IMG/VR virus record: IMGVR_UViG_3300021093_000148 | Span: 1-42,200 of that record | Length of the DNA: 42,200 nucleotides | Direction: 5' to 3' (one strand) | Source of the DNA: a virus | Part shown: positions 1-42,200 of the stretch, piece by piece | How positions within the stretch are numbered: position 1 is the first letter of the stretch | Layout of the letters: every line of letters begins with the position of its first letter | Notes under the pieces: model-generated | What the model was told of the DNA's origin: nothing | The model's input: the letters and a program-made list of their open reading frames with translations, nothing else | Database searches by the model: none | Position numbers and translations under genes: made by a program

Positions 1-13
1 AAAATAAAGAACG

Positions 14-38
14 CCAGCGACCCCCTATTACTCGCTGG
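14..38. repeat. Short inverted repeat at left edge
   Basis: CCAGCGA and TCGCTGG form a 7-bp stem around an 11-nt loop. No T-run follows, so it is not a clear terminator. The stem bases resemble the outer stems of the hairpins in the array at 31-36 kb, but this may be chance. Confidence 0.3.
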
Positions 39-131
39 ACAGGACACGTATGTCAGCATGACTAGCTAGACCTTATCCTACGGAATAGGCTAGAGATAAG
101 TGTGCTAGAAGGCTCTACAGCGTGTCTGGAA

Positions 132-203
132 GCCCTCGTAGCTCAGTGGTAGAGCAACCGCCTTGTAAGCGGTAGGTCGACAGTTCAATCCTGTCCGAGG
201 GCT
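132..203 (+). tRNA. tRNA-Thr (anticodon TGT)
   Basis: A full cloverleaf is visible. The acceptor stem GCCCTCG pairs with CGAGGGC. The anticodon stem ACCGC/GCGGT encloses loop CTTGTAA, giving anticodon TGT. The T arm carries GTTCAATC. The 3' CCA is not encoded. A second tRNA-Thr(TGT) lies at 28622-28697. Confidence 0.95.
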
Positions 204-225
204 CTGATATAATTTGGAGACTATA

Positions 226-381
226 ATGGAAATATTTTGGTTTTTATTTGGACTAAGCGTTGGTCTTTTAGCCGATTTCCTACTAGTCTTACACATGCTT
301 AAGCCCATAAAAAAGCGTATATCTAAACTGGAGATTTTAACTGGAGATTTTAATGCAAAAAATAATTCTAAAGTCTTTTGA
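226..381 (+). CDS. Small single-span membrane protein
   Basis: This 51-aa ORF starts at an ATG 22 nt after the tRNA, behind TTGGAGA as a Shine-Dalgarno. A hydrophobic segment at about residues 3-24 (EIFWFLFGLSVGLLADFLLV) is followed by a basic stretch (KPIKKR) and a polar tail. One transmembrane helix with the positive side inward is predicted. It overlaps the next gene by 29 nt in another frame, as is common in phages. Function unknown. Confidence 0.6.
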   Translation: MEIFWFLFGLSVGLLADFLLVLHMLKPIKKRISKLEILTGDFNAKNNSKVF

Positions 382-598
382 AAATAGTTCAGTTATTAAA
401 TTATCTATGTGGAATCCTGACACGCAAGATTTAATAATTGTTTTTAGCAGTGGTTCTATTTGGCGTTATGCTAAAGTACCTTACGTTGTTTGTTGGTCTT
501 TATATTCTGCTGAGTCTTCTGGTAATTATTTTAATAAAAATATTAGAGGCAAGTATGAAGAATTTTCTATATATAAGCCTGGAGTACCCATTGTCTAA
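353..598 (+). CDS. KTSC-domain protein
   Basis: This 81-aa protein matches the KTSC pattern along its length: SSVI near the start, a Tyr-less W-N-P strand, L-x-I-x-F-x-S-G-S, then W-R-Y-x-x-V-P, A-E-S-S-G-x-Y-F-N and I-R-x-x-Y. KTSC domains are short phage and bacterial modules, sometimes fused to lysyl-tRNA synthetases or helicases, with poorly known roles. The whole protein is one domain here. It overlaps the genes on both sides, suggesting translational coupling. Confidence 0.8.
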   Translation: MQKIILKSFENSSVIKLSMWNPDTQDLIIVFSSGSIWRYAKVPYVVCWSLYSAESSGNYFNKNIRGKYEEFSIYKPGVPIV

Positions 599-740
599 GA
601 AGAAAAAAAATAAAAACAAACGTAGACCCAAAAAATCTTCTTATCTTTACTGTACTGATTCCCCAGAACAAATTAAAACTATAGCAATGAAGGTGTTTGG
701 TTCTATTTATTTTTCTCCATCTTCTTTAAATGACAATTAA
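591..740 (+). CDS. Lys-rich small protein, TTG start
   Basis: This 49-aa ORF begins at a TTG six bases after GGAG (581-584) and overlaps the KTSC stop. The N-terminus is a run of Lys, Asn and Arg (SKKKKNKNKRRPKKSS), followed by YLYCTDSPEQIKTIA. The basic leader suggests nucleic acid binding, but nothing is recognisable. The alternative ATG at 555 would lie inside the KTSC gene with a poorer ribosome site. Confidence 0.5.
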   Translation: MSKKKKNKNKRRPKKSSYLYCTDSPEQIKTIAMKVFGSIYFSPSSLNDN

Positions 741-742
741 AA

Positions 743-771
743 TTGTTTTTTACACATCTCTGTAGTATAAT
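743..771 (+). promoter_or_regulatory. Sigma70-type promoter for the proteasome-like gene
   Basis: TTGTTT (743-748), a 17-nt spacer and a perfect TATAAT (766-771) lie 33 nt before the ATG at 805. AAGGA just before the ATG gives a normal ribosome site. It is one of the best consensus promoters in the window. Confidence 0.75.
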
Positions 772-804
772 CCATGTGTTACTAGTTCAAAACCAAGGAT
801 TACC

Positions 805-1413
805 ATGACTACTATTTTAGGTGTTCAAGGAGAAGGTTTCAGTGTCATTTGCACTGACTCAAGAATTTCATCTATGGATGAAAGCGGTTTTACATCTCAA
901 ATAATAACTTTAGCCAAGAATTCTTCTAAAGTTGCTGTCAATGGCAAGTATCTTTTGGGTGCCGCTGGTGATGTTAGGGCTATCAATATCTTGCATCACG
1001 TTTTTGTTCCACCTGTTCCATCTCCTGGGTTGTCTGGATCAAAGTTGGACAGTTTTTTTACCAATAAATTTGTTCCTACTTTGAGAAATACATTTGAAGT
1101 TCAAGGTTATGCTGCTCCTGAAAGAGATAATTCATCTCACATTGCTGAGCAGGGATCTACCGTTATATGCTCTGTTCATGGATACATATATGTTGTAGAC
1201 GGAGATTATTCTTGGACTTCTGATGCAACTGGTTTATATGCTTTAGGAACTGGAAGTGCTTATGGTTTAGGTGCTCTTTCTGTTTTGTTTAACAAGAAAA
1301 AAGAACTTAATCCACTTCAAACAAAGTCTCTTTGTCTTAAAGCTATTGCTATAGCTGCAAAGTATGACCCCCATACTGGTCCTCCTTACTATACTTACAT
1401 ACAGGAACAGTAG
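805..1413 (+). CDS. Proteasome beta / HslV-like Ntn hydrolase, copy 1
   Basis: This 202-aa protein starts MTTILGV. Removal of Met would expose a Thr1 nucleophile, as in proteasome beta subunits and HslV. Asp17 is at the expected position in TDSRIS. A Lys (residue 41 of the processed chain) in KVAVNGKYLLGAAG matches the catalytic Lys33 context of beta subunits, with about 8 extra residues before it. LGTGSAYGLGAL matches the Ser129-region motif. Length is close to beta subunits and HslV. No alpha subunit, ATPase or propeptide is present here. The gene has its own consensus promoter. A paralogue lies at 27784-28395. Fold and catalytic class are well supported; substrate and role are unknown. Confidence 0.85.
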   Translation: MTTILGVQGEGFSVICTDSRISSMDESGFTSQIITLAKNSSKVAVNGKYLLGAAGDVRAINILHHVFVPPVPSPGLSGSKLDSFFTNKFVPTLRNTFEVQGYAAPERDNSSHIAEQGSTVICSVHGYIYVVDGDYSWTSDATGLYALGTGSAYGLGALSVLFNKKKELNPLQTKSLCLKAIAIAAKYDPHTGPPYYTYIQEQ

Positions 1414-1428
1414 ATAAGGAATATCAAC

Positions 1429-1734
1429 ATGGAAAGAGAAAAACTTTTTTGCGATTCTTGTAAAAAAGTTTGGAGTCGCACAAAAACAAGAGGCAGAAAG
1501 CCACGTATTTGTCCAAATTGTGTTGCTCAAATAATTATTGATCAGCAAGAAGAAGACGTAGAACTTTCTGTTGTTCAAGAAGATTCTCCAGCACCAACCA
1601 AGTACCCTCCCAATACCAAGTGGCATTGCCCTTCTTGTCGTGCATCTGTAAAAATATGTATTGGAATTAATTACCCTCCGACTCACCAATGTCCAAAAAG
1701 ACTCAGAAGAGTTTATCAATTGGAAATGATATAA
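1429..1734 (+). CDS. Double zinc-ribbon small protein
   Basis: This 101-aa protein has an N-terminal CDSC...CPNC pair (about residues 8-31) and a C-terminal CPSC with a second Cys cluster (about 68-88). They are separated by an acidic, Pro-containing linker. The spacing suits two zinc-binding ribbons. It starts 15 nt after the proteasome-like gene and ends 3 nt before the next, so it is probably cotranscribed. It could be a nucleic acid or protein adaptor; no family is recognised. Confidence 0.7.
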   Translation: MEREKLFCDSCKKVWSRTKTRGRKPRICPNCVAQIIIDQQEEDVELSVVQEDSPAPTKYPPNTKWHCPSCRASVKICIGINYPPTHQCPKRLRRVYQLEMI

Positions 1735-1737
1735 AAA

Positions 1738-1959
1738 ATGACATTTGCAAATTCTCCATTGCCACAAATCCAAAATATTATCAATGAATTGGAAAACCAA
1801 ATTTCCAAGGACACAATAGATCAATATGTAGCTAAAACGCTTATGATTTTTGCTGTTAACCGTTTTAACTTATTGATTTCTTATATCGATTCTCTTGAAT
1901 CAAAACTTGAATCGGCAGTTGCGGAAAATCAAAGATTACAAAATATTGCAGTTTACTGA
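1738..1959 (+). CDS. Short coiled-coil protein, copy 1
   Basis: This 73-aa helical protein ends in a heptad-like stretch (LESKLESAVAENQRLQ) typical of a coiled coil. The last residues NIAVY match QVAQY at the end of the 81-aa protein at 29368-29613. Both lie between a proteasome-like gene and the MPELNANIPP gene, so they are probably paralogues in a duplicated block. A role in oligomerisation is likely; function unknown. Confidence 0.65.
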   Translation: MTFANSPLPQIQNIINELENQISKDTIDQYVAKTLMIFAVNRFNLLISYIDSLESKLESAVAENQRLQNIAVY

Positions 1960-2000
1960 ACATTAAAAAAATTTATATTAAAAAGGACTAGTGCTTTAAA

Positions 2001-2207
2001 GTGCCGATAATTATTACTAACGAACATGATCATCCGTGCATCAACGCTCATCAATCAAAAGGATATTTATTTTTAAGAAATGGAACTTCTTTATTTTTTG
2101 ATGTTTTGTACTATAATGATTCTTGCTACTATCTTGAATATGTTGAAGATGAGCGCAGCACCATCGTTTTAACTTCAAATATAGTAGAAATGATAAAGTA
2201 TATTTAA
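2001..2207 (+). CDS. Hypothetical protein, GTG start
   Basis: This 68-aa ORF starts GTG-CCG (MPIIITNEHDHPC). It contains short beta-strand-like runs (GYLFLRNGTSLFFDVLYY, DERSTIVLTSNIVEMI), suggesting a small beta-rich fold. The nearest purine-rich ribosome site (AAGGA) is about 14 nt upstream, which is long, so the start is uncertain. Function unknown. Confidence 0.5.
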   Translation: MPIIITNEHDHPCINAHQSKGYLFLRNGTSLFFDVLYYNDSCYYLEYVEDERSTIVLTSNIVEMIKYI

Positions 2208-2235
2208 TACAATATAAGCCAGATGAAAGAACAGT

Positions 2236-2886
2236 ATGCCAGAACTAAATGCAAATATTCCTCCAATTGAGTGCTATGTTCGTGGCAATTATTTAAGGGA
2301 TCAAAAAGATTCTCATAATAAATATTTTCCCTGCATGATCTTTGGCGTTGCCTCAATCCAGGGTAGGAGTCCCTTGTTTCATTTCTTGATGGAAGATGGT
2401 GGTGTTTGGTGGAGAATGCCAATAAGTGCTTTTTGCGAAGAGCCAGGAGTGCCAGAAATAGACATTCACGATTTGGTTTTGTGGAACTCTTTTAGCCCAC
2501 ATATCACTGTAACTGAATTTCAAGCAATGAGAAATATGAGAATGGAATATGTATCAAGGAGCGGAAAGTTTATAAAAGGAAAATATTTATTTACGCTTGA
2601 TTGGCACGCTCCCGATGATAACACAACCAACTTGGGTTTTAGCACAAATCCAGGGCAGCACAAGTGCGGTCACGTAATCATAAGAGACGATGGCAATTAT
2701 GCTATTCAACCCAACAATAGGGTTCGCCTATATGACCCTTCTTACACAACTAAAAAAGTAAATTTAATTGATCGTCTTATAAATACTAGACAATGGGATG
2801 TTGAAGATGCAGACAAATGGGTAACTTCAGACGATGACCGCTATCACTATGGAGTTGTCAGTGAGGCAAAAGAATCACAATTTTAA
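2236..2886 (+). CDS. Conserved phage protein MPELNANIPP family, copy 1
   Basis: This 216-aa soluble protein starts MPELNANIPPIECYVRGNYL. It is rich in aromatic and His residues (LMEDGGVWWRMPI, FTLDWHAPDDNTTN, PGQHKCGHVIIRDDGN, IQPNNRVRLYDPS). By memory this resembles a conserved uncharacterised protein of aquatic phages; I cannot verify that here. The copy at 29715-30356 is nearly identical in protein but has many silent differences. A conserved Cys/His pair in QHKCGH could bind metal. Function unknown. Confidence 0.8.
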   Translation: MPELNANIPPIECYVRGNYLRDQKDSHNKYFPCMIFGVASIQGRSPLFHFLMEDGGVWWRMPISAFCEEPGVPEIDIHDLVLWNSFSPHITVTEFQAMRNMRMEYVSRSGKFIKGKYLFTLDWHAPDDNTTNLGFSTNPGQHKCGHVIIRDDGNYAIQPNNRVRLYDPSYTTKKVNLIDRLINTRQWDVEDADKWVTSDDDRYHYGVVSEAKESQF

Positions 2887-2975
2887 AATCCTATATAGGG
2901 TAAATTTGAAAAAAATTTTTGAGGCCCTTTTTCTGTTTTAACTTTTTTTTGATTTTTTGGTTTATACAAAAAATA

Positions 2976-3308
2976 CTAAAAGATTCCACTTAATCCAGAT
3001 TTAATTACTCTTCTTGCTACGTCTGTATCTCTTTCTAGCATTTGTTGGCTTTTGTTTATACCTGTTTTAATTGTACTAAATATATCTTTTGCGTGATGTC
3101 CAACAACAGCTCTAGTTCCTAACCCTATTTGCTCAACAATTTCTCCTGCACCTACATATCCTAATGCTGATACTCCCACTATACTTGCGGCAGATCCACT
3201 TGTTCCTACGGGTCCTTGTCCTCCAGAAGCTTTGTTGACTACTTGTCCTCCACCAAACATTCCTGCTCCAAAGGCTATCATTTTTTTATCTGTTCTACTC
3301 AGCGCCAT
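2976..3308 (-). CDS. Gly/Ala-rich hypothetical protein
   Basis: This 110-aa protein is preceded by a good ribosome site (AGGAG, then ATG). The N-terminal half is Gly-rich with weak hydrophobicity (MIAFGAGMFGGGQVV, SIVGVSALGYVGAGEI). The C-terminal half is polar and helical. Composition resembles the other minus-strand Ala/Gly-rich proteins nearby (3604-4675, 6266-6787), possibly virion or ejected proteins. No family recognised. Confidence 0.55.
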   Translation of the reverse strand: MALSRTDKKMIAFGAGMFGGGQVVNKASGGQGPVGTSGSAASIVGVSALGYVGAGEIVEQIGLGTRAVVGHHAKDIFSTIKTGINKSQQMLERDTDVARRVIKSGLSGIF

Positions 3309-3396
3309 GTGCTCTCCTGTTCTGCTTTGATAATAGTAATTTTTTATGCTTTCAAAGTTATTTTTTTTTATATGTCACATCATCTTTGGGAACTGT

Positions 3397-3425
3397 TTTA
3401 CAAAAAATGCTGTTATTATTATGGT
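3397..3425 (+). promoter_or_regulatory. Promoter for the small gene at 3446
   Basis: TTTACA (3397-3402), a 17-nt spacer and TATGGT (3420-3425) lie just upstream of an AAGGAG ribosome site and the ATG at 3446, in the divergent gap after the minus-strand gene that starts at 3308. Confidence 0.55.
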
Positions 3426-3445
3426 TAAAATCTTTAAGGAGAAAA

Positions 3446-3571
3446 ATGTCTTTTTTTGAATCAGAACTAGCAAAAATTAAATACAATTCAAAGCTTCATA
3501 ACAGCAACTCAGCTTTAAGAATTAAGATGAGAGTTAAAAATCGTAAGAAAAAAGATAGAGTTTTAAACTAA
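3446..3571 (+). CDS. Small basic protein
   Basis: A strong ribosome site AAGGAG five bases before the ATG sets the start and gives 41 aa. After MSFFESELAKIKYNSK the C-terminal half is strongly basic (RIKMRVKNRKKKDRV). It is isolated on the plus strand between minus-strand genes and has its own promoter. The basic tail suggests nucleic acid binding. Unrecognised. Confidence 0.6.
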   Translation: MSFFESELAKIKYNSKLHNSNSALRIKMRVKNRKKKDRVLN

Positions 3572-3603
3572 CTTTTTAAAATCTTAGAGATTTAAATCGC
3601 CGA

Positions 3604-4158
3604 TTATAATATTTCGCCGAGTAATCCTTCGCCAATATCGCTTGCGGTTAGACCCTTTTTACCTCGTGCAGCCACTGCTGCTGCAGCTCGAAGAGCGCCT
3701 AAAACTCCTTTAAGAGTTTTCTTTGACATAACCCCAACTCTTTTGCCTGCAATTTCTTTAGCTGGTCCTTCCATTAATTCTTTTATTGGTTCAAATTTTC
3801 TTGCAACGCCGGGATATTTATCTGAATATCCATGAAATCTGGATTCAATTGCCGCATCAACAACCGCTTGCATTCCGCCAGCCCCCCTTATGAAAGCTTC
3901 CTCTGCTTCTTTTATTTTATCAAGTCCAGTCTGCAAAACTGTAGCTGCTGCTGCTCTTCCGCTGCGAACAGGAGTGAGAATAAGAGCAGCTTCTCGTGGT
4001 TTTCGTTCTTTTGCAATTTCAAGTGCGGCCATTGCGACTTCTCTTCTTCTATGGGCACTTGGCTCCGAAAGATCCGATATATGGTCCTGCAAAAATTGTT
4101 TTCCGACTGATTCTTGAGTAGCTTCAAGAGCAGCGTTTGCTCTATCTGATACAGTCAA
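3604..4158 (-). CDS. Ala-rich helical protein (C-terminal part of a split gene?)
   Basis: This 184-aa frame starts at TTG (4158) inside the end of the previous frame (overlap 17 nt). It is rich in Ala, Arg and Lys helices and ends in an Ala-rich stretch (GALRAAAAVAARGKKGL) similar in style to the C-termini of 6266-6787 and 8204-9073. Removing one base near 4158 would fuse it to the 4142-4675 frame as one 356-aa protein, which looks more natural than a TTG start without a ribosome site. It may be a virion-associated or ejected protein. Confidence 0.55.
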   Translation of the reverse strand: MTVSDRANAALEATQESVGKQFLQDHISDLSEPSAHRRREVAMAALEIAKERKPREAALILTPVRSGRAAAATVLQTGLDKIKEAEEAFIRGAGGMQAVVDAAIESRFHGYSDKYPGVARKFEPIKELMEGPAKEIAGKRVGVMSKKTLKGVLGALRAAAAVAARGKKGLTASDIGEGLLGEIL

Positions 4159-4675
4159 TCCGTAGATTTACAAGAGCTGATTCTTCAACTGTTCTTGGAG
4201 ATAAATCAACTCCAAGATCTCTTCCCAAAACTCCAAGCTTATCTCTTATTCTTACAGAAAAATCTTCAACACTTTCATTTGGCAGCCTCGAGATGCTAGC
4301 AAGAATTGTTTGTTCACCCCTTACAGCTCTAGATAAAGAATTGGGAACGTTTAAATCTGGATGTATTTGAGATTCGTCGGCTACTGTTATATAAACGTGT
4401 GGTGATGGATTATCATTTGAAAAACCTCCTCCACGTATGGCGTTTGTGACTGCTTCTGGATCTCGTGCGTCCCAACCGTATGAAAATCCAGCAAAGGCAT
4501 CACCAGCTGTAGATTGTTTTAATCCAGGAGATCCAGAAGCTAGTATCTTCTCTCCAACTTCTAATCTAGTACGAGAGTGATGTAATAAATAAACTTTGCC
4601 ATCTATGTCTATTTTAAGAGCATCTTCTGGTATGTCTTCTGCAGCTTCTCCTAGTTTTCTTGTGACACCGTCCAT
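4142..4675 (-). CDS. Hypothetical protein, possible ADP-ribosyltransferase-like fold (N-terminal part of a split gene?)
   Basis: This 177-aa frame reads KIDIDGKVYLLHHSRTRLE near the start, then FAGFSYGWDARDP and PHVYITVADESQ. The order of a His-containing strand, a Tyr-containing strand and a later strand faintly recalls ADP-ribosyltransferase folds, but no catalytic Glu signature can be assigned; treat this as speculative. It ends 17 nt inside the next frame (3604-4158). No clear ribosome site precedes the ATG. Confidence 0.5.
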   Translation of the reverse strand: MDGVTRKLGEAAEDIPEDALKIDIDGKVYLLHHSRTRLEVGEKILASGSPGLKQSTAGDAFAGFSYGWDARDPEAVTNAIRGGGFSNDNPSPHVYITVADESQIHPDLNVPNSLSRAVRGEQTILASISRLPNESVEDFSVRIRDKLGVLGRDLGVDLSPRTVEESALVNLRIDCIR

Positions 4676-4731
4676 AATATATTAAAAGCTTTTCTTATCC
4701 TGTTTTTTAAAAAATCACAAGTTTATAGTAC

Positions 4732-4760
4732 TGATTTTTTTGTTTTTTTTATGGTATAAT
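4732..4760 (+). promoter_or_regulatory. Extended -10 promoter
   Basis: TGATTT (4732-4737), a 17-nt T-rich spacer and TATAAT (4755-4760) preceded by TGG give an extended -10. It drives the gene at 4809. TTTAAAGCGCCGA lies in the leader at 4774-4786. Confidence 0.65.
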
Positions 4761-4808
4761 TAATGTCCTAGAATTTAAAGCGCCGAACTTTTGCAAAGGA
4801 TACAAAAA

Positions 4809-5084
4809 ATGAACTACACAAAAGTGTACAGACAAGTGTATGAGGTCTTGTCAAAAACAGGATTAGAGCACGAAAAAATACACAATGCTTCCCTAAGAAT
4901 AACAAATGCTCTTAGCGAAATATACATTTATACTAACAAGCAGTTTCCAGAAGCGCTTGACCCAATATTGCAAATAGCAGAAAATTTCTGCTCTCAGGTC
5001 AAGGTTGGTGGATATGATTTAGACGACAAGGGATTGCCGTCTGGTTACGGAATCAGTGCAAGCGGATTAAAAAATAAAGAATGA
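4809..5084 (+). CDS. Hypothetical helical protein
   Basis: The ATG at 4809 follows AAAGGA and gives 91 aa starting MNYTKVYRQVYEVL. Mostly helical, with a Gly-rich C-terminal turn (GGYDLDDKGLPSGYG). A consensus promoter lies 49 nt upstream and tRNA-Gly follows. Nothing recognisable. Confidence 0.6.
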   Translation: MNYTKVYRQVYEVLSKTGLEHEKIHNASLRITNALSEIYIYTNKQFPEALDPILQIAENFCSQVKVGGYDLDDKGLPSGYGISASGLKNKE

Positions 5085-5162
5085 TAGGCGCGCCAGCTAC
5101 AAATGATGGTTAGAAACAATAGAATAATATTTATAAAGCTCATAAGCACATAGTAAGGCTTT

Positions 5163-5236
<74 letters not shown>

Positions 5237-5258
5237 TCTAAAATAAAAGGAAATAACA

Positions 5259-6269
5259 ATGAATAAAAGAGTGTTTTTAACAGGAGCTGGTGGATTTGTA
5301 GGCCATCATACTCTGGAGCACATTTTGAAAACAACTGACTGGGATGTTGTCATCAGTGATTCGTTCCGTCATCGAGGAGTAACTGACCGCATTACTTCCA
5401 TTGGGTGCTGGGAAGCAGAAAGACATCGTGTTCAGTTAATTACTCATGATCTAACTGTTCCATTTTCTGATGTAATGATTAAAGATATGGGGCACATTGA
5501 TTATATTATTTCTATGGCATCTGATTCACATGTTGACAGATCAATTACCGACCCTGCACCATTTATTTTGAACAACGTTGCACTTGTCGTAAACATGTTG
5601 GAATTGGCTAGAAAAATTCAGCCAGAAGTATTTCTTCACGTTTCAACAGATGAGGTATACGGTCCGGCACCAAAGGGGTATGCTCACATAGAGTGGGACA
5701 CAATCTTGCCGTCCAATCCTTACTCTGGATCAAAAGCTGCACAAGAGGCTGCATGCATTTCTTATTGGAGAACATTTGAAGTTCCGGTTGTAATCACTAA
5801 TACAATGAACATTATTGGAGAACGTCAAGATCCAGAGAAGTTTGTTCCAAAGATCATGTATTGCCTAGAGAAAAACGTTCCTATGACAATTCATGGAACA
5901 CCAGAGAATATTGGTTCCAGATATTATCTTCACGCAAGAAATCAAGCAGACGCTTTATTATTTATACTAAAAAATCTTCCAGCGATCTCCTACCCAAATG
6001 CTGACAGACCAGACAAGTATCACATTGTTGGAGAAAGAGAAGTAGACAACCTAGAGATGGCAAAGATGGTTGCTTTCTACTGGGGCAAGGAACTTCAGTT
6101 TGAGTTTGAAGATTTTCACACTACACGTCCTGGGCACGATCTTCGTTATGCCCTAGACGGAACAAAGCTAGCCAAAGCTGGATGGGTTGCCCCAATTCCT
6201 TTGGAGCAGTCTTTGCAAACTACAGTTGAATGGACAAAGAAACATCCAGAATGGCTTTGGAGAAGCTAA
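5259..6269 (+). CDS. NAD-dependent epimerase/dehydratase, RmlB-like
   Basis: This 336-aa protein is an extended short-chain dehydrogenase. The N-terminal Rossmann motif GAGGFVG is at residues 9-15, STDEVYG at 129-135 and the catalytic YSGSK at 155-159. This set is characteristic of dTDP-glucose 4,6-dehydratases and related sugar-nucleotide enzymes. Length fits the family. It probably makes a modified sugar nucleotide, used for glycosylation of virion, DNA or host surface; the glycosyltransferase at 23226-24236 is a possible partner. The ribosome site AAGGA precedes the ATG. The gene is monocistronic and convergent with the next. Confidence 0.9.
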   Translation: MNKRVFLTGAGGFVGHHTLEHILKTTDWDVVISDSFRHRGVTDRITSIGCWEAERHRVQLITHDLTVPFSDVMIKDMGHIDYIISMASDSHVDRSITDPAPFILNNVALVVNMLELARKIQPEVFLHVSTDEVYGPAPKGYAHIEWDTILPSNPYSGSKAAQEAACISYWRTFEVPVVITNTMNIIGERQDPEKFVPKIMYCLEKNVPMTIHGTPENIGSRYYLHARNQADALLFILKNLPAISYPNADRPDKYHIVGEREVDNLEMAKMVAFYWGKELQFEFEDFHTTRPGHDLRYALDGTKLAKAGWVAPIPLEQSLQTTVEWTKKHPEWLWRS

Positions 6270-6787
6270 CGAAATAGTCTTCCAAAGTTAGTTCCTCTAA
6301 GAAGTTTTACTGCTCTTGCTCCTAAACCTTTAGACGCCTTAGTTCCTGTTGAAACTGCACTAGCTACTTCTGCTGCAGCATGAAGGTTCCTTTTGGTAGC
6401 TGATGCAGATCCACCTAAGGCACGAGCGGCAACAGGGGCTGCCCTTGAAGCTGTAGTAGATGCAGCAGCGGCTGCAGTAGTAGCTACAGAAGCGGCCATT
6501 TTTTGTTCATTTGGAATAATTTCAACCACTCTACCTATGTCTTCTGGAACGGTTGGGTTTTTTCCTGCTAATATTTCTTTTGTTTTTTCCATTAAACCAG
6601 GAAAAGGAACACCTTCTTGACCAAGTCCGGCGACTCCAGCTTCTACCCCAAGAATTTTACTCTCTACGACATATTCAGCATGACTAAAAAAACTTTGTGG
6701 ATCAATGTGGATGCCGGCCCTCTCGAGCATGACGTGGGCGGCACCCCCGGGGATGAATCCCGTACCGGGGGCGGCGGGCTTGAGCAA
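6266..6787 (-). CDS. Ala-rich protein, probable C-terminal part of the metallopeptidase-like gene
   Basis: This frame (173 codons) begins LKPAAPGTGFIPGGAAH, continues through a helical region and ends in Ala-rich and basic segments (GLGARAVKLLRGTNFGRLFR). It overlaps the 3' end of 6702-7901 in another frame. Dropping one base near 6785 joins ...AGMLRSL directly to LKPAAPG, giving one 544-aa protein. The overlap is unusually GC-rich. Composition resembles phage virion or ejection proteins. Confidence 0.6.
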   Translation of the reverse strand: MLKPAAPGTGFIPGGAAHVMLERAGIHIDPQSFFSHAEYVVESKILGVEAGVAGLGQEGVPFPGLMEKTKEILAGKNPTVPEDIGRVVEIIPNEQKMAASVATTAAAAASTTASRAAPVAARALGGSASATKRNLHAAAEVASAVSTGTKASKGLGARAVKLLRGTNFGRLFR

Positions 6788-7901
6788 GAGACCTTAGCAT
6801 TCCAGCATTATAAACCGACGCCCCCTGCATCTGTAGTTCTTGTGCAATGTGACTGGTAAAAAATGCAGAATCTTCGGGGGTATACAAAGAGCCATCTGGT
6901 TTTCTAATCAAACCTCTCTTAACCATTTCTACAACTTGTTCACTCAATAATCCAAGAGGCCCTTCAGAGTATGGGCCAAAAGAGGACGGGCTATGATACC
7001 CAGTAAGAATAATTGATCTGCTTAATGGAATTCCAGCTCTTTCAGCAAAAGCAATAGACCCTACTTGGGCAGTGACTTCTTCAACAGCGTGCTGGTTCAT
7101 TACGAACCTAGCAGCGTCCATGGCGTTGACTACAACAGGGTCATCGAAAGTCATAGATCCTGGAGCGGCAGTGGATATGTGATGCCTAAGATTTCCTATT
7201 TGATGAAGCAACAGAGCGTCTGCAAAAGATTGAGACCTTTTGTATTCAAAGGAAGAAGCTGCGTGCGTTAATTCGTGTGCAACTGTACTAAAAGCGTCAA
7301 GTGGAGCTGGAATTGAACTTTTTTGTCCTCCTTCTCCAATTGCCTGAATAAGCTCATAATCATATTTAGCTATTTTATCTCTAATAGCAATTAAACTAGT
7401 TGCAGTAGGGTGCTGGGCTATATCGATTCCTGAATCAGCTAAAACCTTTTTGTGTTCGGGGTTGAAGAGGGCTCCTGATGAATAAAAACCAAGCGTAGTA
7501 TCTGGTTCATCCATAGCTTGAAAAGCTTTTTCTCCGAGAATGGCAACAATGTTTTCTTCTGCAATTTCGGAAATTGGAACAGGAATACCAATTGGTAAGA
7601 TTCCTCTTGAGTCTATAGAAGATATACGAATGCTGGAGTCGTCAAATTTTCCTCCTCCAAAAAGAGTTTTAAGATCAGACACTAGATCTAAAGTAGTATC
7701 AACGCGCTCGAACGGGAAGACATCCTTCAATAGGGGAATTGGTCCTATAGGCTCTATGGTTGAGTCGCTAAAAATTATATCTTCTAATTTAGATAATTTA
7801 AAAGTTTTTGGATATAGCGCAGCTTGATATTGTTGCTGAGACCTTTCAAGTTCTTCTTGAATACTTTGAATTTTTTGTTTTAAACTGGAGAACAATCCCA
7901 T
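6702..7901 (-). CDS. HExxH metallopeptidase-like phage protein
   Basis: This 399-aa frame has an HELTH zinc-protease motif at residues 209-213, in a context (FSTVAHELTHAASSF) typical of zincins. A later HAVEEVTAQ helix could supply the third ligand. The N-terminus is a coiled-coil-like Gln-rich helix. The last ~30 residues (RRPRYGIHPRGCRPRHAREG) look like out-of-frame coding, because the natural C-terminus continues in the overlapping frame 6266-6787. Possible roles are a virion-carried peptidase or polyvalent ejected protein. The zincin call is good; the role is unknown. Confidence 0.65.
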   Translation of the reverse strand: MGLFSSLKQKIQSIQEELERSQQQYQAALYPKTFKLSKLEDIIFSDSTIEPIGPIPLLKDVFPFERVDTTLDLVSDLKTLFGGGKFDDSSIRISSIDSRGILPIGIPVPISEIAEENIVAILGEKAFQAMDEPDTTLGFYSSGALFNPEHKKVLADSGIDIAQHPTATSLIAIRDKIAKYDYELIQAIGEGGQKSSIPAPLDAFSTVAHELTHAASSFEYKRSQSFADALLLHQIGNLRHHISTAAPGSMTFDDPVVVNAMDAARFVMNQHAVEEVTAQVGSIAFAERAGIPLSRSIILTGYHSPSSFGPYSEGPLGLLSEQVVEMVKRGLIRKPDGSLYTPEDSAFFTSHIAQELQMQGASVYNAGMLRSLAQARRPRYGIHPRGCRPRHAREGRHPH

Positions 7902-7943
7902 AAAAATAAACCCAAATCAACAATCGTGAATAAAATTGAACAG

Positions 7944-7963
7944 TTACTATTAACATATAGTAA
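7944..7963. promoter_or_regulatory. Inverted repeat in divergent promoter gap
   Basis: TTACTAT-TAACAT-ATAGTAA is a perfect 7-bp inverted repeat between the minus-strand gene starting at 7901 and the plus-strand gene at 7984. It lies just downstream of TTGAAC (7937-7942) and may be an operator. Confidence 0.4.
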
Positions 7964-7983
7964 TGTAAAATTGAAGGTAGGCC

Positions 7984-8187
7984 ATGGCAGGTAAAAAACC
8001 AGCTAAAGTAAATTCAGGAAACAAAAAACAGAATTTAGTTTTGCCAGGAAAAACTATACTTTATTATGGAGGCAAAGGTGCAGATCCATATGTTTGCCCG
8101 ACCTGCAAAAGATCTTTAATTAAAGGTATAATATATGAGCATGTTGACAATATTTTTTATTGCAAAAGAGTTTGTATACCAAATTAA
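7984..8187 (+). CDS. Small zinc-binding protein, copy 1
   Basis: This 67-aa protein has a basic N-terminus (MAGKKPAKVNSGNKK), then LYYGGKGADPYVCPTC and a terminal CKRVCIPN. The four Cys (CxxC near 40, CxxxC near 62) form a likely zinc site. The protein at 39020-39232 shares its start (MASKKPAK), the YGxKGAxPFVC core and the C-terminal CIP, so the two are paralogues about 31 kb apart. It could be a small nucleic acid or RNA polymerase binding factor. Unrecognised. Confidence 0.7.
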   Translation: MAGKKPAKVNSGNKKQNLVLPGKTILYYGGKGADPYVCPTCKRSLIKGIIYEHVDNIFYCKRVCIPN

Positions 8188-8203
8188 CATACGGTAGGTT
8201 AAA

Positions 8204-9073
8204 ATGAATGAGATAAATTCTCCGGAAGATGAAGACAAGGATTCATTATCCTTTAAACCCAATGAAGAAAAACCTTTGGAAAAAGCTTCTAGAACAGTAA
8301 TAGACAAAGCTGTATCAGTTGACCAAAAATCTGTAACACCATCTCCAAATTCGCCATCTCAACCAAAACCATCTGCTCCATCAACTAATCAAAAACCAAA
8401 AGATGATAAAAAAGCAGAAGAAGAATCAAAAGATGTCGTAGATAAAATTAGCGAAAAAGCTGAAGCGAAAATTGAAAAACAACTACAAGATCAAGTCCAA
8501 AAAACAATAGGCGCAGACGGAGATAAAAAAGAAGGCCTTAAAGAACTTTATGATATAGCTGTAGAAGAAATAGAAAGAGCTGTAGATAAACATCAACAAA
8601 AAAGATCTGGAGTAGCAGCTGGGACTAGGGCTCAAAATGTTTCTACAACAGTAGGAAATACTGGAAGTGTATCTCCTGTAAATGTTTCAAACCCAAATGC
8701 AGCGGTTTCTGCAAATGCTGTTCCTACTCCTCCACCAAGTACAGCCAGAACAGTTGCGTCAGCTTCTGCGCCATCAAATGCCGTATTGAGAAGTGCTGCC
8801 GGACATGGAACGCCTCCTGTAGCGGCGCCAAGTGTATCTTCAGCAAGAGTGGCTGGCGGAATAACAGAAGAGCTTATGGAAGCTTCAAAAGCTTTATCTA
8901 AAAGGGTTTATCAAGGAGCAAAAGCATCAAAAAACATAAGGGCTGCAGGAGTTGCTGCTCTTGCTTCTGCTGCAGGATTTGGTATCGGTAAAGTAAAAAA
9001 TAGAAATCAAAAAGCTGAATTTGAATATAATCGTCAAAGAGCTTTAAGACAATCTTTAATGTCGGACGGATAA
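8204..9073 (+). CDS. Low-complexity Ala/Lys/Pro-rich protein
   Basis: This 289-aa protein has an acidic, Pro/Ser/Lys-rich disordered N-terminal half, a charged coiled coil at about residues 70-130 and a Ser/Ala/Pro/Thr linker. It ends in a helical segment (AAGVAALASAAGFGIGKVKNRNQKAE) with one weak hydrophobic stretch. It lies 16 nt after the zinc protein. The style matches the Ala-rich minus-strand proteins nearby. Possibly a scaffold or ejected virion protein; no family recognised. Confidence 0.6.
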   Translation: MNEINSPEDEDKDSLSFKPNEEKPLEKASRTVIDKAVSVDQKSVTPSPNSPSQPKPSAPSTNQKPKDDKKAEEESKDVVDKISEKAEAKIEKQLQDQVQKTIGADGDKKEGLKELYDIAVEEIERAVDKHQQKRSGVAAGTRAQNVSTTVGNTGSVSPVNVSNPNAAVSANAVPTPPPSTARTVASASAPSNAVLRSAAGHGTPPVAAPSVSSARVAGGITEELMEASKALSKRVYQGAKASKNIRAAGVAALASAAGFGIGKVKNRNQKAEFEYNRQRALRQSLMSDG

Positions 9074-9074
9074 C

Positions 9075-9152
9075 ATGATTCCGGCTATACTAATGACATC
9101 TTTAATTTTAATGTGGATATTGGGATATATATTTGCTAAAAATGATAAGTAG
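9075..9152 (+). CDS. 25-aa membrane peptide
   Basis: This short ORF (MIPAILMTSLILMWILGYIF, then AKNDK) starts 1 nt after the previous stop and ends 3 nt before the next ATG. It is almost entirely one transmembrane helix. Tight packing between two real genes supports it, but its size limits confidence. Confidence 0.45.
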   Translation: MIPAILMTSLILMWILGYIFAKNDK

Positions 9153-9155
9153 GTT

Positions 9156-9473
9156 ATGATGAAAGAATATTGGTTAGCTGAATTTTTAAAACAAATTGAA
9201 ATGCAAATGCCAGCTGCAGAACAAGAGTACGTTAACGCAATGTTAACAATAGTTTCCAAGTATGGTAAGCTATCTAATGGTGATGGCAATGGTATTTGGG
9301 TTGGCTATGTTCCAGGGATAGAAAATGACAATCTATCAATAGGAGTTAAATGCGGAAATTGTGCCATGTACGAGGGCAATGGTGTATGCAAAATAGTCGC
9401 ACAAAAAGTTGAAGACAATGGATATTGTAGATTGGCTGCAATACCTGATGGCCTAGTAAAAGGATATAAATAA
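9156..9473 (+). CDS. Cys-cluster phage protein
   Basis: This 105-aa protein has a helical N-terminus (MKEYWLAEFLKQIEMQM). A C-terminal cluster (CGNCAMYEGNGVCKIV, then NGYCRL) has four Cys in a C-x2-C-x9-C-x11-C arrangement that could bind zinc or an iron-sulfur centre. I recall similar Cys-cluster domains in phage structural gene blocks but cannot name a family. A 9-codon echo of its start follows immediately (9473-9502). Confidence 0.65.
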   Translation: MMKEYWLAEFLKQIEMQMPAAEQEYVNAMLTIVSKYGKLSNGDGNGIWVGYVPGIENDNLSIGVKCGNCAMYEGNGVCKIVAQKVEDNGYCRLAAIPDGLVKGYK

Positions 9474-9502
9474 TGAAAAACTATTGGTTATCAGAAGTTT
9501 AA
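9473..9502 (+). pseudogene. Nine-codon remnant resembling the start of the previous gene
   Basis: The ATG overlaps the previous TAA (TAATG). It reads MKNYWLSEV, then stop, matching MKEYWLAEF at the start of 9156-9473. It looks like the leftover of a lost tandem copy. Confidence 0.4.
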
Positions 9503-9506
9503 ATAG

Positions 9507-9752
9507 TTACCATTTTTGCAATGGGCATGATGCATGCAATAATTTTGTTTTTGCTGGCATAAAACAGCCGCATTCTTTACACGTTTTTGCTATAGTTAAT
9601 TTATCACAGTCTTCACAAATTGAAAAACGTTTATTTTGATCTTCTTCTAAAACATATTCTGTTTCAGGATTAGCAAAATCCCAAGGACGAACTATACCAG
9701 TAGCTTGACGTTCTATGTTTTTCTTTTTCCATTCTTGCCATGGATTGGTCAT
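9507..9752 (-). CDS. Zinc-binding DUF6171-like protein
   Basis: This 81-aa protein has the pattern R-F-S-I-C-E-D-C...C-K-E-C-G-C-F-M-P-A-K...CPLQKW. A CxxC, a CxxCGC and a late CP near a terminal Trp are typical of short phage zinc proteins I associate with DUF6171. The N-terminus contains NPWQEWKKKN. It lies directly after 9756-9971 in a minus-strand pair. The role is unknown. Confidence 0.65.
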   Translation of the reverse strand: MTNPWQEWKKKNIERQATGIVRPWDFANPETEYVLEEDQNKRFSICEDCDKLTIAKTCKECGCFMPAKTKLLHASCPLQKW

Positions 9753-9755
9753 ACT

Positions 9756-9971
9756 TTACACCTCTGGCGGACTAAAGGATGTTCCATCCCAAATATGTCC
9801 TTCTTCTACAGCCCCATAGTCTTCTGTTAATTCAATTACAATTGGTTTACTTTTTAAAATCGCATGCAAACGTTCTAAATTTGGCGGAAGATCAGTTGAA
9901 CCATCTATCATATCCGGAACTTGAAATATTGCAGCCACTTCTCTATCCACAATATAAGAATATCTACTCAT
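9756..9971 (-). CDS. Hypothetical protein with GHIWDGTSF C-terminus
   Basis: This 71-aa protein is preceded by AAAGGAG. It ends GHIWDGTSFSPPEV; a similar G-x-x-W-D-G-x-x-F-x-x-P tail appears in small phage tail-region proteins. This is a pattern-level resemblance only. It is the first gene of a minus-strand pair with 9507-9752 and has a clear ribosome site. Confidence 0.6.
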   Translation of the reverse strand: MSRYSYIVDREVAAIFQVPDMIDGSTDLPPNLERLHAILKSKPIVIELTEDYGAVEEGHIWDGTSFSPPEV

Positions 9972-10020
9972 AAAAAACTCCTTTAAATTATATTATATCA
10001 TATGTAGGTTTATTTAAATA

Positions 10021-10861
10021 CTAACAGCACGAAACATCCAGACATGCGCTACCATTTGCTCTATAGCCGCCACTCGCAGAACAATATTCTAAATTGTTTG
10101 TACCAGTCAAACCACTACCACAGCTAGAAGCATTGTTACATCCGCTATCAGAATAATAAATCCATCCGGAGCCAAGCACGTTTTGGGAGTAATAACCAGT
10201 TGCGGCACCATTTATGCCTGTTGCGTACACACAAGCATATGTGCTTGCGGTAGTCCACGCAGTGCATCCGCTACAAGAACCGCAAGCTCCAAAATTGCCG
10301 CAAGCTCCAAAACTACCACAGGCTCCATAGCCACCACAGTCTACAAGACCAGAAGAAGTAGATCCAGCTCTAGTGTACCTATAGCAAGTTCTTGATTTTG
10401 TTCCAGTTTTTGTTCCAGTTCTAGTTCCGGTATTGGCACCACAATCACAAGGTCCACAACTACATGATTCAGAACACGATTCTGAACAGGAGGCTGAATC
10501 TGATTCAGGATTATAACCCCATACAACTGTTCCAGAACTTGATATATTGCTATAGTCTCCAAAGCCAGCTGCATTATAAGCTCTAACCCTAATTCTAAAT
10601 GAGCTTGCACTATATTGAGTATTTAATGTAGCAGAAGCTGTATAGATAATTGTTTCAGCGCTCCAGGTAGAACCATTATTCGTGCTAGTTTGATATCCAT
10701 ATTGAGTGATTTCAAGTCCGCCATTTGGTGGAGCGGACCAGCTGAAAGTGTCGTTTGCATCACCAGCAGTTAGTGTTATTGACCCAACTGCTGCTGGTAT
10801 TCCTCCAAGTGAAAATATTCTTCCGCGATCTTGCCCCTGATATTGAACCTATGAATGGCAT
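10021..10861 (-). CDS. FN3-domain, Cys/Gly-rich tail fibre protein, frame disrupted
   Basis: The only start (MPFIGSISG) lies before an extra G in a G4 run (plus-strand C4 at 10834-10837). Removing one base gives 279 aa: QDRGRIFSLGGIP, a fibronectin type III-like domain (residues ~30-115, FRIRVRAYNAAGFGDYS), then a Cys/Ser/Gly-rich tail (CSESCSESCSCGPCDCG, CGSFGACGNFGACGSC). FN3 modules are common in tail fibres. The Cys-rich tail may be disulfide-bonded. The frame is open throughout after the shift, which argues for one real gene. It lies 8 nt after the upstream gene. Confidence 0.65.
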
Positions 10862-10869
10862 TGTAAAAC

Positions 10870-11581
10870 CTAGTAATTATTACTTGCGCTGCCAAGAATC
10901 ACCCAAGCACTAGATACTCTAATTAATGTAAAATTATAAATATCTATTTTATTTGCGTTTACAGATGGAGCGGTGTTGTTGACCCATTTAATAGTTTCAC
11001 TAGATCCTGAGTTTATTGTTAAGCTTGAAGGATAGCGTCCAGTAGCTCCTTGATTGACTATAATTGAAATAGTTATAGCGTAGTTATTATCTGTTGGAAC
11101 GTTCGTGACATTAACACTGAAGTTGGCAGTAACGCCACTCATGCTAGCTATATAGAAAACACAGCCTGAAGTATAGTCACAAGTTAAAACGCCTGTTGAA
11201 ATAGATACACTAGAAACAGTTTCTCTTATTTCTGATACGTCAGTTCTTCCAGATATCTCTAAAGAAGATAAGGTTCCAACTGAAGTCAAGGAAGAGCTCA
11301 CAACAGAAGAACCAAGGGATGTAGCAGTTACAACATCTGCTCCATCTATCTTATAGGTATGCCCTGAAGCTAAATCAAAACTATCATCCGTTTTAAGTGT
11401 ATTAGATGCGGATCTATATAATGTAGTGTCTGCTGTGTCAGAGCCAGAAGACCATTTTAATTTTCCGCCCTGCTTCTATTACAAAATTAGGTGTTGCACT
11501 TGAGCTGGGTGCTATTTCTACAGCAGTGTCAGCTGCTGTAGAAAATTTTCTTGCTCTTAATAAATTGTAAAAATTAGGCAT
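10870..11581 (-). CDS. Tail/fibre structural protein, frame disrupted
   Basis: The ATG at 11581 opens MPNFYNLLRARKFSTAADTA, then PNFVIEAG. A one-base excess in a G3 run (plus-strand CCC 11468-11470) shifts the frame. Removing it gives a 236-aa protein continuing GKLKWSSGSDTADTTLYRSA, with Ser/Thr-rich beta repeats to the C-terminus. This style is typical of phage fibre shafts. The 10870-11301 part has no ATG of its own, supporting one gene. The next gene downstream is the FN3 protein. Confidence 0.6.
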
Positions 11582-11632
11582 GGCCTCAACCAATCCCTTG
11601 TTTATTAACTAAGCCCTCAAGCTTTGTTTGTT

Positions 11633-11893
11633 TTATTTATTTTCTTGACTTGAATTTGGTTTCTTTTTTTCAAGTCTATTAAAAACTTCGTTGATTTCTG
11701 TAGCTGAAAGTTTTCCATCATCAAGGAATGCCCTAGAAAGACCTTCAACCACAGTTGCAACACCAGCCATTCCAGCCATAAAACAGGCTTTCCATAGCGG
11801 CACCCCAGCTATAGCTCCAGCGCCTATAACGCTAAGCCCTGATGCGGCAAAAGTAGCTACGATTCTTAATAAAATATTATATGTTGTTTTCAA
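11633..11893 (-). CDS. Holin-like protein
   Basis: This 86-aa protein has two hydrophobic segments (about residues 8-28 and 33-50, separated by a Gly/Pro turn) and a polar C-terminus with DDGKLSATEINEVF. Two helices and an EF-hand-like acidic tail match actinophage holins as I recall them. It lies between the PA14 protein and the fibre genes, a normal lysis/tail position. Holins open the inner membrane for endolysin release; no endolysin is seen in the window. Confidence 0.65.
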   Translation of the reverse strand: MKTTYNILLRIVATFAASGLSVIGAGAIAGVPLWKACFMAGMAGVATVVEGLSRAFLDDGKLSATEINEVFNRLEKKKPNSSQENK

Positions 11894-11926
11894 TTTCCCT
11901 CTCCATAGTAATAATTAAATTTGTAT

Positions 11927-12121
11927 TTATTCATCATTTTGCAGCATTGCGTTTATATAGTGGACCGCAAACGCGCAACTGGTGGCTATTAAAGTAATTT
12001 TTCTTGTGTCTCCGGAAAGGGTTGCAAAAACAATCACTGTACCAGATATAGTAAACGCTAATGCTGCTGTTTCTTTTGCGAACTTTTTAATAAAACCCCA
12101 AGGATTAAAAGTTCTTTTCAT
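11927..12121 (-). CDS. Possible internal gene: 64-aa two-span membrane protein
   Basis: Inside the PA14 frame, AGGAGGG sits four bases before an in-frame ATG (12121), far better than the ribosome site of the host gene. The product, starting MKRTFNPWGFIKKFAKE, has two hydrophobic helices (LAFTISGTVIVFATL, LIATSCAFAVHYINAM). It looks like a holin or antiholin-type protein next to the holin-like gene. Either it is a separate product from the same frame, or a stop between two genes was lost. Confidence 0.5.
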   Translation of the reverse strand: MKRTFNPWGFIKKFAKETAALAFTISGTVIVFATLSGDTRKITLIATSCAFAVHYINAMLQNDE

Positions 12122-13870
12122 TGTTCCCTCCTGATATTTGAATATAGTATTTTTAGTAAAGGTATTTTCTTCTTCGTCCCCTTCTGGACCTTCTATTTCT
12201 ACTTCCTCTTCTTCTTCTTCTTCTGACTCATCTTCTTTTCTGGCGGCATTGTTTGAGCCTGATCCACCAGATTCACCACCTCCAGATGGCGATGGACCGC
12301 GAGAAGAAGGACCACTAGAACCACCAGATGCTGCTGCTTGAACTGTTACAGTCGAAAGAACTGTAGTTGCAGCTATAAGACTTCTTCTAGTTCCAACATC
12401 AATTACCGAACCGACTGGCACATAATCGTCAAATCCATCCGCATAGATATTTATTTCTTCTTCAAAAGCTTCTCTGACTTCTGCCGGGGCATCCTGAACA
12501 GCTTCAATGATTTGAGTTTTTTCTTCTTCTGTTATATCTGAAGTATCAATTGATTGAAAAACCTGTGTGGCTTGTTCTTGCGTTATTTCTTGCAAAACAT
12601 CTTTATTTGTAGCCAAATCAACAGCTTCTTCTGTTGTTATAGTTTCTGTAATTTCAGGAATAGTTGTCGTTGTTGGTATTGTTGTTGGGATTGGTAGTGT
12701 TGTTGTCGTTGTACTTGACAATGTTGTTGTCGTTAAACTTGGTGTAATAATCAGTGTAGTGGTAGTGTTTGGAATAGTCGTTGTGGAGGTTGTTGTAGAT
12801 GTTGTCGTGGTTTGTTGCACCGTGGTTTCTGGTACCGTGGTTGTTTGCTCTACCGTGCTTGGCGATAACAATATTGTTGTACTGGTGGTTTGAGGAATAG
12901 TAGTAGTCGTTGTAGTTGTTGTAGTGGTAGTAGTGGGCGGAGTAGGATCAATCACCACGGCATCAACAGTTGCCTGGGGTCCGTACATACAGGACCCAGC
13001 ACCCTCTCCGACGCATGGGGCTGTCCCTGCCTGAATCTTAAATCTCACTGGTCCGTATCCAGTTGTTCCAGGCCACATCCATGGGCCGAGGCTGTATGAA
13101 GTATTTACGGCGTATGTCCACACCCCCCAACCACCAGCTTCTACCCCATCAACCAGGTCATGAAACAAAATGTTGTACATATATGGGGCAGTGTTGCTTG
13201 GTGTTGGGGCGTTCCAACTCAAAACAACATTTCCATCGTTGTCTGCTACCGCTGTGAGATTTTGAACAGAGTTAAAGTATGGCGCTATCGTTGTAGTTGT
13301 AGTACTGGTAGTAGTCGTGGTTGGTACAACGACAGTCTTCGTAAAAGCAGAGGCGGGAACTACCTGCCACCCCGAACCTATATCCCAGTAGAGAGTCGTA
13401 TTGGCTCCGCCACCATTTTCGTAATACCAATATGTGATTGGCTTGGAAACTCCAGCGCTAAAAGAAACGTACTGTGACGGGTTGCCCCAGCCGCCCTTGT
13501 CAACCCAGTTGTTGTCTATCAAAACATTGTCTATATAGAGTTTGGTTCCGTCATCCGCAGCGGGCAAGAACCTGAACGAGCCTGTCACGGGCAGGGTTAT
13601 GTGACCTTCATACTTAACAATAAAGTCTTCGGACAGGTTGAACAGCGGTGCACTGTCAAAGTTTTGATTAATCTGAGTGAGGGTGGTGGTTCCAACGACC
13701 GGACGACCGGTGACCGTGGGGAGTGGAGGCGAATTGTTGTAGCCAAAATTGTTGTAAACGGTTACAGTAAGTCCTGGTTCGGCTTGGGCAGAGGCAAAAA
13801 AAAATGGGAAAAAAACAGATGTAAAGCAAGCAACAATTAAAGGCATTAATTTTCTTTTTAATCCAATCAC
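11927..13870 (-). CDS. Secreted PA14/FN3 protein with Thr-run linkers
   Basis: This 647-aa protein starts at GTG (13870; an alternative ATG lies at 13846). A signal peptide (LIVACFTSVFFPFFFASAQA) ends near residue 30. A PA14-like domain follows (~35-175, FRFLPAADDGTKLYIDN), then an FN3-like domain (~205-310) and long poly-Thr linkers with Ile/Pro. A helical acidic region, Gly/Ser-rich and Glu-rich segments come next. Two hydrophobic segments end the protein. PA14 domains bind glycans, so host-surface recognition or adhesion is plausible. A strong internal start within the frame (12121) may produce the C-terminal membrane part separately. Confidence 0.75.
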   Translation of the reverse strand: MIGLKRKLMPLIVACFTSVFFPFFFASAQAEPGLTVTVYNNFGYNNSPPLPTVTGRPVVGTTTLTQINQNFDSAPLFNLSEDFIVKYEGHITLPVTGSFRFLPAADDGTKLYIDNVLIDNNWVDKGGWGNPSQYVSFSAGVSKPITYWYYENGGGANTTLYWDIGSGWQVVPASAFTKTVVVPTTTTTSTTTTTIAPYFNSVQNLTAVADNDGNVVLSWNAPTPSNTAPYMYNILFHDLVDGVEAGGWGVWTYAVNTSYSLGPWMWPGTTGYGPVRFKIQAGTAPCVGEGAGSCMYGPQATVDAVVIDPTPPTTTTTTTTTTTTIPQTTSTTILLSPSTVEQTTTVPETTVQQTTTTSTTTSTTTIPNTTTTLIITPSLTTTTLSSTTTTTLPIPTTIPTTTTIPEITETITTEEAVDLATNKDVLQEITQEQATQVFQSIDTSDITEEEKTQIIEAVQDAPAEVREAFEEEINIYADGFDDYVPVGSVIDVGTRRSLIAATTVLSTVTVQAAASGGSSGPSSRGPSPSGGGESGGSGSNNAARKEDESEEEEEEEVEIEGPEGDEEENTFTKNTIFKYQEGTMKRTFNPWGFIKKFAKETAALAFTISGTVIVFATLSGDTRKITLIATSCAFAVHYINAMLQNDE

Positions 13871-13910
13871 ACATTTATTTTATATGATCTTGAATTAAAT
13901 AGAAAATGTA

Positions 13911-14240
13911 TTAAACGAACTCAACTCCACTAATGATATAAGTTATATTTGCAACATTGGCACTTACATATATTGATGATGAAGCGTTCATCACAATAGA
14001 TGCATCATAAGAAATTGTTTCATTGCCAGCAACTGTAAAATTAGACATAATTTTATTGTTAGCAGCCGCTGCCCCTCCTGAGGGAACTATGTGAACATTG
14101 CATAGAATAGTTGACGATCCGGTATTGCAAATATTGATATTTCTTACAATAGAGTACGATCCGGTATTGGCGCTTACAGTGTATACATTTGAACCACTGT
14201 CGCTTCCTATATATAAATTTTTAGGCGTTAAATTTGGCAT
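13911..14240 (-). CDS. Small beta-rich structural protein
   Basis: This 109-aa protein (MPNLTPKNLYIGSDSGSNVY...) consists of beta-strand repeats with Ser/Asn/Thr and ends IISGVEFV. Similar one-domain proteins often follow head genes in phages. Its ATG overlaps the end of the upstream gene (14240). Probably a minor virion protein or decoration; no family named with confidence. Confidence 0.6.
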   Translation of the reverse strand: MPNLTPKNLYIGSDSGSNVYTVSANTGSYSIVRNINICNTGSSTILCNVHIVPSGGAAAANNKIMSNFTVAGNETISYDASIVMNASSSIYVSANVANITYIISGVEFV

Positions 14241-14587
14241 TATATCCCCATCAAAGAAATTATAGCATTATCGTTTGTTGCAGTATTCATATACTGAACC
14301 GTTGTCGCATCCAACACATGATCAACTAAATCTCCACTTGAATGAGAGCTGGCCGTAGTGCCATCATACCCCCGCTGTTGAACAGTAAAGGTGTCGGTTG
14401 TTCTAGAGGAACACAGAACCTTTTCTTCCCCAGCTGTGCCCTTGCCAATAACAATAACAAATGGATTTCCAGAACCCCCATTAGGGAATGTTGATCCGTC
14501 TATTACAGAAAAAGAGTTGGCTGTATTTGATATATTTGCGGCTAATTGTGTTTTTAACACTCCGCCATTAAACTCTCTTCTAAGCAT
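14240..14587 (-). CDS. Minor structural protein
   Basis: This 115-aa protein has a pattern I recognise from phage tail/fibre-region proteins: L-A-A-N-I, a Pro-containing strand, FVIVIGKGTAGEEKVLCSSR, then VQQRGYDGTTASSHSSGD. The E-E-K-V-L and Q-R-G-Y-D-G-T cores are conserved in that group. It is coupled to the next gene by overlap. Confidence 0.65.
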   Translation of the reverse strand: MLRREFNGGVLKTQLAANISNTANSFSVIDGSTFPNGGSGNPFVIVIGKGTAGEEKVLCSSRTTDTFTVQQRGYDGTTASSHSSGDLVDHVLDATTVQYMNTATNDNAIISLMGI

Positions 14588-14598
14588 AACGACTCCTG

Positions 14599-14982
14599 TT
14601 AATCAATTGTGATGTCAAGATCTCCGGTTGCAATTCGCAAAATATCACCGCTATCAATCGTTTTGTTTGCGGTAAGTCCGCCGTAGACTAATAGATTTCC
14701 AGATGTAAGGGCATCAAAAACGCCAACGGCAACAACAGTGCAGGCAGGCATCCCGTTGAAATCAACATTGGAATCATTACTGGTTGCTCCACCTGATGCT
14801 ACTGTGAAAGTCACAGTTTTACGCACATAGGAGCCACCAGCAACCTCTGTACCGCCTCCAGCATCGGTTGGAGCAACAGTGTACAGGGCTAAATAAACAG
14901 GGGTTGGCATTGTATAAGATGTCGTTCCTAATATATGATCTAAAATTTTATTTTCTAAATAATTAGATAAATTTCCTGCCAT
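14599..14982 (-). CDS. Phage tail fibre-type structural protein
   Basis: This 127-aa protein starts MAGNLSNYLENKILDHILGT and reads PVYLALYTVAPTDAGGGTEV, then GGSYVRKTVTF. This is a widespread phage structural family with L-Y-T-x-x-P-T-D-x-G-G-G-T-E and G-G-x-Y-x-R motifs, often encoded near fibre or neck genes. A good GGAGG ribosome site precedes the ATG. The exact virion location is unknown. Confidence 0.75.
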   Translation of the reverse strand: MAGNLSNYLENKILDHILGTTSYTMPTPVYLALYTVAPTDAGGGTEVAGGSYVRKTVTFTVASGGATSNDSNVDFNGMPACTVVAVGVFDALTSGNLLVYGGLTANKTIDSGDILRIATGDLDITID

Positions 14983-14983
14983 T

Positions 14984-15301
14984 TTAATCCTCCTTAGAAG
15001 CTAAATATTCTTCTAGTTCCAACTGATCCGGTCTTCTAAAATTATCCAAAGAAAGCAAAAGTTCCGCTTGTTCTGGTGTTACCGCCTGTAGCGGATTATC
15101 TCTTGTGAATCTTAAATTACCTGAATTATAGGCAATTCCGCTTTCAAAAAAAACATAAACTTTATCTTCTGATACTGTTGAAGTTTCTTTTTCTGCTTCT
15201 ACTTTTTTAACTGCAGCTTTTTTTGGAACAGCTTTTTTTGCCGGTTTCTTTTTTGGGTCTTCGGCATCTAACGAAGATGATGTAACAACATTGTCAGTCA
15301 T
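14984..15301 (-). CDS. Small protein downstream of the capsid gene
   Basis: This 105-aa protein has a Lys/Ala/Pro-rich N-terminal half (KKKPAKKAVPKKAAVKK), then KVYVFFESGIAYNSGNLRFT and a helical acidic C-terminus (EQAELLLSLDNFRRP). It is first after the capsid terminator and starts a run of small structural genes. Possibly a head-completion or capsid-associated protein. Confidence 0.55.
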   Translation of the reverse strand: MTDNVVTSSSLDAEDPKKKPAKKAVPKKAAVKKVEAEKETSTVSEDKVYVFFESGIAYNSGNLRFTRDNPLQAVTPEQAELLLSLDNFRRPDQLELEEYLASKED

Positions 15302-15336
15302 AGAAAATATCTTATCACACTTCTATATTAAATGCG

Positions 15337-15368
15337 AAAAAGGGGAGGGGTAATTCCCTCCCCTTTTT
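15337..15368 (-). terminator. Bidirectional-looking terminator after the major capsid gene
   Basis: GGGGAGGG and CCCTCCCC form an 8-bp stem over a 6-nt loop, with A5 on one side and T5 on the other. On the minus strand it ends the capsid transcript (stop at 15382) before the small structural genes. Confidence 0.85.
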
Positions 15369-15381
15369 GCTAAATTGTATA

Positions 15382-16413
15382 TCAGAGCGTTCTAAGCTTG
15401 ATGTTCTTGCCAATCACATATGATTCAGCATTCTCAATGTTGCTTGCAACCCTCATATATTGGGTGTACTCAATCGTGTCAGTCTTTGGCTTAAATTGGC
15501 GATAGACTGTAATGTCACGGTTAATACCAATAATTCTGTTGTTCGGGAATGTTAATTCAATATGACCATGCGAACCGGTTGCACCAGAGTAGTCGCCAGA
15601 GGCGGTCTCTGGCATCAGAGGCACTTCAACGAGACCGATGCCATAAGGCGACAGTCCCGTAACACCAGCACCACCATTGGCTCTCATTGCACCCTGAAGG
15701 AATGCAAGTTCACCAACAGTTGACGCAGGAGCAGGAGCACCAGCAGTTGCTGCTGTGGCTGAGTTTGGACTCTGAAGGCTAAAAATTGTGTCTTGAACAA
15801 TTCCTGAACCCGAGAAAAACTTCAGTTCATTTCTGCGCTGTAAATACTTCTTTGGCAGGTTACGAAGAATACGGTCAAATGTCGCTCTAGAAACATTGTT
15901 ACCGGCCTCGTCAACAACCGTGCCGTTAGCTTTAGCAAGCTTGACGAAGCCGTCAAGAGCCTTAAGAAGCGCGTTGCCTGAAGAGGTGTTTCCATTGATG
16001 AAAAGATCGTCAAGATCATTGGCTGTTTGACGAGCCATAATCTGTGCAATATGATCTTCAAGAGAAGCGCCTTCAATGTTGTCTTCCAGTGACTCTGTTG
16101 ACATTGCCCAGTCAAGGCGAAGCTTAACTGTGCTAAGCGAAACTTTGCTGAATGTAACGGCGGCGTTTGTGCCGCTGTCTGTGGCCTCTGTTGCCTTTGC
16201 AAGCAAACGAGTTCCAACCGAGACCTTATCGATCTCCATTTGTGGTGTTCTCATACGAACAACCCTTGCGTTTTGCATAAGAACCGACTGGTCTATGACA
16301 TAATCAAGGAATCGGTTAGACTGGGCTGGCTTGAGAAGGCCACCCGAATCGTTTCCGACAACGCTTGTTGTCACCTCATCGGCCTTAGAAAGAATTTCTT
16401 CTTGTGATGCCAT
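15382..16413 (-). CDS. Major capsid protein
   Basis: This 343-aa protein has the order expected of an HK97-fold capsid protein. There is a helical N-arm, then VRMRTPQMEIDKVSVGTRLL, an E-loop-like segment, a long spine helix region (IAQIMARQTANDLDDLFING) and a beta-rich C-terminus (NRIIGINRDITVYRQFKP). It lies directly after the scaffold gene and before a strong terminator, with AGGAGG before the ATG. Such ribosome strength and isolation fit the most abundant virion protein. Assignment rests on context and fold pattern. Confidence 0.8.
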   Translation of the reverse strand: MASQEEILSKADEVTTSVVGNDSGGLLKPAQSNRFLDYVIDQSVLMQNARVVRMRTPQMEIDKVSVGTRLLAKATEATDSGTNAAVTFSKVSLSTVKLRLDWAMSTESLEDNIEGASLEDHIAQIMARQTANDLDDLFINGNTSSGNALLKALDGFVKLAKANGTVVDEAGNNVSRATFDRILRNLPKKYLQRRNELKFFSGSGIVQDTIFSLQSPNSATAATAGAPAPASTVGELAFLQGAMRANGGAGVTGLSPYGIGLVEVPLMPETASGDYSGATGSHGHIELTFPNNRIIGINRDITVYRQFKPKTDTIEYTQYMRVASNIENAESYVIGKNIKLRTL

Positions 16414-16429
16414 TATTTTATCCTCCTAA

Positions 16430-16912
16430 TTATGACTCATATCCCAGGGCGCTTATAAGACCCTGTGGTAAATAAATATTTTCCCAAACTGACTTTGTGG
16501 AGGACTTCTTAAGCTCCTCGCCCTCATTGTCGTCTTCTGGGTCAACACTCTTCTTAACAGCACCGGCTGTAGCGAAGGTCTGAACCTTCTCTTCTTGCTC
16601 GGCCAATGCCTTTTCTGTTGCCTCTAATTTTTCCTGCAGTTCGGCACTCTGCACCTCAAAACTCTTTGTGATGGTGTCAATTTTTTCTTGAACCGCAGCC
16701 TCAACCTCTTCTTTTATGGAAGTAGCGAAGTTAGCAAGTTTTTCATCAACAACAGCACTCAGAGCATCCTTAAGGACTTCAATATCCATTTCTTCCTCCT
16801 GTGTGTTTTCAGTAACTTCAACTATTGTTGTTGAAGCATTTTCTTGAACATCTGGAACAAGCCAATTAACAACCTTTTTTATAAGTGACAATTTTGACTC
16901 TTGTTCATCCAT
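16430..16912 (-). CDS. Scaffold-like protein
   Basis: From the ATG at 16912 (MDEQESKLSLIKKVV) this is a 160-aa acidic protein dominated by a Glu/Lys/Gln coiled coil (about residues 50-120, EEVEAAVQEKIDTITKSFEV), with a short polar C-terminus. Size, charge and position between protease and capsid match scaffolding proteins that direct capsid assembly and are then cleaved. A farther in-frame start at 16978 is less likely because it lies inside the protease gene. Confidence 0.7.
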   Translation of the reverse strand: MDEQESKLSLIKKVVNWLVPDVQENASTTIVEVTENTQEEEMDIEVLKDALSAVVDEKLANFATSIKEEVEAAVQEKIDTITKSFEVQSAELQEKLEATEKALAEQEEKVQTFATAGAVKKSVDPEDDNEGEELKKSSTKSVWENIYLPQGLISALGYES

Positions 16913-16971
16913 GCTAAAGACCTTATCATATTTTACTTGATTTAGCAAGAAAATATTAATATTTTTGTATT

Positions 16972-18771
16972 CTACCAATTTTTTGGTGCTGCATCAAATG
17001 TTTTACCAATTAAATTCATTAAATCCCGAATTGTTATTTCCGATTCCGACTCATCCCCATCATTATCTTCTTCAAAATAACCTTCTTCGTAATTTTCATC
17101 TTCCAGTTCTTCGTCTTCCACTAGAATATCTTCAATTTCATCTAATGAAGCATTTAATTGCCAATTCCATTTTTGGTGCATATCAATTCTGTCTGCCAAA
17201 TGGGCTATCACCTCTTGTAGTGATTCAACGGGGCTCAGTGTGTCCTCAACACCCTTTTTAATTTTCTTAACTTTCTTTTTTTTGCCCCTCATTTTGCTTG
17301 GTTCAATATAACCCTGTTGTGGATTTTTAATACCAGCACCCATACTGTCGGTTGTCACCTCGTCGGCTTTTTCAACGCGATATTTTCCGCCTCTTTTTTT
17401 GTATTCACGAACTAGCCAAGCATTTGCATATGCCGATGGATAAACATCAAACTTTGCTTTTGCTTCTGCTTTAACTCGTGCATAAAGTTCAGGATTTGTT
17501 GGAACATTTCTTTTTTCCATTTTGTCCGTCGAAACATTAATTGGTTTTTTATCTTGACGGGTCTGAGTTGACTCGGCTCTTCTTTTTCTTCTTACAGCCG
17601 AATCAATTTCTGCTTGTGACATTCGGGCAGCGCGGGAGGCTGGAACACACTTCGGATACTTTCCACTGCTTGCATCCGATCTTCCGCAGGGTTCAAATCC
17701 ACCCCCCTTCTTGGGTCTTGAAATATCAACCCAATCTTCTCTAAACCATTCTTTTAAAGATTTTAAAATTAACTCTAATTTATTTTCATCAAAAGAATCT
17801 TCAAAAGTATAATCACTTAATGGAGTGTCTTTAATTAATTCCATATAGTCTTCATTATCAAAATAAAACATTTCTTTAATAAGAAGATCTTCATCTTCTA
17901 ATAAAATTTCATCTACGCTTTTCTGTTTAATCTTAGCGTATCGCTCAAGAAGTCGTCTGCCTTTTGCAGCAAGTCGTGCTGCGTCAGATCTATCCTGTGG
18001 CACTGGTTCGCCCCATGCCGCTGCTGAAAGAGCTAACCTTGTAGGGCGACCTTTTTCATCTTTCATTGGTCCAGAAGGGTTGGTGAAGAAGCGAGTCAAA
18101 AAAGAACCCTTGCGGCGCATTTTTTCAGGGGTGTTTGCTGGTCCTTTAACGCCAGGTTTTAAGTTTGCCCCTTCTGTTTGTTTAAAGTGTCTGCGACCTG
18201 CTGCTGTTAATCCACCCTTTGGATCTCTTATTGGTTGTTTCTTTGCTATTTCAAGAATTTCTTCAAGAACATACTGCAGACTTCCATCTTCATTTCTTTT
18301 AATGATGTCTACCGTAGCCAATGCATTTGCGGGATTATCAACCAAACTGAGTTCTCCAAGAACATACTGTTTAATTATATTAATTGGTCTACCATTGTGC
18401 ATTTTTTCCGACATGGCTTCTTTTTGAATAATTTTACCCCCAATAGAAAATGCTTTTAATGTACCGTCTAAAATTTTTTGCCAAGTATCCTCGGCCCCTT
18501 TTGATATATATGCATGAACTTTAATTGCATTATATTTTTTACCATCGGGACCTTTAATTTGTGTAGGTTCAATATGAATTGCTTTTCCAACAGCAATTGG
18601 TGCATGCATTTCTCTGATATTGCCACCCCAATTTTTAAATGCGTCAAGAGACGCATTAAAATCTACGACGTCATTGGCTTTATCGATATTATCCGCAGTT
18701 GCAATTCCAATTACAACCCTCTCTTCTTTCTTAATCAAATCAATTGGAAATGATAAATTAAAATCTTCCAT
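16972..18771 (-). CDS. Prohead protease, XkdF/S78-like, with extensions
   Basis: This 599-aa protein starts with a protease domain (residues ~10-165): IGIATADNIDKANDVVDF, a strand with REMHAP, the LKAFSIGGKI strand and GELSLVDNPAN. The middle carries small modules found in phage proteins: GGLTAAGRRHFKQTEGANLK (DUF6321-like) and KGGGFEPCGRSDASSGKYPK. A KVYPSAYANxW-type region follows (FDVYPSAYANAWLVREYKKR, DUF5872-like). The C-terminus is acidic. It cleaves scaffold and capsid arms during maturation in relatives. The unusual length comes from the added modules. It lies between the portal side and scaffold, as expected. Confidence 0.8.
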   Translation of the reverse strand: MEDFNLSFPIDLIKKEERVVIGIATADNIDKANDVVDFNASLDAFKNWGGNIREMHAPIAVGKAIHIEPTQIKGPDGKKYNAIKVHAYISKGAEDTWQKILDGTLKAFSIGGKIIQKEAMSEKMHNGRPINIIKQYVLGELSLVDNPANALATVDIIKRNEDGSLQYVLEEILEIAKKQPIRDPKGGLTAAGRRHFKQTEGANLKPGVKGPANTPEKMRRKGSFLTRFFTNPSGPMKDEKGRPTRLALSAAAWGEPVPQDRSDAARLAAKGRRLLERYAKIKQKSVDEILLEDEDLLIKEMFYFDNEDYMELIKDTPLSDYTFEDSFDENKLELILKSLKEWFREDWVDISRPKKGGGFEPCGRSDASSGKYPKCVPASRAARMSQAEIDSAVRRKRRAESTQTRQDKKPINVSTDKMEKRNVPTNPELYARVKAEAKAKFDVYPSAYANAWLVREYKKRGGKYRVEKADEVTTDSMGAGIKNPQQGYIEPSKMRGKKKKVKKIKKGVEDTLSPVESLQEVIAHLADRIDMHQKWNWQLNASLDEIEDILVEDEELEDENYEEGYFEEDNDGDESESEITIRDLMNLIGKTFDAAPKNW

Positions 18772-18811
18772 AATACCTCATAATGTAAAATTATACCTTA
18801 TATTTTTTTTG

Positions 18812-19063
18812 TCATCCAATTGCAAAAACAGATAAAGTTACAGACGCAGTGATGACTTGAAATGTTGTATAATCGCCTTCTATTTTATGATAAAAACCAG
18901 CATCTTTAGGAATAACTATATTATATATACCATTAAGCCTAACTGTTGCATTAGTAGAACTGCTATTATTCCAAAAATATATTTCACTTGTATGATGATT
19001 TACAGAAACCTCATTTGCAGTGCTGTCAACTGATGTGTTTGCATAAACAATTGATCCATCCAT
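18812..19063 (-). CDS. Small beta-rich structural protein
   Basis: This 83-aa protein (MDGSIVYANTSVDSTANEVSV...) alternates polar and aliphatic residues (TSEIYFWNNSS, YNIVIPKDAGFYHKIEGDY), a beta-sandwich style like the small virion genes at 13911-14587. GGAGA before the ATG. Probably a minor head protein or decoration. Confidence 0.55.
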   Translation of the reverse strand: MDGSIVYANTSVDSTANEVSVNHHTSEIYFWNNSSSTNATVRLNGIYNIVIPKDAGFYHKIEGDYTTFQVITASVTLSVFAIG

Positions 19064-19074
19064 TATTAATCTCC

Positions 19075-20703
19075 TTAATTATCACTTAGCGATGAGTCGC
19101 TAGTGTTATCGCCAGAATCTTGATTCTGACCTCTTTCTGCTTGATCTCCAGAATCTCTCGCCCCGTCAGGCAAAGCCCCGGAATCCGACCTTGATTTTGG
19201 CGGGTTTGAAGAAGCATTGTTAGAATTTCCTACGGGTGCCCCGGGCATCCCCTCTTGTTTTGATCTTGTTGGGTATGGCAACACATTGTCTCCCTCTTCT
19301 CTTTCTGGGAAACCAATCTTTGACCGCACCTCGTTTGGAGTAACAACTTCTGTTCTTAAATATCTATCAAAAATCTTTGATTCAATATCTTCATCCAAAA
19401 GATCAATTTTTTTTAGTTTTAATTGCAACATATCAGTAAACTCAGAAACAAGTCTGTTTAATTTTTTTTCTATGACAGATTGATCTGGTCCAATTACTTG
19501 GAGTTTGAATGTTTTATCGGCATCTCTTGAAACAGCCAAGTTTGCATTGTCGTATACGCCAACTTTTGGTGCAGGAACTCTGTTTGCAACCAGAATTTCA
19601 TCTCTGTTTGATTTTCTATACTTGTCAAAAGATGCGTCTTGGACACCTGCTTCAAGTTTTTCAAACTTAATATCTGAATCATTACCAAGTCCAGCAGGTA
19701 ATGGAACAATCAAGGTTCCGTGGTTGCGGCCTTTGACCTCGGATCTAAAATAGTTAACAAGTTCCATTTTAGATTTATTACTAAGTTTTGCGCCTTTAAG
19801 AATAATTGCATATCTAGGAATTGCTTTGTTTTCAAAATAATCAATATTATATTCTTTTGCAAATTTATCTCCAATTATTGCCGCAGCGGCAGAAACGGAC
19901 GATGGTATTCCATAGTATGTATTATTTGGTGAATACATCTTAAAATGTATTATTTCATTTGGACTTGGATCCGCGTTAATGGGGTCTGCCATTTCTAAGT
20001 CTTGAAAATTTCTAAAAAAAACTGCTTGAATTTTGTTTGCTCTGGACAGCTGGACAAAGCCATCTCGCTTTCTTCGCACACGAACCATTGTTGCTGGAAT
20101 ATGTCCAATATAACCAATTTTTCCAGAATTGTTTCTACCAACCTCAAGGTAACCATTACCGACAGTCAGGCAGTCTTGCCAAACTCGCACAAGAGTTTCA
20201 ATAAGTGTTTCTTCAATGTTTAAACCTTCAAAAAGGTCATCCATTTCTTCTTTCAAGTCTTGCAAATCTCTTCTAACTTTTTCAAGTTTTGCGGGGTTGC
20301 CGTGTGCTTTTTCTACTTTTCTTCTCGCTTTGAGTGTTTCTGAAAACTCATAACCAAGACCAACAGTATTCATAACCCTAGATTTAATGGCAGCAGAATG
20401 TATCGCGCTCTGGTCGTATAATTTTGCTAGGTTATCTAAATCATATGGGGGATTCACAATATCCCATAGAGAATAGCCATTAACGACCTCTGGATCTAGG
20501 TATTTAGATTTAGTTCCATCTTCCCCTTCAAATCTTTTGGCAATTCTTTCTGCCTTCCTCTTCATTCGTGGTGGAAGTGAATTTATTTTTATTGCTGAAA
20601 ACGGATCAACGGTCTCTTCGGCGGAAGCAAATTGATAATACGCAATATCATCAATTTCGTTAAAATCATCACCGGAGTCATCTAGTGACATTCTTGAGTT
20701 CAT
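19075..20703 (-). CDS. Portal protein, PBSX/XkdE-type
   Basis: This 542-aa protein has portal family hallmarks. It includes NPPYDLDNLAKLYDQSAIHS and ESxxLxxxxxxW-like helices. The characteristic IIHFKMYSPNNTYYGIPS and KFAKEYNIDYFENKAIPRYA are followed by an arm with KGRNHGTLIVPLPAG. A Ser/Gly/Pro/Asn-rich disordered tail covers the last ~70 residues. It forms the dodecameric DNA gate of the capsid and normally follows the terminase large subunit, which is not in the window. It overlaps the upstream 110-aa gene by 4 nt. Confidence 0.85.
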   Translation of the reverse strand: MNSRMSLDDSGDDFNEIDDIAYYQFASAEETVDPFSAIKINSLPPRMKRKAERIAKRFEGEDGTKSKYLDPEVVNGYSLWDIVNPPYDLDNLAKLYDQSAIHSAAIKSRVMNTVGLGYEFSETLKARRKVEKAHGNPAKLEKVRRDLQDLKEEMDDLFEGLNIEETLIETLVRVWQDCLTVGNGYLEVGRNNSGKIGYIGHIPATMVRVRRKRDGFVQLSRANKIQAVFFRNFQDLEMADPINADPSPNEIIHFKMYSPNNTYYGIPSSVSAAAAIIGDKFAKEYNIDYFENKAIPRYAIILKGAKLSNKSKMELVNYFRSEVKGRNHGTLIVPLPAGLGNDSDIKFEKLEAGVQDASFDKYRKSNRDEILVANRVPAPKVGVYDNANLAVSRDADKTFKLQVIGPDQSVIEKKLNRLVSEFTDMLQLKLKKIDLLDEDIESKIFDRYLRTEVVTPNEVRSKIGFPEREEGDNVLPYPTRSKQEGMPGAPVGNSNNASSNPPKSRSDSGALPDGARDSGDQAERGQNQDSGDNTSDSSLSDN

Positions 20704-21032
20704 TTTCTTTTACCAAAATAATCATCAAAAAAATCTTCAAATGGGTCAGCAATAAGACCTTCCGAAAGCCTTTCTTTCTGATCTTCTTGTTCTGAGGCGG
20801 TAATTTTTCTTGCCCCAGAAACCCATCGGCATTCACCAGCGTCAGATCCTGTCCAATATTTTGCGGCCTGAGCAACTTGTCTTTCAATATTCTCGTCACC
20901 GACCAGTCCTTCAGCGCAAAGAACACCATCGCCATCGCTTAAAGGCATTCCGTCTTCCATAATCCAAAGACATACGCCAAAAGCGCGCTCAGGCACCCAA
21001 ATTTGCTTGCTTTTTATCATATCTGATGTCAT
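20700..21032 (-). CDS. Phage protein upstream of the portal
   Basis: This 110-aa protein starts at an ATG near 21032 and reads VCLWIMEDGMPLSDGDGVLC, then AQAAKYWTGSDAGECRW. The W-x-M-x-D-G-x-x-L-x-D-G-D-G pattern recurs in small proteins near phage portal genes as I recall. It ends in an acidic Phe/Asp tail overlapping the portal start by 4 nt. Function unknown. Confidence 0.6.
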   Translation of the reverse strand: MTSDMIKSKQIWVPERAFGVCLWIMEDGMPLSDGDGVLCAEGLVGDENIERQVAQAAKYWTGSDAGECRWVSGARKITASEQEDQKERLSEGLIADPFEDFFDDYFGKRK

Positions 21033-21079
21033 TCTTATTACATTCTACATCATGTTGTGATATAAAAGCGATTTTTTTA

Positions 21080-23155
21080 TTAAGAAAGCTTGATTTCGCA
21101 TGAATCAGTTGTGCAATAGGCCTCTCCTATAGCATCATGGGCTAATCCAGCATAAACTCCAGCAAAATCAATTGGAAAAAGTTCAGATTTTGCTTTTAAA
21201 TACTCATTTTCATCAATTTGAGTATATGGCATTTGTAGATATGTGTGGTTACCTTGTGGTAAAAACGAAACAGTCTTTAATTGTCCGTCATACATGTGTA
21301 AAACGGTTCCAATATATTGCTTTTCTGTTTGAGAATCAAATGAAATTGTAACTGAAACAGAATTATCTGACCAATATCTTTGGGCAGTTGCGGCAATTGC
21401 CATTTTTTCAAAGATGGTTACATCTTTTTCACTTCTTCTTGCACCACTTTTAATTGGAAAATATACAACAGAGGTTGTATCAGGAGACTCTGCTGCTGGC
21501 TCAATCCTATAATTTGCCATTTTGAACAAAGGGAGCATAGGATCATCATTGGAAAACCGAATTGTTCTGTTGAAAAATTCTCCGCCCGGTGTCCAATGGA
21601 CACCTGGGGATTCACCAGCCAGTATTGAAACTGTTCCTGAGGGTTTCACTGTCGTCATCTTGATAGATTCACGGATGCCAAACCACTCAGAGTAAATGTT
21701 ATCGTATCTTTTTACAGTTTCATACCCTTCATTCATCCACTCTTTAAGAACAGGCAAACCTTTTTTATCAGCAAAATTGGCAATACCAGACATTGATGTG
21801 CCAATTCTCCTATTTCTTTGCATAATTGCATTAGTTTTTTCCCAATGAGTTGGTAACAGCGTTACTGTTTTTGCATATAGATATGCAAATTTCAATGTCC
21901 TTTTGTAGTCCTCAATGTTTTCGTGACGATTTAAGTATGTTTCAACCAATGTACAACATTCATATGACTCAAGAGATTGCTCTGCACATGGATTGTATCC
22001 AGCGACTCGCCAATCCTTGTTGTTCGGCGGATCCGAAAGCCGACCATACTTACGAGACATATCAAGCCAAATAACTCCAGGCTCCCCATTTAGAGCAATA
22101 TTGTCTACCAAATGAGATAGATCGTTACCAACATAAGTTTCAACAGAATTGTTACTCATCCAAGCCCAACCTGGATTTTCTGAATCATACGAGTTGCGCT
22201 CTGGAAAAATTTTTGGATTTTTAAGATTTAAAAAATCTTGATCATCAGATCTGCCGATTAAAAGCTCCGCCGATCTGCGGACATTGCCCGATACAACACA
22301 AACTCCAATTAGATTTCCAAGATCTGCAATGTCTTTGCGCGTGAGCAGTTCGCCGTTTCTGTCTGTAAATAATTTTCTGATTGCTTTATGCAGTTTCTCT
22401 AGAGGCTCTGGTCCTGAGGCCGTGCCGCCAAAAGTTTTTATTGGAGTTCCAAATGGTCTAATTAATGAATAATCAAAATTAACTTCGGATTGATCTGGTT
22501 TTAAAAAAGAATTAATTAAAGCAATTGTTGAATCTTTCCAACCCTCTCTGCTGTCTTCAATTGATGTAATATCAGTTGAATGTTTGGGTTGAAAGATAGA
22601 AAACCCTTTGTCGGCACCTTTATCATCAAATCCAACGCCGACTCCTAGCATTGATGCTTCCATTAAAAATGCAAATGGTTCAGCCGGGTTGTCTTTATTC
22701 ATTTCACCAGTGGAGACAAAAGCACAGTTTTGCAAAGCCGCAGAATTTTTTTGCACATTGACAAGATCTGTTCCCATTATCCAAAGTCCTCGCCCGGGTG
22801 GTGTCCATTTAAGATTGAATAAACGATCAAACGCTTCTTTTGCAGAAGCTTGTGCCTTTACTCCATTCCAGGGTAACTTATTATTCTTGCAATGATCTTT
22901 TTGCAATGAATACATGCCGTTAATTACTCTTTCACAAACATCAACCCAAGTTTCTTTTGTGCCGTCTAGTTTTTTTCTAGAGTATGTTCTAAGAAATGTA
23001 ATTTCACCAACAGAGTTCCCCGCTGCATCCCGATAGCCAAAGGGGGGTGTGATTTTTTTATACTGAGAAATAAATTCTTCATTCAGTCTAAAACTAAACA
23101 TGGTTTCCTTTTCTGAAAATAAATTTTTTTTAAGAACGGGCAAGTGCGCAATCAT
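21080..23155 (-). CDS. nrdJ: Adenosylcobalamin-dependent (class II) ribonucleotide reductase
   Basis: This 691-aa single-chain enzyme reduces ribonucleoside triphosphates, probably in the RTPR-like monomeric group. Cys144 (QNCAFVS), Cys390 (NPCAEQSLESYE) and Cys401 (CCTLVE) fit the redox Cys pair and radical Cys; 390 and 401 are 11 apart, as are 408 and 419 in the Lactobacillus enzyme. TVKPSGTVSILAGESPGVHW is the phosphate-binding loop. It ends with a CTTDSCEIKLS tail whose two Cys could serve as the reductant arm. No thioredoxin gene was seen. The enzyme depends on B12, presumably from the host. Confidence 0.88.
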   Translation of the reverse strand: MIAHLPVLKKNLFSEKETMFSFRLNEEFISQYKKITPPFGYRDAAGNSVGEITFLRTYSRKKLDGTKETWVDVCERVINGMYSLQKDHCKNNKLPWNGVKAQASAKEAFDRLFNLKWTPPGRGLWIMGTDLVNVQKNSAALQNCAFVSTGEMNKDNPAEPFAFLMEASMLGVGVGFDDKGADKGFSIFQPKHSTDITSIEDSREGWKDSTIALINSFLKPDQSEVNFDYSLIRPFGTPIKTFGGTASGPEPLEKLHKAIRKLFTDRNGELLTRKDIADLGNLIGVCVVSGNVRRSAELLIGRSDDQDFLNLKNPKIFPERNSYDSENPGWAWMSNNSVETYVGNDLSHLVDNIALNGEPGVIWLDMSRKYGRLSDPPNNKDWRVAGYNPCAEQSLESYECCTLVETYLNRHENIEDYKRTLKFAYLYAKTVTLLPTHWEKTNAIMQRNRRIGTSMSGIANFADKKGLPVLKEWMNEGYETVKRYDNIYSEWFGIRESIKMTTVKPSGTVSILAGESPGVHWTPGGEFFNRTIRFSNDDPMLPLFKMANYRIEPAAESPDTTSVVYFPIKSGARRSEKDVTIFEKMAIAATAQRYWSDNSVSVTISFDSQTEKQYIGTVLHMYDGQLKTVSFLPQGNHTYLQMPYTQIDENEYLKAKSELFPIDFAGVYAGLAHDAIGEAYCTTDSCEIKLS

Positions 23156-23225
23156 CAGACCTCCGAGTGTTAAGAATTCAATAGTATCAACTCAGTGGTT
23201 CATCTCACAGAGAGAATGCTTAGGT

Positions 23226-24236
23226 CTATTTTTTTTTATCAAATTCCGCTAACCGCGCAAGAATTTTATCAGCGGTCGCGGACCAAGAGTGTTCTTGATG
23301 AATAATTTTTGCAGAGTGTATAGCCGATTTTTTAAACAAATCGTAGTCACCAGCAACATCTTGCATGTGGATAACTAATTCATCAAAATTTGGTACAGCC
23401 CATAAACCTGTATCTGTTGAATATTGATGATTATTATATGTAGCTTCACCATACTCAGCCTCTAAAGGAATACCATAGTGTGCAAAATCTGCACAACCAG
23501 TTAGATTTGTGACTATTGTAGGCATTCCTGTTGCCATTGCTTCAAAAGGAATCATCCCAAAACCTTCTCCGCTTGTTGGATAAACCAAGCAATGACATTT
23601 ATGATATAAACGAACAAGGTCTTCTGCAGAAAAAATTTCTGGAATACCAATAATTTGAGGATGCTCAGTGGCTTGTACCAACTTACCATCTAGGTAAATT
23701 TCAGCATAACAAAAATTGTTATATTTCAATATAAGTTGATAATCTTCATTTCCATCAAAAAGTTCTAGAAAAGCATCAACAACAAGTTGAGCATTCTTTC
23801 TTTTTGAGTCTCCCCCTACATGAAGGAAGTTAAACTTATTAAGGAGTTCTCTTTCTACAATTGCAAAATCTTCTGAAACACCGTGTGGTATAACATGTAT
23901 GTTATCTCTTACACCATTTTGGATATAAATATCTTTAACAAAACTAGAGGTTGTCCAGATCTCATTACAAACATTCATGTTATATAACCAGCCTGGAGGA
24001 ATCTTTGTAGATTCCCAAGGAGTATAGCCAACATTGTAGGCATTTGTTAATTGATAATAATACGGTTGACAAAAGTTAATATGAAATGGAATATCTGGAT
24101 TATTAAAATATACTGCTGTTTGTTTTTCTTGTAGCGAAACAATCGTATTTAACGCAGCATTTGCATAACCCTGACTTGCCCATAGAGCACCGCTGATGTC
24201 TGTATTTTGGAGGCTAAACCAACTTATTTTTTTCAT
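23226..24236 (-). CDS. Glycosyltransferase, GT4-like (GT-B fold)
   Basis: This 336-aa protein has the C-terminal GT-B nucleotide-binding half: NFLHVGGDSKRKNAQLVVDA, EIFSAEDLVRLYHKC and the EGFGMIPFEAM acidic ExxxxxxE motif, then GMPTIVTN. The N-terminal half includes YVxYTPWESTKIP. It transfers a sugar from a nucleotide donor; the RmlB-like enzyme at 5259-6269 could supply one. It lies in a minus-strand pair with 24240-24494 and upstream of the reductase. Confidence 0.85.
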   Translation of the reverse strand: MKKISWFSLQNTDISGALWASQGYANAALNTIVSLQEKQTAVYFNNPDIPFHINFCQPYYYQLTNAYNVGYTPWESTKIPPGWLYNMNVCNEIWTTSSFVKDIYIQNGVRDNIHVIPHGVSEDFAIVERELLNKFNFLHVGGDSKRKNAQLVVDAFLELFDGNEDYQLILKYNNFCYAEIYLDGKLVQATEHPQIIGIPEIFSAEDLVRLYHKCHCLVYPTSGEGFGMIPFEAMATGMPTIVTNLTGCADFAHYGIPLEAEYGEATYNNHQYSTDTGLWAVPNFDELVIHMQDVAGDYDLFKKSAIHSAKIIHQEHSWSATADKILARLAEFDKKK

Positions 24237-24239
24237 GAA

Positions 24240-24494
24240 CTATTCTGATTTTTTCTTAGAGGGCCTATTTTGTTTTGGTTGGATCTCTTCATTCCAGCTT
24301 AGACATCTTACACCATTTTCTACTAAATGTTCAGCACAGTCTTGTGAAATTTCACAAGTCAACGGTTTTCCAGTAAAAGCACAGTATGTTGCAGCAAGGT
24401 AAAAATCAGAACATTGAATTACATCAATTGTTTCAGGGTCAATAATTGCAAAGGGTCCGCAATCTTCACTGTCCACAATTGCAATTACTTTCAT
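24240..24494 (-). CDS. Hypothetical protein
   Basis: This 84-aa protein (MKVIAIVDSEDCGPFAIIDP...) has a small alpha/beta start and several Cys (CSDFYLAATYCAFTG, CEISQDCAE), then a Lys/Pro tail. It ends 4 nt before the glycosyltransferase start, so the two are probably co-expressed. Function unknown. Confidence 0.55.
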   Translation of the reverse strand: MKVIAIVDSEDCGPFAIIDPETIDVIQCSDFYLAATYCAFTGKPLTCEISQDCAEHLVENGVRCLSWNEEIQPKQNRPSKKKSE

Positions 24495-24641
24495 ATACTT
24501 ATTATACTTAATAAACTATTATAAGCATACAAGAATATACAAGTGTACTTGGCATGCTTTGCATGCGAAAGCATAGTGTTTTAGAAATCACCTGTCAAGC
24601 CGGAATTGCGTTTTTTTTATTTTTTTTCCAAAGCGTTTTTT
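24495..24641. promoter_or_regulatory. Divergent intergenic region
   Basis: This AT-rich gap separates the minus-strand operon starting at 24494 from thyX. It contains TATAAT-like boxes on the minus strand, a repeated GCATGC (near 24552 and 24561) and T-runs. No gene is visible. Promoters on both strands are likely but their -35 elements are unclear. Confidence 0.4.
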
Positions 24642-24665
24642 GCGGAGATGCTGTATGATCTCCGC
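24642..24665 (+). promoter_or_regulatory. Hairpin abutting the thyX start codon
   Basis: GCGGAGAT and ATCTCCGC form a perfect 8-bp inverted repeat ending one base before the ATG. TATGAT (24654-24659) lies within it, six bases before the ATG. It can be read as a -10 for a leaderless mRNA or as a structure controlling translation. Confidence 0.5.
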
Positions 24666-25370
24666 ATGGCCAGTATACCCGACCCAAGTTATTATGAAAT
24701 TTTAGATTTTGGTTATGTTGAGTTAATTGACTTTTTTGGTTCTGACTTAGATGTTGTTAATTCAGCCAAAGTGTCATTCGCCTCACAAAAACAAGAAATA
24801 GACGAGTCTTGCGTTGGTCTTATTAATTATCTTGTTAAGAACAGACATGCAACTCCCTTTGAGCATTGTGTTTTTAAATTCAGAATTAAAGCCCCAATCT
24901 TTGTTACTAGAGAGTGGATGAGACACCGCTGGTCCTCATTTAACGAAATGAGTATGAGATATCATAAACCAAATAAGATTGACTATTATGTACCAGCGTA
25001 TAGCGATATAAGACAGCAAGTTGGCAAACCCGGTGCTTATGTATTTCAAGAAATAGAAGATCCTTTAAAAAAAGAAATATACTATAAAAACATACAAGAG
25101 GTTTACCGAGTGGCTGACACTATATATAATTATCTGATTGAAATTGGTATTGCAAAAGAAATTGCAAGGATAGTTCTTCCTGTTGCTCAGTACACAGAAT
25201 TTATTTGGACAGTTAATGCTCGTTCATTAATTAATTTTATTTCATTAAGAAATGAACAAAATGCCCAATATGAAATACAGCAATATGCAATTGCAATTGA
25301 AGAGTTGTTTAAAAAAACAATGCCAATTTCTCATGAAGCGTTTGAAACATCTGGTAGACTTCCAATATGA
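24666..25370 (+). CDS. thyX: Flavin-dependent thymidylate synthase
   Basis: This 234-aa protein starts at ATG 24666 (MASIPDPSYYEIL); upstream starts run through the hairpin. The ThyX signature RHRWSSFNEMSMRY (RHR-x7-S) is complete, preceded by ATPFEHCVFKFRIKAP. It makes dTMP from dUMP using FAD and methylene-tetrahydrofolate without DHFR. C-terminal IEELFKKTMPISHEAFE is typical. With the reductase it supports phage DNA synthesis. The next gene overlaps its stop (ATGA). Confidence 0.95.
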   Translation: MASIPDPSYYEILDFGYVELIDFFGSDLDVVNSAKVSFASQKQEIDESCVGLINYLVKNRHATPFEHCVFKFRIKAPIFVTREWMRHRWSSFNEMSMRYHKPNKIDYYVPAYSDIRQQVGKPGAYVFQEIEDPLKKEIYYKNIQEVYRVADTIYNYLIEIGIAKEIARIVLPVAQYTEFIWTVNARSLINFISLRNEQNAQYEIQQYAIAIEELFKKTMPISHEAFETSGRLPI

Positions 25371-25537
25371 TTGCATTAGCATTTTATTTACTGTGGATGT
25401 TCGCCAATGCAGCTTTAATCAATATAGCTGTTAAAACAGGCTGGAACCACGATCCCGGCTTTGTCGGTCCATTTCTGATTGTTTTGGTTGCAAATTTAAC
25501 TTTAATTCTTTTAAATGCAACAAAAAAAGCTCAGTAA
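25367..25537 (+). CDS. Small two-span membrane protein
   Basis: The ATG overlaps the thyX stop (ATGA). The 56-aa product has two hydrophobic helices (LAFYLLWMFANAALI and PFLIVLVANLTLILL) joined by a polar loop with a HDP turn. The tight overlap on both sides supports translational coupling. Function unknown. Confidence 0.6.
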   Translation: MIALAFYLLWMFANAALINIAVKTGWNHDPGFVGPFLIVLVANLTLILLNATKKAQ

Positions 25538-25922
25538 AGAACTTTTTAATAATAAAAAAGTTCTTGCATTGTCTGATACTGGATTCCCCTATTCCTATAT
25601 TAGAGAATTTTGTAATTTAATTGAAAATGCTGTTGTTGATGTTTATGTTTCACCGGCCACAACATCTAGATTTTTAAAATTATACATTTCATCTACTGGA
25701 AACCGCAGGTGCCGTATTCTAAAAGATAAAAATTATAGTCTATTTGATAAAATTAAAAAAGATGATTATATTTTTATTGTTTTCTTTGGTAAAAAGAAAG
25801 ATAAAGAAACAAAAGGACTGACAATTCTTTGTCAGAACTTGGTAATTCTGGGGTATGATTTAATTACCGTTACCGAGGAGGGTGTTGATTATGACGACAA
25901 TAGTTCCATTTTCAGGTTATGA
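25515..25922 (+). CDS. Hypothetical protein
   Basis: This 135-aa protein starts MQQKKLSKELFNNKKVLAL, with alternating strands and helices (KVLALSDTGFPYSYIREF, YIFIVFFGKKKDKETKG, GLTILCQNLVILGYDLITVT). It suggests an alpha/beta, Rossmann-like fold without a recognised motif. It overlaps both neighbours and belongs to the thyX operon. Confidence 0.55.
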   Translation: MQQKKLSKELFNNKKVLALSDTGFPYSYIREFCNLIENAVVDVYVSPATTSRFLKLYISSTGNRRCRILKDKNYSLFDKIKKDDYIFIVFFGKKKDKETKGLTILCQNLVILGYDLITVTEEGVDYDDNSSIFRL

Positions 25923-26130
25923 AGATGTCGATGAATATGAGTCTTTAGAAATAACAATAAAGACAGTGCCTTTCCAAGATATAAGAATCCCAATTTTTTA
26001 TATCTCTAGCCCATCAGAAGATTACGAGATGACGCTTGAGGAACTTAATGCTCTCATGGACGGTGTTGAAATTGCACAAAAAAATATAAGTGATATAATT
26101 AATTTTCTAATTAGGCCAAGAGATGAATAA
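25891..26130 (+). CDS. Hypothetical acidic protein
   Basis: GAGGAGG lies seven bases before the ATG at 25891, which sets the start (MTTIVPFSGYEDV). The 79-aa product is acidic, with a C-terminal helix (DGVEIAQKNISDIINFLI). It overlaps the upstream gene by 32 nt in another frame. Unrecognised. Confidence 0.55.
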   Translation: MTTIVPFSGYEDVDEYESLEITIKTVPFQDIRIPIFYISSPSEDYEMTLEELNALMDGVEIAQKNISDIINFLIRPRDE

Positions 26131-26461
26131 TAATTACATATCCTCATTAACAAACCCATATGATGTTCAAGAGGTAATTGTTGGGAAAGTGCAAGAAAAC
26201 TTCCCATATCCAGATAGAACATGTCCATACTGTAACAGTCTTTTAAAAGTTGTAAACGCAATTCATTGGCAAAAAGATATTTATCAATATAAAGCTTTAT
26301 ATTTAGATCCGAACCCGGAGTGCCCAGTATACGACGAAGGGGCTAGAAAAGCCTATGCCAGGATTGTCTATTCCTCTGAAGACGCTTTTAATTACTTTAA
26401 AGATATTGGAATTCCAGTTCAAAGATGGGGTCGGCAAGATTTATACAGCTATTACAAATAA
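26123..26461 (+). CDS. CxxC-containing hypothetical protein
   Basis: This 112-aa protein contains CPYCNSLLKVV near residue 34 and CPVYDEG later, probably one zinc site, and ends RWGRQDLYSYYK. It overlaps the previous stop by 8 nt, so it belongs to the same operon. Function unknown. Confidence 0.6.
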   Translation: MNNNYISSLTNPYDVQEVIVGKVQENFPYPDRTCPYCNSLLKVVNAIHWQKDIYQYKALYLDPNPECPVYDEGARKAYARIVYSSEDAFNYFKDIGIPVQRWGRQDLYSYYK

Positions 26462-26483
26462 AAAGTGGTAGAATGTAAACACT

Positions 26484-27029
26484 ATGCCTGTTAATTCTTG
26501 TTCTGAAAACGGTAGGCCCGGTTTCAAATGGGGCAATGCTGGCAAGTGTTATCTATATACGGCAAACGATGAAAACTCCAAGCGCGAAGCCAGAAAAAAA
26601 GCTTTGGCTCAAGGTTTGGCAATTGGAGACATTGGTAAAGGAGTTACAATGAAAACCAATTTGGACAAAATGATTCAAGATCATGACGCAATGAAGGCTT
26701 GGCACGAAGAAATGGCTAAGTTTTCAGCAGAAAAAATGCAGGACCACATTAAGGCCGCCAACTGGCACGCCTCGCAGGGTGAATTAATTAAAGGAATAAT
26801 GAACGAGGTTCCTCTTGATCCCGAGAAGAAGGTTGTTTCTATCCCCACCCCAGGCGGAGCCCCAACCCCAACATCTGGTGCAGGCAAGACAGCGCCCACC
26901 AATGATCTACCCCTTGACCCAGAGGTGAAGAAGGCAGACCTTGTTTCTCTTCTTAAGACATATGAAGAGCAATTTGGAAAATTTGATGTTGATGTTGAGT
27001 CAATTGCAAGTTTTTTAATTAACGATTGA
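26484..27029 (+). CDS. Phage protein with SCSENGRPGFKWGNAGKC motif
   Basis: This 181-aa protein starts MPVNSCSENGRPGFKWGNAG. The paired Cys module with G-F-K-W-G-x-x-G-K-C-Y and the following Lys/Ala helix (AQGLAIGDIGKG) are a phage motif found near head genes, though I cannot name it. The middle is helical with many His/Met; the Pro/Ala/Gly-rich linker is disordered. TAGAAT (26469-26474, extended by TGG) lies 9 nt before the ATG with no ribosome site, so the gene may be close to leaderless. Confidence 0.65.
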   Translation: MPVNSCSENGRPGFKWGNAGKCYLYTANDENSKREARKKALAQGLAIGDIGKGVTMKTNLDKMIQDHDAMKAWHEEMAKFSAEKMQDHIKAANWHASQGELIKGIMNEVPLDPEKKVVSIPTPGGAPTPTSGAGKTAPTNDLPLDPEVKKADLVSLLKTYEEQFGKFDVDVESIASFLIND

Positions 27030-27030
27030 A

Positions 27031-27222
27031 ATGACAGAACTTTTATGGGCAACTCTTATTACTGGAGTATTTTCAGTTTTAGTTGCCTTAATTCAAAAGT
27101 CTAGAAAAGAAAATAAAGAAGATCATAATTTAGTTTATACTTCAATTAATGAACTTAAAGATGATATGAAAAATGTTGAAGTTAAATTAGATAATCATAT
27201 TGATTGGCATTTGAAAAAATAA
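27031..27222 (+). CDS. Holin-like single-span protein
   Basis: This 63-aa protein has one N-terminal transmembrane helix (LLWATLITGVFSVLVALI) followed by a charged amphipathic helix (INELKDDMKNVEVKLDNHID). The layout is shared by phage small membrane proteins often placed near lysis genes, such as DUF2746-like proteins. It starts 1 nt after the preceding stop and ends just before a strong terminator. Confidence 0.6.
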   Translation: MTELLWATLITGVFSVLVALIQKSRKENKEDHNLVYTSINELKDDMKNVEVKLDNHIDWHLKK

Positions 27223-27229
27223 TTTCTGT

Positions 27230-27292
27230 GGGGCACCCCGTCAGTAATATTTCGTAAGATTATTATTGAAACGGAGGTGCCCCATTTTTTTT
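27230..27292 (+). terminator. Strong Rho-independent terminator
   Basis: GGGGCACC with GGTGCCCC, extended by CCGT/ACGG, encloses an AT-rich loop that can itself fold, and is followed by T8. It ends the thyX-side operon just before the HTH gene. Confidence 0.9.
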
Positions 27293-27298
27293 AAAAAA

Positions 27299-27328
27299 TT
27301 GCAACACGACGCGCCATCTAGTGATAAA
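27299..27328 (+). promoter_or_regulatory. Candidate promoter for the HTH gene
   Basis: TTGCAA (27299-27304), an 18-nt spacer and GATAAA (27323-27328) lie 30 nt before the ATG, with AAAGGA as ribosome site. Confidence 0.45.
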
Positions 27329-27358
27329 CTGTGAACCGCCTGAGTAGAAAGGATTTAT

Positions 27359-27775
27359 ATGATTACTGAACAGGTTGTAGCAAAATTAGAAAAGAAAATT
27401 CCGAGCGATTGTCAAGGGGAGGAACGGAGAGCGGCCTACTGTGTGATTATAGGATGTCGTGACGGTAAGACCTTAAATGAAATTTCTCGGTATTATAGTA
27501 TTGACATGGATCTTGTTAACTACTGGCTTGATTTCTTAGATATAAGAAATATCAACCCTGTTGTTAAGACAAAGAGAAGCCCTAAGGCTCAAAAGATTCA
27601 GGGATATCTTTCGGCAAATGTTGGAAAGATTATTACGCCAAAAGAATTGGCTGATGAAATTGGAATGTCTTTACCAACATTTTATAATTTCTATAATGCG
27701 AACAGATCTTATTTCAAGAAAGTCAAGAGAGGCGAATTCCAGATTCTTGATCCCAAAGAGGAAAGAAATAAGTAA
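27359..27775 (+). CDS. Probable DNA-binding HTH protein
   Basis: This 138-aa protein has two helix-turn-helix-like segments. The first is GKTLNEISRYYSIDMDLVNY; the second is ITPKELADEIGMSLPTFYNF, which resembles a winged or tetrahelical DNA-binding unit. It starts a new transcription unit after a strong terminator and is followed 8 nt later by the second proteasome-like gene. It may regulate the block that follows. Family not certain. Confidence 0.65.
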   Translation: MITEQVVAKLEKKIPSDCQGEERRAAYCVIIGCRDGKTLNEISRYYSIDMDLVNYWLDFLDIRNINPVVKTKRSPKAQKIQGYLSANVGKIITPKELADEIGMSLPTFYNFYNANRSYFKKVKRGEFQILDPKEERNK

Positions 27776-27783
27776 GTTAAACA

Positions 27784-28395
27784 ATGACCACTATTGTTGC
27801 CGTTCAAGGACCAGATTATTGTGTAGTTGGTACTGACTCTAGGATTTCATCCTTTGATGAATCTGGGTTGGCTTATCAAATAACCACTTTAGGTACAGGG
27901 TCTTGTAAAATTGCACAAAAGGGTCGTTATTTGCTGGGCGCGGCGGGTGATGTTCGTGCAATAAACATACTGCACCATGCATTCACCCCGCCGATCCCGG
28001 CGTTTAGGGGCAGCGGAGAACTGCTGGATCAATTTATAACAACGAAGTTTATACCCAACTTGCAAGTTTGTTTTGAAAACACAGGATACGCAATGCCAGA
28101 CCTTGCTGAAGAGAAGACTCACATGACTGAGCAAGCTTCTACAATCTTGGTTGCTATAAATGGTGCGGTTTATATTATTGAAGGCGATTATTCTTGGACT
28201 TCAGATAGAACTGGAATTTATGCAATAGGTACTGGTTCATCATATGCGCTGGGAGCAATGCAAGCACTTAGCGGAGGAAAGGTTTTAACTGTTCAAAAAG
28301 CCAAACTGATTGCTCAAAAGTCTTTATCAATTACATCCAGATTTGATCCATACACAGGATCGCCGTTTCAGATGTTTGTTCAGGAGCAGTTTTGA
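27784..28395 (+). CDS. Proteasome beta / HslV-like Ntn hydrolase, copy 2
   Basis: This 203-aa protein starts MTTIVAVQG. The processed Thr1, Asp17 (TDSRIS) and Lys41 (SCKIAQKGRYLLGAAG) are all conserved with copy 1, and IGTGSSYALGAM matches the Ser129-region motif. About 60% identity to copy 1 by eye. It differs most at the surface loop around residues 60-95 and the C-terminus. The two could form homo- or mixed rings; no alpha subunit or ATPase is visible. Ribosome site unclear, possibly coupled to the HTH gene. Function unknown. Confidence 0.85.
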   Translation: MTTIVAVQGPDYCVVGTDSRISSFDESGLAYQITTLGTGSCKIAQKGRYLLGAAGDVRAINILHHAFTPPIPAFRGSGELLDQFITTKFIPNLQVCFENTGYAMPDLAEEKTHMTEQASTILVAINGAVYIIEGDYSWTSDRTGIYAIGTGSSYALGAMQALSGGKVLTVQKAKLIAQKSLSITSRFDPYTGSPFQMFVQEQF

Positions 28396-28496
28396 TAAAA
28401 AAATATTTTAAAAAAATACATAATTTTTATTATAAATGTTTAGTGGCTATTGTTTATTACACAACAACTAGCGAAAGTAAAGACAAAGAGGTATAG
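28392..28496 (+). CDS. Possible 34-aa peptide, TTG start
   Basis: A TTG overlapping the proteasome stop (TTGA) follows GGAG at five bases. The product starts MIKKYFKKIHNFYYK and has a short hydrophobic stretch (CLVAIVYY). The ribosome site is also the end of the upstream coding frame, so this may be chance. Confidence 0.35.
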   Translation: MIKKYFKKIHNFYYKCLVAIVYYTTTSESKDKEV

Positions 28497-28566
28497 TGAA
28501 TCTGACACCCAATGTGTCATGGTGCGCTTCGTGCCGTTATACCTGGGATCGTTATAGTACAGCCAA

Positions 28567-28608
28567 AAGCCCCAGAACCGTCACTGCAAATGCAAACGAC
28601 TGGGGCTT
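28567..28608 (+). terminator. Hairpin before tRNA-Thr
   Basis: AAGCCCCAG and CTGGGGCTT form a 9-bp stem around a 24-nt loop. No strong T-run follows. It may end the proteasome-side transcript or be part of a structured leader before the tRNAs. The stretch 28497-28566 holds TGACAC/GTGTCA and no gene. Confidence 0.4.
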
Positions 28609-28621
28609 AGGTTGTTTACTC

Positions 28622-28697
28622 GCCGGATTAGCTCAGTTGGCAGAGCAACGCACTTGTAATGCGTAGGTCGCAGGTTCAACTCCTGCATCCGGCTCCA
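28622..28697 (+). tRNA. tRNA-Thr (anticodon TGT), second copy
   Basis: The acceptor GCCGGAT pairs with ATCCGGC, then T and encoded CCA. The anticodon stem ACGCA/TGCGT encloses CTTGTAA. D arm GCTC...GAGC and T arm GCAGG/CCTGC are complete. The sequence differs from the first tRNA-Thr, so they are not recent duplicates. Confidence 0.95.
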
Positions 28698-28706
28698 CAG
28701 ATTTAT

Positions 28707-28940
28707 ATGACAGAATTACAATGGTCTTGGCTGCTTGCATGCATGGGTGTTTCTGGTATGTACTTTGTTGGCAAAAAACGATGGGAAGCATTTCTATGGT
28801 TAATTGTTATGGAATGTCTATGGATCATCTTTGCTTTACAAACGAAAACATATGGTTTTATCTTGGGATCATTGGCCTACATGGCTGTATATTCAAAAAA
28901 TTTAAGATTATGGAAACAAGATAAAAACAATCAGAAATAG
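28707..28940 (+). CDS. Small membrane protein
   Basis: The ATG at 28707 follows the tRNA. The 77-aa product has three hydrophobic stretches (WSWLLACMGVSGMYFV, AFLWLIVMECLWIIFAL, GFILGSLAYMAVY) and a basic C-terminus. A farther start would lie inside the tRNA and is rejected. Two or three transmembrane helices. Unrecognised. Confidence 0.55.
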   Translation: MTELQWSWLLACMGVSGMYFVGKKRWEAFLWLIVMECLWIIFALQTKTYGFILGSLAYMAVYSKNLRLWKQDKNNQK

Positions 28941-28985
28941 ACTAATAGGTAGTTCCACAGACTGTTAATATGTGTTTGAACATAA

Positions 28986-29057
28986 CCGAGCGTAACTCAG
29001 TGGTAGAGTATCTCCTTTACACGGAGGCGGTCGTAGGTTCAAATCCTACCGTTCGGA
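28986..29057 (+). tRNA. tRNA-Val (anticodon TAC)
   Basis: The acceptor CCGAGCG pairs with CGTTCGG (one G-T wobble). The anticodon loop TTTACAC within CTCC/GGAG gives TAC. T arm GTAGG/CCTAC is complete. A full CCA is not encoded. Confidence 0.9.
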
Positions 29058-29061
29058 CAAT

Positions 29062-29349
29062 ATGAAAAAATTATTTAATAATATCGTTAGTGCAATTAAA
29101 ACGATGATTTCATCAAACTACTGGACGGCGGCAAATAAGGTGGAGGCCTGGGGCTTTGCAACTAAAATAACGATCATCTTTCCAGGCCTTTTGTTTGGCA
29201 AGCAGTTTTGGTGGCTATATATCTTTGCAATAATTTCAAGTTTGGCTTTGATATGGTCCTCTACAGTAAAGACACTGCCTACGATTATTCTTTTTAATGT
29301 TTTATGGGTGATGTTGGGAACTGCATCAATTATTAAACATTTTATTTAA
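29062..29349 (+). CDS. Small membrane protein
   Basis: This 95-aa protein has an N-terminal amphipathic region, then three hydrophobic segments (ITIIFPGLLFGKQFW, WLYIFAIISSLALIW, TIILFNVLWVMLGTASII). It begins 4 nt after the tRNA-Val, inside the tRNA cluster. No ribosome site is obvious. Function unknown. Confidence 0.55.
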   Translation: MKKLFNNIVSAIKTMISSNYWTAANKVEAWGFATKITIIFPGLLFGKQFWWLYIFAIISSLALIWSSTVKTLPTIILFNVLWVMLGTASIIKHFI

Positions 29350-29367
29350 ATACAGAAAGACAATACT

Positions 29368-29613
29368 ATGAAAAAGAAAATAAGTTATCTTGGCTGGAAA
29401 GCAGCCCAGAAATTCTCAGCAGAATGTTATTTATATAAGGTTAAATATCAGATGTCAGAATCTCATAACAAGCTCTTAAGAGAGGAATATGATCGCCTTC
29501 TTAACTGTCGTTATAAATTGATAACCGCAGAAGAAAAAATTAAATCTATGGAATCCCAAATTGATTCTTTAAAAGCTGAAATTCAAAGATTGCAACAGGT
29601 TGCGCAATATTAA
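29368..29613 (+). CDS. Coiled-coil protein, copy 2
   Basis: This 81-aa protein starts MKKKISYLGWKAAQKFSAEC and has a long heptad region (EEKIKSMESQIDSLKAEIQR) ending LQQVAQY, like LQNIAVY in the copy at 1738-1959. Probably a paralogue in the duplicated block. Ends 5 nt before tRNA-Gln. Confidence 0.65.
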   Translation: MKKKISYLGWKAAQKFSAECYLYKVKYQMSESHNKLLREEYDRLLNCRYKLITAEEKIKSMESQIDSLKAEIQRLQQVAQY

Positions 29614-29618
29614 AACAA

Positions 29619-29693
29619 TCGGGGATGGTGTAGTTGGCAACACATCAGGTTTTGGTCCTGAGATTGAGGGTTCAAGTCCTTCTCCCCGAACCA
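29619..29693 (+). tRNA. tRNA-Gln (anticodon TTG)
   Basis: The acceptor TCGGGGA pairs with TCCCCGA, then A and encoded CCA. The anticodon stem TCAGG/CCTGA encloses TTTTGGT, giving TTG. T arm GAGGG/TCCTT is imperfect but positioned normally. Confidence 0.92.
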
Positions 29694-29714
29694 ATCTTGA
29701 TATAAAATATTGAT

Positions 29715-30356
29715 ATGCCAGAATTAAATGCAAATATTCCGCCGATTGAATGTTATGTTCGGGGAAATTATTTAAGAAACCAAAAGGACTCTCATGACAT
29801 ATATTTGCCATGCATGCTCTTCGGTGTCGCTTCCATTCAGGGCAGGAGCCCCTTATTTCATTTTCTAATGGAAGACGGGGGTGTTTGGTGGAGAATGCCA
29901 ATAAGTGCCTTCTGTGACCAGCCAGAAGTGCCAGAGGTGGACATCCATGAACTGGTCCTATGGAACTCTTTTAGCCCCCATATCACCGTGACTGAATTTC
30001 AGGCAATGCGGAATATGAGAATGGAATATGTCTCAAGAAGTGGAAACTTTATAAAAGGAAAATATCTATTTACCCTGGATTGGCATGCTCCTGACGACAA
30101 CACAACAAATCTCGGGTTTAGCACTAATCCCGGTCAGCATAAATGTGGTCATGTAATCATAAGGGATGATGGTAATTTTGCCATCCAGCCAAACAATCGG
30201 GTTCGGCTATATGATCCTTCATATACAACCAAGAAAACCAATTTAATTCATCGCCTTATTAATACTCAGCAATGGGATGTTGAAGATGCGGCCAAATGGG
30301 TAACATCAGATGATGACAGCTACCATTACGGCATTGTCACCGGAAATGAAGAATAA
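29715..30356 (+). CDS. Conserved phage protein MPELNANIPP family, copy 2
   Basis: This 213-aa protein is almost identical in amino acids to 2236-2886 over its whole length (MPELNANIPPIECYVRGNYL, LMEDGGVWWRMPI, PGQHKCGHVIIRDDGN). The DNA differs at many third positions. This pattern means long-standing duplication with selection on the protein. It closes the block that begins with the second proteasome-like gene. Function unknown. Confidence 0.8.
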   Translation: MPELNANIPPIECYVRGNYLRNQKDSHDIYLPCMLFGVASIQGRSPLFHFLMEDGGVWWRMPISAFCDQPEVPEVDIHELVLWNSFSPHITVTEFQAMRNMRMEYVSRSGNFIKGKYLFTLDWHAPDDNTTNLGFSTNPGQHKCGHVIIRDDGNFAIQPNNRVRLYDPSYTTKKTNLIHRLINTQQWDVEDAAKWVTSDDDSYHYGIVTGNEE

Positions 30357-30446
30357 GTTCGGTTAAAAGATAGTTCATAAATATATAAAACCACAACATA
30401 CATTATTTTGTTTCAATGTCCGGTCGTGTTTATTTTCACATGCTAT

Positions 30447-30452
30447 TATAAT
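30447..30452 (+). promoter_or_regulatory. TATAAT box upstream of the gene at 30527
   Basis: TATAAT is preceded by TGCTAT; the string TGCTATTATAA closely matches the TGCTATTGTAA element of the cassette promoters. No clear -35 is seen. Confidence 0.5.
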
Positions 30453-30526
30453 CCCGTTGCGAACGAAGACCAGCCGTGGCGCGGAAATGATACTATCCCC
30501 CAAAGCGCATGAAGAGGAGATTAAAA

Positions 30527-30919
30527 ATGCAATTATCATTGAAAACAATTAAATACATTTTTCCCCGAAGGGTTTACCATTACCTTTTAAAAAGAAGGAT
30601 GTATTCAATTCTTTATAAGAATGGAGATTCTTCCATTGCTTTCTCTAATAAGATAAATATGTATAAGAATTATCTAGAAGAAGATAAGAAAGCCCCGCAG
30701 AAATATGAAGATATTGGTCTGCATTTTCTATCCCCGATTCCAAGACACGACCTTTCAAACTTTAATAAGTTGACGACGAGAGAAGACTTGAACAAATACG
30801 GCCATTCTCATACAAACTCAAAAATGCAAGGTTTGCCCGTCTATACAAAAATCTTTGGCAATCTTATGAAAAATCCTCCCCGCAAAAATGATCCAAAAGA
30901 CCCGCCCTCCATGGCGTGA
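30527..30919 (+). CDS. Hypothetical basic protein
   Basis: AGAGGAG precedes the ATG at 30527. The 130-aa product starts MQLSLKTIKYIFPRRVYHYL and is rich in Lys, Arg, Tyr and Pro, ending with a Pro/Lys tail (NPPRKNDPKDPPSMA). Likely a nucleic acid or surface-binding protein; nothing recognised. It lies between the tRNA block and the cassette array. Confidence 0.55.
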   Translation: MQLSLKTIKYIFPRRVYHYLLKRRMYSILYKNGDSSIAFSNKINMYKNYLEEDKKAPQKYEDIGLHFLSPIPRHDLSNFNKLTTREDLNKYGHSHTNSKMQGLPVYTKIFGNLMKNPPRKNDPKDPPSMA

Positions 30920-30921
30920 TG

Positions 30922-30940
30922 TGGTGTATGACATACACCA
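30922..30940 (+). terminator. Short hairpin after the gene at 30527
   Basis: TGGTGTATG and CATACACCA form a perfect 9-bp inverted repeat with a one-base centre, followed by A6 then T-rich sequence. A weak terminator or operator. Confidence 0.4.
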
Positions 30941-31039
30941 AAAAATTTTAATATTTTTGCAAAATTGAGTACATATCCGTGAAGTGTTACTTTATATATT
31001 AATACTTACAACAAAGGGTCTGATTACCGAGTCAATCAG

Positions 31040-31139
31040 CTGGAGTGCATGTTTGTTTACAAACTTGTACTCCAGTCTGTTAGGGTGACCTAACATGGGA
31101 TTGAGTGCGTTTCTGTGCCCGTGTGCTATTGTAAGTGTG
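31040..31139 (+). promoter_or_regulatory. Cassette 1 control region
   Basis: Hairpin CTGGAGT/ACTCCAG (31040-31075) with inner stem GTTTG-TTTA-CAAAC. Box TTAGGGTGACCTAA (31080-31093). TTGAGTGCGTTT from 31101 and TGCTATTGT with -10 TATTGT (31127-31132). Predicted +1 31139; box centre at -52. The leader has only a weak stem. Confidence 0.75.
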
Positions 31140-31178
31140 TCGGGGCAACCGCTCCGCACTACCGAAAGGACACACACG

Positions 31179-31538
31179 ATGGCTACGCCACGCCCATTCA
31201 ACGACGAGCAGCGAGAGCGGTTCGCAACACTATCAGCAGGCTTCATCGCCATCCTGCTGTGGACGCCCATTATCATGAGCCTCACCGCCACCGCGCAAGC
31301 GGGGGGCGATTTCTGGGACTTCTGGTGGGCTTTCATCCTGTCCGGTCTGTTCGGGATCGTCTTTGCCCTGTTCGGGTGGATGGCTTGCGACATCCGCATG
31401 GACTACCGGCACGAGATGGCAGACCAGTACGAGAGAGATCGTGTCTGCTCCCAATGCCACAACGCATCGCTGGACCGAACATGGCGTCGCCAGCCCAAGA
31501 CCGGACTCCTGTTCAAGACAAAGATCAAGAACCGGTGA
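31179..31538 (+). CDS. Cassette 1: small membrane protein
   Basis: The ATG after AAAGGA gives 119 aa starting MATPRPFNDEQRERFATLSA. Two transmembrane helices are likely (GFIAILLWTPIIMSLTATA; WAFILSGLFGIVFALFGWMA). A basic, Cys-containing tail (CSQCHNASLDRTW) with one CxxC follows, probably cytosolic. An upstream in-frame start would read through the promoter. Unlike the phage backbone it uses GC-ending codons. Function unknown. Confidence 0.65.
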   Translation: MATPRPFNDEQRERFATLSAGFIAILLWTPIIMSLTATAQAGGDFWDFWWAFILSGLFGIVFALFGWMACDIRMDYRHEMADQYERDRVCSQCHNASLDRTWRRQPKTGLLFKTKIKNR

Positions 31539-31546
31539 CCAAATCT

Positions 31547-31582
31547 CCCCCCCTCGCCCGAACCCCCTCGGGCGAGGGGGGG
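31547..31582 (+). terminator. Cassette 1 terminator hairpin
   Basis: C7-TCGCCCGA pairs with TCGGGCGA-G7 (15 bp). No U-tract; AACCCCC follows, as in cassettes 2-6. Confidence 0.75.
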
Positions 31583-31646
31583 AACCCCCGCCGTTCTATT
31601 CAGACTGTCTAAGATATTGAATATGCAGTCTCTCTCTCCCCGTCGG

Positions 31647-31748
31647 TTGGTGTGCACGTTTGTTTACAAACTTAAGCGCCAATCTGTTAGGTATGCCTAA
31701 CGGGTCTCTTTGAGTGCGTTTCTGTGCCGGTGTGCTATTGTGAGTGTG
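31647..31748 (+). promoter_or_regulatory. Cassette 2 control region
   Basis: Hairpin TTGGTGT/GCGCCAA (31647-31682, two G-T pairs) with inner stem GTTTG-TTTA-CAAAC. Box TTAGGTATGCCTAA (31687-31700). TTGAGT (31710-31715), -10 TATTGT (31736-31741). Predicted +1 31748; box centre at -54. Confidence 0.75.
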
Positions 31749-31790
31749 TCGGGGAGAAACACAAGTACCCTCGGCAGGAAGGACAACACC

Positions 31791-32159
31791 ATGACCACGA
31801 ACCAGCCGACCGCCGATGCGGAGGCAATGGATGAGGGCGAGATCAAGCAAGCGTTCAGGGACGGGCGGGAAATCATCTCCGCACTCACGGACTGCATGAC
31901 CAAGATCTGCTTCCACGATGGCGACCCGTACAACCAGCGCACCACGATGCTCTCCATTGCGGTGGGCAGGAACATCATCAACGAGATCCGCAGGACACAC
32001 GAGATCCTCCACGATCTCGCAATGCTGATCGACGAGGACGACTACACTCTCTGGTCGCATGGCATCGCCGGGGAACTCCTCCGAGCCGGAAGGATCAGCC
32101 GAAAGGATTACTGGGACCTCTACTGCCAGGGTTGGCTCATCGACAACTGCAACTGCTGA
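31791..32159 (+). CDS. Cassette 2: soluble helical protein
   Basis: This 122-aa protein starts MTTNQPTADAEAMDEGEIKQ behind AGGAAGGA. It is helical and acidic (FRDGREIISALTDCMTK, LHDLAMLIDEDDYTLW) and ends WLIDNCNC, with two Cys at the end that could bind metal or form a disulfide. No family recognised. The start in the promoter (31710) is rejected. Confidence 0.6.
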   Translation: MTTNQPTADAEAMDEGEIKQAFRDGREIISALTDCMTKICFHDGDPYNQRTTMLSIAVGRNIINEIRRTHEILHDLAMLIDEDDYTLWSHGIAGELLRAGRISRKDYWDLYCQGWLIDNCNC

Positions 32160-32168
32160 CAACAATCT

Positions 32169-32204
32169 CCCCCCCTCGCCCCCTCCCCCTCGGGCGAGGG
32201 GGGG
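32169..32204 (+). terminator. Cassette 2 terminator hairpin
   Basis: C7-TCGCCC pairs with GGGCGA-G7 around a C/T-rich loop; followed by AACCCCC and no U-tract. Confidence 0.75.
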
Positions 32205-32267
32205 AACCCCCGCCGTTCTGACGGTGCTTCCTTATAGATTGAGTATACACAAGGATCACTTCACATC

Positions 32268-32396
32268 GGTTGGTGTGCAAGTTGGTTCACTGACTTAAAC
32301 ACCAACCTTGTTAGGTATGCCTAACGGTCTCTTTGAGTGCGTTTCTATGGCGATGTGCTATTGTAAGAGTGTCGGGAGAACCCCAAGTACCCCGAC
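32268..32396 (+). promoter_or_regulatory. Cassette 3 control region and 5' stem-loop
   Basis: Hairpin GGTTGGTGT/ACACCAACC (32268-32307) with inner stem GTTGG-TTCA-CTGAC. Box TTAGGTATGCCTAA (32311-32324). TTGAGT (32333-32338), TATTGT (32359-32364). Predicted +1 32371 is the first base of GTCGGG, which pairs with CCCGAC (32391-32396). Box centre at -53.5. Confidence 0.75.
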
Positions 32397-32408
32397 GGAA
32401 AGGAAATC

Positions 32409-32804
32409 ATGGGCGTCGTCATTGAGCCGGACTACCAGCGTCAACGCAGGGACAAGGTGATCGTGCCTTGCGAGTGCGGTGCCTCCGTGGAGGTCAACTA
32501 CGAAGACTGGTATGCAGACCAGTCGGCATGGTGCCAGACAGGACAGCACTACTTCTACATCAGCGAGGACGAGTGGTACATCAATCCGCATGGAGTGGAG
32601 TGGCATGAGGTCCACATCACGATGGGGCGCTGGGACTGGATTCACCGGGCAATGGGGCTCGGACCCGGCAGTTGGGTTGGGTTCATGCACCCCGACATCC
32701 TCGGCGCTCTCCTGCCCCGTGCCAGCAGCGACCCGTTCTACGATGCTCTGATGAGTGTCGTGGACACCGCCCAGACTCTGAACGTCATGGTCAAGTGGTC
32801 CTGA
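32409..32804 (+). CDS. Cassette 3: CxC-containing small protein
   Basis: This 131-aa protein starts at ATG 32409 behind GGAAAGGA. An N-terminal VPCECGASVEVNYEDWYADQ gives a C-x-C pair (residues 21, 23) and a further Cys at 42 (WCQTG), consistent with zinc binding. It then has a Trp/His-rich middle (HEVHITMGRWDWIHRAMG) and a helical C-terminus. The aromatic-rich core suggests an interaction surface. No recognised family. Confidence 0.6.
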   Translation: MGVVIEPDYQRQRRDKVIVPCECGASVEVNYEDWYADQSAWCQTGQHYFYISEDEWYINPHGVEWHEVHITMGRWDWIHRAMGLGPGSWVGFMHPDILGALLPRASSDPFYDALMSVVDTAQTLNVMVKWS

Positions 32805-32810
32805 AAATCT

Positions 32811-32840
32811 CCCCCCGCCCGAACCCCCTCGGGCGGGGGG
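32811..32840 (+). terminator. Cassette 3 terminator hairpin
   Basis: C6-GCCCGA pairs with TCGGGC-G6; followed by AACCCCC. Confidence 0.75.
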
Positions 32841-32899
32841 AACCCCCACCGATCTATACATACTGTCTGTGATATTTAATACGCAGTCTCTCTCTATCA

Positions 32900-33024
32900 G
32901 CTGGCGTGCAAGTTGGTTCACTGACTTAAACGCCAGCGTATTAGGTATGCCTAACTGGTCTCTTTGAGTGCGTTTTCGTGCTCGTGTGCTATTGTAAGTC
33001 TGTCGGGGGGACGGTCCCCACGAC
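32900..33024 (+). promoter_or_regulatory. Cassette 4 control region and 5' stem-loop
   Basis: Hairpin GCTGGCGT/ACGCCAGC (32900-32937), inner stem GTTGG-TTCA-CTGAC. Box TTAGGTATGCCTAA (32941-32954). TTGAGT (32964-32969), TATTGT (32990-32995), predicted +1 33002 beginning a GTCGGGGG...CCCCACGAC stem with one bulge. Box centre at -54.5. Confidence 0.75.
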
Positions 33025-33036
33025 GGAAAGGAAAGC

Positions 33037-33348
33037 ATGGGCAAGCGCTACAACTCAACGGCGGTCATGGAGGTGTTGGTGGTGATCACCAGTAGGCTCT
33101 ACTTCACCGGCACACCATTCTCGGAGGAGGACTTCGACGAGTGGCAGTCCCGCCTGCTCGGTCTCGTCCGCGAGATGAGCGACCAACTGGACAAGGAGGA
33201 TGTCGCGGACGCCATCAATGCCGAGATCGTCCTCAAGAACGGAATGCGGTCCTACGAGGACTTGCTGCACGAGTTCAGCGAGCTCGTCAGGACTGGCATT
33301 CCCACCTGGAGAGTCGGGCTGCGTCAGATGTCTCGCTCCCCCAACTGA
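33037..33348 (+). CDS. Cassette 4: helical acidic protein
   Basis: This 103-aa protein starts MGKRYNSTAVMEVLVVITSR behind GGAAAGGA. Mostly amphipathic helices, acidic (FSEEDFDEWQSRLLGLVREM, QLDKEDVADAINAEIVLKNG), ending in a basic tail. Composition suits a small protein-binding inhibitor, but that is only a guess. No family. Confidence 0.6.
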   Translation: MGKRYNSTAVMEVLVVITSRLYFTGTPFSEEDFDEWQSRLLGLVREMSDQLDKEDVADAINAEIVLKNGMRSYEDLLHEFSELVRTGIPTWRVGLRQMSRSPN

Positions 33349-33373
33349 CCGAATGAGCCATCACTCTCCCCCG

Positions 33374-33399
33374 CCCCCCTCGCCCTCGGGCGAGGGGGG
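33374..33399 (+). terminator. Cassette 4 terminator hairpin
   Basis: C6-TCGCC pairs with GGCGA-G6 around CTCG; followed by AACCCCC. Confidence 0.75.
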
Positions 33400-33459
33400 A
33401 ACCCCCACCGGTTCAGGCAGACATCCATGTTGATTTAATATACGTTTTCTCCCTGTAAG

Positions 33460-33581
33460 CTGGTGTGCAAGTTGGTTTACAAACTGAAACACCAGTTCGT
33501 TAGGGCAACCTAACATGAAATTGAGTGCGTTTCCACGGTCTTATGCTATTGTAAGTGTGTCGGAGGGACGGTCTCTCCGAC
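33460..33581 (+). promoter_or_regulatory. Cassette 5 control region and 5' stem-loop
   Basis: Hairpin CTGGTGT/ACACCAG (33460-33495), inner stem GTTGG-TTTA-CAAAC with one mismatch. Box TTAGGGCAACCTAA (33500-33513). TTGAGT (33521-33526), TATTGT (33547-33552), predicted +1 33559 starting GTCGGAG which pairs with CTCCGAC. Box centre at -52.5. Confidence 0.75.
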
Positions 33582-33593
33582 AGGAAGGAAACC

Positions 33594-33776
33594 ATGCCAA
33601 TACAATTGACCTGTCCGTACTGCGACAGGACATTCACATACGACACCGTGACATTCATCGGTGCGAGCAAGAAGATGTCCACGCACAAGGCTCGTTGCCC
33701 GAAGAAACGATACCTCGGCGGTGACTTGGAGATCGGAACAGCCGAGGATGCCCGTGAACTGCTGGAGGGGGAGTGA
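33594..33776 (+). CDS. Cassette 5a: C2HC zinc-finger protein
   Basis: This 60-aa protein starts MPIQLTCPYCDRTFTYDTVT and has C-P-Y-C at residues 7-10, then H and C in STHKARCPKK. The spacing C-x2-C-x18-H-x3-C is a typical zinc finger (C2HC). A basic loop (GASKKMSTHKARCPKK) and acidic tail follow. It may bind nucleic acid or protein. It is the first gene of a two-gene cassette. Confidence 0.7.
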   Translation: MPIQLTCPYCDRTFTYDTVTFIGASKKMSTHKARCPKKRYLGGDLEIGTAEDARELLEGE

Positions 33777-34006
33777 TGACCTACGAAGACTTTGAGAGGC
33801 TCGTCCAGTCATCGTTCCCCAATGACGGCAACATCCGGTACGGACAGCATTGGTTCAACACCCTGTATTCGGTGAGGCCCGGGGTGGCTAACCTCATCAG
33901 GGGGACACTCCACGATCCTTTCCACCGAGAGAAGGTTTCAGAGCAGACGCAAGGCTATGCCCGTGCGCTCTGGAGCGACCTTCGTGCTCACGACACGGTG
34001 AACTGA
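33776..34006 (+). CDS. Cassette 5b: second gene of a two-gene cassette
   Basis: The stop of 5a overlaps this ATG (TGATG), so the two are translationally coupled. This is the only cassette with two genes. The 76-aa protein starts MTYEDFERLVQSSFPNDGNI; it contains a helix and a His/Arg region (HDPFHREKVSEQTQGYARAL). No family recognised. The pair may act together. Confidence 0.6.
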   Translation: MTYEDFERLVQSSFPNDGNIRYGQHWFNTLYSVRPGVANLIRGTLHDPFHREKVSEQTQGYARALWSDLRAHDTVN

Positions 34007-34011
34007 ATCCT

Positions 34012-34033
34012 CCCCCCGCCCTCGGGCGGGGGG
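34012..34033 (+). terminator. Cassette 5 terminator hairpin
   Basis: C6-GCCC and GGGC-G6 around a TC turn; followed by AACCCCC. Confidence 0.7.
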
Positions 34034-34099
34034 AACCCCCATCCGTTCAGACAGACATCTATACTTATTTAATATATATATCTCTCTGTCTACACGCAG

Positions 34100-34218
34100 C
34101 TGGCGTGCGGGTGAGTTTACAAACTTAAACGCCAGTCCGTTAGGTTAGCCTAACAGTCTCTTTGAGTGCGTTTCTGTGCTCGTGTGCTATTGTAAAGATG
34201 TCGGGGAGACTCCCCGAC
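34100..34218 (+). promoter_or_regulatory. Cassette 6 control region and 5' stem-loop
   Basis: Hairpin CTGGCGT/ACGCCAG (34100-34135), inner stem AGTTT-AC-AAACT. Box TTAGGTTAGCCTAA (34140-34153), the closest of the nine to the DtxR/IdeR iron-box consensus. TTGAGT (34162-34167), TATTGT (34188-34193), predicted +1 34200 starting GTCGGGG, which pairs with CCCCGAC. Box centre at -53.5. Confidence 0.75.
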
Positions 34219-34231
34219 GGAAAGGAAAGCA

Positions 34232-34408
34232 ATGAGTAACAGACTGAGAAACGTACTCGCTAGGGTGTATTGGTACCTAACGACATTCAGGGCGCTGAAA
34301 GGATCGCACCAACCGTGTCGCCACTGCTACTTCCGTTGGCTGAACGAGAAGCGCAACCGTTGGTTGTGGTTGTGGTGCGACAACGACTGCAACTGGGGCA
34401 ACGAGTAG
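34232..34408 (+). CDS. Cassette 6: 58-aa Cys/Trp zinc-knuckle-like protein
   Basis: The ATG follows GGAAAGGA. The product starts MSNRLRNVLARVYWYLTTFR; CRHC (residues 29-32) and CDNDC (49-53) give four Cys in a C-x2-C / C-x3-C layout, a likely zinc site. The section between is unusually Trp-rich (NRWLWLWC). The basic N-terminal helix may bind nucleic acid or membrane. Cassette position and ribosome site make it real. Confidence 0.6.
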   Translation: MSNRLRNVLARVYWYLTTFRALKGSHQPCRHCYFRWLNEKRNRWLWLWCDNDCNWGNE

Positions 34409-34431
34409 CCCCAACACTCGGACCAAGATCT

Positions 34432-34468
34432 CCCCCCCTCGCCCCCCTCTCCCTCGGGCGAGGGGGGG
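34432..34468 (+). terminator. Cassette 6 terminator hairpin
   Basis: C7-TCGCCC pairs with GGGCGA-G7 around a C/T-rich loop; followed by AACCCC. Confidence 0.75.
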
Positions 34469-34527
34469 AACCCCGACCGGTCTAGGCAGTCTGTCTATAA
34501 TGTTTAATATACAGCCTTCCTTCATCA

Positions 34528-34651
34528 GCTGGCGTGCGAGTTAGTTCACTGACTTAAACGCCAGCCTGTTAGGGGCACCTAACGGTCTCTTTGAGTGCGT
34601 TTCTGTGCCGGTGTGCTATTGTAAGTGTGTCGGCGGGACGGTCCCGCCGAC
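34528..34651 (+). promoter_or_regulatory. Cassette 7 control region and 5' stem-loop
   Basis: Hairpin GCTGGCGT/ACGCCAGC (34528-34565), inner stem GTTAG-TTCA-CTGAC. Box TTAGGGGCACCTAA (34569-34582). TTGAGT (34591-34596), TATTGT (34617-34622), predicted +1 34629 starting GTCGGCGGGA, which pairs with TCCCGCCGAC (10 bp). Box centre at -53.5. Confidence 0.75.
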
Positions 34652-34662
34652 AGAAAGGCACC

Positions 34663-34998
34663 ATGAACAAGGTGAAAATCAACGGGCGATGGGTGAGCGC
34701 AAGCAACCCTCCCACAATAAGCGAAGTGTGGCACCTAGTGCTACCGGCGAAGCACGATGCGATCCGGACACTTACCAACCTCATCGCCGGACTGGAGACC
34801 CTGGTGGTGGCGTTGGAAGCCCTGCTCGCTGAACACCCATACGAGATCCAGGACCCCAGGACAGCCTTGCTATGGGAGAAGCACCACGCCCGGATCACTC
34901 GGGAAATCGGCAAGAACCAACGAGAGCGGAACGCCGCCAAGTTGCGCTACCGGCAGATGGTCCAAGTGCTGGAGTGGTACGACAACAGCGTGTCCTGA
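34663..34998 (+). CDS. Cassette 7: helical protein
   Basis: This 111-aa protein starts MNKVKINGRWVSASNPPTIS behind AGAAAGG. It then has long helices with Leu/Ala (LTNLIAGLETLVVALEALLA) and a basic coiled-coil-like region (NQRERNAAKLRYRQMVQVLE). Predicted soluble and dimer-prone. No family recognised; size and charge fit other cassette products. Confidence 0.6.
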   Translation: MNKVKINGRWVSASNPPTISEVWHLVLPAKHDAIRTLTNLIAGLETLVVALEALLAEHPYEIQDPRTALLWEKHHARITREIGKNQRERNAAKLRYRQMVQVLEWYDNSVS

Positions 34999-35011
34999 AC
35001 ACGCCCCCTGC

Positions 35012-35039
35012 CCCCCCCTCGCCTTCGGGCGAGGGGGGG
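35012..35039 (+). terminator. Cassette 7 terminator hairpin
   Basis: C7-TCGCC pairs with GGCGA-G7 around TTCG; followed by AACTCCC. Confidence 0.75.
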
Positions 35040-35103
35040 AACTCCCACGATCCAGTCACATCAACACATTAAATTGAATATACGGTTTCTCTCACTTCAT
35101 CAG

Positions 35104-35190
35104 CTGGCGTGCAGGTCGGCTTACTGACTTAAACGCCAACTCATACAGACAGGCCAGACTCTTATATTTAATATACACTTTCTCCCTGTA
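35104..35190 (+). repeat. Empty cassette: hairpin and spacer with no promoter or gene
   Basis: A full-type hairpin (stem CTGGCGT/ACGCCAA, inner stem GTCGG-CTTA-CTGAC) is followed at once by CAGACAGGCCAGACT and TTTAATATACA, which resemble the spacers that follow terminators elsewhere. The box, promoter, gene and terminator are absent between 35140 and 35150. It looks like a cassette that has lost its interior. Confidence 0.7.
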
Positions 35191-35293
35191 AGCTGGTGTG
35201 TACGAGCTTTAGCGAAGTTAAACACCAGCTTTGTTAGGTTCACCTAATAAAAAAAAGAGTGCGTTTTTGTGACGGTGTGCTATTGTAAGGGCA
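35191..35293 (+). promoter_or_regulatory. Cassette 8 control region, leaderless type
   Basis: Hairpin AGCTGGTGT/ACACCAGCT (35191-35230). Box TTAGGTTCACCTAA (35234-35247). GAGTGCGTTT is kept though TTG of TTGAGT is lost. TATTGT (35281-35286) is followed by AAGGGC and ATG at 35293, the predicted +1. Box centre at -52.5. Confidence 0.75.
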
Positions 35294-35676
35294 TGGCAAA
35301 CAAGCCGGAGCCGACCGCTAAGGCGGAGGACAACAACAACAACCACAGCAAGCCGAGGAAGATCAACCTCTCCGAACTGAAAGGCACGGTGTCCCCACGG
35401 GGACGCAAGCCCTACACGGACGAGGCGTTGGTCCAGTACCTCACGGAGATGGTGCAGGACGGAGAGGGCTTCGGACTGGACGCTCCCTACGAGGTCACCG
35501 ACGACATGCGCAAGGGCACCCCACGGGGCGTGAAGGCGCAGAACCGCGAGCGTGCCAAGTGGCGCAACCGCATCGTGTCGGTGTGGACCTCCACGCTCGG
35601 CAGGGACAAGGGCGAGATCACCGTCGGGTGGACCTCGGAGCACGAGGTCACCGTCTCCCTCAGGAACAAGGCGTAG
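35293..35676 (+). CDS. Cassette 8: basic protein, paralogue of cassette 9
   Basis: The ATG lies six bases after the -10 TATTGT, so the mRNA is probably leaderless. The 127-aa product has a disordered Asn-rich start, then PRKINLSELKGTVSPRGRKP, EALVQYLTEMVQDGEGFG and a C-terminal AKWRNRIVSVW with beta strands. Cassette 9 shares KINLSxLKG, RGRK, YLxEMV, EGFG and AKWRNRIVS. RGRK next to a helical segment suggests DNA binding. The family is unrecognised. Confidence 0.65.
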   Translation: MANKPEPTAKAEDNNNNHSKPRKINLSELKGTVSPRGRKPYTDEALVQYLTEMVQDGEGFGLDAPYEVTDDMRKGTPRGVKAQNRERAKWRNRIVSVWTSTLGRDKGEITVGWTSEHEVTVSLRNKA

Positions 35677-35706
35677 AAAGGCGCTGAAAAACCGCAAGGT
35701 TTTTAC

Positions 35707-35733
35707 CCTCCCCTTCGGGGGAGGTTTTTTTTT
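35707..35733 (+). terminator. Cassette 8 terminator with U-tract
   Basis: CCTCCCC-TTCG-GGGGAGG followed by T9. A small AAAACC-GCAA-GGTTTT hairpin precedes it (35688-35703). This is a classic Rho-independent terminator, unlike those of cassettes 1-7. Confidence 0.92.
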
Positions 35734-35744
35734 GTCCAAAATCG

Positions 35745-35780
35745 TTGGCGTTCAAGATGCTGAAGCATCTTGAACGCCAA
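35745..35780. repeat. Perfect palindrome after cassette 8
   Basis: TTGGCGTTCAAGATGC, TGAA, GCATCTTGAACGCCAA form a 16-bp stem and 4-nt loop. The same sequence with flanks recurs at 36354-36389. Confidence 0.8.
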
Positions 35781-35836
35781 TCCGTACAAGGCAACGCTCT
35801 CTTCCCTTGAATACATTTTCCTAACTTACTTGAGAA

Positions 35837-35938
35837 GCTGGTGTTCAATAGCTTTAGCTAAATTGAACACCAGCGATGTTAGGCTGACCTAATAAGAAAA
35901 TGAGTGCGTTTTCGTGCCGGTGTGCTATTGTAGGAGTC
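35837..35938 (+). promoter_or_regulatory. Cassette 9 control region, leaderless type
   Basis: Hairpin GCTGGTGTTCAAT/ATTGAACACCAGC (35837-35874). Box TTAGGCTGACCTAA (35879-35892). ATGAGTGCGTTT keeps GAGTGCGTTT; TATTGT (35926-35931); ATG at 35939 one base after the predicted +1. Box centre at -52.5. Confidence 0.75.
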
Positions 35939-36286
35939 ATGGCAACCAATGCCGGTGACCGCAATAGCGGAACCAACCCAAAGAAAATCAACCTGTCCGA
36001 CCTGAAAGGTAAGACTTCCCAACGGGGGCGCAAGCGGTACGCAAACGCCACCCTCACGGAATACCTGAGGGAAATGGTGAGCACACGGGAAGGCTTCGGT
36101 GTTCCCGAACTCTTGACCGTGACTCCCAAGACAACGGAGAAGCAAATCCAGACCCAAAAAGCAAAGTGGCGCAACCGCATTGTGTCATTGTTTGAGGAAC
36201 TGAACTTCCCGGGACACCGCATCAGTATTTCGTGGACGGACGCTCACGAAATGGTCGTGGAAATGGTTGAGACCACCGAAGGCTGA
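35939..36286 (+). CDS. Cassette 9: basic protein, paralogue of cassette 8
   Basis: This 115-aa protein starts MATNAGDRNSGTNPKKINLS and shares the core of cassette 8: KKINLSDLKGKTSQRGRKR, TEYLREMVSTREGFGV, KAKWRNRIVSLFEEL, then C-terminal strands (ISISWTDAHEMVVEMV). The pair is diverged but colinear, implying an old cassette duplication. The leader is absent (ATG at +1). Possible DNA-binding or regulatory protein, unproven. Confidence 0.65.
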   Translation: MATNAGDRNSGTNPKKINLSDLKGKTSQRGRKRYANATLTEYLREMVSTREGFGVPELLTVTPKTTEKQIQTQKAKWRNRIVSLFEELNFPGHRISISWTDAHEMVVEMVETTEG

Positions 36287-36316
36287 GGAACCTTCATAAA
36301 AAACGAAAGTTTTTTG

Positions 36317-36342
36317 ACTCCGCTTCGGCGGAGTTTTTTTTT
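36317..36342 (+). terminator. Cassette 9 terminator with U-tract
   Basis: ACTCCGC-TTCG-GCGGAGT followed by T-run; an AAAAAAC-GAAA-GTTTTTT hairpin precedes it. Confidence 0.92.
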
Positions 36343-36353
36343 GTCCAAAATCG

Positions 36354-36389
36354 TTGGCGTTCAAGATGCTGAAGCATCTTGAACGCCAA
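36354..36389. repeat. Copy of the palindrome after cassette 9
   Basis: Identical to 35745-35780 including the leading TTTTTTTTTGTCCAAAATCG, giving a ~55-nt direct repeat at the ends of cassettes 8 and 9. Confidence 0.8.
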
Positions 36390-36468
36390 TACTTTTATCC
36401 TTATATTCATACTAATTGAGTATACTTACTTGGCAAGGTTAGACCCTCCTTATATATTCTCTTTTTTT

Positions 36469-36512
36469 AATTGGTGGTCGTTTAAGAAATGCATTTCTTA
36501 AACACACCAATT
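36469..36512. repeat. Terminal palindrome of the array
   Basis: AATTGGTG/CACCAATT encloses GTTTAAGAAATG/CATTTCTTAAAC, a perfect 24-nt palindrome. It has the outer-stem/inner-stem plan of the cassette hairpins but no box, promoter or gene after it, and marks the right end of the array. Confidence 0.7.
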
Positions 36513-37121
36513 AAATTAAATTTATTCTTTCCATTATGTTTAGTATTTTCTAATCGCATAGTCATTGCGTTGTCCTTTCAATTGCATTTCCTAATTGATT
36601 TGCGGGTGCCAATGGCTCACCAGTTCCCTTGGTAAATTCCCTCCTAATAGCCTGGGTGAATAGGTCACTCAAACCCCCCCTCAATTTACTCAACAAGAAT
36701 AAAATTCATGGATCTGGATATAGATAGGGTTAGGAGCATAGGAATAGTCTCTTCATATAGCCGCCTTCCCCAAATTCATATTAAAAATCGGGTTAAAAGC
36801 CCTCTATTCAACCTATATAAGAGGTATAAGAATAAACTTAATGGAAAATAGGCAAAATTTTTTTGTTTTTAATTAAAAGTTGACTATTTTAATCAACTTT
36901 TATTAAGTTTTAGAATAAAATTAACCGCTTTTTGGCACAAAAAAAAGCCTTAAAAATAAGATTTCTCTTACTTCTAAGGCTTTCTTTGCTTAATTACAAT
37001 GGATTCGGGGGTACACCATAGTAATTAATAAATATTGACGCAAATTGTCGTGCGTGTCGTCTCTTTATAATACTTTTGAAGCATATATCTTTTAAATATT
37101 TGCTTCTTGTTTTAGGGCTTC
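36513..37121. other. Non-coding gap between array and leftward operon
   Basis: I see no credible gene in about 600 nt. The stretch includes short AT-rich runs and a CACTCAAACCCCCCCT patch. A weak inverted repeat lies at 36875-36901 (AAAAGTTGA/TCAACTTTT). It could hold a promoter, an origin or a regulatory RNA, but nothing specific is visible. Confidence 0.4.
36944..36983 (-). terminator. Terminator of the leftward operon
   Basis: AAAGCCTTA and TAAGGCTTT form a 9-bp stem; on the minus strand it is followed by T8. It lies about 140 nt after the last small gene (37122) and ends the minus-strand operon. Confidence 0.8.
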
Positions 37122-37283
37122 CTAAGACTCCTGGAGATCTTCCTCTATATCTCTAAAGAACTCTTCATTAGCCCAATCCCATTTTTCTTTTTCCCGCTCA
37201 TACCAAACAACATAACAACCCCAGCACATTGGGTTTGCCATATCTGATATATCACAGCATAAATCTTGCTTATTATCTATCAT
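37122..37283 (-). CDS. 53-aa Cys-containing protein
   Basis: The ATG overlaps the previous stop (ATGA at 37280-37283). The product starts MIDNKQDLCCDISDMANPMC and continues WGCYVVWYEREKEKW, with CC near residue 9 and CxxC near 20-23, a possible zinc site, then an acidic tail. The overlap shows it is real. Function unknown. Confidence 0.6.
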   Translation of the reverse strand: MIDNKQDLCCDISDMANPMCWGCYVVWYEREKEKWDWANEEFFRDIEEDLQES

Positions 37284-37486
37284 TCCTTGTCTTCCTTTAA
37301 ATAAGGGAATTCGTATTCAAAATTGTCAATCACTTGGCGGATTACATCCAATTCCATTTCCAGCCATGTAACATCATTTTGATCCATATAGGGAATGTCC
37401 TGAGAGATCTTATTATAATAGTATTTTAAAGCGGCCACCGTATATTTGACCTCTTTGCCACTATAAAAAGTAACGCTCCCGCTCAT
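37280..37486 (-). CDS. Hypothetical protein
   Basis: ATG at 37486 (MSGSVTFYSGKEVKYTVAAL) follows AGAGG; an earlier ATG at 37519 is less well placed. 68 aa, with an acidic helical C-terminus (MELDVIRQVIDNFEYEFPYL). Belongs to the leftward operon with short overlaps. Confidence 0.55.
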   Translation of the reverse strand: MSGSVTFYSGKEVKYTVAALKYYYNKISQDIPYMDQNDVTWLEMELDVIRQVIDNFEYEFPYLKEDKE

Positions 37487-37505
37487 AATTTCCTCTTTTT
37501 TTCTA

Positions 37506-37616
37506 TTATTCACAGTCATGCCCGTATTGATATTCCTCTAAGGGAATATCCTTATTACACTCAGGGCAAGTAACAAGCCAACCAATATTCTCTAGAATTT
37601 CTTCTTCCTCATCCAT
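37506..37616 (-). CDS. 36-aa zinc-finger-like protein
   Basis: The ATG overlaps the stop of the upstream gene (TGATG). The product, starting MDEEEEILENIGWLVTCPEC, continues NKDIPLEEYQYGHDCE. C-x2-C and H-x-C form a likely single zinc site. Tight overlap supports it. Confidence 0.55.
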   Translation of the reverse strand: MDEEEEILENIGWLVTCPECNKDIPLEEYQYGHDCE

Positions 37617-37990
37617 CACGTAAGCCTGTAACTTCTATCTTTTGAATAGTTTCCATCACCGTCAAATACCATCATAGCAAGATACTTTTCCCATTCCTCT
37701 GGAAAATAGGAATCATGAAGGAATTGCAAATCCCCAAGCATTTTAAAAGAAGTAGGACCCATGTCCCACTCAGGATTACTCTTCTGGATAGCTTCTACAA
37801 TGTAATCTCTATCATAAGGCTCCCCCTCAAAAAATGCCCTGTAATTATTATCGTGTATAAGAACACCTACGGCACACTTTTTATTTTTGCTACCGCGATA
37901 ACCGCACCCCCATTCATCATTCAGGCACTTTTCATTCTGCTGCAAGAGGTGATCTTTCACAATTTTAAAGATGTCTTGATCGTTCATCAT
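37616..37990 (-). CDS. CxYRG...CAVG family protein, copy 1
   Basis: Starting at ATG 37990, this 124-aa protein contains GCGYRGSKNKKCAVGVLIHD, then EGEPYDRDYIVEAIQKSNP. The protein at 40935-41525 has the same order (CRYRG, CAIGHLIDS, EVIQKSNPNW, FLRLMQLVHD), so they are paralogues. Cys pairs may bind metal. An upstream start (38011) would run into the operator repeat. Role unknown. Confidence 0.65.
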   Translation of the reverse strand: MMNDQDIFKIVKDHLLQQNEKCLNDEWGCGYRGSKNKKCAVGVLIHDNNYRAFFEGEPYDRDYIVEAIQKSNPEWDMGPTSFKMLGDLQFLHDSYFPEEWEKYLAMMVFDGDGNYSKDRSYRLT

Positions 37991-38001
37991 GTTTTCTTTC
38001 C

Positions 38002-38034
38002 GTGTACACAAGTGTACACATTTGATATATTGTA
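38002..38034 (-). promoter_or_regulatory. Minus-strand promoter with tandem palindromic operator
   Basis: GTGTACAC-AA-GTGTACAC (38002-38019) is two copies of a perfect 8-nt palindrome. On the minus strand TACAAT (38034-38029) lies just upstream, so the repeat would sit at about +3 to +20 and before the ATG at 37990. A repressor site is plausible. The -35 is weak. Confidence 0.55.
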
Positions 38035-38114
38035 CTTAGGATAATTGGTATTAAATATTAGGTTTATTTTACAAGCCACCAAGCTTGTAAATCTTAATTT
38101 CTTTTTTAAATAAC

Positions 38115-38375
38115 TTATAAAATTGGATAACCAGTGTTGTCATGGCAAGTATCAATATCGTTAAAGTTAATCTTTTTAACCAAGATTGCACCATCATCGT
38201 CCTTTATGTCAGAAATAAAAAGTTGTAAGGTATCAATAAAATCATCAAGATCACCCTCACGGAATGTACCGTTTGTTATGGCAAAATCATGCAATTTTTG
38301 GTCATTTGCAAAACAAGCCAAACCGACAATGATAGTCCCAATATTTTGTTTACTTAAAAAAATGTTGTCAATCAT
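38115..38375 (-). CDS. Hypothetical acidic protein
   Basis: This 86-aa protein starts MIDNIFLSKQNIGTIIVGLA and is acidic with helices (LDDFIDTLQLFISDIKDDDG). Short overlap with the upstream frame (38368-38375) suggests operon membership. Function unknown. Confidence 0.6.
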   Translation of the reverse strand: MIDNIFLSKQNIGTIIVGLACFANDQKLHDFAITNGTFREGDLDDFIDTLQLFISDIKDDDGAILVKKINFNDIDTCHDNTGYPIL

Positions 38376-38589
38376 TAATTACTCCAAGTCTTGATGCTTT
38401 TTCGTATAAAAAATTGTATTTATTTCTAAAGTGTGTGATCTTTGCGCTAAAAAGATTGCGCTCTTCTTCGCTCAAAAGATTTATTGATTCCTCCAGGGTA
38501 CTGTCTAGTTGTTTAAGACTAGCTTGAAAAAGCTTAAGTTGTTGTCTTGCCTCTGTTTTTAAATTTTCTTGAGCATCACCCTTCTCCAT
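38368..38589 (-). CDS. Coiled-coil protein
   Basis: ATG 38589 (MEKGDAQENLKTEARQQLKL) is chosen over farther starts that would overlap 38576-38845 with a hydrophobic non-natural lead. The 73-aa product is a coiled coil (FQASLKQLDSTLEESINLLS) with a Tyr/Lys-rich end. Role unknown. Confidence 0.55.
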   Translation of the reverse strand: MEKGDAQENLKTEARQQLKLFQASLKQLDSTLEESINLLSEEERNLFSAKITHFRNKYNFLYEKASRLGVIND

Positions 38590-38845
38590 CAGCAAGCATT
38601 CCTTCCTCAAGAGGAGTAATACTGATAGCGTTTCCCGTTTTGGTAATTCCAAACAAAGAGCCTGGACCATTACCCTCAGGATCACAAGAAGCATAAACTT
38701 TGCTACCATCACTAAATTCTAATACTGCTGTATTATTCCAACGAATATCATCCCAGCCTTCGTTTAGTGCTTCTTCTTCTGAAAGCCATCTCACATTCGT
38801 ACACTTAAGGCCAACTGGATGCGCTACCTTTTTACTTTTCATCAT
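38576..38845 (-). CDS. Phage protein with EGW...DPEGNGPG motif
   Basis: This 89-aa protein has WLSEEEALNEGWDDI, AVLEFSDGSKVYASCDPEGN and GPGSLFGI. I recall this E-G-W/S-D-G-S/D-x-E-G-N-G-P-G pattern from many phage hypothetical proteins; the fold is unknown. Good overlap with downstream gene. Confidence 0.65.
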   Translation of the reverse strand: MMKSKKVAHPVGLKCTNVRWLSEEEALNEGWDDIRWNNTAVLEFSDGSKVYASCDPEGNGPGSLFGITKTGNAISITPLEEGMLADGEG

Positions 38846-38852
38846 ATTTTAC

Positions 38853-39023
38853 TCAATTCTTAAATGTTTCTTCAAATTTATTTATTAAAACTTCTATTGT
38901 ATTTCTTGCATTATCATTCTTAGACAACCAATAATCTAACAATTGGTCGTCAAGTATAAGATTATGCAACCCAGACAATAAAATCTTGACTTCTTCTTTG
39001 TTTAAATCAACAACACTTCTCAC
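38853..39023 (-). CDS. Small helical protein, GTG start
   Basis: The GTG overlaps the upstream stop (GTGA at 39020-39023). The 56-aa product starts MRSVVDLNKEEVKILLSGLH and is helical, with the pattern DDQLLDYWLSKNDNARNTIE. The exact 4-nt overlap supports it. Function unknown. Confidence 0.55.
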   Translation of the reverse strand: MRSVVDLNKEEVKILLSGLHNLILDDQLLDYWLSKNDNARNTIEVLINKFEETFKN

Positions 39024-39232
39024 AGAGATTCCTTTGGAATACAGCGCCTAGTGCAGTATCCCAAATTATTTTCTTCGTAAAAGATACCGCGAATAAAACT
39101 TTTGTTACACATTGCACAAACAAAAGGATTCGCCCCCTTAGACCCATAAAATAAAGCTGCCTTACCAAGCAACTTTGGTCCTTTATCCCTATTTTGTCCA
39201 GCAATGGGTTTTGCTGGCTTCTTACTAGCCAT
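39020..39232 (-). CDS. Small zinc-binding protein, copy 2
   Basis: This 70-aa protein (MASKKPAKPIAGQNRDKGPK, then FYGSKGANPFVCAMCNKSF, CTRRCIPKESL) is the paralogue of 7984-8187: same basic N-terminus, YGxKGAxPFVC core, CxxC and terminal CxxxCIP. The two sit in oppositely oriented operons, so the copies are not a tandem duplication. Zinc binding is likely. Confidence 0.7.
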   Translation of the reverse strand: MASKKPAKPIAGQNRDKGPKLLGKAALFYGSKGANPFVCAMCNKSFIRGIFYEENNLGYCTRRCIPKESL

Positions 39233-39713
39233 TTATTTCCTCTTTCTTTTTAATTGATAGCAATGACTCTTCAAATTCATTAGAAAACTGCTTATGAAAT
39301 TTTCCAAGATTTGCTGGGGTCAAGTGCTTTAGGTCTTCTATATTTTTCCAACTACGGATCATTGAATTTATCCAGTCTGTCTTTTTACGCTCGGAAGCGT
39401 TTGTTGTAAGACCAAGATGTTGCATAACAACTTCAGGTGTCAAATACACATAAACCAAATCTGAATCTTTCACTTTGTAATAAAGATAAGTGTTTTCAAA
39501 CTTTTCTAAAATCTTCCAACGAGCATAAAAATCTGCTGCAGTAGAAAACTTAATATTACCAATACAAACAGCCATACTGCCGAATACTAAAGATTTAGTT
39601 ATAGCATTTAAATCTGAGTATTCTTCGGGTGTATCTTGATTGTAGATTGTGAACAATTCGTTGGGGTTATCGTTAAAATATTTAACCCTTTCGGCATTCC
39701 AAACTAGCGGCAT
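39225..39713 (-). CDS. Hypothetical protein
   Basis: This 162-aa protein starts MPLVWNAERVKYFNDNPNEL and is mixed alpha/beta with many aromatic residues (DFYARWKILEKFENTYLYY, YVYLTPEVVMQHLG). The C-terminal Lys-rich helix is typical of DNA-binding tails but no motif is seen. Overlaps the next start by 8 nt. Confidence 0.6.
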   Translation of the reverse strand: MPLVWNAERVKYFNDNPNELFTIYNQDTPEEYSDLNAITKSLVFGSMAVCIGNIKFSTAADFYARWKILEKFENTYLYYKVKDSDLVYVYLTPEVVMQHLGLTTNASERKKTDWINSMIRSWKNIEDLKHLTPANLGKFHKQFSNEFEESLLSIKKKEEING

Positions 39714-39735
39714 TGATTTTCCTTTCTATTTTTAA

Positions 39736-39938
39736 TTATTCCTTGGGTTCTTCATAAAGGATATTATCAGAACGATACATTCTTTCAGCTGCGTCCATAA
39801 CAGGCTTGTAATAATACCAAATTTCTTCGTCTCCATTTGCAACCTCGGAGGAATAAGACCTTCCTCGTACAAATCATCATATGCCATTTGTAGATAAAGC
39901 ATTTGTGTTGCCTCGTCAGCATCGTCAAAGCGATTCAT
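39736..39938 (-). CDS. Acidic protein, frame disrupted
   Basis: The frame opens MNRFDDADEATQMLYLQMAY, DDLYEEGLIP, but then turns into implausible sequence. One missing base near 39843-39853 restores a natural continuation (EVANGDEEIWYYYKPVMDAA, ERMYRSDNILYEEPKE). Length 203 nt is one short of a multiple of three, consistent with a deletion. It is the only frame change of this sign in the window. Confidence 0.5.
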
Positions 39939-39947
39939 ATTGTTTCC

Positions 39948-40304
39948 TTACAGTTTTAATTTTTCTTTATATTGTAAAATAAGTTGTATCAAAGTATTTG
40001 GAACAGAAGTATCATAACCCTCTTCATCAACATCACCAATAAAAACCACATCACCGGCAATATAATCCCCAAGAAGAATTTTTTCCCCTGAGTCATACCA
40101 CAAAGCTGTTGCAATTTTATTTTCTGGCAAATCGATTAATTTACCCTCATCATTTATATATGCAACAAATCGGAGATTTCCAAAACGCACAACATCAAAG
40201 AATCCACCTACTGCTTCATTCATTTCCTGTGAAGTCCAAGTGCTTGTTATTTCTTCAATATCACCGCTTGCTGATACAGTGATTGCTTTTTTATTTATTA
40301 ACAT
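39948..40304 (-). CDS. DUF3846-like protein
   Basis: This 118-aa protein has the DUF3846 flow: N-terminal strand, EMNEAVGGFFDVVRFGNLRF, YINDEGKLIDLPENKIATAL, then GDYIAGDVVFIGDVDEEGYD. Family members are small phage and plasmid proteins with no known function. Part of the leftward operon. Confidence 0.75.
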   Translation of the reverse strand: MLINKKAITVSASGDIEEITSTWTSQEMNEAVGGFFDVVRFGNLRFVAYINDEGKLIDLPENKIATALWYDSGEKILLGDYIAGDVVFIGDVDEEGYDTSVPNTLIQLILQYKEKLKL

Positions 40305-40310
40305 AGTTAA

Positions 40311-40724
40311 TTAGTACAACCCGTACTCTTCTCTTTCTTCTTCTGTGACTATAGTAACAGTGCTATTGCTTCCCATTGGAGCATCATGATGACTAAGAGA
40401 ATAAGTGATTCTATCTTCTTCAATAAATCCCCGCATTATCCACTCGCTTTTGACACTCATTCCCCTGATCAAATCAATAGGTTTGCGTGCATGAACAAAA
40501 CCACTATGATTTCCATCCCATAAACGCAAATTAGAGATTTTCCAAAAACCTGTCTCGTTTTTGTCAAAAAGTTGAGAAGTAATATCAGTAAAAGCAAATA
40601 TTGCTTCTTCCCAGCAACCAAAACAATCTTCTGAAGGAACAGATTCGTCTGTTTCTTCATCAAATGTAGTACATGTACATACATTTGTAATCTCAAATGG
40701 AACTATTACGCTAAACATTGACAT
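40311..40724 (-). CDS. Hypothetical protein with CxC/CxxC cluster
   Basis: ATG 40724 (MSMFSVIVPFEITNVCTCTT) is preferred because the farther start overlaps the upstream gene. 137 aa, with CTC and CFGCWEEA giving four Cys that could bind zinc, then a beta-rich Trp/His region (GNHSGFVHARKPIDLIRGMS). Starts like the preceding gene (MPKFSIIV), perhaps a distant relative. Confidence 0.6.
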   Translation of the reverse strand: MSMFSVIVPFEITNVCTCTTFDEETDESVPSEDCFGCWEEAIFAFTDITSQLFDKNETGFWKISNLRLWDGNHSGFVHARKPIDLIRGMSVKSEWIMRGFIEEDRITYSLSHHDAPMGSNSTVTIVTEEEREEYGLY

Positions 40725-40743
40725 ATCTAATAATCTTTCTTTT

Positions 40744-40929
40744 CTAATCGTCTTGAATTGTTCTATGATGCCCATTAATGGGAATTAAAGATGCAACTTC
40801 ACCAGTACCAAGAATGTCTGAAAATTTCTTATTGCCGAGAGCTGCTTCGTAAACTTGATCTATAGCATCAGTTACATCTTTTCCAATAACAAAATAAGTT
40901 GCTGTAACTATTATGCTAAACTTTGGCAT
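40744..40929 (-). CDS. Small hypothetical protein
   Basis: This 61-aa protein (MPKFSIIVTATYFVIGKDVT, then DAIDQVYEAALGNKKFSDIL) has a strand-helix layout. Ends with NGHHRTIQDD. Part of the operon with 5-nt spacing from 40935-41525. Unrecognised. Confidence 0.6.
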   Translation of the reverse strand: MPKFSIIVTATYFVIGKDVTDAIDQVYEAALGNKKFSDILGTGEVASLIPINGHHRTIQDD

Positions 40930-40934
40930 ATATG

Positions 40935-41525
40935 TTACTCTTTCCTTTCTAAAGTTTCATCTATTAATTCATTCAAAGTTTCATCATGGGCTACGACGAA
41001 TGAACCATTATCATCAAATCTATCTTGCAGTGCAGCAAATTTCATTGGCCAATCTTCAACCTGATAGGTATCGTGAACAAGTTGCATTAACCTAAGAAAC
41101 ATTAAAGAGTTTCTACTAATTTTCCAATTAGGATTTGATTTCTGAATTACCTCAATAATTTCAACACTACCAACACTTTCTCCTTCTATTTCCTGGGTAT
41201 AGTGAGTAGAATCAATAAGATGACCAATTGCACATTTCAAATTATAAGGAACGCTAAGGCACAAATCTCTGTAAATATCAGAGATTACTGCGTATTTTTC
41301 TTCCTCATCTGAATAAAAATGATCTTTTTCACATTGTTTCTCAGCTTCGTTATAACAATTTTCAAACACAGAATTGTTTCCACCTCTGTATCTGCATTCG
41401 CCATTTTCATCTGTTGACCTTGCGGCTTGCTCAGTCAAAGATTTAACTATGTGTTGATACGCATCTTTATCTGTTTCGATATGGTAATCTTTCATGTTTT
41501 CCTTATAAGAATCTGTGCTTGACAT
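40935..41525 (-). CDS. CxYRG...CAIG family protein, copy 2
   Basis: This 196-aa protein is a longer relative of 37616-37990: ECRYRGGNNSVFENCYNEAE, LKCAIGHLIDS, EVIQKSNPNWKISRNSLMFL. A polar insert of about 60 residues lies between the motifs. The ATG overlaps the upstream stop (TAATG). Several Cys in the N-terminal part suggest metal binding. Function unknown. Confidence 0.65.
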   Translation of the reverse strand: MSSTDSYKENMKDYHIETDKDAYQHIVKSLTEQAARSTDENGECRYRGGNNSVFENCYNEAEKQCEKDHFYSDEEEKYAVISDIYRDLCLSVPYNLKCAIGHLIDSTHYTQEIEGESVGSVEIIEVIQKSNPNWKISRNSLMFLRLMQLVHDTYQVEDWPMKFAALQDRFDDNGSFVVAHDETLNELIDETLERKE

Positions 41526-42148
41526 TATTCCTCGTCCGAAGCCTCATGTATTCTATTTAAAACAATTTCTCCGTTAACAATTCTTCTCAATACATCTGCT
41601 ACAACTTTGGGATGAATTGACCAAGTTGCGTTCAAAGTTGAATTAAAATTCAAACCATACTCAAGTTTAACCCGATCCCAAACGGAACGATCTGTACAAT
41701 AGAATAAATCCTGTGCTTCTGCTTCAGCCAAACCAAGATAATCTTTAGCCCAATTTCTCATCCAGCCAGAGTTAATAATTGAATTAAGTTCTCCTAAATC
41801 ATCAGCCAATGGTGCTTCTGCATAATAGTAACCATTCCATTTTGTGCGAGGCTCAACAATTTTATCTGTTGATTGTGAAAAATATGCATCAAGCACAGCC
41901 CAACCTGCAAGGCAAGCAGTTGTGCCACAATTCAATTTTTCTAAATTAGCGTCACAAATTTCGTCTAAAGTATCAGCCAATGATGCTTCTGCATAAATTT
42001 GATCAGCATTGATTGGAAATTCTTCTTGAAGTTCATATGTTTCGTCTTCTTCAAGAACTCTTCCAAACCAAGCACCCATGTGAAAATTTTCTGGGCTTGC
42101 GTTTTCAATTCTATTTGCTAATTGCAGCATTCTTTCTTTATTCATCAT
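41525..42148 (-). CDS. Phage protein with NCGTTACLAGWA motif
   Basis: ATG 42148 (MMNKERMLQLANRIEN) follows GAGG and gives 207 aa. NCGTTACLAGWAVLDAYFSQ and DYLGLAEAEAQDLFYCTDRS match a conserved phage hypothetical family: C-G-T-x-A-C-x-A-G-x-A, then L-G-L...A...L-F. The Cys pair may bind metal. The upstream partial gene overlaps its start. Confidence 0.7.
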   Translation of the reverse strand: MMNKERMLQLANRIENASPENFHMGAWFGRVLEEDETYELQEEFPINADQIYAEASLADTLDEICDANLEKLNCGTTACLAGWAVLDAYFSQSTDKIVEPRTKWNGYYYAEAPLADDLGELNSIINSGWMRNWAKDYLGLAEAEAQDLFYCTDRSVWDRVKLEYGLNFNSTLNATWSIHPKVVADVLRRIVNGEIVLNRIHEASDEE

Positions 42149-42200
42149 TATCCTCAATTTCTTCAATATCTGTGCTTCTACCGGACCATTGAACTATTTT
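42138..42200 (-). CDS. 3' end of a gene cut by the window edge
   Basis: The minus strand from 42200 reads KIVQWSGRSTDIEEIEDNDE then stop at 42138, overlapping the next gene's ATG by several bases as elsewhere in the operon. Only the tail is visible; no function can be given. Confidence 0.6.
   Translation of the reverse strand, partial: KIVQWSGRSTDIEEIEDNDE

Follow-up and report, generated by a model that had tools for sequence, protein, structure and literature searches.

What purpose might be served by a row of small phage genes that all carry the same non-coding control elements? This question is raised by a 42,200-nucleotide stretch of viral DNA (IMG/VR record IMGVR_UViG_3300021093_000148), hereafter the window, in which an earlier note had described nine gene cassettes sharing one control architecture. 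This description is confirmed. Indeed, the array spans positions 31036–36390 and consists of nine units, each combining a small gene with a hairpin, the palindrome TTAGG-N4-CCTAA and a promoter-like block that is conserved. Exact palindromes number nine in the array, compared with a mean of 0.004 and a maximum of 1 in 500 dinucleotide shuffles of it; they start 47–49 nt upstream of TATTGT in all nine units, and the motif AGTGC[AG]TTT occurs nine times in the array and nowhere else in the window on either strand. The possibility that the conserved pieces occur singly was looked at in the window and is not borne out, bar one stray palindrome, a tenth exact copy at 37112–37125 that is accompanied by no other unit part.

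Anatomy of the array

All hairpins, promoter blocks, genes and terminal stems lie on the plus strand, and every unit palindrome is an exact site. Unit 1 comprises a hairpin (31040–31075), the palindrome (31080–31093), a promoter block (GAGTGCGTTT ... TGC-TATTGT; 31103–31132), the gene of an orphan hydrophobic protein of 119 aa with a CxxC stretch recognized by eye (31179–31538) and a terminal G+C-rich stem without U-tract (31546–31583), units 2–7 ending likewise. The same succession of hairpin, palindrome, promoter block and orphan gene is found in unit 2 (31647–31682, 31687–31700, 31712–31741 and 31791–32159; 122 aa), unit 3 (32270–32305, 32311–32324, 32335–32364 and 32409–32804; 131 aa), unit 4 (32901–32936, 32941–32954, 32966–32995 and 33037–33348; 103 aa), unit 6 (34100–34135, 34140–34153, 34164–34193 and 34232–34408; 58 aa, Cys/Trp-rich) and unit 7 (34529–34564, 34569–34582, 34593–34622 and 34663–34998; 111 aa). 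One gene had been assigned to each unit, which holds for eight of them; unit 5 (hairpin 33460–33495, palindrome 33500–33513, promoter block 33523–33552) contains two overlapping ORFs, the first coding for 60 aa with a weak, below-cut-off likeness to zinc fingers (33594–33776) and the second for 76 aa (33776–34006), bringing the total to 10 genes.

Units 8 and 9 encode proteins of the family that we call RGRK. Unit 8 has its hairpin at 35193–35228, its palindrome at 35234–35247, its promoter block at 35257–35286, 6 nt upstream of the ATG, and a gene of 127 aa (35293–35676); in unit 9, these parts lie at 35838–35873, 35879–35892, 35902–35931, 7 nt upstream of the ATG, and 35939–36286 (115 aa). 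With 6–7 nt between the -10 element and the start codon, both genes would be leaderless. Each ends in a canonical terminator stem followed by a T-run (35707–35724 and 36316–36335). Hairpins outnumber units: there is a gene-less copy at 35104–35139, and identical perfect hairpins follow units 8 (35745–35780) and 9 (36354–36389).

Regarding composition, the G+C content steps abruptly between 31–47% and the 50–58% of the array, whose genes have a GC3 of 0.67–0.91 versus 0.24–0.42 in nine other window genes. The array also makes less use of four codons that end in A and are read by phage tRNAs (46 of 230) than 20 other genes do (404 of 1074), and these codon differences follow from G+C alone.

For the ten array proteins, no match better than E 0.001 was obtained in Pfam, PHROGs or PADLOC, the best being phrog_8466 for the second gene of unit 5 (0.0012), DUF7410 for the first (0.0015) and a holin family for unit 1 (0.0044). 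By BLASTP at 1e-4, none of the eight non-RGRK proteins has a partner among the 115 ORFs compared across nine arrays; of these ORFs, 105 are heuristic picks from the other arrays, spurious ORFs included. The view that conserved non-coding parts accompany mostly unrelated proteins is thus supported; what it had missed is that the products of units 8 and 9 are paralogues (42% identical). Forty-eight of the 105 picks, from eight other arrays, were judged plausible by eye, and most of them have no Pfam or PHROGs match at 1e-3; at this threshold, the families matched by these 48 were two of deaminases in Pfam, beside one weak model of a membrane protein, and eight in PHROGs, five being of deaminases.

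Conserved hairpins, putative promoters and terminal stems

The array hairpin is real and conserved as a structure. Over 11 window copies, 89.6% of cells are paired, and 15 cells are changed on both sides versus 4.9 after shuffling, none of 500 shuffles reaching as high. The count depends on the definition used, since a stricter stem rule retains only five plus-strand window hairpins, including one within unit 5, versus ten by the outer-stem count.

A promoter had been claimed for each unit. The conserved block is indeed present in all nine, but all of them escape a generic sigma-70 scan, so that the nine promoters are called from conservation. Similarly, of the terminators described in every unit, the canonical form is found in units 8 and 9 only, while units 1–7 have very stable G+C-rich terminal stems lacking a U-tract. 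A leader hairpin, which the earlier note had missed, folds clearly better than shuffled sequences in units 4–7 (z -3.1 to -4.1) and has a z of -2.1 in unit 1; units 2 and 3 fold no better than shuffles (z -0.2 and -1.1).

Homologous arrays in freshwater phages

The earlier note also missed that the array is one of a family whose members have in common a hairpin and, at their right end, a protein family. Arrays beside homologous genes are present in ten further records of related phages, and the palindrome differs between arrays, being CTAACGTTAG, TGTAATATTACA, TTAACGTTAA or none clear. In two long records with type A arrays, TAACGTTA is concentrated within the first 10 kb of G012 (38 of 41 copies) and GTAATATTAC at 82–92 kb of G004 (22 of 22), and some palindrome cores of type A arrays sit inside ORFs. 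The type B relatives G014, L160 and L169 have RGRK-family proteins and no clear palindrome. Three further pattern matches (L016, L017 and L018, palindrome plus GAGTGCG) were set aside as chance, each being a single copy in an unrelated context.

The 33–46 nt hairpin common to these arrays occurs 78 times in nine arrays (54.5 kb) versus four times in 136 kb of flank, with array borders drawn by eye from G+C and repeats and with L151 and L169 left out. Regarding the flanks, two right-flank genes put the window nearer L152/L153 and another nearer L159/L160; with kinship so mixed, exchange of arrays between lineages was not concluded.

RGRK proteins and the palindrome

RGRK proteins are small and basic, have no known family and are present in two to three copies per array. 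Among the nine arrays compared, they constitute the only ORF family detected in every one, forming two BLASTP clusters (six and three arrays) that are united by profile comparison. They sort by palindrome class, with four changes, the minimum, versus 13.1 after shuffling, on a tree of 23 of the 27 members (three L151 copies, the same as in L150, and one L153 row were omitted, and L169 is absent). Common descent would by itself produce this association, and many forks of the tree are weak.

Unconvincing Pfam matches were obtained for single RGRK members, to DUF6306 (4e-4) and Runt (3e-3), and Pfam returned no helix-turn-helix (HTH) match for RGRK proteins. Lsr2 was likewise not matched when six type A members and the two window proteins (units 8 and 9) were scanned with Pfam, a comparison of sequence only. 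One type A member has no match at E up to 1 among named phages and plasmids, nor has the unit 9 protein among named phages. The type A profile found nothing below E 0.9 among PDB sequences, and the structure models are middling (pLDDT 67 and 76). Fold searches were weak: Foldseek gave no match at E≤0.001, and the best VIA Z was 5.3 with unrelated rows close behind, so that we do not claim an R3H- or SpoVS-like fold. In view of these searches and models, it is the basic residues of RGRK proteins and their linkage to the palindromes that point to DNA binding.

Relation to the Stanwilliamsviridae

The window major capsid protein is 48.7–51.2% identical, over 95–99% of the query, to those of the Streptomyces phages among the matches listed. 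With the window ORFs typed by Pfam before comparison, the order thyX, glycosyltransferase, RNR, portal, protease and capsid, with thyX facing away, proved to be kept in TunaTartare and Samisti12; the tRNAs lie outside thyX in the window and inside it in these two phages. None of the three left and seven right array-flank genes tried is matched in the stretches searched (TunaTartare 1–50 and 81–131 kb; Samisti12 1–34 kb), and an Lsr2-like gene (PF11774), annotated in TunaTartare, Gilson and Samisti12, was found in none of six records of the window's relatives, all of which are fragments. We therefore regard the phage as related to the Stanwilliamsviridae rather than as a member.

In cultivated Stanwilliamsviridae, the genome ends on the far side of thyX, and it is there that the window array is located. 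A terminal position is suggested by thyX and the structural genes only, no record showing an end. The terminal repeat is 777 bp in TunaTartare, and the direct terminal repeat of cluster BE1 Streptomyces phages is about 11 kb. The published repeat of Samisti12 measures 10,666 bp, and the 11-kb repeats of BE1 (Samisti12, Jay2Jay) hold small unknown genes, the BE1 paper making no mention of controls such as those of the array.

The Samisti12 repeat resembles the array in several respects. It lies on the outer side of thyX and contains 20 small genes, mostly unnamed, with raised G+C and a GC3 of 0.72 versus 0.48 for 16 picked others. One of these 16 comparison genes is also in the repeat (GC3 0.78). 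Among 14 gaps of 90 bp or more upstream of repeat genes, the -10-like TAGA[CG]T is present in 12 and a palindrome half-site in 11, the latter a raw count without shuffle control, and some leaders are foldable. However, the palindrome is a different one, TGTC..GACA, its full form being found in five of the 14 gaps, and nine times in 9.7 kb of the repeat versus twice in 23.5 kb beside it. In addition, the array hairpin is absent from 8.9 kb, RGRK has no match in the phage collection, an Lsr2-like gene being present instead, and the flanking genes of the window array are unmatched in the stretch searched. Moreover, a physical repeat is known in BE1 but not at the window array.

A proposed battery of separately controlled genes and its alternatives

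With confidence evenly balanced, we propose that the array constitutes a battery of small early genes that can be exchanged, organized as separate units under one phage regulator, perhaps RGRK. Each unit would produce its own transcript, from an extended -10 promoter (TGC-TATTGT) at which the host RNA polymerase could initiate to a stop stem belonging to that unit; units 1–7 would have a Shine-Dalgarno leader (bearing a hairpin in most), and units 8 and 9 would start leaderless. As operator, we propose the palindrome, whose centre lies about 53 bp upstream of the expected start at near-constant spacing and through which one phage-encoded DNA-binding protein might run all units together; its likeliest reader is RGRK, whose own genes bear the same operator. 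Control could be of either sign: we favour feedback shut-off after an early burst, and a palindrome upstream of the -35 element also fits an activator. The hairpins would mark unit borders and may aid the gain and loss of units. Because the array is beyond thyX, on the side of the Stanwilliamsviridae genome end, it may be the first part of the genome to enter the cell and be expressed; its products would be directed at the host.

A more elaborate version, which we hold only tentatively, is that of a regulatory platform in which each phage has hairpin-bordered units, one operator and an RGRK reader encoded at the array's right end. Between phages, operator and reader would change together while the layout of hairpin and promoter stays constant, so that incoming genes are captured into a private lineage code for host-directed genes. 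If the battery reading is right, metagenomes could be searched with the hairpin, with the operator or with the RGRK gene for collections of unknown early phage genes, the paired changes of operator and protein would form a natural data set on the evolution of DNA-binding specificity, and the G+C-rich codons of array genes in low-G+C phages would find a testable reason.

Alternatively, the hairpins could be recombination or processing sites that move gene-plus-promoter units, regulation being secondary. Such sites would recall integron attC sites, in which single-gene units are likewise separated by imperfect hairpins. The outer-stem consensus shared by nine arrays and its enrichment over the flanks, the gene-less and doubled hairpins, the orphan cargo between conserved borders and the 2x2 internal loop, GC opposite AA, seen in 7 of the 11 window copies all agree with this possibility. 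We nevertheless deem it unlikely: a family search for tyrosine recombinases or integrases matched none of five records (fragments), no free cassette was seen, homologous recombination between repeats would yield the same pattern and, unlike in integrons, every window unit has its own promoter-like block.

A nucleoid-type phage protein might instead coat or bridge palindromes and hairpins as a chromatin-like silencer, the genes being passengers. The 38 and 22 palindrome cores of the two type A arrays, some inside ORFs, would suit such a coat, and RGRK could replace Lsr2, since the named phages have Lsr2-like genes and none of the six freshwater records matches. We judge this improbable, a single palindrome per window unit at near-constant distance from the promoter suiting an operator better than a coat. 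The abrupt step in G+C and GC3 might suggest that a mobile element or satellite, foreign and rich in G+C, was inserted recently, and the array DNA is unmatched among named phages and plasmids. Such an insertion is very unlikely and already largely refuted by synteny, as G004 and G014 have a homologous array with the same flanking genes on either side, and the other loci checked have one next to the right-hand genes; a raised-G+C array is also present in Samisti12. Finally, an assembly chimera or chance repeats are scarcely credible, the composition step alone speaking for them, since three other virus records hold all or most of the array at 99.8–99.96% identity, both junctions align in record G002, and shuffles yield so few palindromes.

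Comparison with known phage systems

The battery reading invites comparison with the host-takeover module of SPO1 and the first-step-transfer region of T5, in which dense small genes lie in terminal repeats, the sizes of which are compared in PMC5764925, and are thought to act first on the host. The array resembles them as a dense row of small genes, and the analogy with SPO1 drawn in the earlier note gains a little from its place beyond thyX, where BE1 has a terminal repeat of small genes. The operator-hairpin unit with changing cargo sets the window array apart; we know of none in the SPO1 and T5 regions. N4-type single-strand promoters were considered and rejected, the hairpins lying upstream of the promoter block. 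An iron box of the DtxR/IdeR type was likewise dropped for the palindrome, as the DtxR/IdeR operator, at 19 bp, differs in length.

A link to the start-associated sequences (SAS) of cluster K phages had also been proposed. According to PMC3203893, these are likewise repeated short elements before many small genes, the SAS being non-palindromic and 3–7 bp from the start codon and the ESAS having an inverted repeat. The link is not supported: the SAS consensus GGGATAGGAGCCC has no match in the window at up to two mismatches, and the window elements sit at the promoter rather than at the start codon.

The acr-aca loci (anti-CRISPR genes with an Aca repressor), as outlined in PMC9410906, combine small unrelated cargo, an inverted-repeat operator at the promoter and a linked small regulator gene, and the array, with RGRK as regulator candidate, shows a similar combination. 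However, acr-aca is one operon, whereas the window array has many separate units, and RGRK proteins matched no HTH family in Pfam, their fold searches being weak. Moreover, Aca operators lie inside the core promoter (PMC9410906), while the window palindrome is located upstream of the -35 element.

Organization of the repeated unit

In the window, G+C content rises to 50-58% between 31 and 36.5 kb, versus 31-47% in the rest of this 42.2-kb virus record, and nine units (31036-36390) follow one another with the same order of elements: a hairpin, the palindrome TTAGG-N4-CCTAA, the promoter-like block GAGTGCGTTT-N-TGC-TATTGT, a small gene and a stop stem. The earlier note had described nine repeats of one control architecture, and this order was indeed found in all nine units. 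The array holds nine exact palindromes, versus 0.004 per shuffle. The conserved pieces are not scattered singly, AGTGC[AG]TTT having nine copies in the array and none elsewhere in the window; the exception is a lone exact palindrome at 37112-37125. Located just right of the array and devoid of hairpin and promoter block, this copy is present in three other records.

The hairpin shows compensatory changes in 7 of 14 pairs (15 cells versus 4.9 when shuffled), with a 2x2 internal loop, GC opposite AA, in seven of its 11 copies (units 2-7 and a gene-less copy at 35104, which looks like a relic). In units 1-7, TATTGT is 38-49 nt from the start codon. The resulting leader is more foldable than shuffled sequence in unit 1 (z -2.1) and in each of units 4-7 (z from -3.1 to -4.1), but not in units 2 and 3. 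For units 8 and 9 the distance shrinks to 6 and 7 nt, respectively, which predicts mRNAs that are leaderless or nearly so. The proposal of one gene and one terminator per unit has to be amended, since unit 5 is bicistronic and only units 8 and 9 possess canonical terminators, units 1-7 ending with strong stems lacking a U-tract. A generic sigma-70 scan listed none of the nine array promoters.

By reading, a further box TTRAATATRCNNTCTCTC precedes the hairpins (31613-31640 and equivalents), resembling both TTGAGTATGCGCTCTCTC of the related record G014 and the -35 block of the promoter. The promoter blocks at 31095-31179, 31710-31791, 34591-34663 and 35900-35939 stay in open frame with the genes they precede, so that similar leaders would be encoded, two of them with MSAFLCRCAIVSVS; this open reading is probably a by-product of the repeat.

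Occurrence in other viral records

The array is not an artefact: it is present in three more IMG/VR records (G001-G003, i.e., 3300020183, 3300020578 and 3300021376), 99.8-99.96% identical to the window over the aligned stretches. The G002 alignment spans both array junctions, that of G003 spans the left junction with the site spacing continuing beyond the right one, and G001, which begins within the array, contains units 3-9 and the right junction.

More distant relatives were collected through the capsid protein in viral contigs (206 found, 80 kept). The window array is flanked by thyX to a 213-aa gene on the left and by minus-strand genes on the right; in G004 and G014, homologous flanking genes border the matching stretch on both sides, while G012, a record beginning within the array, has them on the right. 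All three matching stretches are repeat-rich arrays with raised G+C. Six further records, L150-L153, L155 and L160, were retrieved through the proteins related to those of units 8 and 9, and one or more right-flank genes have homologues in each of them; the hairpin pattern added L169. Including the window, ten arrays are thus known if L150 and L151 are counted as one, about eight being clearly distinct, as L152/L153 and G014/L160 are close pairs. The L169 array (positions 1-3200) is of type B, and its virus record comes from the metagenome that also yielded G001. No such arrays are described in the titles and abstract openings listed from an open-access library, an absence that is weak evidence.

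Features common to the arrays

One shared feature is a hairpin of 33-46 nt with the outer stem [CT]NGG[CTA]G[TC], found 78 times in 54.5 kb (nine arrays) versus four times in 136 kb of flank. Another is the RGRK family, i.e., the small basic proteins of units 8 and 9 and their homologues, the sole ORF family present in all nine arrays compared. It occurs in two or three copies per array, mostly with RG[RK][KP] (KGKP in L169), and numbers 27 members in 10 loci plus three in L169. Its two subfamilies are linked by profile comparison (93.5%, E 2e-7). Searches convincingly linked it to no known family, solved structure or protein of a named phage, and structure models (pLDDT 67 and 76) gave no clear fold match. 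As the note observed, the array proteins are mostly unrelated, the eight others of the window all being singletons among 115 ORFs.

In type B arrays (window, L159, L160, L169), a TAnnnT box lies 6-7 nt ahead of the start codon in 9 of 10 RGRK genes, L159:9486 being the one without, when upstream sequences are judged by reading and GTG starts accepted where needed. Leaders are longer in the 11 type A genes shown. By reading, TGTCGG...CCGACA-like stems occur in the leaders of several type A RGRK genes (in G012, L150 and L155) and are similar to the hairpin found in the leaders of window units 4-7.

The palindrome differs between arrays: TTAGG-N4-CCTAA in the window lineage, CTAACGTTAG in G012, L150 and L151, TGTAATATTACA in G004, L152 and L153, and TTAACGTTAA in L155, with no clear palindrome in the arrays of G014, L160 and L169. 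It is array-confined in two long records, with 38 of 41 copies of TAACGTTA within the first 10 kb of G012 and 22 of 22 copies of GTAATATTAC at 82-92 kb of G004. The remaining three copies in G012 lie near 28 kb, away from the array. Within its first 9000 nt (L115:1-9000), CTAACGTTAG is not limited to intergenic stretches but also falls within ORFs and stop stems, at a density far above one per unit. When a tree of 23 RGRK proteins is labelled by four palindromes plus a fifth group, type B lacking one, the labels require four changes, the minimum, versus 13.1 with shuffled labels (0/200 as low), many forks of this tree being weakly supported and long branches meeting. Common descent alone could explain this sorting of proteins with palindromes.

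Proposed mechanism and codon use

Our main reading, to which we give an even chance, is that the array is a set of early genes, each expressed on its own, with one phage regulator in charge. The palindrome would be the promoter operator, because it lies upstream at nearly constant spacing, its centre falling near -53 if TATTGT is taken as -12 to -7, and the extended -10 would allow immediate start by the host polymerase. Since the window RGRK genes bear the same operator as the other units, RGRK proteins may exert feedback control. Such control of acr promoters is known for Aca proteins, with the repeat situated within the core promoter (PMC9410906), whereas the window palindrome is upstream, so that an activator is also compatible. 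Border hairpins might help in unit exchange.

GC3 is 0.67-0.91 in the array ORFs versus 0.24-0.42 in nine other window genes. The tRNAs detected in the window and in G003 all read A-ending codons, and four of these codons are rarer in the array (46/230 versus 404/1074, p 1.7e-7). This bias would fit expression before the phage tRNAs, in a higher-G+C host; low A-ending codon use is also predicted by G+C alone. In the Streptomyces phage Samisti12, GC3 is 0.72 for 20 terminal-repeat genes versus 0.48 for 16 hand-picked others, one of which (10017-10478, GC3 0.78) also lies within the repeat.

Comparison with Stanwilliamsviridae

The window capsid protein is 48.7-51.2% identical to those of the Streptomyces phages listed, and those looked up belong to the Stanwilliamsviridae. 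Capsid, protease, portal, RNR, glycosyltransferase and thyX have the same order in the window, TunaTartare and Samisti12, and the array lies beyond thyX, on the side where both phage genomes end. However, the near-array genes (three left, seven right) have no match in the searched parts of these phages, and the tRNAs lie on the opposite side of thyX, which together argue against a similar genome-end position.

TunaTartare has an exact terminal repeat of 777 bp, and one of 10,666 bp is published for Samisti12. Those of BE1 phages contain 20-25 ORFs, one an lsr2-like gene, with no mention of control elements (PMC5764925). In Samisti12, TAGA[CG]T is found in 12 of the 14 gaps of at least 90 bp before repeat genes, a full TGTC..GACA palindrome in five and a half-site or more in 11. 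This layout is like that of the window array but looser and, unlike it, without the array hairpin, of which there are zero copies in this repeat and in the final 6.9 kb of TunaTartare. In TunaTartare, CAAGCTTG occurs 13 times in the right 20 kb versus twice at 81-111 kb and twice at 0-50 kb. TTGACA stands shortly upstream of CAAGCTTG in some small-gene promoters (4/13 with strict spacing at 111-131 kb of TunaTartare), and four matches for this succession occur in the Streptomyces phage Gilson.

In the window, two genes are duplicated, with one copy on either side of the structural block. Proteasome-subunit-like genes lie on each side (805-1413 and 27784-28395; Pfam match for the second copy, pairing by eye), as do genes for a 213-216 aa protein (2236-2886 and 29715-30356), with 82% DNA identity.
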